DNA of 64,000 bases from the NCBI RefSeq assembly GCF_008831285.2, contig NC_045138.2, forward strand, positions 17,145,934 to 17,209,933, given 5' to 3'. Of this stretch, positions 1 through 64,000 are shown one piece after another. The stretch comes from Nymphaea colorata (Eukaryota > Streptophyta > Magnoliopsida > Nymphaeales > Nymphaeaceae). The first letter of the stretch is position 1; each line of letters starts with the position of its first letter. The notes under the pieces were generated by a model that saw only the letters and a list, made by a program, of their open reading frames with translations, ran no database searches and was not told where the DNA came from. The translations under genes were made by a program, and so were the position numbers.

Positions 1-1801
1 GCCTCATGCATACCTCCACAGTTGTTTGTAGATGATTTAATAATAGAATAAGACATAGGATTATGCATTCCAACATATTCCTTGCTGAAGTAAGATACTA
101 AATCTTTATCTAAATGTAATTTAAATTGTATTTCTTTGGTTGTATAAGTGTACAGTACACACTTCATTTATGTGGATCTCACCCTGCCAAGTTGGGAAAA
201 TAATAATTGAATCGGCCCTAGCATGCACAACTTACGATTTTCATGTGGCTTAAAGTTCAAATGCAGGTAAATCTTCCTCTCATACTCATGAATTAAGGGC
301 TTTGGATCTTTCCCAACCTTGAAATAACTGACGATGTTTGGGAGACAGATCAAACCCATTAAAATGATAAGAAATAATGCAAAATACATCTTAAGCAATT
401 ACATTCAACTTACCAGTGGATGCAGTAGCTAGATCCATGCAAAAATAAGCATGTACAATCACATTGTACTGTTGTTTACAAGTTAATTATTGGTACGACA
501 GCTAGTATTTTCTTGAGAATAAATTTGTCCGTCTGTCTATATTCATATTATAGCAACAGCCCATCACCTACCCTGTTCAGCTGTTCTCTTTTCTTTCTTT
601 AATCATGAGACTCAATAACAAGGAGAGGATGTAGATTTGTAAAGTCATGACAATGAAGGGATAAATTCCCTTTAGTACGATTCCAACATCCAGTTCAATG
701 ATGCCAACTACATCATCATATTGCAGCAAGCAAAACAATTTTTCAAATATAAGATTAAAACAGAGACTAAAAAAAATGTGCAGAAATGCCCCCAGAGTTT
801 TTCTTGATTAGCAGCCAAAGTACAAAATACATGAATATAGGGAAGGTAGCAAGCTGAAAGAAGCATTTCGACCTACAATCAGATTCTACAAATTCCAATG
901 TGGCAAAATAAAAACTAATACCAGCATAAATTTACACCTAAAGCATGACCAAATGCACTCCTGCATCTTTAGAGCTACCTGATATTGGTTTCAATTTCTG
1001 GTGATAATGAGATACTACCAACGTATCTCAGACATTATAACGCATTGAAAAAGACAACATGTGCAGATTTTAAAAATAATTCCTTTCATACATATTCTTA
1101 TTTACTTTTGTTTCGTTTATAGGGTAACAAATTGCTTAAGCTTTTGCTTCATTAAACTGAATAACATTGTAAATTCATTCATGACGACCATCAAGATGGA
1201 AACCACAGGAAAAATCCAAAACCATGGAGATCAGATTTCACTCGGCCTAGAACATAGTGAAACATCTTACGAGTAATGCAAGTTTCCCTAGTCAACAGCA
1301 TAGCCATCTCGTGAAGAATCCAAAACGAAGACAAACAAAGCCAAATGGTAGCATGTTCATCACTCCTCCATGCGTCAAGATAATTGATCTTAGAGGTATC
1401 CCGCAAAGTACTAGTGTCAGACCTTATACTGAAACTAATGCAAATACAACAGCTTTATCATATACCGAAACTAGAGTCAGAGCCACCACGTACTAGATTC
1501 GAATCCTATACTGAAACTAATGCAAATACAAGAGATCATCCGATATTCACATCAACGGACAAGCAAAAAAGTTTTTTTTTTCTTATTTGATAGAACACCA
1601 ACAACATTGAAAAGTCACGAAAAGAAAACTAAACTAAAATTCGTTTCCAGCATCCAGATCATTCAACCCAATAGATATAGAACTCACAATGCAGGCAAAC
1701 GAAATCCGCCATAAAAACCAATTATGTGCCCAAGCACCAATTCAAAGGCAACCAGGAGGATGTTTCTCGAACAAATAAAATTTAAGGAAGAGAATGATTA
1801 C
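1..1801. other. AT-rich stretch without recognisable exons
   Basis: This lies downstream (minus-strand sense) of the third RPS15 exon, so it should be RPS15 intron or flanking DNA. I looked on the minus strand for the conserved last uS19 exon and found nothing like it. Short open frames, such as 168-398 minus, show no recognisable family. A short phrase (tatactgaaactaatgcaaa) recurs at about 1425 and 1507, a minor local duplication. No RNA gene or intact transposon was recognised. Confidence 0.5.
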
Positions 1802-2218
1802 CGCTTTGCGCAGTTTCTTGATCAATGCCATCGGCTTCCTCTTCAAACCTCTCTGGAACCTACACATTCATCAAAAAGATGGAAAACCATATAAAAGAGA
1901 GAGAGAGGGGCGTGGAAAACCATATAAAGAGAGAGAGCGAGAGAGAGACACACCGTCTACGAGCCCGGGCATGGAAGAGTTTGACGAGCTCCTCGGTGGG
2001 CATGTCAAGGAGGGCATCCAGATCAACTCCCCTGAAACTGAACTTCTTGAACGTCCTCCTCTTCGGCTGTCCGGCAACCTCCGTCTCGACATCCGCCTGC
2101 GAAAAAAGCCCGAACAAAGATCAACAAAGTCATAGACAAACCCCACAGATGCAAGCAAGAGATTTTAGCGATGCTGGAAACCAAAAACACAATAATTTCG
2201 ACTTCCACCACACACCAT
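1802..2218 (-). CDS. RPS15: 40S ribosomal protein S15 (uS19), 5' part only
   Basis: This encodes the N-terminal half of cytosolic uS19, a small-subunit head protein near the decoding site. Three coding pieces join in frame: 2218-2216 (ATG alone), 2096-1954 and 1859-1802, giving 68 codons. Introns of 119 and 94 nt have GT-AG ends. The joined protein begins [10 protein letters not shown], then carries [22 protein letters not shown] and [16 protein letters not shown], which match plant RPS15 closely. An intron directly after the start codon is common in plant ribosomal protein genes. The frame stops at a donor at 1801/1800 (GTAATC). The remaining roughly 80 residues, which hold most of the conserved uS19 core, are not found between 1801 and 1. 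Either the next intron exceeds 1.8 kb and the gene continues past the window edge, or this is a truncated copy. Identity is strong; function of this copy is unproven. Confidence 0.85.
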
Positions 2219-2330
2219 GGCTTGAATCGACAGCGAAGCGGCAAAACCCTAGATCTGTATCGGCGGAGCTCCAAAAGAACGCTAGGGTTTCAGGGAAGGG
2301 CGACAATAGAGACTATATATAGTCGACAGG
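2219..2330 (-). promoter_or_regulatory. RPS15 promoter and leader with TATA box and telo-box motifs
   Basis: Upstream of the ATG on the minus strand lies a palindromic TATA element (TATATATA, about 2314-2321). A telo-box-like AAACCCTAG lies on the minus strand at 2282-2290, and its inverse CTAGGGTTT at 2244-2252. Telo-boxes in the leader or promoter are a known hallmark of plant ribosomal protein genes. Spacing suggests transcription starting near 2285. Motifs are seen directly; the start site is inferred. Confidence 0.6.
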
Positions 2331-3242
2331 AAGCAAATGTATTTTGCGAGTACTTCGCGTCTCCCGCGTGTAAGCGATAGGCTGCACGCTCGCAAAAGTT
2401 TTTATATCGTCGTCGATATTTTTAAAATATCGCTAAGCTTGTGTGATTCAAATGTGGAGTTTAAAACGAAATATTAACAAGTTAAAAAAAAAAAGTTTTT
2501 TTGTTTTCCGAACTTTTTCGAATCACAATTATTCACAATTTCTTCTTATGCAGAAAGCCCAAATTCTTCGAAAAGTGTTCCCATGCAATATTCTTATGGA
2601 GTTCGGATTTATGGTGATACTGATACATGGGATAAGGTCTCGATGCACCGATATATTTGGAAAGAAAAAGTTAACGATAAATTGAAGTATCTTGGTTTTG
2701 GTTTTAGACCTACATTTTTTGGAAATATGATACCCAAATCGTTTCAAACGCACAAGGGCTTGTTTGATATTTAAAAGTGTCCTCCATGGATGTGTTTGCT
2801 TCCAAGATCAAGTGATTCCATGTGTCCTTCAAGGGTGTGTTTGTTTTCAAGAACAAGGGATTTCGAATGGGTGTGTTTCCAAGATCAAGGGATCTGAAAT
2901 CCGTATTGACTTAAAATGTGATTTTAGATTACCTCAGCTCATCAATTTAACAAATGCGTTTTAAAAAGATATTTGACAGCAATAACAATTTATTACTGTT
3001 TCATAAATGTGTCTTAAAGGCTAAGGCCCTTCATGTTTAATAAAAAAAAAAAAAAGTAAAACCTTAATAGGCTTTTTAAGATTTTTGTAGCTATGTTTGA
3101 ATGGCTCTTCTATGGCACCGACTTCTCATCTTCAAATAGATGACTATTTAATTACCCCTTAACATTGGCTAGATTACTTTCATTGGGATCAAAGGTTGTC
3201 ATGTGGTTATTGGCTAGGTTTACTTTCATTGGAACCAAAAGG

Positions 3243-3424
3243 CAGGGGCAGAACCATAAATTTTTCATGTGAAGGCTAAATTAAAGTTTTTAAATTTTTA
3301 CAAATGTTAATTTTCAAAAAATTTATATAAAATAAGTAGAATTTTCTAAAATTTACATGTAAATTTAAAAAAAAAAAAAAGTTGAGCCATGGCCCATGCA
3401 GGCCCTCCCTTGACTCTGCCCGTG
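3243..3424. repeat. hAT-type MITE, diverged copy
   Basis: The ends read CAGGGGCAGA at the left and CTCTGCCCGTG at the right, imperfect inverted termini shared with the copies at 10308 and 55429. The AT-rich interior carries a poly(A) run and a GGCCCATGCAGGCC segment comparable to the GGCC-rich end of the other copies. No clear target-site duplication remains, which suggests an old insertion. Confidence 0.55.
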
Positions 3425-4818
3425 CTATCAAGTGACTCTAGTGCCTCAGGCATGACATGCAAACCATGGTGAAGTGTTGGGTAAAGTGCACCTCACCGTG
3501 ACGCATTTTTGTACTGTTATCTACCAGCTAATAAGAAGGTCAAAGCCTCCATCCTTTTGTCGAGAGCATTAGACATGCTTTTGATACCTTATAATGCAAC
3601 TTTAAAAGGTTTTAAAGATAAATACATACACACATATATATATATATATAGGTATATAACATTGTATTTTATGTCACTTTCTTAAACCTTGCTTTTCTGC
3701 CTCAGGATATTCTTGCTCTATTGCTTCAAGAAAAGGTTCCATTCTCAAAATTAGACTCGCTCCTTCATCGAATGTTTGCGACCACTCACCAATATATATT
3801 CAATCAAACTCCCCAAATGCTACAACCGTTGCATTCTGATGTTTTGAACTTCAGAAATTTCTGAGGTTGGCAACAAGTCAACCACATGAAGAATACTTCC
3901 TGTTTAGTATTCTTCATGTTTACATGCGTGTTATTCTTGTTTAGTCCCCACTCTTAGGCAGCCTTTGCGGCCAGTCACAACTTCAAGGCAATGAATATCT
4001 CTCTCATTCCAATTTCCTAACTTCAAAAATAACAACTTTATTAACAAAAAATTTATCTTAATTCTCAAAGTACTCTTTCTCAATAAGTTCATCACTATGC
4101 TAGACACAATCTGTCATACTTAAATATAATCCTATCTAGCTTTTATCCCTAATTTAAATTCATGGTAGGAGCAGCTTCCTCATACACATGATCATCAAAT
4201 GGTTATGTATATATATATATATATAATGAAAGCGATGCACAGTAATTTATAACTCTATTAATGAGCATTATCTCTAATGATAAAGAAAAAAAAAACATTT
4301 GTTGTATAACTGAAAGTTTTGGAAGAGAAAATAGACAAGATTGATCTAAGTAAGCAAAACCAACCCATGCAGATCTTTCTAACGAAATTACAAGGAATTT
4401 TTTTTACCAAAACAATATTTTTTCCAACACATATTAAAATTATTTGATCATGAATCTTAAGCTTCAATGCCTCTAGGCCAATGACCCACATAAACAGCTC
4501 ACCTCGCCCTGATGCCTTTATGCCTCTTAACAAACATCGCACACGGCAGTGCATTTCAGTCATCAGCTAAAATTTACTCCCAAGGTTTACATTTCGTTTT
4601 ACCGTCTTTACAAAACATTGTTACTTGTTCTATTCTTAATGTATCAAATCATCTATTAGAATTTGATGCATATCCAAAACAAGTTTGCTTAGTCTAAAGT
4701 ACATAATTTTGTTGGACTTTGTAGGCAGTGAAAAAACTGGTACAATCACACATTTCAAGCCCAGTTTGATGAATAAAATGTTTATATCTTTGGTTTTCAA
4801 GTTTGTTTTTTTTTTGTC

Positions 4819-5030
4819 GGTTGTTTGGCAAATGAAACACTTTGTGATTGTGAGTGTTTTATAAATTATGAACACCTAGTTTTAGCATTATATGGATCTA
4901 CCCCAATCTGAGGTAAATTCATTGGTCTTTTAATAAGTATAATACTTTGTGAGTGTTCCATGAATCTGTTTCAAAGATTTAAGTATATTTATGAATATCT
5001 AGTTTTAGTGTCTCAACTGCCAAACAACTC
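4819..5030. repeat. MITE with GTTGTTTGGCA terminal inverted repeats
   Basis: The left end gttgtttggca and the right end tgccaaacaac are exact inverted termini. The interior contains recurring phrases (gtgttccatgaatctg, ggatctaccccaatctgagg) seen again at about 11364, 17225, 25750 and 41374. No autonomous element or transposase is present. The target-site duplication is unclear. Confidence 0.6.
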
Positions 5031-6410
5031 CTAACATTGTTGTCTCGATCCTCTCTCAAATACATAAACTCAAGACAATCAACCTTTGTGAATGAATGAT
5101 TACCTACAGGAGATCTCATGAAATAAGTTAATTGTGCCATTATATCGTGAGATATTGTGAAAAAAACTTAATTTTCTCCAATTCAATTTTTAATTTTGTA
5201 AATCCTTTACTATAACATTGTTTACTTGATGGAAAAGAGCAGATCAGATGATGGGGCTGGAAAGATTTGTGTGGAGTTTCAAAGATTTGTACTTCACGGC
5301 CTACTCCAAGACCACCTTTTGGTTTGCCCTTCCTTGTTGGAGAGTATTTCATTTGGTTACATAGCAAATTATGTACCTTAGTACTAAACTCATTAACTTC
5401 TTTTAATTTGAATGTCTTTGCATAATTCAACTAGCCAAGGCAAACAAAATATTTGTGCCTTAAAATGACCTACAAATATCTTATTTTACATCAATATCTA
5501 AGGTTGAGTAAGATGAAACTAAATAATGTAATATGAGATTTAGCTAACAAAATTGCAAAATTTTTATAGATATCTGCATTCACTTATCCTTTACAAGTAG
5601 TTTTGAAAAAGTTATAGAGAATCAACAACATTCAAAGGAATTTGGCTTTCATCAAACACAAAAAAGGAAGTGACAATTCTATGTGAAGAACAAGTAATCG
5701 ACATGCTAATAAGCTGAACTTCTAGCATAGTGCACCCATATCAACTTGTTATTCAAATTCAATGATTCTCACGAACAAAAAAACATCAGAATTAATCTTA
5801 GCTCTTGTTAAAGAGAACTAAGATCAATAACCATAAGGAAAGATATCAAAATCAAGCATATGAAGTCTTCCCTTTGAAAGAAAACCAATCTTCATGATGA
5901 TCAAACTATCACACCAAAACATGTGTCACCTCTATCACCTTCAAACACAAACTAATCAATCAAAACCCAACCACATTCCCAAATTTTCACATCATAGTCA
6001 CTGAAAAACTAATCTTACATCATCCAAGATCAACAAAACTGATTGAAAAGCCAAATTTATGGACTAGAAGGATCAAAATATCTACTACTCTCCAAAAGAT
6101 GGAGTTCCAGACCAATGTCACTTCCATCCCTTTTATCTCCCCAATCCTTGATCCAAACCAAGCGATCAAGCACTCATTGGAAAGCTAAGGTCCTAACCTA
6201 AATACCCAAAAAGGTATCAAGCCAAATGACAAAGATAAGCCCAAGTTAGACCTAAGTAAAGTGAGTTGAGAAACACACCCAACCCACCCCCAACAATGGA
6301 CCCTAAAGCCACCCCCCACAAGTGGACCATTATGGGCCGTCGATAATTCCGAATCCGATGGCCCACATTCAAAATTTTCAAGGGCAGAGATCCGGGTGAA
6401 ATATCTCTGG

Positions 6411-6584
6411 ACCAATCAGAATGCTCCTTTTCGTTGCCGTTCCTCTCCCCGTCGTGATATAAAATCCCTACCGTCGTCATCGTGCTCCGCCATCCGCGAT
6501 TCCATCCTCCTCATTCTCCTGTTACTTATCTGCGCCTGCTCTCGGATTTCCTGCTTCAGTTTCCGGCAACGTTTCTCTCTGAAA
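6411..6584 (+). promoter_or_regulatory. Histone H1 promoter and 5' leader
   Basis: A CCAAT box sits at 6412-6416 (accaatcag) and a TATA box at about 6456-6465 (gatataaaat). On the complementary strand around 6492-6500 is CGCGGATg, a 7-of-8 match to the plant histone octamer CGCGGATC, though it lies downstream of the TATA box. Transcription probably begins near 6490, giving a leader of roughly 95 nt. Confidence 0.55.
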
Positions 6585-7942
6585 ATGGCTCCCGCAGAAG
6601 GCACCGACGTCGCGGCTCCGGCTGCTGATACCGCTCCCGCACAAGCAGCGGAGAAATCCAAGGTTAAGAAGGCGAAGAAGCCCGCCGCTGCCAAGGAGGC
6701 CAAACCGAAGAAGGCTTCGGCTTCTAAGGGCTCCAAAGCCCCCCTGTCTCACCCCTCCTACTATGAGGTAGATCTCAATCTTCAGTTTCGTGTAAGTTCA
6801 TTGTATGTAGTTTGTCGTTTGACTGTGGGTGGTTTTATTTCGGTGTTGTACTGCTTTGGGATATTTTCCCGTTTTGGTTTAGTTGATTTTGTTTGCGTTT
6901 GTGGTAGCCTCTTGAGATGCCACTCTCTTGTTTTGAGTTCATTTTCTCTGGTTTTCTATTTCATTTTAGGGTTCTTCTTTGTACCCTTTTCTCTTATTAA
7001 GTCATCTTACTTAAACTTATGGTTTTGCGTTACAAGTATTAAAAGTTTGTTGAGTTTCGGTTTTGTCCGATTGATGAACCGTTACGGGGACTGTTTTGTT
7101 ATAGTCTCTGCAATCATTTGCGGAATTTGATCCACTTGCACGATCTCCATTAACTATCCGAGACACCCATTTTCGGTTTTCATTCAGTTTCTTCATTTTC
7201 TATTGCTAAGGTCTTTGCTGCGAATCATGTCTTCGGATGACTTTTGGTTTTTGTTCATACCCGTCTCTGGTTTCCAGAGTTCATTTTCTTTGGTTATTTG
7301 ATCTTCACTACGAGTTACATTAGATTCTCATTTTTTTTTGTTGACGATCATTGTTTGGACTATTTGAACGCACAGATGGTCGTAGAAGCGATCAATGCTA
7401 GGAAGGATAGAAAGGGAACAAGCCAGTACGCGATTGCCAAGTTCATGGAAGACAAAAGGAAGGACCAACTGCCCTCGAACTTCCGCAAGTTACTTCTTGT
7501 TCAATTGAGGAAGCTCGTCTCTCAAGGCAAGCTGGCGAAGATTAAGAACTCCTTCAAGGTGCCCGCCGCAGAGAAGCCCGCGAAGCCTGTCGCCCCTTCG
7601 AAGAAGCCTGCCGTTGCAGCGAAGCCGAAGGCCCCAAAGGCTGCAGCAAAGCCTAAACCAAAGGCTGTTGGAGCAGTAAAATCAAAGCCAAAGGCTTCCG
7701 GTGCTGCGAAGCCCAAACCAAAGGCTGCCACCGTGAAGAAACCGGCAGGTGCAGTGGCCAAGAAACCCGCTGCTAAAGTGGCCAAGACGTCTGCCAAGTC
7801 CTCTCCTGGAGCAAAAAAGCCAGTCAAGAAGACCATGGCGAAGAAGCCGTCGGCGGCGAAAGTTGTGAAGGCAAAGAAGCCGAAAAGTTTGAAGGCAGCA
7901 AAGCCGAAGAAGGTGACGGCGGCTAAGAAGGGGGCCAAGTGA
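6585..7942 (+). CDS. Linker histone H1
   Basis: Linker histone that binds nucleosome entry/exit DNA and compacts chromatin in the nucleus. The exons are 6585-6767 and 7376-7942. The single 608-nt phase-0 intron (GTAGAT...CACAG) joins to a 249-residue protein. Residues 1-53 form an Ala/Lys/Pro-rich tail. Residues about 54-122 are the winged-helix H1/H5 globular domain, starting SHPSYYE, then YAIAKFMEDK, LPSNFRKLLL, and ending GKLAKIKNSFK. Residues 123-249 are a very basic Lys/Ala/Pro tail with repeated AKPKPKA units. The intron falls at the start of the globular domain, between Glu61 and Met62. Length and layout fit plant H1. The start is the first ATG in the leader consistent with a normal N-terminus; the frame is open further upstream but in 5'-UTR-like sequence. 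Open frames on the opposite strand of exon 2 are composition shadows. Confidence 0.95.
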
Positions 7943-9766
7943 GCTAACAGCTGCGGTAGATAGTTTGGTAGATAAGTAGATCTTGTACATTTTTTCAGGA
8001 TCTATAGTTATATGAAAATTTCATCTTCTTTTCTGGTGTGTTTGTATAAGAATTTAATCTCCTCTTTCCCTCTCTCTGGCTCGACGTTGTGAGATGGTTT
8101 TTGCACGGTAGTGATGATGGTATTTCCGATCATCGTTGTATCTGACGAGGATGTTCTAAAAATTTATATTGAATGTTGACGGTTTGTTTTAGTCGTTTTG
8201 CCTTCGGTGGATTTTCATTTCTGTTCTTGGTGATCATCCTGTGTTTTAAGCAAACTCATCTTTGCCCTGTCATTGATGATTCATACCTGGTTGCGGTTTG
8301 ATTCTACTACTAAGTCTTCCAGATTAATTCTTGATGTAAACTTATCAGTTAAATGGATTAGTTATTTTTAAAAGCCAATACAAAGTTGATATAGTTTGAG
8401 AAGATACCCAATACTTATGTGGACACAAACTACCCCATGGTTGTTGTTCTCCATTAACAAGTTTGTCTATTCTACGAAGACCAACATCAGAAAATTTGCA
8501 GAAAAAAACTTCTGGTCCAAGTCCGATTTTGAGATCAGATGAAGTTGCAAAGGTAATGACGATAAGCAGTGATGTGGCATTTTTTTTTTAAAAAATGTCG
8601 ACGTTAGTTGCTACTATACGATAGATTGTGCAAGAGGAGAAAGGAATCGCCAAAAAGGAGAATATTTGGGAGTTGATTTTCCACGTTCATTGACAGTGAT
8701 GTGGGTCATGTGGTATTTTTTTCTCTCTCGATCCAGTTCCACGCACGGAGAGGTGATCTCGTTTTCCAATTTTCTGGTTTTCGAAATTTCCCGATAACGT
8801 CATGCATCTGTTTAAGCCCAAGTGGGTTTTTGAGATCTCTCGATTATCATCTCCATATATCAAAAAGCAGAAAAGTCGAGGAAGTTCTCAGGCCGGTTTA
8901 AATACAGCTTGGTCAAATACGGCGTATCTTATAAAATTTAAATCTCGAAAACCATTATCTTGTGAATGATGCGTGCACAACTGAATGCCTTGAGAGTATC
9001 AATCTGGACCCAAAAAAAAAAAAAAAAGAAGGGTTAGAGGGAAAACTACAGTCATCAACTAGATTTTTTCCTTGAAAAAATTACAGTGACACCTAAAAAG
9101 TTTATGAGTAAAAGAACCACGTATAGTCTTCTTATATCCGGAAAAGGACACCTATGTTTTCCTTCTAATAGTCAATAAAAAATCATAAGTTTGTTTTTGA
9201 AAATTTAATTGTTAAATGAACAAAAAATTTAGCATTTTAGTCGCTGGAAAATAGTATGAATAGAAAGCTTTAAATAAAATTAGGTTTTCTCTGAAGAACT
9301 TCCTAAGACTAACAAAAAAATCACGTAAACATTGTTAGAAACAATAGAAAAACGAGGTTATTTTTATATAATTAAACATGTCATTTGATATATTCGACAC
9401 ATTGTCATTATTAAGTGTATTTTGATCATTAAATCACATTAAAAGAAGTTAGTTTGTAGGAAAGTAGTTGCTTTTAATTAATAATCCAAAGCTTAAATGT
9501 CCTTTAACAATAAGAAAAGTTAGATTATTTCAAATTTTGGGTGCTTGACGAGGAGAACCACCTTTATCACCGATCATGCCTTGTCTGACGTGAGCAAGAA
9601 AAGCAAGCTCTTAATTGTTGTGCATGTTCATCGAAGAAAATGGATTGACGAGTAAATATTATAAAACATTATGGGTAAATAGTTTTTTTTTTTTTTAAAT
9701 TTTCAAATTATAGCTGCATGGAGAATAACGTATATTAAAAAAGAAAAGTCAAAATGATCTACCCGT
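7943..9766. other. Spacer downstream of histone H1
   Basis: The first 100-150 bases are probably the H1 3' UTR. The remainder is AT-rich with poly(A)/poly(T) runs (for example near 9010 and 9680). No gene, RNA gene or structured repeat was recognised. Confidence 0.5.
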
Positions 9767-9949
9767 CAGTAGCGGAGCTACATATAGGTTGGTGTGGACA
9801 GTTTTAACCACGCCAACAATAAATTTTTTAATTATTTTTACATATTTTTATATAGATGTCTTATAATTATTTACTTATTTATATATCTTTTATAAATGAG
9901 AATTTTTACAACTGTGTTTAATAGCAAAAAATTTCTGGCTCCGCTACTG
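9767..9949. repeat. hAT-type MITE with near-intact target-site duplication
   Basis: Terminal inverted repeats CAGTAGCGGAGC and its complement (gctccgctactg) bound a 183-bp AT-rich interior with no coding capacity. The flanks are ctacccgt on the left and ctacttgt on the right, a 6-of-8 match to an 8-bp duplication as expected for hAT insertion. Confidence 0.7.
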
Positions 9950-10148
9950 CTACTTGTCCCTACATGCAAAAGAGTTTGATAGAACGAGGATAACTGGTAT
10001 GCCCAGTGCGCCCATAGGTGCCGCTCAACCCAAAGCAACGTCTCCTTATACCAAGAATGAAGTGCCTTGGGGAATTGAACATGGAACATGCCTACACCAA
10101 ACCAAACCCGCCTTCCCAATTACACTGTACATTATTTGGCCTGCCCGA

Positions 10149-10175
10149 AGAGAGAGAGAGAGAGAGAGAGAGAGA
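10149..10175. repeat. (GA)n microsatellite
   Basis: About 13 uninterrupted GA dinucleotides in intergenic DNA just left of the MITE at 10308. No associated gene is evident. Confidence 0.9.
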
Positions 10176-10307
10176 ACAAACGTTCAAGAGCACCAGGCTG
10201 ATGTTTGGATCTCGAAAAAGAAATTGAACCCATGCAACAAGTATGTACTGAAGAAAGGTTCAGCTGCAGGAAGAAGGCGAAGATGAATGGAACAACAACG
10301 GTAGATG

Positions 10308-10504
10308 CAGGGGCAGAGCTGGGATTTTCTTCAGGGGTGGGCCGACAGTCCAACCTCTGGATCCGGGTAGGGCCAAATTCAATTCAAATCCAAAAAATAC
10401 ATGACCTAATTAGAAAATCTTATTTTTTTCAATGTAATTTTTTTGTTTTACATTGGCCAGGGTGGGGCCATGGCTTAGGCGGCCCCCCCCTCCCTCCGCC
10501 CCAG
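10308..10504. repeat. hAT-type MITE with perfect 8-bp target-site duplication
   Basis: The element begins CAGGGGCAGAGCTGG and ends CCCTCCGCCCCAG. It is flanked on both sides by the identical octamer ggtagatg (10300-10307 and 10505-10512). The interior has a GGGTAGGGCCAAATT phrase and a GC-rich end. A closely related element in inverted orientation lies at 55429-55647. Termini plus an 8-bp duplication indicate a non-autonomous hAT-superfamily element. Confidence 0.85.
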
Positions 10505-10512
10505 GGTAGATG

Positions 10513-12436
10513 GATGATCTAACGACTTGCAGACAGATTTCAACTTTCAAGGGGTTGGCCTGTTCGCTTCTCCTTACACTAACTCTGGACAATGGTAAGG
10601 GAAAGATATGGAACAGTCCAGAGGTCAATTGGGATCCTCTGCCAGGTCATGTAATCAGAGTTTAATACTCTAATTTTGCTTTAATAAAGGTCGGGGGTCT
10701 AACACCATGCGCATGCACCGAAGAAGGGTCTGAGGTATTTTTGAAATTTTTTATAAAATATTTTAGGCTTCAAAATTTTTTACAATTCTTTTTTATCATT
10801 CTAAAAGGTTTCTTTTTTATCAGAACAGAGTTATTTTGGTCATTATACACTCCCGTGCACAATTTTAGTCATGCATAAAATTGTGCACATAACCAGCTTC
10901 ACCGGAAAAGCACTTTCCATTTTCATCCAACAATTGGTGTCGTAGTGGCCTCTCTTTGAGGTGGTGGAATGAACAACTAGTTCTAAAAAAAACAGGAATT
11001 TTGCTAAACAATGTTGTTAGGATCAGCCGGAATCAACCAATTCTACTAAATATGGCAAATAGATTGGGTGCCATGCATGAGGTTTCAATTATTTTGAAGA
11101 CATCTTAAAAAGTTTTTGTACTTTAATTATTTTCTAAAATATTTTGAAGATATCTTAAAAAGTTTTGCACTTTAACTCTTTTCAAAAATTGATTTTTTTA
11201 ACATTTTTGTGATTCACTAAGATCTAACTGGTTTCTGTTGTGGTTTCATCATTGTAATCCTTCACCTTCCATCCCAAAGATTATTGTTGAAATCTGAATT
11301 TGAAAGATAGCAAAATAGATAATTGCAAGTACTTCAGCAAATTTCAAATTAGATCTTTTATTAGGGGTCATTTGGCAGTTGGAACACTTTGTGAGTGATC
11401 CATGAATCTACCCCAAAGATTGGACAAATTCATCAAACACTAAAATATAAGTGCCCATGAATCTGTCTTAATCTTTGAGGCAAATTCATTCAACACAGAT
11501 AAAATAGTGCACGTTTTGTAAGCTGCGATCTAGGCTACAAAAACGATAAGTTGATATATTTCACGCCCTCGTGGTTTGAATAGGCACCTATCTTTTGCAC
11601 TAGAGAAATCAGAATATAAATGGAATCAAAATAGTACTAGTATCCTAGTTATAGAAGGATTTTCATTCTAGCTACCAATCCATATCCAAATTAATGAGGC
11701 AATAAACCAACAAAAAGAAAAAAAGTAAGGATTAGTTAGTACATATATGTACTTGCTTAATTTGGAGCGATTTCCTTGAGATGGTATTGCATCTATAATG
11801 TCTAAATTGGGCCAATTTCTCCACTATAAATCTAATAGCCTAACCCTTCTCTACACAACACCTCTTCCTCTTTTTGCTTTTATGATATGAATAAGCTTTC
11901 TTTAGCATTTTTTAGGTGAGGTATTTCTCTGTGTTCCATTCTTTCCTTTGTTTTCCTTTCAATGATATCCAGGACAGTTAAAATCATTGCTTTCTGTATG
12001 CATCTCCAGTACTTTTTTTCCCTACCCTATGAAATGTTCAACCCTGTACATACAAAGCATTCAAATTATGCAATTTGCAAGATAAAACATGATATGACAT
12101 GAATATTTTCATTCCCCAGGGCCCATGGTTTGAATTAACAAAATTTCGCCATATTGCCGTCTTTTTACTGAAAGAACAATGTCTTTTATCAATTAAAAAA
12201 AGAGCAGTTTTTTGTGCAAAATTGTAGTTTTTGAGAATATTTTACTATTCAAGCAGGCCATAGACATTTTCCTTATGATATGAATAGAGAAGAAATCAAC
12301 CCCTCCTGTAAGTCTGACGAAGGCTGTACATGTCAGGACGTCGTCTTGAAGTCCAAATATGCATGAAGATACCCTGGTCTAAAATATAGGTACAAAATAT
12401 AAAAATTATTACACAAGCTTAGATTATCTAGATAAA
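10513..12436. other. Intergenic spacer
   Basis: No coding exon was recognised. A diverged repeat carrying the catgaatctaccccaaag phrase lies at about 11364-11510. Near 11823 there is a promoter-like arrangement: ctataaatct followed about 30 nt later by a C/A-rich, T/C-rich stretch. It might drive transcription into the inverted repeat at 12437. That is inference only. Confidence 0.4.
11364..11510. repeat. Diverged member of the palindromic MITE family
   Basis: Contains catttggcagttggaacac at its left side and the internal phrases gtgatccatgaatctacccc and atctttgaggcaaattcatt, shared with copies at 4819 and 41374. The right end is not clearly defined. Confidence 0.5.
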
Positions 12437-13720
12437 GTCATGATTTTGTTATTCTGTTAATTAAGGTGAAATTTTCTGCTGAGGAGCGTTAATGTTTGTA
12501 AATATGAACCACAGAAGTCGTATCTCAATATAAAACAGTTACATACCTTGTTGAAAGATGATATTTGAAACACTTCTGGTCCTTATGTCCTTTCTTAGGA
12601 AAGCAATTTGAAACATTCAAATGATGCTCGACAGTGTTTACTGTTCTTGCCCAAGCAATACTTTCCCACCTGCAATGTAGGTTTAATGTCTTCTAAGGAG
12701 GCACAAAATCAAGTTAGTTCTGCCAGTCCTTACACTGATGGAAAGGTGAAAAATCAATCAATACTTTCTTGATATTGCACAAGGGTCAGTGTTCACGTGC
12801 TTCATAAAATACAGGGAAAGTATCCATTATAATGTTTTAGTATTCTTGGGTATTGCTCTCAGTATTGCTAAACTACTATGCTTTATTTATTTGAAACTTA
12901 TTGAGGTTTTTTTACCTCTTTGTTTTGTTTGTTCCTTCGTGTCCAGTTGATCTAAAATGTGTGATCCTCGACCTTTTCTCGGCTCAAATTCTACTCACTT
13001 CTTTCTTTATCAGTTAACGCTATTGCCACTCCTTCATTTGAGAAAATGTGACTGTATTGTCTCTCCTTTTCTTATCAGTTAACATTTTCTCAAATAAAGG
13101 AGTGACAATGTAGTTAACTGATAAGGAAAGGAGTGACAATAGAATTTGATCTCTAAGTGTCAAGGATCACAAATTTCTGATCAACTAAATACGAGGAGGC
13201 AAATGAAACAAAAAAAGTAAAAATACTTCAGTATGATTCAACTAAATAAAGCACGCCAGTTTTGCAATACAGAGACAAATAACTAAGAATATTCGAACAA
13301 TATAATGGATACTTTCTTGATATTTTCTGAAGCTCTTGAATACTGATCCTTGGGCAGTATCGAGGAAGTATTGACCGACTTTTCGCCTTTGCATCAGTGT
13401 AAGGCTTGGTAGTGATAACTTGACTTTGTGTCTCCTTAGCAGACCCTAGACTTGCATGGCGGTAGGAAAATTTTGCTTTGAGAAGGATGTTAAGTGTCCC
13501 CATTGTTGAGCATCATTTGAATGCTTCATATTTGCTTTCCCATGAAAAATGCAGAGAAGGAACAGAAGCATTTGAAATGTCATCTTTCAACAAGGTATGT
13601 AACTGTTTTATATTGAAATATGACTCCAGTGGTTCACATTTAGAAACAACAACAATTTTTCCAGACTCCTCTGCAAAAGTATTTTCAGCATAAATGACAA
13701 AATAACAAAACCAGGACTTG
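12437..13720. repeat. Large imperfect inverted repeat (about 0.6-kb arms) with a captured gene-like fragment
   Basis: The left arm (about 12437-13049) and the reverse complement of the right arm (about 13083-13720) align over most of their length. Shared landmarks include aaaacagttacataccttgt (12531-12550 against about 13590-13609), gaaagtatccattata and tttgagaaaatg next to a loop of about 33 nt. On the minus strand the right arm holds a nearly open frame (13228-13833, one internal stop). Its LPRY-P-EL--IS pattern resembles the stretch just before the B3 domain of VAL/HSI2 repressors. The left arm carries the same reading with more stops. A transcript across both arms would fold into long double-stranded RNA. 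Confidence 0.75.
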
Positions 13721-15171
13721 TTAAGTTGTGACACTTTATATCTTTCATAGTATATAAAGCTCTCTTTATCTCTCTCCATAGGGACAAAACGAGTGTAAAA
13801 GGTATTTAGTTGCATTGCAAGATTTTCAATCAACTCTATTGATAAGAACTCTTAAATATGAAGTTAATGGCTCATGAAAATAGATAACCACACTCTGAAA
13901 TTTTTTTTCAAGCGACACTAAAATCCTTTGCCAAGTTTATTAAGTATCCGATTGACATAGTTTACACAGTAATTATGTTTACTTAATTGGTCACATACAT
14001 ATCTTTTCACAAGAGCATGCCACCAGTATGAAGAAATTGGAAGGGCTAAACAAGTCTTGCATGTGCACGACAGGTTTAGATTGTATTTTTCAATTGGATT
14101 TGGTATGAAGGTGAAAGAGATTCAGACAAGGGTTGAAATGCCTGCGTTTTCAGACCCAAACGTAAATACACCCAAGTATCTCAATTTTCATAAACGTTTG
14201 GAACAGGCACGAGTTATGTCCTTTAAAAGTTTAGGCACAATATAGATCTGATAGGAAAAGTACTTATCTACAAGTTATCTCAATTTTGACAAAAACTTGA
14301 ACAAGCTTGAGCCATGCCAGTTGAAAGTTTAGGCACAGTGGAAAGATCTGCCTATCTATATGCTTGGCGATGGAAAAGACCTTCATACTCTGCCATCTGC
14401 ATGATCCTTCTTATGAAAGAGTTGGATGAGCTGACTTTCTCACGGGGGTAAAATGCACTCACTCAGCTGAGAAAGTAGGAGCAGGCACACACACATTGAA
14501 TGTGCATCCTCTGTTGTCAATGCAGGTAAATCCATGTCGCACCTTTCTTTATAAAACCATCTCTTGACATAGCAGGTAGAACATCTTGATAGTGACCGCC
14601 TAGCTAGTAAGCCAAATGCTGCAATATTTTTTTGGGGTCAGAGGAACCTCTATTAGATTATGACGAGACTTTTCCTGAGCATGCTCCTTCAGTGTGTAGG
14701 TCATACCCGACCTCATAGCTCGGTGTGCAGAGCAGTGCTTTTGTGGGTAACTTGGCGCCTCAGTTACTGTATATCAAGCCAAACTAATTCCTCTTGGAGG
14801 GTAGATCCAGCTGCAATGCCATTGCCCAAGTTAAGTGTAACTAGCATCCTTAAACCAATTATAAAGCCCTTTCAAATGTTCCAGCTTCAAAAAATATGCT
14901 CCTCATGGGCCAAAACATACAACTCAGATTTCAGATACTTTTATCTGAGTTTTGTTGCTATGCATTTAAAACTGTAAAGAAATTACACATTTCAGACCAT
15001 GTCTATAGGTCTTTGAATATGAAAATCACAGCTGTATGACTGAAGCTCACTTGCATAACATATGCACAGTTAGATTGCACCTGACTCTGGCTTTTTTACC
15101 TTGCCATAGTGCAAGTGAATGCATTTTCTATACAGTTAGAACTGCGGCTAAAACTTGCAGCTTCACGTGCT
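13721..15171. other. Spacer between inverted repeat and zeta-fold gene A
   Basis: Contains a local duplication of roughly 95 bp: the phrase around aagtatctcaattttcat...agtttaggcaca at 14173-14239 recurs diverged at 14268-14338. No coding exon was recognised. The part nearest 15171 is the presumed 3' UTR of the minus-strand gene that follows. Confidence 0.45.
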
Positions 15172-16820
15172 TCACTCTTGGCACTGTAGTTCAGGTGGAC
15201 TCCTGTGGTAATGGAGTTCATAACGCAGAAAATCATGGCCTTCAATCTCGATGATGGAATTCAAGAGATGAAGTTGGTTGTCTTTTCTGGTTGGGGAGGC
15301 AACCACATCTCTCCAGATTTGCCTTGCGTTGAGGCACGAGTCTTCAACCTTGTAGAGGTCCTCTACTGAGTCTGCATCCTCATTCAGCGTTGAAACTCTT
15401 CTGAGCCATTCATAGTCATTGGGATCAATTTGCATGTTGGTAGCTCCCTCTTTCTTCCATCCGATCAACTGCAATCAAGGATCATAGATTTTAGCACAAA
15501 CAGAAAGTCCAGCAGGTGCAGGTTGCGTTCATGATGTTAAAAACCAAATCTCATAACTCATTCAATCAGGTGCAGGATGTTCATTTCAAAATGAGCAAAC
15601 TAGAGCAATTCATAACTAATCAAAACATATTTGCCATTTCCACTAACAGCAGGTGTCTGCGACTGTGTCTGCTGGAAACCATTGATTGAATCTTCATCAT
15701 AGCAAATGACCCTTTGAATCAGACCGCACAGTGAGGATCCACCTTAGGGTTTGTACAACATCCTCTATTTTGCGGGAGGAGTTGTTCTGTACGGAACTCA
15801 CATATCCAAGAACTCATTTCCACTTGCAACAGCAAGTAATCCATCACCACATAGAATGCTGAAAAGGTAAATTGGTAAGAAGGCATATACGGAGGATATT
15901 GAAAAGGTTAACTACCTTAGGTGGGCCTGCAATTGCATTGGTGGAATAGAGCTTGGCTTCATCCACCAAGTCACAGTACTTGTGTAAGCCACTAGCAAAC
16001 ATCTTGTGAGATCTGAGCTGTGACTTCACCCTCACTCCTCTACCCATTACTATGGCTCGCCTGCACGTACCGCAACTTCGATTAGCAGACTGCATAATCT
16101 TATACGAAATGAATATGCTACTTTCCCTTCATGTATGCCTTCTCGCTGGGAAGGAAATTGCATTTGAGTATTCTTGTAACAACGTAAGTTACTTAATTGC
16201 AAAACACAATTAGAATTTGAACAAGCCACGAATGTAATATACACACAGAAAACAGAGCATGAGAGCACATTTGGCATGTTGGTACTGCCAAAAGCATCTC
16301 AATTTGAAGGATTTCTTGTCAAAAGATTTTTCAAAACAAGAAGTTTACATATATATATGTACCTGATGCCACGGACAACGGCTAGGTGAGCATCGCAAAC
16401 AACGCCAACAAACTCGATCTTGTAAGGCTTCCTGTTGTTCATACAAGTCCTAGTGGATTCATCTTCCTCAACTTCCTCCCAGTAGTTTTCAGTAACAGAT
16501 CCATCATCAAGAACCTTATATCCGACCCCCATACGGTACCGTCGCCGATGCACGTTCCTGGCCATGGCGATCGTCTGTACCACGTACGGTTCCCACGACA
16601 AGGTCCCGTCCATGATCACGTCGCGCCCCTCATTCAATGCCGTTACCAGCAGTGATGAAGCTGCATGCGTTGATGATTGATGCACCTGCTTTGCGTTAAC
16701 ATATCGATCTAAGTAAGAATAGGAACACTGGATTCTGCACCGAGGTAACTTATGATATGATTCATTGTGAAAAGAAAGTTCAAATTCCACAGAATGTGCA
16801 TGGCAGGTTCTTGACATCTT

Positions 16821-16897
<77 letters not shown>

Positions 16898-16903
16898 TGG
16901 CAC

Positions 16904-16945
<42 letters not shown>

Positions 16946-19900
16946 ACCAGCTCTGATGTATCAATCATGTCAGGGTGGCCTATAGAGCGAAGGGCTCTAA
17001 AGATGACGTCCGTCTCCTTGAAGGCGTCTGCTTCGACTACAACCTTATTGGCTGTCTCTGCCCAGAACCCACTGTAAGAACGATGCATGTGTCAGCCCAT
17101 TTAAGACCCACAGACCACCAGTTTTAATTTTCGTTTTTAATTAACGAGAGAAGCCTCCTCCACTATCAGGTTGAAGAGGACAATGTCATAAAACTAGAAC
17201 ACTTAATCAAGTTGACACATTTCTGGGTTGTTTGGTAGCTAGAAGATTTATGTGGATGAGCATTTCATATACTTGTCTTAGTATTAGAGAAATTTATCGA
17301 ACATTAGTTTTAACATTTTATCAATCTATTCAAATTAGTAGATTCATAAAGCACTCCTTAGTTAAATGATCTTGAATCCCAAAATTTCTGTGGGGGATAA
17401 AGGTTTATGACAAAGAAGAAAAAGATGGGATTTGGTGGGGGTTCTTACTCGTTGAGTATATTCTTGAGGACGGTGCTCTTGCCTGCACCCATGCCGCCGC
17501 CCATGAGGAGGAGGACGGGCCTCCGCTCACTTGCTTTCTCAGAAGACACTGTCTCAGTGACCGGCGAGGTGCGGGACTCTTTGCCCATGGCCTTGAACTC
17601 GTCCACCAGGGTCGAGAAAACTCGAGTCACCTTCAGGTCCTTGGTCAGCCTCTCGATCCTCTGAGTCCTGCACAAATTACCCACTGTTATTCCACCTCAA
17701 TCACATCAAAATTAGAGCGCCAGTGAGCGCTTGGGGTCGACCATGAAAGTGAATTATGTGCACCAACAAAAATGCACTAGCAAGAAAGAAAGGTGAAATT
17801 GGTAACAAGAAACATTGTCTTTTTGGTATCAAACGGTGCATATAAGCAACTTGGTCTACCGCCAAGACGTGATTGTAAGAGGGACATTCCCATCTTTTTG
17901 AAAACATTGTCTTTTAGTATCAAACGGTGCTGCTGCCAACACGTCGTTGTGTGAAGGGGCATCCTCATCTTTTTGAAACTCAGGTCATATTTGGTTCGTT
18001 TAGCGGTATTTTAGTTATTGTAGCACTACGCCATGAGTGGATCGCCGGAAACAGCCGCTGCAACAGGTTGTTCTGTGGCGGCTACAGCCGAAACTAGTAA
18101 CCTTTCTCATCGAATTTGAGTGCTTTATCATGCTCCGATCTCCACCAAAATTGGATAAGTTGTAGAGGAGGACGAGAGAGCACGGTCTCTCTCCCATTTG
18201 AAAGGAAGGTTTGTCGTAGTGAGGTGGGCCGTGACCGTCGGGAAGCAGTTTGAACTTTGACGGCCATCGTTGGCTTTCTTTCTTACGGCTTTATAGTCTA
18301 CATTGGCGGAAGACGCGCTACGAAACTTAGTCAAGTCAACTAGGTGGACTGGCCGCCACCGGCCGAGCTAATCAGAAAACTCGGTTGACTCGACTGGACC
18401 AACTTGGTCGAATCGAGCCAAACTCGACCCGAATTTGTCCCCCAACTTTCCACTTTTTGTTAATGTCAAACCGAGGCAAATCGAACCAGGAGTCGACTCG
18501 GTGAGTTCCAACGATGCTCACAAAAACAGTCGGGGTCTCCACTTCCCTTGGTTGTTATCGTGCTTCAGTGTGTTATTTTTTTCAAAAGCAAATGGTGGCA
18601 GACGCCACTCTTAAGCTGAAGAGCACAACTACATGTTTACTGAGATTTTCAAGCAGCTTTGAACCTCTGCAACGAAAAAGAAGGAGTTTCGTCTTCTCAC
18701 TCTAGCAGTAAAGTTCTTTCAGGCTCAGCTGAAATGGTTTTTGGATGAAAAGGAAAAGAAAATGGAGAAGAACCTCTTTGTCCTCGATTGATCCGTTATA
18801 AGCGTTTGGATGACAAACTTTGTGGATTTTATTTATGTTGGCAGAAGGAGACAAGTGAAGGCCCAACTAAAACAATGGCATGAAGCCGCAAGACTCACCT
18901 GGTAGCTGCCATCACCATGTTTCTGAGCTTGCTTTTCGGTGGAGACTCCATGCGCAAAGCCTTCAAAAGAGAGTAAACAAGACTTCATCCCCACTGGTTT
19001 TTAGAGAAGTGAAGGGAAAAATGGAGAGTGAAGGGAACTAACCGCAGTAACGAGGAATGAAGAATGGTTCCAATGAAAGGCGAAGTAGCTAAGAGCGCAC
19101 GCCTCAAGCTCACCGATCAGCTTCTCGCAAAGAGCCTTTCCGTCAAATTCATCAGCAAAATAATCACGTATTTCTTCCTTCCAACCCTCTGTGGCTCTCA
19201 AGTAGTCGCCAACCAACTTGCAGAAAACGGGATGATTCTCTGCACCTGTGATGCCCAATTGCCGAGCTGCAAGAAGGTTCTCAGAGGTCAGTCTTAGAAA
19301 ATCAAGGATTATAACCAAATTATTATCAAATTTTGGGTAAACGAGAGGATTATAATCAGATTCCTTGGCCTTAAATACATGCATAATGAACATATAATGC
19401 ATCTATTTTTCTCTGTTGCTAGGTATTTCAAAGTAAAACTAAACAATCTTTATTTTTAGATTGATTGAAACTATTAATCAATGATCATGGATGAAAAGGA
19501 CTATTAGGTGGAAAGAATTAATCATTCAACTAAACATGCAAAATGTATTTTTGCAATGTTTACTTTGGTCCTGTGCTCCACTTGAAGTTTTTTAGTGCGA
19601 CCACCTAACAAGCTGCATAAAGCTATTCACTTGCTTCTCCTTTGTGCAGAGTAAAATTTTAAAAAAGAAAAAGCATACAAATTGATTAAGAGAAAAGGTT
19701 TAGAACAGGGTGCAGAATCACATGGTGACTGGTGTACAAGCCTCACAAAATTAGTTTAATACATATGTAAATGTTTTGATATATGTGATTGTTATATATA
19801 TAAGTGTCCCAAAAAAAATTAAGAGTATTGAATGAGTACCTCCATAAAAAAAAACTTTCTGGCTCTTTTAATGTGGCACCATAAACTTTAAAAATTTCAG

Positions 19901-20367
19901 ATAAGGGAGAAGAAAATTTCTCAACCAACGAAGATGAGAACGACCTTTAAATGGCCCAAAAAGCTATAAACTCTCAACTTTAAGACACAATCAGGAAAGA
20001 CTTTTACACATACGATCACTAATGGGTTTTAGAAGTGACTGGTTCTGTAACATGGTACAAACAGTTCGGGCATGATTCACAGTGTTGAAAAACAAATATA
20101 ATTAGTTTGACATAATTTTAATAATTCAGAAAGCTGATGAAAAATTCAAAAGCTGCAACTTCCGGCGAGCGGGAACGCAGGAGGCATAAAGAGATTTTGG
20201 TGACACTGAATTTTTCTTTTTCCTGAAAATTAGATGTGACTGAGAGATAGAGAAAGCAGAGAGCAGGGAGATTGTGGATTACCAACATAGTGAGGAAAGG
20301 TTTCGAGCTTCTGAATCCGGCCGTCGTGGCTAAAGACCGTGACAGGGACAAGCTTCTCCACCCCCAT
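15172..20367 (-). CDS. Zeta-toxin-fold P-loop kinase family protein, paralogue A
   Basis: Plant member of the zeta-toxin-like P-loop NTPase family. Bacterial relatives phosphorylate UDP-N-acetylglucosamine; the plant substrate is unknown to me. Eight exons join in frame: 20367-20283, 19266-19043, 18960-18899, 17667-17449, 17071-16948, 16685-16363, 16060-15916, 15468-15172. The intron phases are 1,0,2,2,0,2,0 and the product is 492 residues. The N-terminal part begins MGVEKLVPV and has FSHDGRIQKLE and HYVARQLG. Walker A is GGGMGAGKST at residues 180-189 (Lys187). A downstream EADAFKETD (Asp212) matches the zeta D-x-F region, followed by RDVIMDGTLSW (about 259-269) and VVCDAHLAVVRGIR. No signal peptide is evident. 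Intron 5 holds long TA and GA microsatellites. The start is the first ATG of exon 1 and aligns with paralogue B. No antitoxin partner is present, so a toxin role is not implied. Confidence 0.88.
16824..16943. repeat. (TA)n and (GA)n microsatellites beside a splice donor
   Basis: About 34 TA dinucleotides (16824-16892) are followed by a GA tract (16906-16943). Both lie in intron 5 of paralogue A. In the sense direction the donor reads CTG|gtaac and then runs directly into CTCTCT, so the repeat begins within a few bases of the exon. Confidence 0.95.
17220..17365. repeat. Diverged MITE copy in intron 4 of paralogue A
   Basis: Begins ttctgggttgtttggtagct, comparable to the GTTGTTTGGCA terminus at 4819. 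Its interior holds tagattcataaagcactcct, a degenerate form of the family's attcatgaaacact phrase. It is old, with no clear duplication at the ends. Confidence 0.45.
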
Positions 20368-21236
20368 CGTCGACCTCTTCCTTCCTCCTTCAAAGATTAT
20401 CCTGAGTTCCGTCGCAGAGAGAAAAGGAAGGTGGGGAGAGAGAGATGATCAGCAACTGCTCAACGATCGATGCCCCCCTTCTTAATTTTGTGACCTGAAC
20501 ATTTAAAGGAAGGGAGAACCGCGTCCCGTGAACGATGACATTCTTTTTCCTCTTTCTCTCTGACGGCGCCGCCTATCATGAGGGGCAGGGTGGGCCAGTT
20601 CAAACTGGCTCGCTTTAGCCGAGCAGATTTCAAGTTTGTGAAGTCAAGGATTGGATTAGATTAGATATATTCGGTATATTCTGCTTTTTCGAATTTGAAG
20701 GAAAATTTCACTTTAAACAAAAAGAAGTCATATTTAAATCTAAATATAAAATTTCATTTTATGATTCAAATCTAATTTTATATTTATATTTAAATCCAAA
20801 TCTGAATTTTAAACCGGATTTTACTAATTTTTAAAATGTAATATCACTATATGCAAGATATTTGTTTAAAATTGAATATGCTCTGAATTTATATCCGAAT
20901 TCAATCAAATATTTATGTATGTCTAATACGATTGGCTATTATTTATTAAATTTGAATCTGATTTGATTTTTTAATTAGATATTAATTTTTTTTTATATCT
21001 TATTTTTTTGAATCGGTTCATCCAATATCAAATTTAAATCAGATGTATTGACATTCCTAACTTTATCTTTATCTGAGAACCTATAAGCTTGAGCTTAGCC
21101 GAGAGATGGGAATACATTCTTTTTCGAGATATGATGTAAGTGTTTGCACAAACCTAAAAGGAAGGAAAATTTAAAAATACAAAACAAAAAAGAAGAAGAG
21201 GAAAAATAAAAACGTGAAAAAGAAAATAGAGACTAA

Positions 21237-21405
21237 AGTCGAGCCGAGTCGAGTTTAATCGAGTCGAGTTCGTCTAACTCGAACTCGGCTCGTTAATATA
21301 CTCGAGTTTACATTTAAGCTCGAGCTTGACTCATATAAAAACAAGTCGAGCTCGAGTCGAGTTTACTTGAGCGAGTTCGAGTCGGCTCGACTCGTTGTGT
21401 AGCCC
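21237..21405. repeat. GTCGAGCTCGAG-rich interspersed repeat
   Basis: Dense in tcgagtcgag, ctcggctcg and gagctcgag motifs in both orientations. The same composition recurs at 25450-25545, 32080-32375, 34163-34585 and 49300-49705. Only the 34163 copy shows clear inverted termini. Confidence 0.6.
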
Positions 21406-22804
21406 TATATGAAAGCTCTAGCTGAGGATCTATAGCTTGACCTTAGAGAATATCAGTATATACTTGTCAAGATATGTTGGAGGAACTGTGGCTTAACTGC
21501 TGACTTGAATGATTAAAACCGAAGTCTACTTAAAAATATAAAAGTAAGCAATACTCAACATTATTTTATTAAAACAAGTTGATTCACGCGGAGTCAGCAG
21601 GTAAGATTTTAAAATTGTTTGGTTCCATTTGCAAGTTACCTGAATATAAACAGATTTTAAGACGACAAAAGTTTTCCAACTAAATTCTCGATCTGATCTC
21701 GGATCTGTTTGGCCGGATATGGTAAAGGAATCTGGATCTGTGTTTCACAACAAAATTTGGATCTGGGTCTGACAAGTAACTGAAATCCAATGAAGGTTCA
21801 CCCCAACTGCATAAAATGTCTAATGATCTTATGCTCGTCAGATCCGCTTCAGATTAAAACCCAAAAAAAAAAAAAAAAATTGAATACCTTCCCTCACACC
21901 CTATTTAGAAAACATGAAAGTGTTACTTATAAAATTTTGAAAATTTAGTTTAAAAATTATATGTTGGTCCTTGTTAAAATTTTAATATTTCTAATGCTTG
22001 CGACAAAAAATTCTCAACTCCGTCTCTGTTCACAATCACCTGAACCAAACGCTGAACAAGAAGCAAAGAAGACGGGGTAAGCATGTGAACGGTGGATCGA
22101 GGTGGGCTTGAGCAATTCAAACTTCGTTTGTGGGTGTAGACGTATTTTTGGAATTTTCAACTAATTCATCTTCTAGAACCTTGGAATTCCTTTAATTTTG
22201 GAAGGAATGTGTATGTTTGTGGAAGTTATATAATCGGTTGAATCAACGTATTCAACTATGGTCACAAGGTTCATATTCACGTCGTTGAAATAATAATAAA
22301 AAAATAATATTTTACGAGATTATGCTTGATTTTTCCAAGGACACAACCAACCGAAAAAATCCGGTCATGTTTGACTTGACATTTAGTCAAATGATTTTTT
22401 ATGCCCCAAAACTTGGGTGCAAGGTACGCGTCTTTTCTGAATTTTTAAAAGAAAAAGTAAAAAGAAAAGAAAGTGTAATTGAATTGGATCTGTCATGGTT
22501 ATTTGGGTGGTCTGGACCGGGGTTTGTGTAGGGCTCGGGTCCGGAATCTACTATCCTAGGAAGTATTAGATAATTTGGCATAATTAACGTGAAATTAAAA
22601 CCAATTTTCTGTTTTTTTATTTACCTTGAAAATTCGGTGGTCTAGTTAATTACAATTTGAGTTTAGATTTGACTGTGTTCGGTATTGTTTGAAAAAACTA
22701 CTTGTAACTCTTCTGAAATTTGTGGAAAACGTGGAGCCCCTTGAAAATTAAGAAAATGTTGTCAAGTCTCTTATAATTTTTGAAAAATTAACATAACTAA
22801 TTAA

Positions 22805-22870
22805 AGCTATGAGGGGGTTAGCGCAACAGTTTAGAATAAGACTGGTAGGCGGTCAGTCTCCATTTCAAAC
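22805..22870 (+). repeat. Possible tRNA-derived SINE relic
   Basis: The phrase gagggggttagcgcaacagt resembles a tRNA A box and is followed about 35 nt later by a weak B-box-like segment. A related head, gagagggttggtacaacggt, occurs at about 36466. Neither folds into a credible tRNA, and ends are undefined. Confidence 0.3.
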
Positions 22871-24635
22871 ATGACTGGAAACACCCCAAAACTCAAAATT
22901 TACATGTTTTTATTTTTTTTGTAAATAAGATAAACAAAGCCTTGAAACATTAACTCTTCAACATTAAACAAAAATCAAATTTTTTTTCGTCTCTCTGTTC
23001 CTTTCCTGTTTTGCTTATTATTTTTCCCAATATGATAGTGTTTATACATTTAAGTAGGTAACTTCATGTTTCAAGCATGCCAATCTGGTTCACGATTAAA
23101 TTACAGTTTTTTTAACACTTTTTTTTTTTAAATGTATCTGTAACACAATTTTTATTTTCAGGAGATAATTTGTTCCTCTTTGTCTTTTTAAAATTTAATG
23201 AATCAGGTTATAAATGTGTGTGCGGCGACAACCGCGTGACCAATATGATAATATAACGTGTGAATGGAAATAGTCATTGGATTTCTTTTCCTGGTTTTCC
23301 CATCACAAGTTCTGGATTATACGGCTAGGTCCGGGTCAACTCAGCGTGTTCGGACTCCTAATTCTTACGAGGACTTCAGCGTATCGGATTTTCACCAACC
23401 CCGATAGACTTTATCTGGATTTTACTTTATTAAGCAAATGACTCTGAACTTCTCCACGGACCATCAGAATAACATGGAGCAGACTTGATATATTAATAAC
23501 GACTAAATTATGGATTCCTGGTGACACCAATTAAAAAAATGAGACATTTTACTGTATTCTTCGCCTTGAGACGGTCCAGTTACTAAATAAACAGACAATT
23601 TATCGCTTATACCGATTTCATCTTAGCTTGCAAAAGCATTGGAGAGGGAAGCAGTAGATAATTCTAAATACGAGCATCACGAGAGGCTGATGTTGACAAA
23701 TCCGGATATCCTACTCAAACTGTTAAAAAGAAAAACTGGATATGTAAAAAAAAAAAATCATTCAATTAAGGAATCGAATCAGATTCGGCCTTAAGAATGA
23801 CATCGATTTGGGTTCTGATTTAGATAAATATCCAATCAGATTTAGGTTTGATTTTACATATATATCCTACATCAAATCTTTTCATTTTGAAGGTAGATTT
23901 GAGGTTCAGTTTAAAGTCGGATTTGGATTTGGGTGTGGATTTGAAAACCAGATCTGAATTGTAAATTCGAATTTGAACACTGATATGGTATTAGACTTTT
24001 CTTTATACACACTTGAATCCGAATATATGAACATTATGTTTCAAAAGGCATGGAGCATAGCAGACCGGGCTAAGGCTCTGTTGAAAGTAGACATCTAGTT
24101 TGATTTCCAAGGTGATATGCTCATGCGTTTTAAAGCAGTGGGGCACAACATCCAAGTTGAGGGGTGCACCATGGCCGTCGCTGATGCTTACACTGATGCA
24201 GCTCATAGGACCCTAGAGGCAAGAGGAATGAAGGGCCTTTGCCCTTTTTTTTTAGGAGTAGGGATGAACCTCTCAGTTATTCAAAATGTATGAACATTCT
24301 ATAATCGAAATACGGCAAAGAATACATCTAATCCAAATCCAATCTATTGACATCAAAACGATAATACTGTTCCAAGCAAGATTCGAAAGAAATTTTTTTC
24401 AACTATTCGACCCTCATATGGATCAATTGACTTACTCCAGCAAACATTTGAAACGTTTTTTAAGTGTATATCAAAACCACAGGCCACTGGTCAAGCTCTT
24501 ATACATGAACCAAATTTTGACAAAACTTACACAAAAGTGAACTTTTAGGCCATAATATAATATGTTCCGGCAGACTACCCACCACTTTGTTGGGTGTAGG
24601 AGTATTGCATGTCTCCACCCTTCATCTCATTCTCT

Positions 24636-25112
24636 CAAGTATCAGGTTTGCTTTTGGTGCTTTGGGATGACGATCGCTTTTGCGATACTTCAACTTGTAT
24701 ATCATTGTCTTTTTTTTGCAACATTTGAAGTTTATACCCTGAAAATTCGAAATAGAAACAGCCTCTATCAACTTTTTGCCCCAAAAATTGTGCCAATCCA
24801 TTCGTCATGCTTACCAGGGGCTTCGTCGTCAAGAAAATAGCGCGTAAGGGAAACGGTCAAACACGTTGAGACTTTATAACCGAGAAATTTTAAGTACCAG
24901 GTTTGTTTTTGGTGTTTTGGGATACTGTGATACTTCAACTTGTATATCATTATCTTTGTTTTTGAAGTTTACATCCTGAACATTTGAAATAAAAATGGCC
25001 TCTATCAACTTTTTCCCCATCAATTGCGCCAACCCCCCTCGTGATGCTCACCAGAAACTTTGCCGTCAAAAAAATAGCGCGTATGGGGAACGGTCAAACA
25101 CGTTGAGACTCA
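24636..25112. repeat. Tandem duplication of about 0.24 kb (two diverged units)
   Basis: Unit 1 (24636-24872) and unit 2 (24889-25112) share acttcaacttgtatatcatt, gcctctatcaactttttgcc/cccc and ggaaacggtcaaacacgttg in the same order and orientation. Small indels separate them. No open frame of note runs through both, so this may be part of an old retroelement terminal region. Confidence 0.75.
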
Positions 25113-25449
25113 GTAACGTGAAATGCAAATGTATGATACTACGCTTATGCGCCACTCTGCATAACAGGAAAACCAATCTGTCAATTGGTTTGTTGACGAA
25201 GACATTTTATTTTTTAGCACGAGGTGGTCGATCCGTCACCCGAGCACTGCAGATGGATCACTTTTGTCTGCAAACGCCTCTTCATCGCCATGAAAAGGTG
25301 CGCAACTTAGCATATAAGTTGGACTTAGCATTGGACTTTTAAAGTGCATTCCATATTTCATTAATGTTAATGAAATATGGGACCTAACATTTCATCTTTT
25401 CAATTTAAAGTCATTCATTAATGTTGATGTGAGAGCCCACTCATAGTTG

Positions 25450-25545
25450 TGACAAGCCGAGTTTGAGCAGAGCTGGACCAACTCAAGCTGGGTGGGATTG
25501 CCTAGAACTTGATCGGAGCTCGAGCTCGACCGAGCCTACATGGAA
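25450..25545. repeat. GTCGAGCTCGAG-type repeat fragment
   Basis: A short segment with gtgacaagccgagtttgagc and gagctcgagctcgaccgagc, matching the wider family. It is truncated, with no inverted termini visible. Confidence 0.5.
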
Positions 25546-25749
25546 GACCTTATGATCTCAAATATGGTGGAGGAACCGTGGTTCTAAACTCCTTTAGCAA
25601 AAAATGACAACAAACTGAAAGATGAAAAAGATGCATTGCCTCATGGTGCATTACTTGTGCAAGCCAAATAAATACTTAGTGCTAGTTCGACTAGTCAATG
25701 TGGAAGTATGTACGCTGTATTTTACCTCAAACAAAGGTACTTAGGCAAG

Positions 25750-25912
25750 TGTAAGTCTAACCCATTTGACAAATAGAATAGTTACAAACTGTTCAAAAAT
25801 TAGGGCAGATTCATGAATCACTTTTTAAGGTATTTCATAAATCTGCCCAAACCTTTAGACCATACTTATAAAACAGTTACATACTATTCCGTTTACTAAA
25901 CGAACCCTAAGC
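25750..25912. repeat. MITE with about 40-bp imperfect inverted termini
   Basis: The left side (ctaacccatttgacaaatag, then aatagttacaaactgtt) pairs imperfectly with the right side (aaaacagttacatactattc, then gtttactaaacgaaccctaa). The middle contains gcagattcatgaatcact and its inverse, a palindrome shared with the family at 41374. Confidence 0.65.
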
Positions 25913-26101
25913 TGAAGTAACTTGTGAAAAGGATCGCGGATGATTTGGAAGGGAATTAAGTTAGTTGATTTTTTGTACAGAGTTGAATTACTGTATTATC
26001 TAGCTTTGTTGAGTATGTAGGTAATGTTGTGTTTGTCTTGGAAGACCAAATGGATGTAATAAAGACTTTGTAATGCTAAGAAGGTTGAACGTTCCCCCAG
26101 G

Positions 26102-26279
26102 CAGTAGCGAGATATTTGTTGGCTGTGGTGGGCCACTGCCCACACCAGCCCATCAAAAATCTCATTATAATGTGTTAACTTCACATTGTTATGATTCTAA
26201 ATTTATATGTAGTGCCCACACCAAAGTTGTGTCACCTACACAAATGCTTCACCGGTAAAAAATCTTGGCGCCGCCACTG
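26102..26279. repeat. hAT-type MITE with 7-of-8 target-site duplication
   Basis: The element begins CAGTAGCGAGAT and ends GCGCCGCCACTG. Flanks are cccccagg and ccctcagg. The interior carries two related phrases, gtgcccacacca and ctgcccacaccagccc, and no coding capacity. It is related by its termini to the copy at 9767. Confidence 0.75.
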
Positions 26280-27080
26280 CCCTCAGGATGCAAGTGTTCA
26301 TTACATTACTTGTCCATGTTTCGCTGGTATTTGGCATCAATAATGGGATTTTGAAAGTGGATATATTCAATGCGTCAGAATCAATACTCTATCTATGTGC
26401 TAGCCAGTTGACATGGTGCATTGGTTGACGATGAATATTTGCTATTGGAAATCATGGTTGCAAAACTATTTGGAGAACATCCTTTAGTTTATTATACTTA
26501 TCATAAGGTAGGATCTCAGTTGATGAACAATCCTCGATAGGATTATCTATTGCAAATAATTTCAAAAGACTGGAATTTTCAACAGAAAAACATATACCAT
26601 ATGCAGTCTAAGGCCTTGCTATTAGATTAATTTCTTGGTAAACAAAAATTCCGACCCAAACTACACACTTGTTCACATCTAAAAGAAAAAGAAATTATAC
26701 ATAAAGATACGTAATATGTCTCAATCTCCTAATCTCCTGTAAGAGTAAATCATAATATGAACTTAGGAACAACCAGCTTATGTGGATAAAAAGACTTTAT
26801 TGTTTAATAACACACCATTTCTTTCGATCCCACTCACCAATACGTGCTCTAGGCCGATAAGTGGATCTCTAGGCTCGAAACCAGCCAAGGATCCTGTTTA
26901 TTCTTGCAACTAGAAGGATTAGTACATATAGTGAAGCAATTGCATTCTAAATGTTTGCCGAGAAAACTAGCTGGATGGCAGATTTTCTGCGAATTACATG
27001 GCTAAGTGAGATTCTGAGAACTGATGTTATGAAGGCTCAAAGATTGCAGATTATCTGCAGCTCTCAGTTCAGTTACCAAC

Positions 27081-30000
27081 TCATGTGAATTCAGCCTTGG
27101 TAATGGCATTCAAGAGTTGAAGTTGGTTCTCTTTTCTGGATGGAAAATCAATCACATCTTTCCACACCTCGCTTGCCTTACTGCAATGGTTTGCGTTACT
27201 GTACAAATCTTCCACTGATTTTGCATTCATGTTCAGCATCGACACCTTATTAAGCCAATCATAGTCTGAATCAACTGGCTGGATGGTTGCTCCCTCTTCC
27301 TTCTTTCCAATCAACTGAAACCATGCCATTGAAAACCTTGCATTAGAAAAAGTACAGAATGCACATAGATTAACAGATTTCTATATGAACAGTCTAATGA
27401 AGTATAATGAACGTCTTTTAAGCTTCCAATGATATCAAGTTATCGGAAGTTTCTTGGTCGTCAATTTCTTAATCTATCCTTGCTTGCCATCACTGTATTT
27501 TATTATCTGAATTTGGGTGCTGTCTTTGTATGTGATGTTGATGTCTTAGCTAGCATTCGAACAGTTATGAAGGACATGGTTTCTTGTTTCTGGAAGCTTA
27601 CCTTAGCAGGACCTCCCACAGCATTTGTGGAGAAGAGCATGGCTTCATCTACCAGCTTACAGTACTTAGGGAAGCCAGTGGCGAACATCTTGTGAGATCT
27701 CAGTTGGGAGCTTACCCTCACTGCTCTCCCCATGATAATGGCCCTCCTGAAACCAAAACTTTGATCAGAAAACCTATACAATATAATGCATATATGTAGA
27801 CAGGGAGACATATACAAACGCATACATATATACATACACATTTCTGCACGGACCGTAACTTATGGAAATGAATAACCTGGTTGTGTGGCATAATAATAAT
27901 ACATCTTCAATGCATTATATATATTTCATATACTATGTCTTATTCTCTTACCTTTTCCAGAGTTGAAAACAAAAGTAGGATCAGGATCGGATTCTGATTG
28001 TAAAGTTAAAAGCAGATTTTGATATCATATAAACTTTTTTGTTGTTCATATTTGAATCCTAATCTCAATTCGAAAGTATGAAAATTCAATAATTGGTATA
28101 CAATATCCAATTCGAATCGAATGCAACCTTTTCAACGTCCCTATCCATGCATGGAAGGAACATCAGAAACCATCTCCTCCTTCGAGAAGCGTTCTGTTTT
28201 ATGTCCTTGGGAACACACATCAAACACCCTCGATGGATCTCAAGTAGTTGAAGTACCTGATCCCGCGGACGACCGCAAGGTGAGCATCACAAACAACACC
28301 CACAAGCTCAATCTTGTAGGGATGCCTTTCCTTCACTCCCTTCTCGCTTGGGACGTCGTCTTCTTCAGCTTCCTCCCAGTAACTCTCTGTCACAGAGCCA
28401 TCATCTGCAACCTTGTACCCGACTCCCATCCTGTAGCGCTTCCGGTGGACGTTCCGAACCATCTCAATCGTCTGCCGCACGAACGGCTCCCACGACAAGG
28501 TCCCGTCCATGATCACGTCCCGCCCTTCGTTCAGTGCGGTCACCAGCAGCGATGAAGCCGCATCGGTCGATGACTGGTGCACCTGATTTTACCAAATGCA
28601 TCGAAGAATTCAAATCAGTATTCATGCACGGCAAAATTTCATCTCCTCTTCACATTTGATTCGCGTACATCATATCTGTTTTGTTTCCCTTTTTCTTATT
28701 CTTTTATGCAGCAATACGTGGTCTTCTGTTCTGTTCTGTTTTCCTGCTCAGCATTTCTTCCTCTCTCTCTTTCTTTTTTTCCTTTTTTTTTTTTTAATTT
28801 TATTTTATGGCAGGTCAGCTTTTCTCACTTTTATTCGTCAAATTAAAACTCTCTTTTACTTGATATTCGGTATTTCCTTTTTCGATAATTAATAACATAA
28901 TTTTTCATTGAGTAGGGAGGTCCTAAGTCTCTTTGCTTTAATGCCGATGCACTCATTAGATTAACTATAATTTTACATTCATGAGGAGAGGCCCTCAATT
29001 TATTTGCTTTAATGTCGATGAACTCATTAAATTAACTATAAGGAATCAAATATCAATATATGAACTTTTGATTTTAATTTCTTAAAACATGCAATATAAA
29101 TGTAATGGCAAGTTGTATTTATTGGATTAACTACAATAAATCAAAAAATGACTTAAATCTTAATTATATTGATACTTGTGATTTTAATCTCTTAAATCAT
29201 TCAATATAAATGTAACAACAAGTTAAATCCAACCTAAATACATTGTGTTTGTGCGAAAGTTTCGACCAATTATGCTATAAGCCAGTTGACAAGGGAGAGA
29301 AAGGGGGAGAGAAATACCAACTCGGCCGTGTGGATAATATCATCGTGTCCTCTAGCACTAAGGGCTCGAAAAAGAACGTCTGTCTCCTTGAATGCATCCG
29401 CCTCAACCACCACTGCCTCCTTCGCCGCCTCTGCCCAATAACCCCTGCATTTCAGCCCACCCATTCAGTCCTATTAGCTCCTCATCAAGACCCACCCACC
29501 CACATGGGTCCGAGCCATCTGGAACCCACTTTGCCTAAATACCCACAAGAAAAGTAGAAGAGGACCGTAACGGTCCGGTTTAGGTCAAGTTCAGTTTGCC
29601 CGGCTCATACTTTCTCATGATCTTCTTCAGCACCGTGCTCTTGCCTGCACCCATGCCACCACCCATGAAAAGGAGGACCGGTCTCGGGTCTTTGGTCTTT
29701 GCGGTGACCGTCTCGACGGCACGTGGCAAGTCCCGCTTCGTTCTGATTGCATTGATCTCGTCAACCAACGTCGAGAAAACCCTAGTCACCTTGAGGTTCT
29801 TGGTCACCTTGTCGATCCTTTGTTTCCTGTGGGCATCAACGGGCTCAGTGCAGGTCAAGTGAGTCTAAGTTGGTCCGCACCCGGTTAAGTTAGATTACAA
29901 AACTCACCTAGTAGCTGACATTACCATGCTTTTGAGCTTGCTCTTTTTCAGCTTACCGACGCTTAAAGCCTTCATAAAAGAAGCAAACAAGCACAATAAT

Positions 30001-30367
30001 GAGCTAACTTTAGAGAGAGAAAAGGCCAGTAAATTCATTGTTAACCTCGTTAATGAAGGACGATGCGTGGCTCCAATGGAAGGCCAAGTAGCTAAGGATG
30101 CATGACTCGAGCTCATTAGTGAACAGCTCATGGAGTGCCGTTGGGTCATTTTGATTCTCGAAAAAATCGTAGATTTCTTCCGGGCTACCCTTTGGATCTC
30201 TTAGGTAGTCATCAGCTAATTTGCAGAAGTTTGGGTATCGCTCTGCATCTTTGATGCCCAAGTGCCTAGCTGCATTTTCCAAAAACAATCTCCTCATATG
30301 TCTTATACTAAATGAGGGAAGATAGCTTTAATTAATTATCCTTATAAATACTCTAATTTAAATAATT

Positions 30368-30398
<31 letters not shown>

Positions 30399-31781
30399 TA
30401 AAGTTATTTAGATAAGATTTATTGATACATAGTATTGCATCGGGCAGTGTGTTCAATCACATCCTAAGCATGTTATGATTGGATGGAGAGCTCGGAGGAT
30501 TTGAGTTCATATAAATATATATATAAGTTGGTAAACAACTTGGATAAGGAACAAAGACCAAACCCATTAAAATTATTATTAAAGTATTTTTTTTGGCAAC
30601 CTAAGAGATACAATTACTTTAAGCGCGATTCGTCAAGAAACATAGTTTAAGTTATCATTTTTTAATTTAATAACGTTTTCTGAATAATTGAAAAAATGAA
30701 TGGTTTTTATAGTATTAACATTTTTTATAGTAGAAAGATAAACTTTTTTTCATAAAAATAATATGAATTAAAGCACGATTTGTATTAAATTAATGTTTAT
30801 AAACGCATAAAAATTCATTTAAAACAATTTTTAACACAAATTTAAGAGATTCGGATTTTACCGGTTTTTACCAAAATATGTATATAGCGGGAACCCCTTT
30901 CTGTGAAAATTTTCATTATTTGCTTTGCTGTTGTCGTTCGCTTTTCTATAATTCAATACGGATGATGGATGTGACCCCTCACATTTAGTTGGTTCCAATG
31001 GGTTTCTTTTTATATAAAGATAATTTTCTGTCGGTGGTTTTTTGCTGAGAAACAAAAATATATGCGTGGCATTTAACATGATCTGGGGCCGCCCATGGAA
31101 AGGTTTGGCCAATATCATTTTCCAAGACATAGAGTTTACCGTCCTTTTATGATGAATTTAACTATGCAAACATACTCATAAGATTGTTTAATAAGCTTAT
31201 GTCATAAAATTCATTGAACACGTTAAAGCTAAGATTGTTTGACCCATTGTTTCATGATCTTTGGTGAATGAGAAGCAAATGACTATATCTAGAGAGAAAG
31301 AGAGGTTTGACCCATTGTTTCATGATCCTTGGTGAATGAGAAGCAAATGACTATATCTAGAGAGAAAGAGAGAGCCGATAAAATGAGAATGTATATCAAA
31401 CTTTAAAGACAAGAAATCTTCCGAAACAAACCCCAAAATAGAAGCAATAGGAAAAGATTATGTTTGTAGGAGTGCGTTGGAAAGGAAAACAAGTAAAGAA
31501 GAAATTTTTTTTTATGGAGCTTTCTTTGCAGCTTTTTATATATGAAAGGGCATTTACATACATAACAACAGACATATTTAAAGATATTAATTTGAAAATG
31601 AAGATGTCAATTTGAAAATGAAGAAACCTTGAAAGGAAAGGTTGAGGGAAAGGAAGATGTAGCAGTGAACGTTACCAACGTAGTGAGAGAAGCGTTCAAT
31701 CTTCTGGAGGCGACCATCGTCGCCGAAGACCAGGAAAGGGACGAGCTCCCGCTCGCTCCCTCTCGTCAGCTCGCGCTCCAT
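27081..31781 (-). CDS. Zeta-toxin-fold P-loop kinase family protein, paralogue B
   Basis: Second copy of the family, downstream in the plus direction and in the same orientation as paralogue A. Exons: 31781-31676, 30269-30046, 29969-29908, 29826-29611, 29444-29318, 28582-28257, 27746-27602, 27314-27081. They join in frame with the same phases as A (1,0,2,2,0,2,0) and encode 479 residues. Exons 2, 3 and 7 are identical in length in the two genes (224, 62 and 145 nt). Walker A is GGGMGAGKST at residues 186-195 (Lys193), followed by EADAFKETD and RDVIMDGTLSW, so catalytic motifs are kept. The N-terminus is longer (MERELTRGSERELVPF) and the C-terminus shorter (ends ITKAEFT) than in A. The frame is open upstream of the chosen ATG, but alignment with A favours this start. 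Both copies look intact; any division of labour between them is unknown. Confidence 0.88.
31238..31373. repeat. Near-perfect 68-bp tandem duplication in intron 1 of paralogue B
   Basis: Two adjacent units begin tttgacccattgtttcatga and end gagagaaagagag. They differ by about one base (gatctttgg versus gatccttgg), so the duplication is recent. Confidence 0.9.
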
Positions 31782-34162
31782 TGCAGCGAAGCAGCCGGAC
31801 AGCACCTTGCTCCGAAACGCACTTGGAAAAGAAAAGAACAAGAAGATAAAAGAGAGAACAGCGACGCTGGCTCCAAGAAACGTGATCTCTTCTGTTATGT
31901 CTTCCTCCCTTTCTCCGTGGAGAAATGTCTGTTTTCCCTGCGGCGGAGAAATAGATGCAGGAGTTTTGACTGCGAGAGGAAGACGAGACGGAGACGGATG
32001 GGGGGACTGTTCAGTTGTTGAAACTTGATGAGAGTGGTGGGTCGGTGGGGACTGCAGAGTCCCCATAATTAAATATGACGTTGTGCGACTCGAGGTAACT
32101 CGAGGTTGATTATGTTACAAACAAGTTGCGCTTGAACTTAATGGAAAACTCGAGTTCATGAACGAGTAAAGTTTAAATTACGTGAACTCAAACTCAATTA
32201 AACTTAGAATAAGCAATTTCATTCTAGTTTTTGATTTGTAATTTTCAAACTTAAAATTATAGGAAGAGATTAAGTCAAATGAAGAGTTTGGTAAATTAGC
32301 TTAAACGAATCAAGCTCGAGCCGAGACTTGGTCTATTGAGTGAGTTTGACCGAGCTCAACTTGCAGATGTGCAGCCCTATTTAAATGGTTGTGGAAGTTT
32401 CTTATTGATTTAAAAGACTCGGGATGGCGTCTGTTGGCATGAGAAGGATTTAGAATGAAGAGTTTCGAGTAGATTTTTTTTTTTCTTAAAAAACGGTCAT
32501 TTGTAGTCGCAGAGGTGAATTCTCTCTACTTTTCTTGGGAACTTTTACGCCTTATACGGTATGAGATGTTTGAAATTTGACTAATTAGATTCAATATAGT
32601 CAATTTAAGATTCAAAATGAGAGCTTAAATAAGATGCAAGGCTAAGAGTTAGATGTGTTTGTTAGATCTCAGTTGGATATCATGTTCTTTCACAAATCCA
32701 ACCAAGTGAATTCAACATGAGACATAAAATCAAATATATCTAATCCATCCACATCTCTACCTTTTGGTGGTTCCCAGCGAGCTATATTTTATATAGCCTT
32801 GGGTGAAATTCATCGATGAGGTGAACACGGCGTATTTGAGATCTTCATTACTAACTAATTGAATCTAAGACAAACGCGTATCACCATATCTGCTTATCGC
32901 ATATATTTTCAAATGCAGTAAGAATATCTAACGTATTTTTAACTAAAAATATAGGTTAACAAGTGCTTTTCAAGTGTATGCTGAGGTCAAAACAACCATT
33001 GAATTTGTGATGGACTCCAATTTTAGATATGAAGCTACCAAGAGCACAGCCATAGGGTAAGGACAAAAATAAAAAATTAAAGTGGGTAGCAAGATCCTTT
33101 GGATTTGTGGTAGCATCCAATTTATATATGTATCATACATAGCCAAAGGTAAGGAAAAAGAAGAAAAAACAAAAACAAAAAGACAAAAGTAAAATGGGTA
33201 GGCTTTCAAAGTGGGGGAAAAAAAAAACAAAAGAAAAACTCTCATTTTTTATGGCCTCTATATTCTTCACGTTTAGGGTTTATAAAACATGTTAGTACAA
33301 GTGCATTGAGGATGTGACGGCGGTCACATTGAAAAGTCCCTTTATGAAGTGAACTGTATATGGATTTACTCAAGATCATGTCTGATAATGTTAGATATTT
33401 CAGGGTATATCATGTATATGTCAATTGTCATGAGCCACAAAGTTTTCATCACTTACTTTAAGGTCGACTGGTTATTTTTTATTTTTTTTTCTCATTATTT
33501 TTACTTTTTTTTTGTTCAAAAAATAAAAAAGGCCGATTCGCAAGAAATTGTTCGTCCCAGTATGGAAATCTAGCTCTTAAATTTGTTTCCGACGAAAATA
33601 ATATGTTCTTTGAGACACAAAATTTGATCTACTTTAGCTAGTCGCTTGTAGATCTGGAATACAATTGAATTCTTGATTTTTGAATCATGAAAAGAACCAA
33701 AATACATGTAGGACTTCCAAAAAAAAAAAAAAATCAAAGATTGATGAGTTTCAACTTACCAACCTCGTGAATCACATGCTGAGGTTTAGATCTAAACATC
33801 CAAAGAGAAATAAAAGCTAATTATTAATGGTAGATGCACCTAAGAAATATACTGCTAAAATACACATGTTTGTTGGATACTGACTTGGGCTTCCGTTATT
33901 TAAAACATTTAATATATTTTTTAATATTTTTACAGTGTCTTGACAGGTAATGCATTCCTGATACAATATGCAAAATAAGAGTTTCTTCCATGGAGTAAAA
34001 AGACTGACGAACTTAGGTGCCTCGAAACTGATGCCGCACCATTCGCGTGGGGCGGGACGTCGGACTTAAAATATTCAAAGTGGTAAGAATATGCCACAAA
34101 TGTTCTGAACGCTCTACCTGTCAAAAAATGAACTTGACTGTCCTATTATCTGTCTGACGTAG

Positions 34163-34585
34163 GGGTGAACAATGAGCTTAACTCGTTAAATCTTGACTTG
34201 TAAATGAGTTTGAGTCAAATCATTTGCTTAATGAGTCGAGCTCCAGTTTCATGAGTCGACAGGTTCAAACAATCAAGTTGAGGTGAAGCTCAACACGTAA
34301 CTGCCAAGTCGAGCTCGAGCTTTAGTCGAGTTTGTCGAGCCTTAATCAAGTCGATATATTCAAACAAGTTTACGAGTTTGTCGAACCTTAATCGAGTCAA
34401 GCTCGACCTCAACACGTAATGATGAATATCTATTCTATTCAAACGAGTTTGTCGAGCTTTAATCGAGTCGAGCTTGAACTCAACACGTAACTGCCGAGTC
34501 GAGCTGCTTCTGTCGAGCGAGCTTTCATTAGTTGAGCCGAGCTCAATCTGACTGAACTCGGGCTCGACTCGGCTCGTGTTCACCC
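34163..34585. repeat. GTCGAGCTCGAG-rich element with GGGTGAACA inverted termini
   Basis: The left end gggtgaacaatgagc and the right end gctcgtgttcaccc are inverted copies. The interior repeats a unit of about 60-70 bp with caagtcgagctcgagcttta and tttgtcgagc several times. No open frame encodes a transposase. It is probably a non-autonomous element, but no target-site duplication is obvious. Confidence 0.65.
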
Positions 34586-36656
34586 ATATCCTGATGCCGA
34601 TACAACTCTAAAACAAAAAGGGGGTTGTGGAGGAGAAGAACGTTTTACTCACGTTTGGGTGGTGGGATAACCTTCTGTTCACCCAACGAATGATCTTGAC
34701 CAATGGTTTAACGAATGATCTTGACCAATGGTTTTCTTCATAGATACTGTTGCAAGTAAAAAACTATGTATACACACACACAAATAGCTATCAACGAAGA
34801 GTTCCTCATCACAGAAAACCCAAAAAAAGAAAAATTAATGTTACTATTTCACTGTTGGGGCAATTCCATGGCTGACATGAAATCCAACATCAAAGCTGAA
34901 ATGGGTACTCAGAACTACCGCCAATAAAGCAGCATTTTCCATGAAGGAAGGCCCACAAGCTGACAGCCAAGATGCATTCTCCTAGCTAGTTCAAATTCAC
35001 CTTCAATCCCTTGCATCTAAAGATCAGTAAGCTACAAAAAAAGGTTGAGAAAATACGACAGACATTTAGGTGGAAGAAAATAGGAATGTGAAGATGCATA
35101 TCACCTCTAGTCAAGGGAATCTGGAAACATTTCCTAATCTTGGAGATACAATGGGAATACCAAAACCCAGTCCAACAAAAATTTGTTTGGATGTGAAATG
35201 CACGGCTGTTTTGGTTCTAGCTTTGCATAGTGCTCAAGACCCAAGTAGGAGACTGAGATGGAGATCATTAAGTGCTAAGTTGAAAAATACAAGCTAGAAA
35301 GTCAATAAGCTGGGCCACACATACTTGACTAATTGGCTAAACTCAAGATTCTGTGAACAATTGCGATCTTTCTACCTGGATGTTGGTGCTCTATCTTCGC
35401 TTGTTGGTTCTTGTCTAATCTGTCCACAAGGCCAAAAGAGGTGGAAAGACTTTCTCTGTGGACAGGAGGGAATGAACAATAGGTTATTGCAGGTGGTGGA
35501 CAAGGAGATAAACTCCTCACCGTAGCGACAAAAAAGCGTATTATTAAAAAAAAAGTGTTCGAAATGTCAAAAGCTGGTTAGCCGAATAACATGTGGAAAA
35601 AAAGTTCTCTTAAAAAAAACATCAAAAATGAAAAAACCATTCGCACTTTTTTCACTTTTTCATGTTTTCCACATTTTTTCGTGTTTTTTGCAGCTTGTAC
35701 TTACCAAAATTTTATTTCCACATTCTCCGCATTTTAATTTTAAGATTTGGGACACTTTTCTTTTTCTTGCCAAAAGATTAATTGTTTTAAAAATTTGCTG
35801 AAATTTTGCATTTTTTTTCCGTAAAAAACAACTTTGTCGTCTTATACCTGTACAAAAGCTCATCATGTAAAACCCGAAATCGATATTTGTGGCCATGTTC
35901 CTCACATACAATTCGCAAAAGGAAAATGGATCCAGTGCCAATGCTAACAACAATGGCTTTTTAAGTGAACCAATTAGGGTTCTGGTCCTCACACATGATG
36001 GTAAGACTAACCAGCTTAGAATAGAACTCAATTACTGGCATTCTCATACTATATGATCAGATATAGAACCTCCTTTTTCTACTTAATGAGTTGAAAGAAA
36101 AAAAAGATATTAACAGTGGCTGATGATTAAACAACATTGTGGAACCTTGAATCGCATTTAAGGTTTGGTCCATGGCTTCGTCCATTTCAAAATACTGGAT
36201 CAAATGTCACTGATTTTCAATTGATTAGTTAGATTCTACAAAAAGTTTCTACATTCAGTTACCAATCCAATTCATATTTTGGTATGTAGCAATCGAATCT
36301 GAATCCAAATTTGATATAAGACTGAGATTGAATAACGATCCAATCCATGGATATTCTTATGCTAGTCTAATCTTAATTAGATTTAAAAGAAAATGTTCCA
36401 AACTCAAGTGGAAATTTGGATTTGATTACCTAAAACATATTAGGTCGAATTTGTTATCTCCGAGAGGGTTGGTACAACGGTCTAAGCGGGGCCAGTAGAC
36501 AGCAAGTTTCTGTATCTTCAAGTTGAAGCATAATTGTTGTACTTTTTTCAAGGCATCATAAGCAACTCTAGACCTTAAAAGATGGATGAGCGAAAGTAGG
36601 AGGGTTGCTTCAGTGGCAAAGCACGCACTCTCAAAGCGAATCCCCAAAGCACTCGT

Positions 36657-36766
36657 AACTTCAAATTGCTGAAGCTTCTAAATGAAATTGCTGAAGCTGA
36701 CTGATTCATATCAGAGCAAAGTCAGTAACTTTAAATTGCTGAAGCTTCTAAATGAAATTGCTGACC
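36657..36766. repeat. Local tandem duplication
   Basis: The phrase aaattgctgaagcttctaaa followed by tgaaattgctga occurs at about 36662 and again at about 36733, separated by a unique spacer of similar size. It is intergenic, with no associated gene. Confidence 0.8.
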
Positions 36767-38265
36767 TCTTATGAAGAGTGTTTATTCAGATAAAACTCTT
36801 TGGTAATGATCACCATGAATGACATACAATTGCCTCCATCAAACTTAGTATGGTGAGCACTTTTTAAGATTTGTCTAACTTGAATCAATGACTTTTAGTA
36901 TCAAGAACCATTCAATACGATTGCAATGACCATCAAATTTCATAAGCACTTTGAACGATTTGTCCGACCTGAATGAATCATCAGTCATTCACTCACTCGA
37001 TGAGCTCTAAAATCAAGTTGAATTTGTTAAAGTTGGATTCAGCCATAACCTGAACTGTTTAAATATTCATAATCATAGTCCACAACTTAACATATGCACA
37101 ATTATTGCAACTTCAACTTATAGGTGCAATTAATTCAACTTCAACTTATGGCCCATGAACTAGCTCCCATGAGCAAATGAAAACGAGATCCAAGGTTCTT
37201 TTCGTCACACATTATTATATCTCGACTCTTCGTGTCAAATTATGTAAGTATTGTCACCTCCACACAATTAAACAAAATGCAAAAAATAAGGGAAATTTTT
37301 AAAAGCACGCTTAAGAATTGGCAGTAATGAAAAACATTACTAAATTTTTCTTATTTTTTAAAGGAAATTTAAATTTTTCTATGGTTAGTCAAAGAGATAT
37401 TGCTTAGCGCATTTAAACTTTTGTTCAATGGCTACTAAAACCATCATGTAATCATGTATTAATATTAATGAAATTATAATTTATTTTCACTAGAAGTATT
37501 TTGGTTTTTTATCAGCTTTTCCTAAGCTTAAATTAATAATAACCTACCATTAGTAGGCAGATTATCATTTTTTACTAATGGTGTAAACTTAGGCGACTTG
37601 TTGCGGGCTCCTCCTGAAAATTTACAAAAAGATAATTGTAGCAAAGTTAAATAAAATCCTTGACGCATTTGTTTTGAAACTTTAGTTTTTTGCTCCAAAA
37701 AATTCTGGCATATATGTTAATGTTAGTGTAAATATGTCAAATAAATTAACCAAACCACTAATTTTCACTGCCAATATTATTACAAACATATAAACAAATG
37801 GCTTTCATAATACATTAATCCCTTCAGAATCCTATCCGATGCATAATATCACCAGAAACATGCTGAAATTTGTGAACTATGATTGTATTTCTCTTTTTGC
37901 TTTCGAGTTCCAAAGGGTTAGGCACACCCCTCTTGTTCATTCCGAAATAAGGTGATTTGTGTAAAGCGATCAGGCATACATCAGAAAACACTGAATCACC
38001 CAACATACCCAAGAAATCCGCAACTCCTATTCTAGTTTCTTAATTAGAAGGAAAGAAAAAGATCACCATGTTCATGACCATGGTTATTTACACCCCAATA
38101 ATCCAACCTTTACCCAACACCAACTTTACCTTGTTCAACAGATAGATAATATGAAAAAGAAGAAGGAAAAATAACATGAGAACTTTGGCTAAATTTTCTT
38201 TCTGTCGCTGTCTAATTGCCTAATGATATGAACAACAGAACAAACTCCTGGGTATATTGGCAGGA

Positions 38266-38416
38266 AGCAGAAGGAAAGAGTAACGAGAAAACTATTGGTA
38301 TGAGTGGAATAGGAAAGACATAACATTTACAATATGGAGTAAAAAGCGTCTTCCCTATTCCACCTAACCTGAGTCTTCCAGAGACTCCTTCCCTCTTCTC
38401 ACTGCCCTTTCTCCAT
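38266..38416 (+). ncRNA. MIR482/MIR2118-like hairpin 1
   Basis: Candidate microRNA precursor. The 5' arm at 38297-38318 (ggtatgagtggaataggaaa...) pairs with the 3' arm at 38349-38370 (tcttccctattccacctaac...) across a loop of about 30 nt, with one small bulge in the 22-nt duplex. The lower stem continues through ggaaagagt on the left and the tcttctcactgcccttt region on the right. The 22-nt 3' arm begins UCUUCCCUAUUCCACC, the miR482 pattern I recall, which targets the NBS-LRR P-loop codons and triggers phased siRNAs. It is the best-formed of the four hairpins beside hairpin 4. Expression cannot be judged here. Confidence 0.72.
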
Positions 38417-38462
38417 TGCTGCTGCTTGCGTTCTGCTGCTACTGTTGTAACAACAAGCAAAA

Positions 38463-38616
38463 GAAGCACAAGGAAAGAGTGAAAGAAAAACCATGGCATG
38501 GGTGGTATGGGGAAGCCAAGAGCTCAGTTGTCTGCCAAAAGCATTAATGGCCTCCCCGACACAACCCAGCCTCCGTTTTTCTGAGCACTCCCTCCCTCTG
38601 CCCTTTTGTCGCTTCC
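38463..38616 (+). ncRNA. MIR482/MIR2118-like hairpin 2, diverged
   Basis: The 5' arm 38495-38516 (ggcatgggtggtatggggaa...) pairs with 38551-38572 (cctccccgacacaacccagc...) across about 34 nt, with one bulge and a few mismatches. The flanking lower stem (aggaaagagtgaaagaaaaa on the left; gagcactccctccctctgcc on the right) matches that of hairpin 1, so the two are duplicates. The candidate mature 3' strand has drifted from the family consensus, so this copy may be non-functional or have altered targets. Confidence 0.55.
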
Positions 38617-38639
38617 TCTTCAACTCTCTCCACCAAAGC

Positions 38640-39000
38640 TCCTAACCAGAAGAAGGGGTTAGATTACAAGCCAAGCGAGTAAAAGGCCATGGATGGCAGG
38701 ACAGTGGTTTTGTAAAACTGCTTTAGTTGCCCATGGTTTCAAAGGGCAGCTTCCTCCCGCTGTCCCTCTTTTCAATTCTTTAATGGGGATGCTCCTGCAT
38801 GGAAGAACTGGTTTTAATGCGGGTGTTGACTCCGTGCTCGACAATAATGCAAGCTCTGGTGGCCCACTGGTCACGGCCATCGAGGCAGCCGAGAAGCTGC
38901 CGGGTGGCGGGTGGGTATCCCATTTGAGAAACTCGGAAAACTTATTGAAGTGCTCGTGAATTGCTGGATATTTCCGAAGGACTACGCCCAACAATAGTTG
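38640..39000. other. GC-richer patch with opposed open frames, unidentified
   Basis: Frames of 88 residues (38693-38959, plus) and 111 residues (38659-38994, minus) overlap on opposite strands in sequence less AT-rich than its surroundings. Neither shows a domain I recognise, and there is no convincing splice context or leader. It could be a relic of a captured gene or transposon piece beside hairpin 2. Confidence 0.3.
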
Positions 39001-41216
39001 GGCACCCTACCATACTGTGGACACGTTTGCTTCCTGCAAATTCAGATAAGGATTTACTCATCTGTCAACAATTGATGGGAGGGACGGCGGTCTGTGGGTC
39101 TGTATCTGACGCCTCCTAGTTTGACAGCGGAAAAGGCGGAATCTGATTAGATGGTATCTGTTTTTAATTGATTTCTAGATATTGTTTTTTAAAATTTCAG
39201 ACTAATTCGCTGGCTTGGTTGGACTTGGCTAAAAGTGTTAAATAGTTAGTTTCAGAAATAATAAAGGAAAAGTAAGTAATTAAGTAATATGTAAAAAAAT
39301 GTTTAACGAAGTTTAGACTATACATGGCCTCCTTGAATCAAACACCGAATCAACCATCAATTCTGGACTTATAATAACATTGAGTTAGGCTATATATATG
39401 ATTTGTAAAGATTACATGGCACCTGAGAAATGGAAAAAGCAGCTAAAGAATGGTTATAAAAGAACGACCGTTAGGGCTATGGGCTAAATAAAGTCAGGGG
39501 CATGGACTATGGGCAAATGTGTTTTCAAAGTCAGTAATCCTGTTGTGGAAGCAGTGAGCCTAGATTCCAATGAAATTTTTATAGCATTTTGAACTTTGTT
39601 GGTGGCTGCCATTTTTTAGAAAACTTTATAAAATTAGTTGTAAATGAAGGTTATTGCTGTAATTAACCATCATATTCGCATTTCTAGCTCTTTTGAGAGT
39701 TAACACAAAAAGGTAGGTTGAAGACTGAGCTAGCGGCTCATTGAGGGGGCATTTGATTGCCCTTGTTCTAACATCCTCACGATTTGAGAATAATGGATTT
39801 AAGATCAAAACTCTACTTTCTCCTATCTTATCAACTTGATGTTTCTTGTATAGTTTTTCACACTTACTAGTATGATTAACGGACAAGAGATGAGAGATTA
39901 GTTCCTCATACTATCAATTTGTTCTCTTCGCTTTCCGGACATGAACATTTTGATGCTGCAAACTGATAGAGATTACCTTAACCTCAGCTTTGTTTATCAT
40001 TGGATTAAAATGCGTCTGTTGTCAAACATAAACTGCGACAAGTGTCTACATGTGAATTAACCACAGCTTAATTTTTTTGCAGGCTTAGAATTGTGTGTTT
40101 GATTGGAAAGAGCTTCATTGGTTACCAGGGAGCCTTGCCTATCTACCAATTCTATAAATGCTTAACTTGATCGTGAAAACCAACGGAGCTAAATCAAGTT
40201 ACCCATTATGTCGTTGTTTTATGTTTGGTACACATCTCAATCAATAATTTTCTTGCCCAGTGATTCTTGGGTAATGGATGTGATGGAAACTAGTAGGCAG
40301 CTGCCCAAACGCTCTCTTGTTTGGCGGTAGGATAAAATACTCTACTAGATGCACAGTATGAACCAAAAACGTACTTATACAGAACAATCAAACTGACCTA
40401 GCTGGAATAAGCTCACAACGCCTGAATGTGGGCTTGGCCAGTCTAACTCAGCGCAAGGCTCTCATTACCGCGCAGACCATGCTTCTAAGTCCCATTAACC
40501 GGGTTTTTAAACCTTTGTATGGAATAAGTTTAACCTATGTGACTCAAAACTCAAAATTTCAAGACCTGTGAAGATGAAGTAGGATGTAACCAAAGTTGAA
40601 GAAGGGAAATAGTTACCAAAGTTTGATTATCTTACAATGTCTTTTCTTATCCCTTTTTATCTGTTTCTTCATCACTTATGGTGTGTTTTGGCTGCCACAA
40701 ATGTCATTTTTCAATTTCAGAAAGATACGGAGAGAGTGGGGGTTAAAGACCCTTCAATCAAAATCTGTTTGCTTCTTGGCTCACATTTCCTATTTTTGAT
40801 ATGTACATGGCGGAAATTTATCCTCAAGCACCAATCTTCTGTTTTCATTTCCACGCAGAAGATAACTAAGAGCCAGCCTTTGCTCAAACATGGTGCAAAA
40901 TCAACTGATCTTTAATAAAAAAATAAAAATAAAAATAAAAATTAAGCAGCCTGCTATTTTCTTATACTCAGCAAATCTTCGTTGAAATCCATGTCTAAAT
41001 GGCTTTTAGGAGCCGTGGAAATCCATTGAGCAGTCCTATATCACCCTTCTCAGTTGGTCCAAAAGTGATCAATTTCCAAAGGATCAGTCATGTTATGTCA
41101 CAAGTTGAAGAAGATGAAGTTACGAGAAAACATCTTTCTAAGTAACAATACTATGCATAAATAAGCCATATTTGAATTAAGGAACATACCTTTGCAGCAT
41201 CAGGGTTCCTCCATCT
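39001..41216. other. Intergenic DNA within the hairpin cluster
   Basis: AT-rich, without recognisable exons. I looked for further ggatgggtgg...ttcccnatnccacc pairs and found none between hairpins 2 and 3. The frames at 40596-40915 (plus) appear non-coding. Confidence 0.45.
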
Positions 41217-41655
41217 TGGCAAGGAGTAGAAGGAAAGAATTATGAGAAAAGTTAGGAATGGGTGGCATTGGGAGGGTTCACGACCCAACTTCCACGAAGG
41301 CAAATCAGGTTTAGTGAGCAACCTTTCTAAAATAAAGCACTACCAGAGATCACACCGTTTTTTGTAACAAAAACACTGCATTAGTGTTTCATAAATCTGT
41401 CCCAAAAATTGAGGCAGATTCATGAAACACTGAATTCCAGTGTTCCATGAATCTACCCCAATCTTTGAGGCAGATTCATGAAACACTAATGTAGTGTTCA
41501 TGATATGAAATGCGTTGTATAGTTTCTAACAGTCCTTCATTTGAAAGAGATCACTCACCAAATTACCTTATTTTCCTTTGAGTATTTTGAGTGGAAGAGC
41601 ATCTTCCCAGTGCCACACACCCTGGATTTTCCAATGACTCTTTCCCCCTGCCACA
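41217..41655 (+). ncRNA. MIR482/MIR2118-like hairpin 3, loop expanded by a MITE
   Basis: The 5' arm 41255-41276 (ggaatgggtggcattgggag...) is the closest of the four to the classical miR482 star strand. Its partner lies at 41602-41623 (tcttcccagtgccacacacc...). The loop is about 325 nt instead of 15-35, and contains the palindromic MITE at 41374-41497. Lower-stem sequences (agaaggaaagaatt on the left; aatgactctttccccctgcc on the right) match hairpins 1 and 2. Such a long self-folding loop would probably disturb processing, so this copy is likely a decayed locus. Confidence 0.55.
41374..41497. repeat. Palindromic MITE inside hairpin 3
   Basis: The left half (cactgcattagtgtttcata...) is the near-exact reverse complement of the right half (...gaaacactaatgtagtg), around a centre near aattc. 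Each half itself contains the inverted pair attcatgaaacact/agtgtttcataaat. It shares phrases with copies at 4819, 11364 and 25750. Confidence 0.8.
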
Positions 41656-41712
41656 TGCCTAATAACATATCAAAAAGGTTAAGGAGCCAAGAAGCACGAA
41701 CCATGGCTAAAG

Positions 41713-41820
41713 AAAGAAGGAAAGATTGATTGGAAGACTACGGAATTGGTGGATTTGGGAAAACAAGATTTGTGTTGTCTTTTCCAATCCAACCAAACGC
41801 TACTTTTCCAGTCTCTCTTT
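41713..41820 (+). ncRNA. MIR482/MIR2118-like hairpin 4
   Basis: A compact hairpin. The 5' arm 41742-41763 (ggaattggtggatttgggaa...) pairs with 41778-41799 (tcttttccaatccaaccaaa...) across about 14 nt. The lower stem is also well paired (gaaagattgattggaagact on the left against agtctctctttc on the right). The 3' arm reads TTTTCCAATCCAACC, close to the miR2118 pattern UUUCCGAUUCCACCC as I recall it. On fold quality it is one of the two best candidates for a working gene. Confidence 0.68.
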
Positions 41821-43563
41821 CATTCCCAGTTTGCACATGTAACTGGGCAAAGTCATCAGGTAGAGGAAAAAAAAAAAAACACAGGGAAAGTAAAGAGGAT
41901 GAAATTGAAGGAGCCTCCTGGAGGAAGCCATTGCCATTGTTGATCTCATCTGGTACCCATCTGCAAGCATGAGCCTCACATTTATCAGCAGAAGAAAACA
42001 GCTCATCACAGCCCATTGGTTTACCAATACCGCTAACTTGGCAGGTGTCGGATTCAATTCTTCTAGTTTACAGCAGTAAAAAGGTGAAAGAAAGCATCAA
42101 TAATTGAATGTTACTGCTCATTGGGATGCTATACTTGACTTTGACTAAGCATCGGCGATGGTGGCCTCACATCACAATGCGTTAATTTAGTTGATATAAA
42201 GCGCTGGCATACCCAGAAGGGGCATTGAGATTCGGTCTCAGAATGGAACTTTGGTGCAATCCCCAGTTAGTTTGGATAAGGGATGCCAATGGCGTGGATA
42301 TAAGAAAAAATTACATATCGATGTAGTAAAAATGGTAGAAGGCTTTTGGAAAGGAATACGATGGGTGCCTCAAATGGCTTACAGTGGTAGTTGGGAGAAG
42401 GTACTGTGGAACGTTGAGTCTTCGTTTCAATTCTCGTGACTCGTGGGTGTTAGGTTCTCGGGCCATGTGGAATGGGTTCCGGTACCTACCTGATGTGAAA
42501 ATGCATCAGTATCATGTCTAATGCTGAAAGCAGATCAAAACCAAGAAAGGTTTGGGGTTGCTCTTTTTGTGGCAGTAAGTCGTAACCTCTTGTTCATACA
42601 GAAGGAATATGATAGATATTCATAATTACCAAAATTCCGATGTGATTACATCTTAAACTTTGGATGTGTTTTTCATCAAACTAATCAATATCCAGATACT
42701 CGAACATGGAACTGGTTATCTCTGATTGGAACTCATCTGCTTAGTTTGAACTTCGGATTTACAGTCTTCCAAGCCATATTTAAAAAGGGACTTTATTTTG
42801 AAACTAACGTTCTTTTAACATGATTTTTTTAAATATTTATCATTATCTCAATGAAAAGGGGATATATATATATCAAAACACTAACACGGCCATTGTGAGG
42901 ACATGCATTAAAAGCTGGATTTGATCTTTTGAATGTACTTTCTGTCTCATGTTAGTCGGCTTTGATTACCTTCATGTAGTAATAGAGAACGAGCGCCTTA
43001 CAATTCTCGAACAATGGCCATTTTAAAATGGACCAGTAAAACATATTAAGCTCCATTTTGTACTTAGATTGCCATGGTTAAACAGGTAACTCATCTTCAG
43101 AAATTTCCCAGCACCAACACAACTTTTGCAAATAATTGTCAAAAAAGAAGTGTCAGGTTGCACCTTCAAAATGACTAGCTCTCAACTTATGGAAGTTGGG
43201 ACCTCGGAGACTGGAGAGATGCTTCAGCTTGTAAGCAAATTGCGAGAAAAGTTATCTCAACTATAGCTAAAGCAAATGGTTTGCATTCAACTATAGATCA
43301 ATTATATACATATTGAGATTAATACTCAAAGACAAAGCAATTTCAGCAGGAAAATTTAACTTCCAGAACAAAATTCATTACATCAGGGAAATAACCTTTG
43401 ACAGAGTAGCCCATGGTTCTAGGTTAAACTCTTCACGCCCATCAATATATATCCCATAATTAGAAGCGACACAAAACTGTCCTAAATCCAAGCAAAAGCT
43501 ATGAAATAGACCTTCGTCACAATCGATAAAGTCCAACGAAGAGACAACATAATTTTGTTCTTA
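41821..43563. other. Spacer between hairpin cluster and prefoldin gene
   Basis: No coding exon was recognised. It contains short runs of poly(A) (41868) and a TA run at about 42862. The portion from about 43350 is the presumed 3' UTR of the prefoldin gene on the minus strand. Confidence 0.45.
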
Positions 43564-46147
43564 TTAATCCTCCTCCAAATTGATGGAGTCCTTGAATTTT
43601 CCATACAGAATCTTCTTCAGATCGGCCATCTGCAATAATACCGAGGACTTCTCATCCTCCAGCTTCTCCAAATTCTTACCGACCTCCTCTTTCATCTTTT
43701 CCAGTCTATTCTCAACATCTTCCCTTGGCATGTGAGTGAAAACCTCCCCCATTTGGAACCTCACCATGTCTTCATCTGACAGAATCAGCTCATTGCTGGC
43801 ATCCTCCAGGTTCTCACTCATTTCCTATAGACAAAGTGAACCGGTCAGTAGATAAATGGGTCTCATTCAAAGATGGAGAGCAACAAAGGGAACAAAATAG
43901 CATGAGATTGTTTTATAGTATAGGCACACAAACACGAAAATGCTTCCTCATCCTGAAACAAAGAGCAATAAAGAGACAGTAAGATAGCATGGTGTACAGT
44001 TCTCGATAGAATAGGCAGAAAAACAAGAAAATGATTCCTCATCCCAACTGCACCAAAATTTGCAAGCTTTGTCCTTGGATGATATCAAATGCACCTGAAA
44101 ATCTTGAACCAATTAGTAAAATTTTTGCACAATCTGCAGTTAGTTGCAACAAAGCATTTTATATTTCACCGGTTACAAAGATTAAGGCAGGGAAGTGCTT
44201 TGTATGACTGCAATGCCCCTATAGCCCATTGAAAGGACAGATACGATGCCTCCTATGAAAGAATCCTCTACTCCAACTTCCATGAGAAAAGGCATGACAG
44301 CTTACTACAAGGTTTGCTTAGGCAGCCATTCTCACTACACAAACCAATAAAAATTTAAAAAACAAATAAAATAAGGCTTAGGTGAAAAGAGATACTTCTC
44401 TCCTCAGGATGCTGAATTGCTGACCTGTTTTGCATATCTCCACTATGCTTCATGGACCATGTCCACATCTAAGCGGGAAGCGGAGACAGTCACCAAAGTT
44501 ACTAAAAAGCTATTGGGCACATTCAACCGCAATAAGTTAGTGTCATGCTGCTAACCACAAAATCCACTTTAGCAGGGACTCATAGGGGAGACTAGAAGAG
44601 TTGAAACTTGAACCTAGACCTAGTGCAGGACCATGAGGAGGCTTAGAAAGAAGGTATTTGGAGAAGCTTTGAAATCTAAAGGTAATCACTTCCAATTTTG
44701 GATAACCTAGAGCAATGGTGCAGTTGAGCTCCTATCACTTGTAAAATTAAGAACTATAGGACATAAAGCACAGACAGCGCTCCTGTAGCAAAAGGATTGG
44801 AGAGAGAATGAGATACCTTCTATTTTCTTACTGCATCCCTAGTTGAAGTCTAAGTTGAGGATAATGACTTGTTCTCTCTTAGCCACAAAATGTTACAAAA
44901 TGAAGCTAGTGAGCTGCTGATTTATATTCAAGTAATCTCTGTTCGGGTAAGTGCCCTACTTAGTTTGGGTTGGCAATTATGAATGTATAGGTATGGTTAT
45001 GTGCAAAGGCTATTTATAATCTGGACGTATATGATTATGTATGTGTAGTGCAAGGAAGGAAAATGAACTGATCATTCATAATTAGCAGGACTGCCTCTGT
45101 CCATAAATTTTTCAAGTACGTATCTAAAAACAGAAACAGGCTCATGCTTGGACATCTATGCAGTTTTCAATGAGTATGTTATGATCTGATCGTAAATATA
45201 TACACATATATATGTTGCAAGGGTGTAGAGAGAGAGAGAGCTAGTGCAGTAACTATAGTAGATTAGAGTGTTGGTGGACTGTACTTGAAGTACACAGATC
45301 CATAGGCAGATTGGGTGAGCAGACCTTATAATTTTTTCATGTATGAGAATATTTAGACCGAAGTGCAGCATGTAGTTCTTGTATGTTGTTGTGTTTAGAT
45401 GTATACAAAGATATCTAAATGCATACATATATGAAATAGAATATATATATATATATAGAGAGAGAGAAAGATGCATTCAACAATATGTCAAGTTAAACAT
45501 TTATTTGTTAATGAGCATGGAATAATGTTGTTTATAATAACATGTTATGATAAAACTGTGCAATGCATAATTCTATGAGGCATGCCTACTAGCTTAAAGA
45601 AAATAGAGATGAGATAACATCGTTCTTATATGAATATATATGACAACCATGTGAAAATATCAGAGATAAGATAATATTGTTCTTATATATATATAATACA
45701 TATATGACAATCAGATGGACATATCAGAGAAGAGATAATATTGTTCTTGTATGTATGTATATAACAATCATGTAGACATATCAAAGAAGAGATGATGTTG
45801 TTCTTCCATGTATATATATATCAACCATATGGGTATATATCAAAGATGAGATAATGTTGTCCTTACATGTACATATATGACAACCATATGGACATATCAG
45901 AGAAGAGATAATATTGTTTTTATATGCAAATATATGACAATCATATAGATATATCAGAGATGAGATAATACTACTCTTACATGAATATATATGACAACCA
46001 TGTGAATACAACAGGGATGATATAATATTGTTCTTATATGTATATATATGACAATCATATAAATATATCAGAGATGAGATAATATTGCTCTTACATTAAT
46101 ATATATGACAATCATGTGGACATATCAGAGATGAGATAATATTGTTG

Positions 46148-46196
<49 letters not shown>

Positions 46197-47216
46197 ATAA
46201 TTACATAGATATATCAGAGATAAGATACTTACTTGTTGTTCATACATGTATATCCATGGCATAAATTTGTGCACGTTAGAGTTGAAATAATGTTGTTCTT
46301 ACGCATATATATATTAGGCAACCTTCTGTGCATGTTAGAGTTGAGATAGTGTTGTTTATACATATTTGTATACATGTCAACTGTATGAACACACTAGGGC
46401 AGAGATAATGTTGTTCATACATATGTATATTCAGGAACACATGGACAATCTTATGGATTTGAGCATCAATAATGTTGTTCATAAAAATGTTATATTGCGG
46501 GTGTAAATGAAACGGGTGCCTAGAGGGGTGTGTTTAGGTTGAGTGGTTGGACCATGTTGTTGCAGCGATGATCTGGGATATCTCAGGAGGTTTTACTACA
46601 GGTTACTCTTGGTCTTTGTAAATTGTCTAGTGAATATTGATTTTATTCTGCCTATGTTTGTGCCCGCAAGGATTTCTGTTGATGCACGTCACTATAATCA
46701 TGTTTGGTGGTGGTTAGACTATTGGTGTATCTTAGTCACCCACAATGGATTGTGTTACTACATTTATGGTAGTAAACTTAGCCTTGGATTGACTTAAAGT
46801 TTCAAGTCACAGACAGTAGTTTGAGCTGCATGCTAGTTTTTGTTTAATATAACTACATATTTATTTTGTCGAACCATGCTCCACCTATGGTTGGATATTG
46901 TCATACTCAAAGCAATCTGACCCCATTTCCCTTCTATCTCTACAAGTAGTTCTTGATTGACTGATGGCTTTTGGAGGAACTCCTTCAGTTTTGCGACGGA
47001 CTAGCATTGGCGATCTAGGCATTGAGTCAAGTTTGGGATTTTTTGTGACTTCATTTTCATCGAGTCGTTGTAGTCTTTTGATTGGGCTCTACACGGGTCC
47101 TTGACTCTTTGGGACATTGTTCTCCTTGTTGGATTTGTTTTTGTTTGGTAATTACCCAAGATTTGATTTGACTTTTAAGACTTGATGTTCGTTCTGCAAT
47201 ACATTTATATTTTCTT

Positions 47217-47270
<54 letters not shown>

Positions 47271-48868
47271 AAGAAAAAAGAAAAAAAAATTGTGTCAAAA
47301 CTTGGGTCGTGACAAGAACACTACCTCAAACACAGATCTCAATATCGCTTGGTATAGTATACGAAGCAAAATTCATGCAGCAGGAGAGAGACAAAAGGTC
47401 TCACAAACTAAAGCACGATTGAACAAACAAAGAAGCCCTTGGTAAGCAGCACATATGCAATGTTAAATGCAAAAACGAACATAATCTTCTAGAACCAAGG
47501 GGATCACAAAGGAAGCAAGAAGGATGAAACGAAAGTCATCCATGTTTAATACTAAAGAGCTTAATAAGAACCATCCGTGACCACACCTCTTCAACTTAGG
47601 AGGAACTTCGTGGCATTCCATGTCAATCCAAGTAGATTTTGCTCTCGAAGAGAAACCAAGTTTCCTTGATTCAATTATTATGCTTACTTCTTTTTTTTTC
47701 TTTTTGTTGCTTCTCATTAAGAGTCTGAAGACCAGGGGATAAGATTCAACAGTGCAGCCACAAATAATTTAAAATGCTGCAGACATTGCAATCAATGTGG
47801 ATACTATCAAGAAACAGGAAAATAGTTTATCATGAATCTGCATCGGGCCTAATTAAGCTAATCTTTCTTCTAATGTAGCTCTCCAGAAATCCAAAATAAA
47901 ATTCAGGAAGAATCAAATGAAAGGGAAGTAGTTCCAGTAGCTCCAAGGGCATCAACCTTGTAGGCAGTTGTACTTTTGTCATATCACTGGATCTTAAGTT
48001 ATTCAGAGTTTTGATGTGGGGAACATAGTTCATTCTCCAATGGTTAATTGACAAATCGATACAGTTTTGAGAGTATGTTTTATGATCTAATTTTGTAGCA
48101 AAGAGCAATTTTCGTAATTAAATGGCAAGTTTAACAGGTTAATCTTGTGGCCAGTTAAAACTGACACATCAACATTAGACCATGAATGCATAAGAGATTT
48201 CTTCTTTTCATAGCTACGGACTAGCCCACAATAGACAAATTATGAAATGGAAAATGATCGGTACAGATGGATCTTCATCAACAATTTATTTAAATGGAAA
48301 ACTGTGCTGCTGGAAATGGTTTTATTCCCTAACTGCGGTGAATCATAGGCCCGATTCTTAAATGGCCTGAGACGAGAATCTCAGGAAGGAGACCATCGAA
48401 CTCGAGTGCACAAGAAACAGAGACGGGTACCCAAAACTTTCCTCAAAAGACCAGTTTCAGACGCTAAACGACACACGCTAATTCGGATATCAAAAAGAAA
48501 CTGATGGTTCCCAATATCTTCACAAAGAAGACGAAAGCCCACACACAAACAGCAACCAGAACTAAATGCGCATAAAAGAAAAGCGAACAAAGAACTCAAA
48601 AGGAAGAATATGGAACCTTGCTGGCTTTGATCTCATCTTCAAGCTCGTGGAATCTGCTGTTGAGTCTACCAAAGCGGTTGATGTTCTGCTGGTCTTCCCA
48701 TGTAACCTCGGCCTCCACTCCAGAACCCTAAAATCAGAATGTAAACCATGACCTTCCGCAAATAATTAGAACGAAAAACAGGATTATTTCTTGCCGGTTT
48801 GCATGTTGGTACTTGTAATTTTGAATCTGAACATCCTAAGCTTCATATTTAACATTCACCTGCTGCAT
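43564..48868 (-). CDS. PFD4: Prefoldin subunit 4
   Basis: A beta-type subunit of the hexameric prefoldin chaperone, which hands nascent actin and tubulin to the chaperonin CCT. Exons: 48868-48860 (codons MQQ only), 48727-48617 and 43824-43564. The introns are 132 and 4,792 nt, both phase 0 with GT-AG ends. The protein is 126 residues, close to the usual 125-130. It reads [10 protein letters not shown] and [12 protein letters not shown] in exon 2, then [28 protein letters not shown] and the C-terminus [11 protein letters not shown] in exon 3, a very strong match to plant PFD4. Two helical coiled-coil arms flank a central beta-hairpin region, as in the family. The short first exon makes start choice depend on splicing; the donor GTGAAT directly after MQQ supports it. 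The 4.8-kb intron is unusual for such a small gene and holds a minisatellite. Confidence 0.93.
45606..46480. repeat. Minisatellite, about 57-bp unit, roughly 15 copies, in PFD4 intron 2
   Basis: Successive units carry gagataatattgttcttata, then a TA-rich stretch, tatgacaatcat, gacatatcaga. Unit starts fall at roughly 45611, 45667, 45732, 45789, 45848, 45904, 45962, 46015, 46076, 46132, 46219, 46281, 46339, 46400 and 46458. The last four are more diverged. A TA run at about 46148-46191 has expanded inside one unit. Confidence 0.9.
47210..47277. repeat. (TA)n tract with palindromic flanks in PFD4 intron 2
   Basis: About 23 TA dinucleotides are bounded by ttttcttctta on the left and taagaagaaaa on the right, which are exact inverses. 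The whole 68-bp segment is thus a perfect palindrome that could extrude as a cruciform or fold in RNA. Confidence 0.92.
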
Positions 48869-51306
48869 ATTCGGCGAACAGCAAGATCGTGAAGATCTTC
48901 TATCTCCGGGGGCTTCCCTTTGTGTTTTCTCGGCTTGCTTCGAATCTGAAGGATGGCACGTTGGTATAATGGGTCTACTAAAGAAACTGTACTGTGTTTC
49001 TATGATCTCCTGCGAACAGAACGAATTTGATCCCAGCATTACGATATAGCAGATTGGATATTATCAGCACCTCAGGTTTGGACCCGTGCTGTCAGATGTC
49101 CAACCTGCAGATGGATCCATACTCATCAACACAACTTAGATCCGATACGAATTCGGCTTATTCATATTCCTACACTTTTAACATGGCCAACTTCTAAATT
49201 TGTCAATCATTCTAAGATTATGTTTAATTATTATTCAAATACGAAAAACAGAAAATAGGCCGATACGGTCCAATGCAGGTGGGTTGATATAACATGTTAG
49301 CAGAGCTTGACCTCGGCCACCTCGTTCTCGGCTCGAGCCACATATTGCTAGGCTCGAATTTGATTCGAACTTGAATCGAGCTTCATAAGGCGAGTTGGAG
49401 CTCGACTCCGTGAACCCAGTCTAATCTCGAGCTCGACTCGTTTAAGTTTGGTCACTTGTTTCATATATTTTCTTTAAATGAAAATGAAAAGCAACAAAAA
49501 TGTATTAAATTCATCAAAAAATTAATGACATACCCTGAAGATTAACAAACAAGGAAGACACATTTAAACAAGTCAAGCTAGTGTAACTTGAACTCAGCTG
49601 TTTATAACTCAAGTTTTAACTCTAGCTCGAGCTAGACTCATTTATTAAAAGAGTCAAGCTTACACAAGCAAGTTCGAGTCGAAAGGCTCGACTTGTTGTA
49701 CACTATAAGTGGGCGTATATCAACTGAAACACCATAGTGCTGAGGATTCCGAGATGAAACGAATCCGTAACAAAAATCGTATTTCAGTAAACTCTTGACC
49801 TCCTTAACTTGAAGTTCTAATGTCTCTAAATCCTAGCCAGGATGTCAAAATCGGTTAATATTACTTATATATTTTTTGTTTTCTATTGATAAGCAAGCTC
49901 AGATTAGGCGGATTGTTATATCAAACTCTTGCAATTAAATTCAGCTGGGGTGTTAGAAAATGCATTGTCATCCAAATATCCGTTCAGGCATCGCATGTTT
50001 ATCCAAATCATATGGCATATCGGCCGATACATGCCGATGCGTTTCCACCCATATTTGTGATATAAAAGATATACACATATGTATACATATACCATTAACA
50101 AGTCTCAAAAAATAACATTTGAATATTGTTTATGCGTATATTTGTCGAGACAAGGAGACAAATTAGCATGCACAATAAATATAAAAAAATATTTGAAGTC
50201 GATCTTTTTCGAAAACGATGCCTTGCATTGGTCCGCAGTTTTCCATATTGTGTCATACTGTAAAGGTCATCCATCTAACTTTATATTTAAAACGAGTTTG
50301 CTCATATTCAATATGTTCGGAAACTGTGTTCGGATAGCTTCTGAAGCATTCCACCCTCCTCTTTTGAAAGAATTTTGATTCGGAAACTGTGTACTTCTGA
50401 AATTAGAATGACAATTTCAGTTCCATTTTCATTTGAGCTTCATAGTATGGACTTTTTTATTGTAGAATTAAAAATGTGTTGTTTGATAAAAAAAAAGGAG
50501 CTAAAATTATAGAATTTTGCCTTGCGCTCCAAAAAGAGAGAAAAGAATCTAAATTCTGGAGTCGTAATGCCACCCCTAAGGTGGGATCATAGTTCTGGAA
50601 TGTTGATTCTAAAATGAGTTTGCAATTCTAAAATCGAAATTCCTTATTTGCCAACACAATTCCCATTTTTAAAAAATGACAATAATGGTTCCAAAATTTC
50701 ATTGATTTCAAGTCAATCAAACATCCCCGGAACCATCAGATTAGGTTTTCGACATCAAGAATGTGGTCCTACTGTTAATTTTGCACATTAAACCTGTTTA
50801 ATCTAGGCTTGTGCTTTGCTAGAATACATCTGCAGGTCAACAATGATCTACTCAATAATATATGACGACTCCTGAATCCTCTCTCTCTCTGTCCATTATA
50901 CTTTTTGTTAACGTAGTCACTGCATAAAATGTCACCCCTCATGCCACTTAATCATACTGAATAGAAGATGGAAAATGGGTTCATAAATGCCAGCATTAAC
51001 AATGTTTTGTTCTTAACCGTAATACAATGTAGAACATACTCATAATAGGAGACCTCTCTCTCTCTATCCCCCCACCCCTCCGATTAACTCAGTCCAGGTA
51101 AGTATCCCTCTCCGACACATACCCACACAGCAAAACATTCACACAGGAAAAAAATGACTAATGAATCCACGAATGGAAGAAGAACGCCAGATATCTCTTC
51201 AGGACAACCAATAAACAATCATAACAACTGAATTAATACTCAGCTAGTCCATACAAAAGGAGGGGAGAAGCGCAACTTATTTATTCCAAGAAGCAGCTTT
51301 CTTTTT
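48869..51306. other. Intergenic region, PFD4 to DRIP-type gene
   Basis: 48869-49080 is the presumed PFD4 leader and promoter. A GTCGAGCTCGAG-type repeat lies at 49300-49705. The remainder is AT-rich with CT-rich runs near 50880 and 51055. The portion just below 51306 is the presumed 3' UTR of the next minus-strand gene. No other gene is supported. Confidence 0.5.
49300..49705. repeat. GTCGAGCTCGAG-type interspersed repeat
   Basis: Contains ctcgagctcgactcgtttaa, ctagctcgagctagactcat and aggctcgacttgttgtacac, in two GC-richer blocks separated by an AT-rich middle. It resembles the copy at 34163 but lacks clear matching termini. Confidence 0.55.
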
Positions 51307-54300
51307 TCAAGAGACTGAAGATTTCCTAGCATAGGCGAGCACCATCACCAAATCTTTGGCTGAGGAACCTGAAGCAGCTGCTACCCTTTTCGAAGTGGAT
51401 GACTTTCTCAGCCACAAGTCTACAAGGCTATGCATTGCCAAGCTTGGGAGGACAGGTTGTCCACAACATGAGATTTCCACCTGTTAGGGGGAGAGAAAGG
51501 GAAACATTATCCATCTCAACGAACCTTTCATACTGTTTTCTAAACTAAAACATAGACAGGTGGCTAGCATCAAATTCTCATGAAAATAAATCATCAGCAT
51601 ACACTAAGACTGATAACGCTTTTCATCAATTTATTCTGCTGACAGAAATGGAAATGCATAAATTTTTCTAATAGAGATAGAGAATCAACTAAAGAATAGT
51701 TTTTGTATGAAAAACGTTGAGGCAACACAAAGGGATTATGAAATCAAACTGCAGATAAAAAAAATGCTCTAATGAAATTCAGGTAGAAATATTCAGATTT
51801 CAGAATGCCCTTTTCTGACATTATCATTTGCATGGTCTAAGTACTCTCTCGGAAAAATTCTAGACCAAGAACCATAGTATAAAGTACAATTTACAATTCA
51901 TGCAAGCTGCTGTTGCAAACAGCAGGAAACAAATAAAAAAGGGAGGTGAATACACCAAAACAAAAGGAAGCTGGTAGCCTCAAGATACAAGTGAAAACAT
52001 TCACGATGCTCAATACTGAAAGTGAAGAAAATTAGTTCAAGAAAATATCAAATGGATTCAGCCAATAGACCTACTAGCATACTTAAATCAGTCAGACAAG
52101 AGTTATGAGTCAATATATGCAAGCAAGAAAATGTAACAGTAAATTACAACGTACAATCAGCTACCAAATTACAAACAAGGCAAAATGAAAGTGGTAAACA
52201 TAGATATGTTTTGCAATTCAAACAACTATTATGTTACAACTGTGATACTATATCTCGAAAACATTTGAGAACATGATACAAATAGAGGTTTGACTATGAT
52301 GTTTGCAGCTACTCAAACAGCAACCAACATTACTGACATGCTAAAAATGTTAATTATGAATTGAGAGCTGCTTCTGGACACTTGCACGCATAGCACATAG
52401 AGGTAGACAGAAATTGATAATTTAGAGAACTGCAGCTATGGCCGTTTAACATATTCCTTGTCTAAAATAACATGAAGCTACACTTAGATGCATGCTGCCT
52501 ACTTGGACTTGCATAGGCAAGCTGCAGACCAAGCTCGATCCTGCTTTAGCTGGGTCATACAGGCATCTCACAGTCCAACTCTACTGGTTAATATGTCTCA
52601 GTTTATATCTGATCGGTAGGCAACAGTCCATGAGGTCAAGTAGCCAATTAAAGAACACATAACCACTAAATCCCTGTAAATTTTGAAGCAAAATTAAACC
52701 CAACAGAAAAAACCTGGCACGCAGGATAGATAAGAGAATTCAATATCATTAAGACATTAACCCTAATCCATGACTTAATAGTGATTAGGAGGCGGAAACT
52801 TAAAAATTACATTAAGAGTCCACAAACTTATGAAAATAATAAGAAAACTATCTCCTAAAACATAAGAGCTTCACACGACCCCAAACTTATTCACTAAAAC
52901 TTCATCTTTTTAAACACTCAACAAAATCTACAATTGTAATAGCTCCTCTCTGTGACAGTAAAAAACAATATAGAATGACTGTTTCTCTGAAAATTCACCA
53001 ATTGGGCAGAAAAATTACCTCTGCTTCACTCTTGAGATCTAGTTTCTTGACCAGGTATTTCTTTATAAATGACACTGGAATGTTTCCATCTCTGCAACAG
53101 GAATACCAAAACACATGATCAGTGTTTAATATCTAAGAAAGAAAACTAACTTCCCATGAATAGATTGCAGAAGCTCCATGTCTGGAAAGGAGATAGTAAA
53201 ACCATGAACAATTGAGTATCACTGGCTATTAAGTGCATAGACATTAATCGACAATTTGTTGGCTCTGAAACACCTAGCGGCTTACTATTTTAACAGGTCC
53301 ACATACTTCAAAGAGAAAAGGAGAAAAAGAAAAAAAGACACATGCAATATGATAACTAAAAATGGCACTGCAAAAATTTTATTAAAACAACTAAAAAGCA
53401 ACAAACTTTTTTGCACTAGCAAACATAAGGAATACGATACCCCAACTAGAAAGAAGTTTAATCATTTCGAGAATCAATTATTTATGCTTGTGAAATAAAG
53501 TTGTATATCCTATAAAAGTTAAATGAATTTTCCCCAAGATTTGATCCAAATATCCTATGCTGGGAGAGATGAAAAGAATATGATCTTTTATAATCAGTAG
53601 CACTGTAGCAGAGCCAACCAGGGGAAAAGATACTGTTTTCTTGGCAACCACCCCCACCCAACCCCTATCAGAAAAAAAAAAAGTTGGGTGAGGAGCAAAC
53701 TCAGCTAAAAGCTCTCTAGGATAAGTGGATAACTGAAATTTCCCATCAATATGCTTAGGATAAAAAATGGCATCTGGGATATGAGGAGGGAAAAGCAACA
53801 GAAGGTAAAACCTCGCACCAGCACAAAGTTGTGATGCATTAATTTACCAAATAAAGATACTGATATTCAGCTAGAAAAGAGGATATAAATATAAAAAAGA
53901 GAAAGCTGTTTCATATGAAGCCTTCAGTCATTACTTGCTTCCCTCATGGATCTTCATTCAGACACTTGCTAATCAATTGTAAAAGGGAAGCAGATTAAAA
54001 AATGAGCAAAAAACCTTAGTGCAGATTATGCAAATAAAGTATTATTCAAAAAACAAGAAGACTGTACATACCATGTATATGATAAATCAGCTATCTTTGA
54101 AGATCTTGAATAGGAAATGTCCTTCTTTGTTACTTATGAAAGCACCTTGAATATGAAAACTTAAGGGCTTTCGAGTTTCAATAGCATTTGGAAAGTATAT
54201 GGCAGGCGTGTCGCAAAAGGTTTTACTCTAAAACATGGGTTGGCTTATGATGAAACCTTCAACCTCATCATAAAGATAGGTACAGTTTGAAATTGTTTTT

Positions 54301-57300
54301 GACAGAGGATCAAGGAGGAATAATAATTAAATCGATGTAAAGAATTCGTTTCTACATGGAAATTTTTAGTGTACCATGAACAGCCCTACAAATATGTTTA
54401 TGTAGACCATGTTGCCTATGTAAATAAAAAAGGATCTATTTATGATTTAAAGCGACCCACATGTTCATGATTTGAAAGTTTTTATCAAAAATTCGAAAAT
54501 ATGGATTTATTCGTTCACAACTTGATTATCTCTTTTCTATTTCTGAGAAGAAAAAACGTGTGAAATTTTTTTCGCATATACATGGATGATATGATAATAA
54601 TAGGAACCCTAAATAGAATATTAAGATATTAAGGGTCTTTTTAAGAAAAAAATTTCGATTGACGGACCTTGGAAAGCTACAATGTTTCCTTGAAGCTGCA
54701 AATGACAGGATGGAAGATAAACTTGTTATGAGTTATGACTCAACAGAACACACTTGATTTGTTTGCCAAATTTGGTATGCAGGATTGCAAACCTGTAGCT
54801 ACTCCAACTCCAATTCATTAAAAATAAAGTGAGAATGATGGAGAAGTATATTAGATCCTACCAATAATCGAAGCGCAGTTGGCATTGACCTTCACTAGAG
54901 CATACATCGACCACATAATCAATCGGAAATCGCATTTCATGCACAAACCAAGAATTGTGCACATGGAACCCATTAAAGGATTTTATGATACTTAATGGCA
55001 CAATAGTAAATGGCTTTATTTATGAGAGAAGAAAGCAAAACCATGATATTTAATATTGTCTGCAAATTCAGATATGGATTAGGTGGTGATCTAGATGAGA
55101 GACGAATCAGTATCTGAATACTATATCTTTATTAAAGGGAAACCTAATTTCATGAAGCAGCAAAAACAAAAACGTAGCACTACGTCAAGTACAGAAGTAG
55201 AATATCGAGAAGCGGCATCAGCTGAATACAAATTAACTTGAGGATGAACTTGGAAAAATTTTACCAAAATCAGTTCTTTATTGTGACAACTAGATTGCCA
55301 TTTAGAATTCATTGAATCTCATACAACAAGGAGAACAAAACATATTGAATGGAGCAGCATTTCATTAGACAAAAGATTGAACATTAAAGACCAGAAGCAA
55401 CATATATTGGCAAAGAGAATCAAATTTCCAGGGGCGAAGGGAGGGGGGGCCCACCTAGGCCGTGGCCCCACCCCAACTAATTTAAAAAAAAAAAATTACA
55501 TTACAAAAATTGAAATTTTTTGGTTGAGTAATGTATCTTTTAGATTCGGATTTAATTTGGCCCTACCCAGATTTAGTTTGGCCCTACCCGAATAAGTTTG
55601 ATGGACCGTTTGGCCCGCCCCTGAAAAAAATCCTGGCTCCGCCCCTACAAATTGCAAACCATATTCACAAAAAGACTAATAATTGAGGAGTCTCTAGTTC
55701 CTTAAATCAAATTGAGCATGGTATAAAGGTACGCACAACTTGAGGGAGGTGTTAAGATGTGCTTATTTATATTGTATCTTGCATCTAATAACGCCCTTTT
55801 TTCAAACAAAACACAAATAGTGCCATTTTATAGCGTCATTCATTATCTAGACATATTACTTAAGGGCAGTTTAGTCTTTAGTGCCCCAGTATATCTTATT
55901 TAGAGAACTTGCCCATTGCAGAAGCAATTGCTCACACATCTCTTCTACTGAAATCTGGTTCGGATCTGCTCACCTCTTCCTTTTTTAAGCATATAATTCA
56001 AATGCTAATATGAACATACTTTGTTTTCAGGAATTCTGAGGAAGGAATTCTCAAGATTATTTTTTGAGCATAGTTATGCAACCCCTTCATTTATATCACA
56101 AGAAAACCTCATTATAACTTGTACTTCGCATGATAAAACTTTTCTTAGCAAGAAAAATTCAAAATACTGCTTCAAAGATATGATATGATATGTTTGAATA
56201 GAAAAGATGACAGACACTATAGAACCAATGAAAATGCAACAACCTTAAAGATGGTTCAACTATTCAAAAAATTAATTACCAATGCATCTTAGATCAGCCA
56301 ATGAACAAATGAAAGACCAGATGTAAAGATGAACCAAACTGTACAGCATGCCAGAGATCACAGAAACTATAACAATCATGATGAAGAATTTTAGAGGACA
56401 GATGATGAACCTGCACAACTTACTTTATTCTTAAATAGCACGCAGAAATTTGTGGCAGAGCCTCATCTCCTTCCCTGAATCAACCAAGCAACAAGATAGA
56501 AAAAAGAAGAGTTAGTAGACCATAAGAACATTAAAACCATGATCACAAGAGCGCTTTATCAATAGTATTTTCTGGACGCATTTGTCATTATTGGAGTAAT
56601 AAGAGAACTGTTCTCACTGGTTATCAGAAGCCACAAGGGAGAACCAAACATGACTTATTTTCTTTTCACGCTTCAAGCAGGAAGGAGTAACCATGGGTTG
56701 AGATGGGATGCTTATCTCCCTCGACATAGCTGCTCGCTTCCGGCTAATCCCATGAAGCCTTCTAGCTTTACCCAACCCTGAACGTGCAGAAGCAGTGCCT
56801 TTTTTATCATCCTGAAGTTTTGGTTTACGAGCATGCTCCTTAAACTTGGCCTTGTGAACATTCACACCACTATCGGGGTTGTCAGCTTGCTCTGCCTTGA
56901 CAGAAGAAGCTTGAAAGTTTGACTTAAATGACTTCGACCTAGTTGCAGCCTCTAACAGACAATTCAAAGGTTTCCAAAGACCAGATTTTCCAAGCTGCTG
57001 CTCTGCTCCATTCTCTGTATTGATATTACAAACGTAGTTTGATGGCTCTCCATTGGATGGATTCTGCCAAAAGATTTCAAGGTAAACAGTTAACATATAC
57101 TTTTGACAATGTAGTCGACAAAGAAAATAACCTTATTCATTAACTATAAAAGAAAAAGAACTCCATTCCTAAGAGAGAAAACAGCATAGAAATAAGCAAA
57201 CATGGTAAAACCTCATCTTGTTAAATTGTGCAATACTAGAAATCTCACTTCAATAACTCCAGTTCCTTTGCTATATAAGAGTAATTCTGTAACAAGTTTT

Positions 57301-60202
57301 TGGTTGAACCTGATGAAAAGTTTCCCTGAAAATTCTGGTTAAAAGAAATCATTCCAATCCCATTATATATTATGTAGGCATAATGTGATATGAGGAAACC
57401 ATGAAAACATGGACATAGAGACTTTTAGAGCATAGAAATGTAAGAGAGAATGGAACCTGTGTCCTCCAATGTCGCTTTGAACAATAAATAATGGCTACTA
57501 CAAACTTTCATGCCAATTAACATATGCTATTAGCAGACCATTCCCTTACTTACCTGCCTTTGTGTGATTGTGTCTTGGGTCTCATGAGAACATGAGCTAT
57601 CATGATGGTCTTCTGCATTTTCTGCTTTGATTTTTACAGGTTCGTCTTTGGCAAAGTTCGACCCACGTAAAGAAGCAGCTTTTCTAGCAATAGATTTAGT
57701 TCTTCTCCCAGTTAAGCCAGTTTGTGTTGTTACACGTGGGGTACTAATAACCAATGATGAAAGAGACCTCTCCTTTCTCCTAACAGGCAATGTAATGGAA
57801 GGCACAATATCTGCTGCTTTGCCCTTGCTTCCTTTGAGAGGAAATATTTTGTTTCTCACATCTTGCAAATTATGATCTGGCCTGAATAAGGATTCAGTCA
57901 TTCAGTAGCGTTATTCAATGCAAAAATAAGAAATGGGATATAGTATCCCAAATCAATTTATTTACAACTCCAACAGAAACAGTCTCCAATGAAAAAAAAG
58001 TTATGGTGCAACCACTCTATGCAGGGCTAATCACATCCTAAAAGCTAGGGCAAATGTGACTCAGTTCCAGTCATTTCATGCAAAGAACTCATAGTGGTAT
58101 TCACCAATTCAAATGCACTGACTTAAAGAAACAGATTGTCAAACAGAGACACATACTAAGTACTGATAAAATTGTTTGACATTGATAGTGTGAAACAAAC
58201 ATAAACTAGATTCAGATGGAGAAGATTGAGGCCAGATGATTACGTGTAGTGTGGTTACGGATGAAATGTTGGCAGTTCCATGTAAGACTGGACAATGAAA
58301 TGTCAGCCAGACCAATTCTATTTATGCAGCAAGGTGACATAAGTAATGATGTCTGGCTTGTAAACATCAGAAACAATTTAATCAGAGAAAAATGAGGACT
58401 ACCAAATCACAACATTAAATTAGAAATCAAGTGCACACCTAATAATTAATATGTGAATGATTTATTTAATGACCTCTAGGAAAAGGACATGATATCAAGC
58501 AATGGTTAATCCTCATTTCAAACAGAAAATCAAAACGCTACACCCTTTTATTTTTCACCATCGTTGGCTAAGATGGAGATAGAGAAACAATTATCACAGT
58601 TCTTCTAGTCAAGAAAAGAAAACACATTTGGCATTGCCTGCAAAGTAGTAATTATTCCATACTGACATAGTTCTAAGGTTGGTAAAATAAGTATCTGGAT
58701 CAGTTAGTGATTATACCTTCACCATTAAAAAAAAAAAAAAAACATTTTATTTAACACAAAAAAAATGGTAACTCCCAAGTATAAAATTTTGGAAGGAAAG
58801 ATGTTGAAATGAAATCCTTAAGAAAATACCCAAATCAAGGGGACTGTCATCGCAATAAACGTCTAAGCAGAATGTTTCTCAAAAGTTACTTGTGAGTACA
58901 GATCTAATGCCTCAAAACTTGGAACTTAGGGACCAGTTTTGAGAAGGATTCAAGGCTCGCACGAATGAAAAGGAACCCAACAAGATGAATTGACAATATC
59001 ACATAAGAACAAATCAATTACATTCTAAACAAACAAGATAGAATGACAGAGCTACCTGAGTTTCTCCACAGGAACACAACCGAGATCAGTGTTGCAAATA
59101 GGGCAGCAGTCAACCTCCTCATCAGTGAGTTTCTCATAAATACACCTCCTGCAGACTACCACATTTGAAAACAAAAACGTGTCAGACACAACACTAGAAG
59201 CATTTTACTGATACACTACCCAGAAAAAAAACTTTGCCAATTGAAAGCAGAAGTAAAAATAAGCATGACCAATAAATGACAACTACAAATCACCAATTCT
59301 GACAAATACATGCCCATTCACGTCTGGCTGTCAAGCTGTGTCATCCAAATTAATTATCTTCTGCATCCAAGTGCAATTTTCTCCAGCCGCTTTGACCAAA
59401 GATAGAGAGACACAATGAGGATCTCATCTTTGAGATCCAAAAGTAACTAGATATAGAAAGTGAAAGTGTTTACACCTGTCTTAGTGTATGCTATATTGCT
59501 ATATGATTGCAGTTACCGCAGATATGTCCAAATTCTCCTATAAGCCTACAAGTCGGCTAACAAAAAATACGCCCTGTTTCCATGCCAATCCCAAAGTAAA
59601 TCATCAAACTTACGCATTTTTACTTCATTATGGACTTGACTTCGCAGGTTCATAAAGAATCATCCACACCCGTTTCATTACTTATGGACCTTTAAAAAGT
59701 CAAAAAGAAAGAAAAAAATTTACATTAATTTCACATTGTTTCTTCAGCGTTTCTGCAGATAGGATAACCCAACTTTCTTCATGTTGATTACAATGAGTCT
59801 TCAAATTTTTCACGCCACATGGAGACATGAACGTCACTATTTCAACTGCGGCTCACAAACTACACATCCAGGGCCACCGATTCACGAGTGCATGCCATGC
59901 ATATGCACAATATAAACATAAACGTAGATCCAATACGGATTCGTGCACTTCTGCCGTCCGCGTGCATAAGCACAGAGAGAGAGAGAGGCTCGTACAGATC
60001 AGCAGCTTATTTATGCAGATATTAGAGTAATCGAGTAGAAGAATAAATCAAACTGACTTAAGGAGCAAGAGAGACCCAGAATCTTACAAGTGTGAAGGCA
60101 TTCCGAGATGGTGGTGGCTTCTCTGAGCAGTTTCTTGCAAAGAGGGCATGTCATGCAAGCTGCAAGGGTCACCCTCCGGACCTTCACCACCTGGTTCATC
60201 AT
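51307..60202 (-). CDS. DRIP-type RING E3 ubiquitin ligase (DREB2A-interacting protein family)
   Basis: RING-finger E3 ligase. The Arabidopsis relatives DRIP1 and DRIP2 ubiquitinate the drought regulator DREB2A in the nucleus. Seven exons join in frame to 428 residues: 60202-60088, 59155-59056, 57881-57554, 57063-56618, 56474-56424, 53091-53019, 51480-51307. DRIP1 and DRIP2 are about 420 residues as I recall. The N-terminus is MMNQVVKVRR. A C3HC4 RING follows: C19, C22, C35, H37, C40, C43, C56, C59. The middle is basic and disordered, with RRKERSLSSLVISTPRV and QTGLTGRRTKS conserved in the family. The C-terminus (about 320-428: VWFSLVASDNQ, VSFIKKYLVKKLDLKSEAE, GQPVLPSLAMHSLVDLWL) fits a ubiquitin-like RAWUL fold. 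Introns 5 (3.3 kb) and 6 (1.5 kb) are large, and intron 5 holds transposon remains. The second ATG two codons... is at 60199; either could start. Confidence 0.93.
54192..55740 (+). pseudogene. Decayed Ty1/copia pol fragment (reverse transcriptase to RNase H)
   Basis: Broken frames on the plus strand read, in order: VAKGFT...AYDETFN (reverse transcriptase start), a degenerate HGDDMIIIG-like active-site region near 54575-54600, RLTDLGKLQCFLE, AKFGMQDCKPVATPTP, then RNase H pieces WSS-K (about 55150), STEVEYREAASAE, LYCDN, RTKHIEW and, after a 219-bp MITE, QIAN-IFTKRL. Many stops and frameshifts make it non-functional. No long terminal repeats were recognised on either side. It lies antisense in intron 5 of the DRIP-type gene. 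Confidence 0.85.
55429..55647. repeat. hAT-type MITE nested in the copia fragment
   Basis: Begins CAGGGGCGAAGGG and ends GGCTCCGCCCCTA. It is flanked by caaatttc (55421-55428) and caaattgc (55648-55655), a 7-of-8 target-site duplication. It is an inverted relative of the element at 10308: both carry ggGCCCTACCC/GGGTAGGGCc phrases and a GGCC-rich end. The insertion splits the RNase H tail of the copia remnant, so it is younger than the copia insertion. Confidence 0.85.
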
Positions 60203-60534
60203 CTGGACGCCGTGAACTTCAGAACCTGCAAAGCTCTCATCTTTGCCTACATCCTGCGACCATTTTCTTACGACGAGAAAAGATCGGCTCTTCTTCCTTC
60301 TCTTGAATCAAGCTTTACGATTTCCGCCCACCACTCATCCGTCGATAAGCGAACAACAGAAGAGGGGTTGGAAAAGAGGGTAAGTACGAGCACTAAGCAC
60401 GGGGAAGGAGATGACCATCGACTCAAGAACGGATTTTGATAAGAGATCCTTAAAATAAAGCGCTGCCCAATTCAGAAATGGTTGCTTGGAGCATGCCTCT
60501 GGGTCGAAATTGGGAGACAGAATGATGGGGAGCT
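60203..60534 (-). promoter_or_regulatory. Presumed promoter and leader of the DRIP-type gene
   Basis: This lies directly upstream of the minus-strand ATG. An A/T-rich segment near 60450-60460 (minus ttattttaagg) could serve as a weak TATA element. No sharper motif was recognised, so the boundaries are inferred. Confidence 0.3.
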
Positions 60535-60560
60535 AGAGAGAGAGAGAGAGAGAGAGAGAA
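60535..60560. repeat. (GA)n microsatellite upstream of the DRIP-type gene
   Basis: About 13 AG/GA dinucleotides about 335 bp upstream of the DRIP start codon; in the sense direction this is a (CT)n tract, common in plant leaders and promoters. Confidence 0.9.
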
Positions 60561-63500
60561 GTGAAGAAAAGGGAAAACCAAATATTAAAGCACCCAAAAA
60601 AAGAATTTTGTGCTTCGACAGAAAAACACTCTACTTCACGCAATGGTTTGAGATGAATTACAGTTTGCAAAAGAATTTATTTTATCCCGCGTAAAAATTT
60701 ACGAATTTTGTTCCTGACCTGGTGATTGACTCCAAACCTAGGCAATTTCCTACGAGGTTTTCCCCCTTCGCCGGTTAGCCCACGCCCAGCGTGAGCCTTA
60801 ACCCGAAAGATGTACTCAACTTTGGAGGCACGAGTTTTCTCCTTGTCTTGGACTTAAAAGGACCAGACCAGGGCTCCCACTCGGAAGTAGTTTCACTGTT
60901 AAAAAAAACAGTTGGCCAATTTAGAGTAAACCTTTGAAATGAGAAATTGGAGAAATTGAGAGGAAAACACTATTCCTGAAAAAACATTTCGTACTCAAAA
61001 AAGGGATTCCTTCTCCCTCTTTGTCTCTTCATTTTTCTTGGCTGACGGAAATTTTCCTCATTTTGAAGGATACCCATAAATTGCATTCGATCGTCTCGGG
61101 TTTGAGACGTCAGTTTTGGATGCGACGTAGGATTCAACAGCTATGCCCTCGAGTAATACAAACAAACGATGTGATATCCGAGGACATGAGATCCCCATAG
61201 TTCCCCAGTGAGGCCTAAAACCTCCCATACAAACTTTTTTGGCAGTGGCGGAGCACAAGTTGGCAGTTGCTCCCACACCAGCCTTACAATGATAGAGGCT
61301 TTCAAATATTTGCTAATTTACATGGATGGCTGTCTCCTAAGGTATGAAACCTTTTACTAGACATTGAAGGCCCATGAGCCTCTGTTTCGAGATACATATT
61401 GACTTGGATCGGAATCCTTACTGCTTTCTAATTCTGGCATTGGAGTTTCGAGAAGGTTTAGTCCAATGACGTGTCATTCCTTCCTGTATATCTAGAGATG
61501 CGAGGATGTAGGAGTGCTTTGCCTTACAGGGAAAAAATTTAGATCCAAGGATAGGAGATCTTGTTTGAGATATTTCAGTCAAGGTGGATGATCCCTAATG
61601 GGATGCTTGAATTCCTCAACATCTTCAGAGATGTGATTACACCTAGATCCATGCCTTTCTCTTTCCCTTAATTTTTGCATGGATCCCAGGACTGTAACAT
61701 TGATGCGGAGATTTTCAAATCCATGGTTCTTTGCCCTCCAAAAGAAGCAACACCACAAACTGTATGCACAGAGCACGTGCACGCACACACACACATAGCA
61801 CTTGTCCATGAATAAACATGTGAAAGTCCAGGAAGGCAGTTTTCTCCTCCACACAGAGTTACAATATTTTGGTCTTCATGAAGATCTATCGTTTAAATAA
61901 CCTCAAATTTTCAAACTTAAGAAGAAGAAAAAGGATGCGTGGAGGTGGGCTGCAATAAGTTGCCGCAAGCAGAAAATGTCTGACAGTTCATAACCATAGT
62001 CACGTTCAGCATGATGCCAAGACAACTAAAGAAATATTTGGCAGAAGGCAACTCATACGGCCTTTGGTTCTGAAACCACTGAGTTATTCTGGATTTAGGA
62101 TGGGATGGTAATAAGATTGAGATCGATGATGTTTTAAGATCAAAATGGTTTATTATGGATTTTCACGATTATATAATCTTTTTATCTGTTCTGCATCTTG
62201 GCAGCAAGGTTAACGACTTTGTATCATACTTTAAAAAAATATTTGCTGCAATATTGAAATTTCACGGTTGTGTTGCATAGATTTGAAAAGCTGTCAGTCT
62301 GCCACCTGTTCAGAAGCTATCATGGTCTTCCTTTTCTTAGTTTTTGTCGACAAGCTGGCGCCTGGAAAACGTTACTAAATTTTATACCAACAGATTTGCA
62401 CTATGGGTATGAAACTCTCTGACTTTCTTTTTTAACTCTAAAAATATTAAATCTTAGGCCATGCAACAGCAAGGTAGATGGAGTTAGTTCTGGATGAGCT
62501 GCTGTCATGAACTTTGTGCGATGGATGCAATGATATTATTGTGTTCTATATATCCGTGTGTATTTTTGTTATTTAAAAAAAAAACCTTTATTTTACCAAT
62601 ATTTTTCCATGTGAACATGATTTCTTTTATGAGTTCTTCCTGAGATTTTTCCCACATAAAGTCTGTTGACATCTATCAAAATTCCTTTTAATGCAACCAG
62701 GGGCATTGACCCCTTATCTTAGGGGGCAAGAAGTTGGGTGAAAGCTTTTGCTCTTTTTTGTGCAGAAAAATTAAATACTCCTCTTGCTCACGTCAAAACT
62801 TTTGAAGATTGAGATCTAATAAAAAGAAAAATATTTTTATGAGTATAATCATATAACCCTACGAAAATAAGAACATTTTTTCACCTCTTTGAACTTTTTC
62901 TTTGTAATCACATCCCCGTTTTTCTTTCATAAAAAACAAAAGAAAACGAAGTTCATCTCCCATGTTTTCCCTCAAGAATTAGAGGATCAATTTTTTGGCA
63001 CCAGATCAAATAAAATTTCAAGAATCCTAATAAAATTCTACACAGAGCTGTGCTCTGTACCTTTGAAAACAATTTTGTATAATTAAGCTCCTTGGCACGA
63101 AAAGTCTCACCCTTCATCCAAGCCAACAACATGTTATTTTCATAATTTTGTTGTTATCACAGTCATTATTATGTAACAAGCTATGGAGATACAAACGGTC
63201 TCGTGTATGGGGAAACTAAATGGCTCATCCCTCAAGAAACGTAAGCTTTCAAACTTGAGCTTTATTTTGAAAGCCCACACACTAGATCAGAGAAGACAGA
63301 TTATTATTGTTGGACTTACTTACTTGGTGTGTATAATCTAACTTCTCAAATAATTATACATGAAATCTCATGATGGCAGTTTGGATCCTTATATATAGTT
63401 AATAGTCAAACGTCACATGTCCTTAATTTTGTCCATGATGGCAATTTTCCGGGTGAGAAAGATGGTTCTCCCACCACCCACATAAGAGCCAACACCCTTC

Positions 63501-64000
63501 TCTTTCCCCTTGGGTCCAAATTTGTGTTAGTAGTAGGTGTTGAGATCTTCGCTTGGTTTAACTGATACATAGGACTCATACTCCTGTACAATACAGGAGC
63601 ATAGCCACCCACGGGTTTCAAAATGGAGACATGCCTGAGTTCTCCACGAGTCCGCCATTTGATATATGACCCGAAGAGCTTCTATGAAAACAGCTTTTTC
63701 AGAAAACTTTTTTTTCTTTTAAATGTTGTTTTCATGTCACTAAACAAGTCAAAAAAATGAGTTTTGAAGGCAAAACAGCGTTTTACCTTGAAAATGATTT
63801 TTTTTTTTTACATGCATCCAAACATGCCCTAAGAAGTTGCATGAAAATTGAATCCAGGATGGCAAAACGTGAGAAAACCCTAATTTCAGGTCCAACCCAT
63901 GTGCCCCCATGCTTTTAAGGCTGGAGCCTGCCCAGGCCCATTATAAGTGTGTCAAGAACTGGTTGGTTTGTGTTAACTTGTACTGGATCTGGCAGGGTCT
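60561..64000. other. Right-hand intergenic region
   Basis: No exon or RNA gene was recognised. A fragment near 61243-61290 begins cagtggcggagcac and contains ctcccacaccagcc, resembling the hAT-type MITE family but without a matching right end. Poly(A)/(T) runs occur at 62576 and 63799. Open frames at 61579-61854 and 63406-63621 (minus) have no recognisable family. Confidence 0.45.

Follow-up and report, generated by a model that had tools for sequence, protein, structure and literature searches.

The 64,000-nucleotide (64 kb) stretch of Nymphaea colorata DNA analysed here, referred to as the window, contains four inverted pairs of identical orientation, termed hp1 to hp4 (Table 1). MIR482/MIR2118 is a microRNA family that turns down plant immune-receptor genes, and a preliminary description of this DNA had proposed a cluster of four same-strand inverted pairs resembling it. 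This layout is borne out by folding and by a 46-nt direct-repeat family with four copies (at 38269, 38468, 41228 and 41715), three of which share 63, 70 and 76% identity with the one taken as reference. The hairpins are genuine tandem copies of one element, and exceed what chance yields in the window. Indeed, an anti-P-loop search motif, TTCCNNNNCCNCCCATNCC, which was picked after the arms had been seen and which we take to be the miR482/2118 family motif, occurs with at most one mismatch three times in the 64 kb, always in the cluster and on the minus strand; 500 dinucleotide shuffles averaged 0.034 occurrences and never gave more than one. When two mismatches are allowed there are five matches in the window, versus a shuffle mean of 0.606 (maximum 4); four of the five lie in the cluster on a single strand, and the shuffles never placed more than two on one strand within 4 kb. 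At three mismatches the count is mildly raised (16 in total versus a shuffle mean of 7.85, with 3/100 shuffles reaching 16). Searching the window with a profile built from the four minus-strand 3' arms uncovered no additional copy: after the four themselves, the profile picks up the opposite arms of three copies (E 0.0004, 0.0007 and 0.075), and then matches with E values of 2.5 and worse.

Table 1. Predicted features of the four-copy locus (positions are those of the window)
Feature	Positions	Strand	Basis and remarks
hp1 precursor fold-back	38255..38407	minus	folding, G:U count, Rfam MIR2118
hp1 candidate 22-nt mature 3p, TCTTTCCTATTCCACTCATACC	38297..38318	minus	motif with one mismatch; complement reads GMSGIGKT
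hp1 candidate star 5p	38349..38369	minus	pairing in minus fold; positions converted from fold indices
hp2 precursor fold-back	38455..38615	minus	folding, G:U count, Rfam MIR2118
hp2 candidate mature 3p, CTTCCCCATACCACCCATGCCA	~38494..38515	minus	motif with one mismatch; complement reads GMGGMGKP
hp3 fold-back, ~450 nt, probably impaired	41215..41665	minus (folding gives no strand decision)	folding
hp3 candidate mature 3p, CCTCCCAATGCCACCCATTCCT	41254..41275	minus	motif with one mismatch; complement reads GMGGIGRV, with an altered codon for the P-loop lysine
MITE-like nested inverted repeat in hp3 loop	41352..41518	.	81-nt arms, 80% complementary, 5-nt spacer
hp4 fold-back	41705..41840	minus (folding slightly favours plus)	folding
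hp4 candidate mature 3p, TTTTCCCAAATCCACCAATTCC	41742..41763	minus	motif with two mismatches; complement reads GIGGFGKT; P-loop score 6/6
hp4 candidate star 5p	41778..41798	minus	pairing in minus fold; positions converted from fold indices

For hp1 and hp2, both folding and similarity to the Rfam MIR2118 model prefer the minus strand. The fold of hp1 reaches -74.8 kcal/mol on the minus strand (z -10.8) versus -55.3 on the plus strand (z -6.7), with 8 and 0 G:U pairs respectively, and its MIR2118 scores are 30.2 bits (E 0.005) versus 24.6 (E 0.12). The corresponding values for hp2 are -83.4 kcal/mol (z -8.4) versus -61.6 (z -5.05), 8 and 3 G:U pairs, and 45.8 bits (E 8e-7) versus 29.8 (E 0.0065), the minus-strand score being the best MIR2118 match found. 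None of 200 shuffles folded as low for either hairpin on either strand, and the gathering score of the model is 85. It had been proposed that hp2 is decayed, but it does not look so: on the minus strand it has the strongest MIR2118 match and a fold of -83.4 kcal/mol. When the arm pairs of the preliminary description were folded as plus-strand segments chosen around them, single stems were obtained for hp1, hp2 and hp4 (z -5.1, -2.9 and -5.0; 0/200, 1/200 and 0/200 shuffles folding equally well), and a longer plus-strand segment of hp2 (320 nt) gave a z of -2.8, with 1/100 shuffles equally low. TATA-like strings, which carry no weight as evidence, are found on the minus strand at 42868-42872 and 43308, at a distance of roughly 1 kb or greater upstream of hp4 (scanned 41836-43400), and at 39398 and 39583, which places them 0.8-1 kb upstream of hp2 (scanned 38607-40200).

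Plant miRNA annotation criteria ask for a precursor of no more than 300 nt and no more than five mismatches in the duplex. The distance from star to mature is 73 nt in hp1, 78 nt in hp2 and 57 nt in hp4, and the predicted matures contain three, three and five unpaired positions, the last being borderline. The predicted duplexes, whose ends are themselves predictions, are asymmetric in hp1 (a paired span of 22 nt in the mature versus 21 nt in the star) and hp4 (22 versus 21 nt), and symmetric in hp2 (21 versus 21 nt). Mature and star are separated by loops of 30 nt in hp1 and 14 nt in hp4, in agreement with the compact loops of about 30 and 14 nt described earlier.

The minus-strand 3' arms of all four copies resemble miR482/2118 matures, and their complements read as NLR P-loops; the 3' arms are complementary to NLR P-loop codons (GxGGxGKT), and the earlier link to the P-loop of NBS-LRR genes is supported. 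Of the six fixed P-loop positions, five are matched opposite the minus 3p arm of hp1, five in hp2, four in hp3 and six in hp4 (20/24 in total), versus 13/24 opposite the plus 3p arms. Random 41-nt plus-strand segments scored at least 4 in 47 of 20,000 cases, a count that includes segments lying over the arms themselves. When the window is translated in all six frames and searched with the P-loop expression G-x-[GSPA]-G-x-G-[KR], there are four matches, all of them hairpin arms. The expression had been relaxed at two positions once the arms had been seen; in its strict form, GxGGxGK, it recognises hp2 and hp4 but not hp1 or hp3. Opposite the minus arms the GKT is intact in hp1 and hp4, its T is altered in hp2, and both K and T are altered in hp3. 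The four minus 3p sequences are distinct, as anticipated when the copies were described as having different candidate mature strands.

The preliminary description had read the cluster on the plus strand. The strand is most likely minus, and the plus call most likely wrong, because anti-P-loop 3p sequences with the family motif at up to three mismatches are found in 4/4 minus 3p arms and 0/4 plus 3p arms; the motif presupposes a Met codon and is thereby biased against the plus arm of hp1. The matures that had been placed on the plus strand, at 38349-38370 in hp1 and 41778-41799 in hp4, correspond to the reverse complements of the predicted stars, the last base excepted. Plus-strand transcription of the same family, yielding those matures, is therefore considered unlikely on the motif evidence, and the hp1 and hp2 folds are 19-22 kcal/mol worse on that strand; furthermore, the plus 3p arms of hp2, hp3 and hp4 make poor P-loops (2, 3 and 3 of 6 positions). 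It does find some agreement elsewhere in the locus. The fold of hp4 is slightly better on the plus strand (-43.5 kcal/mol, z -3.7, versus -37.3, z -2.8; 1/200 shuffles as low and three G:U pairs on each strand), as is its MIR2118 score (21.1 bits, E 0.83, versus 18.1, E 4.6), neither score being significant, nor its minus-strand MIR408 match (18.5 bits, E 0.6). The arms of hp3 also pair slightly better by themselves on the plus strand (-70.8 versus -66.8 kcal/mol), and the near-palindromic hp1 has a plus 3p arm that is likewise anti-P-loop (RLGGIGKT, 5/6, equal to the minus arm). The presence of GMSGIGKT on one side of hp1 and RLGGIGKT on the other, together with an hp4 that folds at least equally well on the plus strand, leads to the idea that both strands are used, such that near-palindromic hairpins could yield sense and antisense anti-P-loop miRNAs; we regard this as very unlikely. 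If true, a single small cluster of this early-diverging angiosperm would cover a wider set of immune-receptor P-loop codes.

The third copy differs from the others in the length of its fold-back. The whole of hp3 folds to -203.2 kcal/mol on the minus strand and -180.4 on the plus strand, and a 466-nt plus-strand segment holding both arms gives a z of -13.4, to which a nested MITE-like repeat in the loop contributes much; the 3' arm by itself, as a plus-strand segment, showed no fold beyond chance (z 0.34). Relatives of this repeat are found in the window at 11382-11499, 25793-25875, 4892-4995 and 2971-3019. The minus arms of hp3 nevertheless pair better than shuffled arm pairs (n=200; mean -40.0, lowest -55.5 kcal/mol), so that stable stems are seen on the minus strand in all four copies. 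With 370 nt from star to mature, hp3 exceeds the 300-nt length limit, and its predicted mature has three unpaired positions; an Rfam MIR2118 match is listed for it on neither strand. It is probably impaired, since the MITE-like repeat lengthens the fold-back beyond 300 nt and the 5' end of the candidate mature mismatches the GKT codons, and its earlier description as decayed is upheld to that extent. Of the activity ranking given at the time, the places of hp1 and hp4 stand, on the intact GKT in their mature complements, as does that of hp3, whilst hp2, the best family match, appears to have been ranked wrongly. The insert and the altered lysine codon of hp3, the five unpaired positions in the predicted hp4 mature and MIR2118 scores that all fall below the gathering cut-off would also suit degenerate MIR482/2118 relics, formerly functional on the minus strand and now silent. 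This is unlikely given that long minus-strand stems persist in hp1 and hp2, and that the mature arm varies less between copies than the star arm (identity over the six pairs of copies is 62-77% for the minus 3' arm versus 46-68% for the 5' arm).

The plus arms of the hairpins read as P-loops, and the family likely arose from pseudogenised NBS-LRR genes according to a review (PMC12069490), both of which could be accommodated if the hairpins were NLR pseudogene fragments or other inverted repeats and not miRNA genes. This is highly improbable: the sequence that the copies share is not confined to the P-loop but includes part of the lower stem, and the motif counts are above those of the shuffle control. 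An in-frame stop codon lies near each P-loop, GLPLA, GLPLT, LLVLDD, FLLVLDDV and SRIIITTR are absent from the translations of the window, and MHD occurs only three times, at distant positions (8807, 10876 and 30098); with these stop codons and missing NLR motifs the pseudogene idea is unsupported. The exclusion of NLR genes from the window rests on the motif scan, because Pfam covered 10 of the 45 ORFs of at least 100 residues.

Taken together, the locus is interpreted, with a probability of roughly 0.82, as a four-copy tandem MIR482/2118 cluster of N. colorata whose minus-strand reading order is hp4, hp3, hp2, hp1. The family assignment made earlier is supported by the anti-P-loop arms, the motif control and sub-threshold Rfam MIR2118 scores. 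At gathering scores Rfam gave zero matches in the window, and the locus is not placed in the curated family RF01911 (MIR2118): hp1, hp2 and hp4 align across the full model (positions 1-170), but all remain below 85 bits. By analogy with the known family, Pol II would transcribe the copies, on one or more transcripts, DCL1 would excise 22-nt 3p miRNAs and these would be loaded into AGO1. The miRNAs may then pair with NLR mRNAs at the P-loop codons and lead to cleavage, after which RDR6/DCL4 would make 21-nt phased siRNAs that spread silencing. The copies appear to carry separate P-loop codes, predicted as GMSGIGK for hp1, GMGGMGK for hp2 and GIGGFGK for hp4.

Clusters of this family are already known in rice, columbine and cotton, so that the water-lily locus would join a known kind of arrangement and appears to add another example. 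In cotton, the first seven nucleotides of miR482 are complementary to the GKT codons, the duplexes that yield the 22-nt forms are asymmetric, and a distance of 164 bp separates two of the MIR482 hairpins (PMC3877274). An anti-P-loop 3' arm, tandem copies and differing matures are shared with cotton MIR482 and tomato MIR482/2118 (PMC3877274; PMC4700956). The rice miR2118 family has 18 members clustered on chromosomes 4 and 11, with several mature classes (PMC7305157), and is similar to the water-lily locus in its clustering and mature diversity; it targets reproductive lincRNA/PHAS loci, whereas the targets of the water-lily cluster would be NLR mRNAs. Columbine, also a plant outside the grasses with several clustered precursors, has nine miR2118/482 precursors and two polycistronic clusters, with expression and cleavage data (PMC8368212), whereas the water-lily hairpins are predicted from sequence. 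Copies of cotton MIR482/2118D have been spread by a MITE (Shen et al. 2020, cited in PMC10004981), and a MITE is thus associated with MIR482/2118 copies in both plants; the cotton MITE moved the miRNA gene to new places, whereas the water-lily MITE-like repeat lies within the loop of one copy. The locus differs from seed-plant MIR482/2118 in this repeat and in the serine at the third P-loop position of the hp1 complement. In the main texts of open-licence papers, no occurrence was found of the 19-21-nt cores, in RNA or DNA letters, taken from all four minus 3p candidates and from the plus 3p candidates of hp1 and hp4, and no such text combined two or more of three P-loop octamers with miR482. 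Among the papers listed, Nymphaea, miR482 and miR2118 occur together in a review (PMC12069490, as Nymphaeales) and in a Liriodendron paper (PMC3445533), and a poplar paper names both water lily and miR482; PMC9864873 brings up N. colorata solely in connection with SERRATE copies and the domains of DCL1. These negatives do not amount to a claim that the genes are absent from print.

In practice, if the strand correction holds, probes and read searches based on the previously proposed plus-strand matures would target the wrong sequence. The Nymphaeales belong to the ANA grade and are sister to the remaining flowering plants, and the family has been described as serving chiefly reproduction in monocots but, in dicots, as directed for the most part at immune genes (PMC12069490), whilst columbine and flax also have reproductive phasiRNAs triggered by the miR2118/482 family (PMC8368212). 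Having a strand and candidate matures proposed for a defined locus of four copies would make the ancestral role of the family easier to test in Nymphaea.

Four inverted pairs, in a common orientation as the preliminary description had claimed, make up a cluster of MIR482/MIR2118-like hairpins (hp1-hp4) within 38255-41840. The four members of a 46-nt direct-repeat family lie at 38269, 38468, 41228 and 41715. Using plus strand segments hand-picked around the arms (200 shuffles each), single-stem folds were obtained for hp1 (-44.7 kcal/mol; 0/200 shuffles equally low), hp2 (-52.5 kcal/mol; 1/200) and hp4 (-40.2 kcal/mol; 0/200); the hp3 3' arm folded alone gave nothing above the chance level of its shuffles. 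hp3 is a ~450-nt fold-back enclosing a nested MITE-like inverted repeat, relatives of which are found at 11382-11499, 25793-25875, 4892-4995 and 2971-3019 in the window. This repeat shows a sub-threshold minus strand match to Rfam MIR5565 (56.2 bits; gathering score 80). A motif test and 500 window shuffles make a chance origin of the cluster unlikely; the test is partly post hoc, because the motif (modelled on the mature sequences known for the miR482/2118 family) was chosen after the arms had been inspected, and over the whole window its matches at up to three mismatches are in mild excess only (16 versus 7.85 in shuffles).

The usual mature sequence of the miR482/2118 family sits in the 3' arm. 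The cluster had been placed on the plus strand, but most likely belongs on minus: all four minus 3' arms match the motif (1, 1, 1 and 2 mismatches, hp1-hp4), a match that no plus 3' arm achieves even with three mismatches allowed, and hp1 and hp2 fold much better on minus (hp1 -74.8 kcal/mol, z -10.8, versus -55.3, z -6.7; hp2 -83.4, z -8.4, versus -61.6, z -5.05). G:U pairs number 8 on minus versus 0 on plus in hp1, and 8 versus 3 in hp2; together with the fold advantage, this would be expected if selection keeps the minus RNA. Rfam MIR2118 scores, all under the gathering score of 85, run the same way (hp1 30.2 versus 24.6 bits; hp2 45.8 versus 29.8), and between-copy identity is higher in the minus 3' arm (62-77%) than in the 5' arm (46-68%). 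In the cotton account, codons for the GKT of the NLR P-loop (GxGGxGKT) are complementary to miR482 nucleotides 1-7 (PMC3877274). Complements of the minus 3' arms read, in order, GMSGIGKT, GMGGMGKP, GMGGIGRV and GIGGFGKT, and in a six-frame scan of the window these arms alone matched a P-loop expression that had been relaxed post hoc to accept S, P or A in position three and R in position seven; strict GxGGxGK fits only hp2 and hp4 among them. Over six fixed positions, P-loop scores opposite the candidate 3' arm mature (3p) are 5, 5, 4 and 6 on minus and 5, 2, 3 and 3 on plus, with at least 4 reached by 47 of 20,000 random 41-nt plus strand segments, those over the arms included.

Some evidence points to plus. 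The plus 3p of hp1 is likewise anti-P-loop (RLGGIGKT), and hp4 slightly favours plus in both fold (-43.5 versus -37.3) and Rfam MIR2118 score (21.1 bits, E 0.83, versus 18.1, E 4.6). The entire hp3 fold-back favours minus (-203.2 versus -180.4), its arms without the remainder plus (-70.8 versus -66.8), and G:U pairs make up 6/46 of arm pairs on minus and 5/45 on plus. The minus strand is most likely the transcribed one, as judged from hp1, hp2 and the mature motif in all four copies; hp3 and hp4 are assigned to it because they are same-direction copies of hp1 and hp2.

The predicted hp1 duplex has a paired mature span of 22 nt and a star span of 21 nt, and the Ser opposite its 3p has a plant NLR counterpart in At5g04720 (GMSGSGKT). 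hp2, earlier called decayed, is not evidently so, because it has the best family score of the copies; its 3p is complementary to GMGGMGK, and it depends on the true 5' end whether the T to P change coincides with the mature's first base or falls outside it. The same description of hp3 fared better: with the P-loop lysine codon altered and a repeat in its loop, this copy is probably weakened. The hp4 3p is complementary to GIGGFGKT, with five unpaired positions in the predicted mature and a borderline duplex.

Hairpins (on their most likely strand), inverted repeat and genes in the window
Feature	Position	Strand	Remarks
hp1	38255-38407	-	
hp2	38455-38615	-	
hp3	41215-41665	-	
hp4	41705-41840	-	
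MITE-like inverted repeat	41352-41518		in hp3 loop
Calmodulin/calcium-dependent NAD kinase-like gene, copy 1	27084-31781	-	matches N. colorata P0121
Calmodulin/calcium-dependent NAD kinase-like gene, tandem copy 2	15241-20370	-	diverged
Linker histone H1 gene	6270-7942	+	two exons as read; Pfam Linker_histone in second exon

Exons of NAD kinase-like copy 1 match the N. colorata protein at 109/109 and 35/35 identical residues and at 98.7% of 78, the remaining four matches (69-95% identity) possibly overrunning splice sites; the joined query found N. colorata at 93% identity, then Victoria cruziana at 74%. These matches assign the window to N. colorata itself or to a species very close to it; a query with the histone H1 gave no species assignment. 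Copy 2 shows ~52-79% identity across most matches.

The hairpin anatomy supports the standard MIR482/2118 pathway as outlined for the family (PMC9650292, PMC3877274), by which the hairpins would be transcribed and processed by DCL1, a 22-nt miRNA loaded in AGO1, and NLR mRNAs cleaved at the codons for the P-loop, after which phased siRNAs would arise. In water lilies the miRNAs may act on NLR mRNAs, on reproductive non-coding PHAS transcripts or on both; NBS-LRR genes are reported as a phasiRNA source in Amborella (PMC4457045). A search of the main texts of open-licence papers did not find the candidate mature cores. Clusters are described in rice (PMC7305157) and columbine (PMC8368212), a close MIR482 pair in cotton (PMC3877274) and tandem MIR482/2118 duplicates in Solanaceae (PMC4700956); the interest of the present cluster lies chiefly in its lineage, in the range of P-loop codes across its copies and in the corrected strand.
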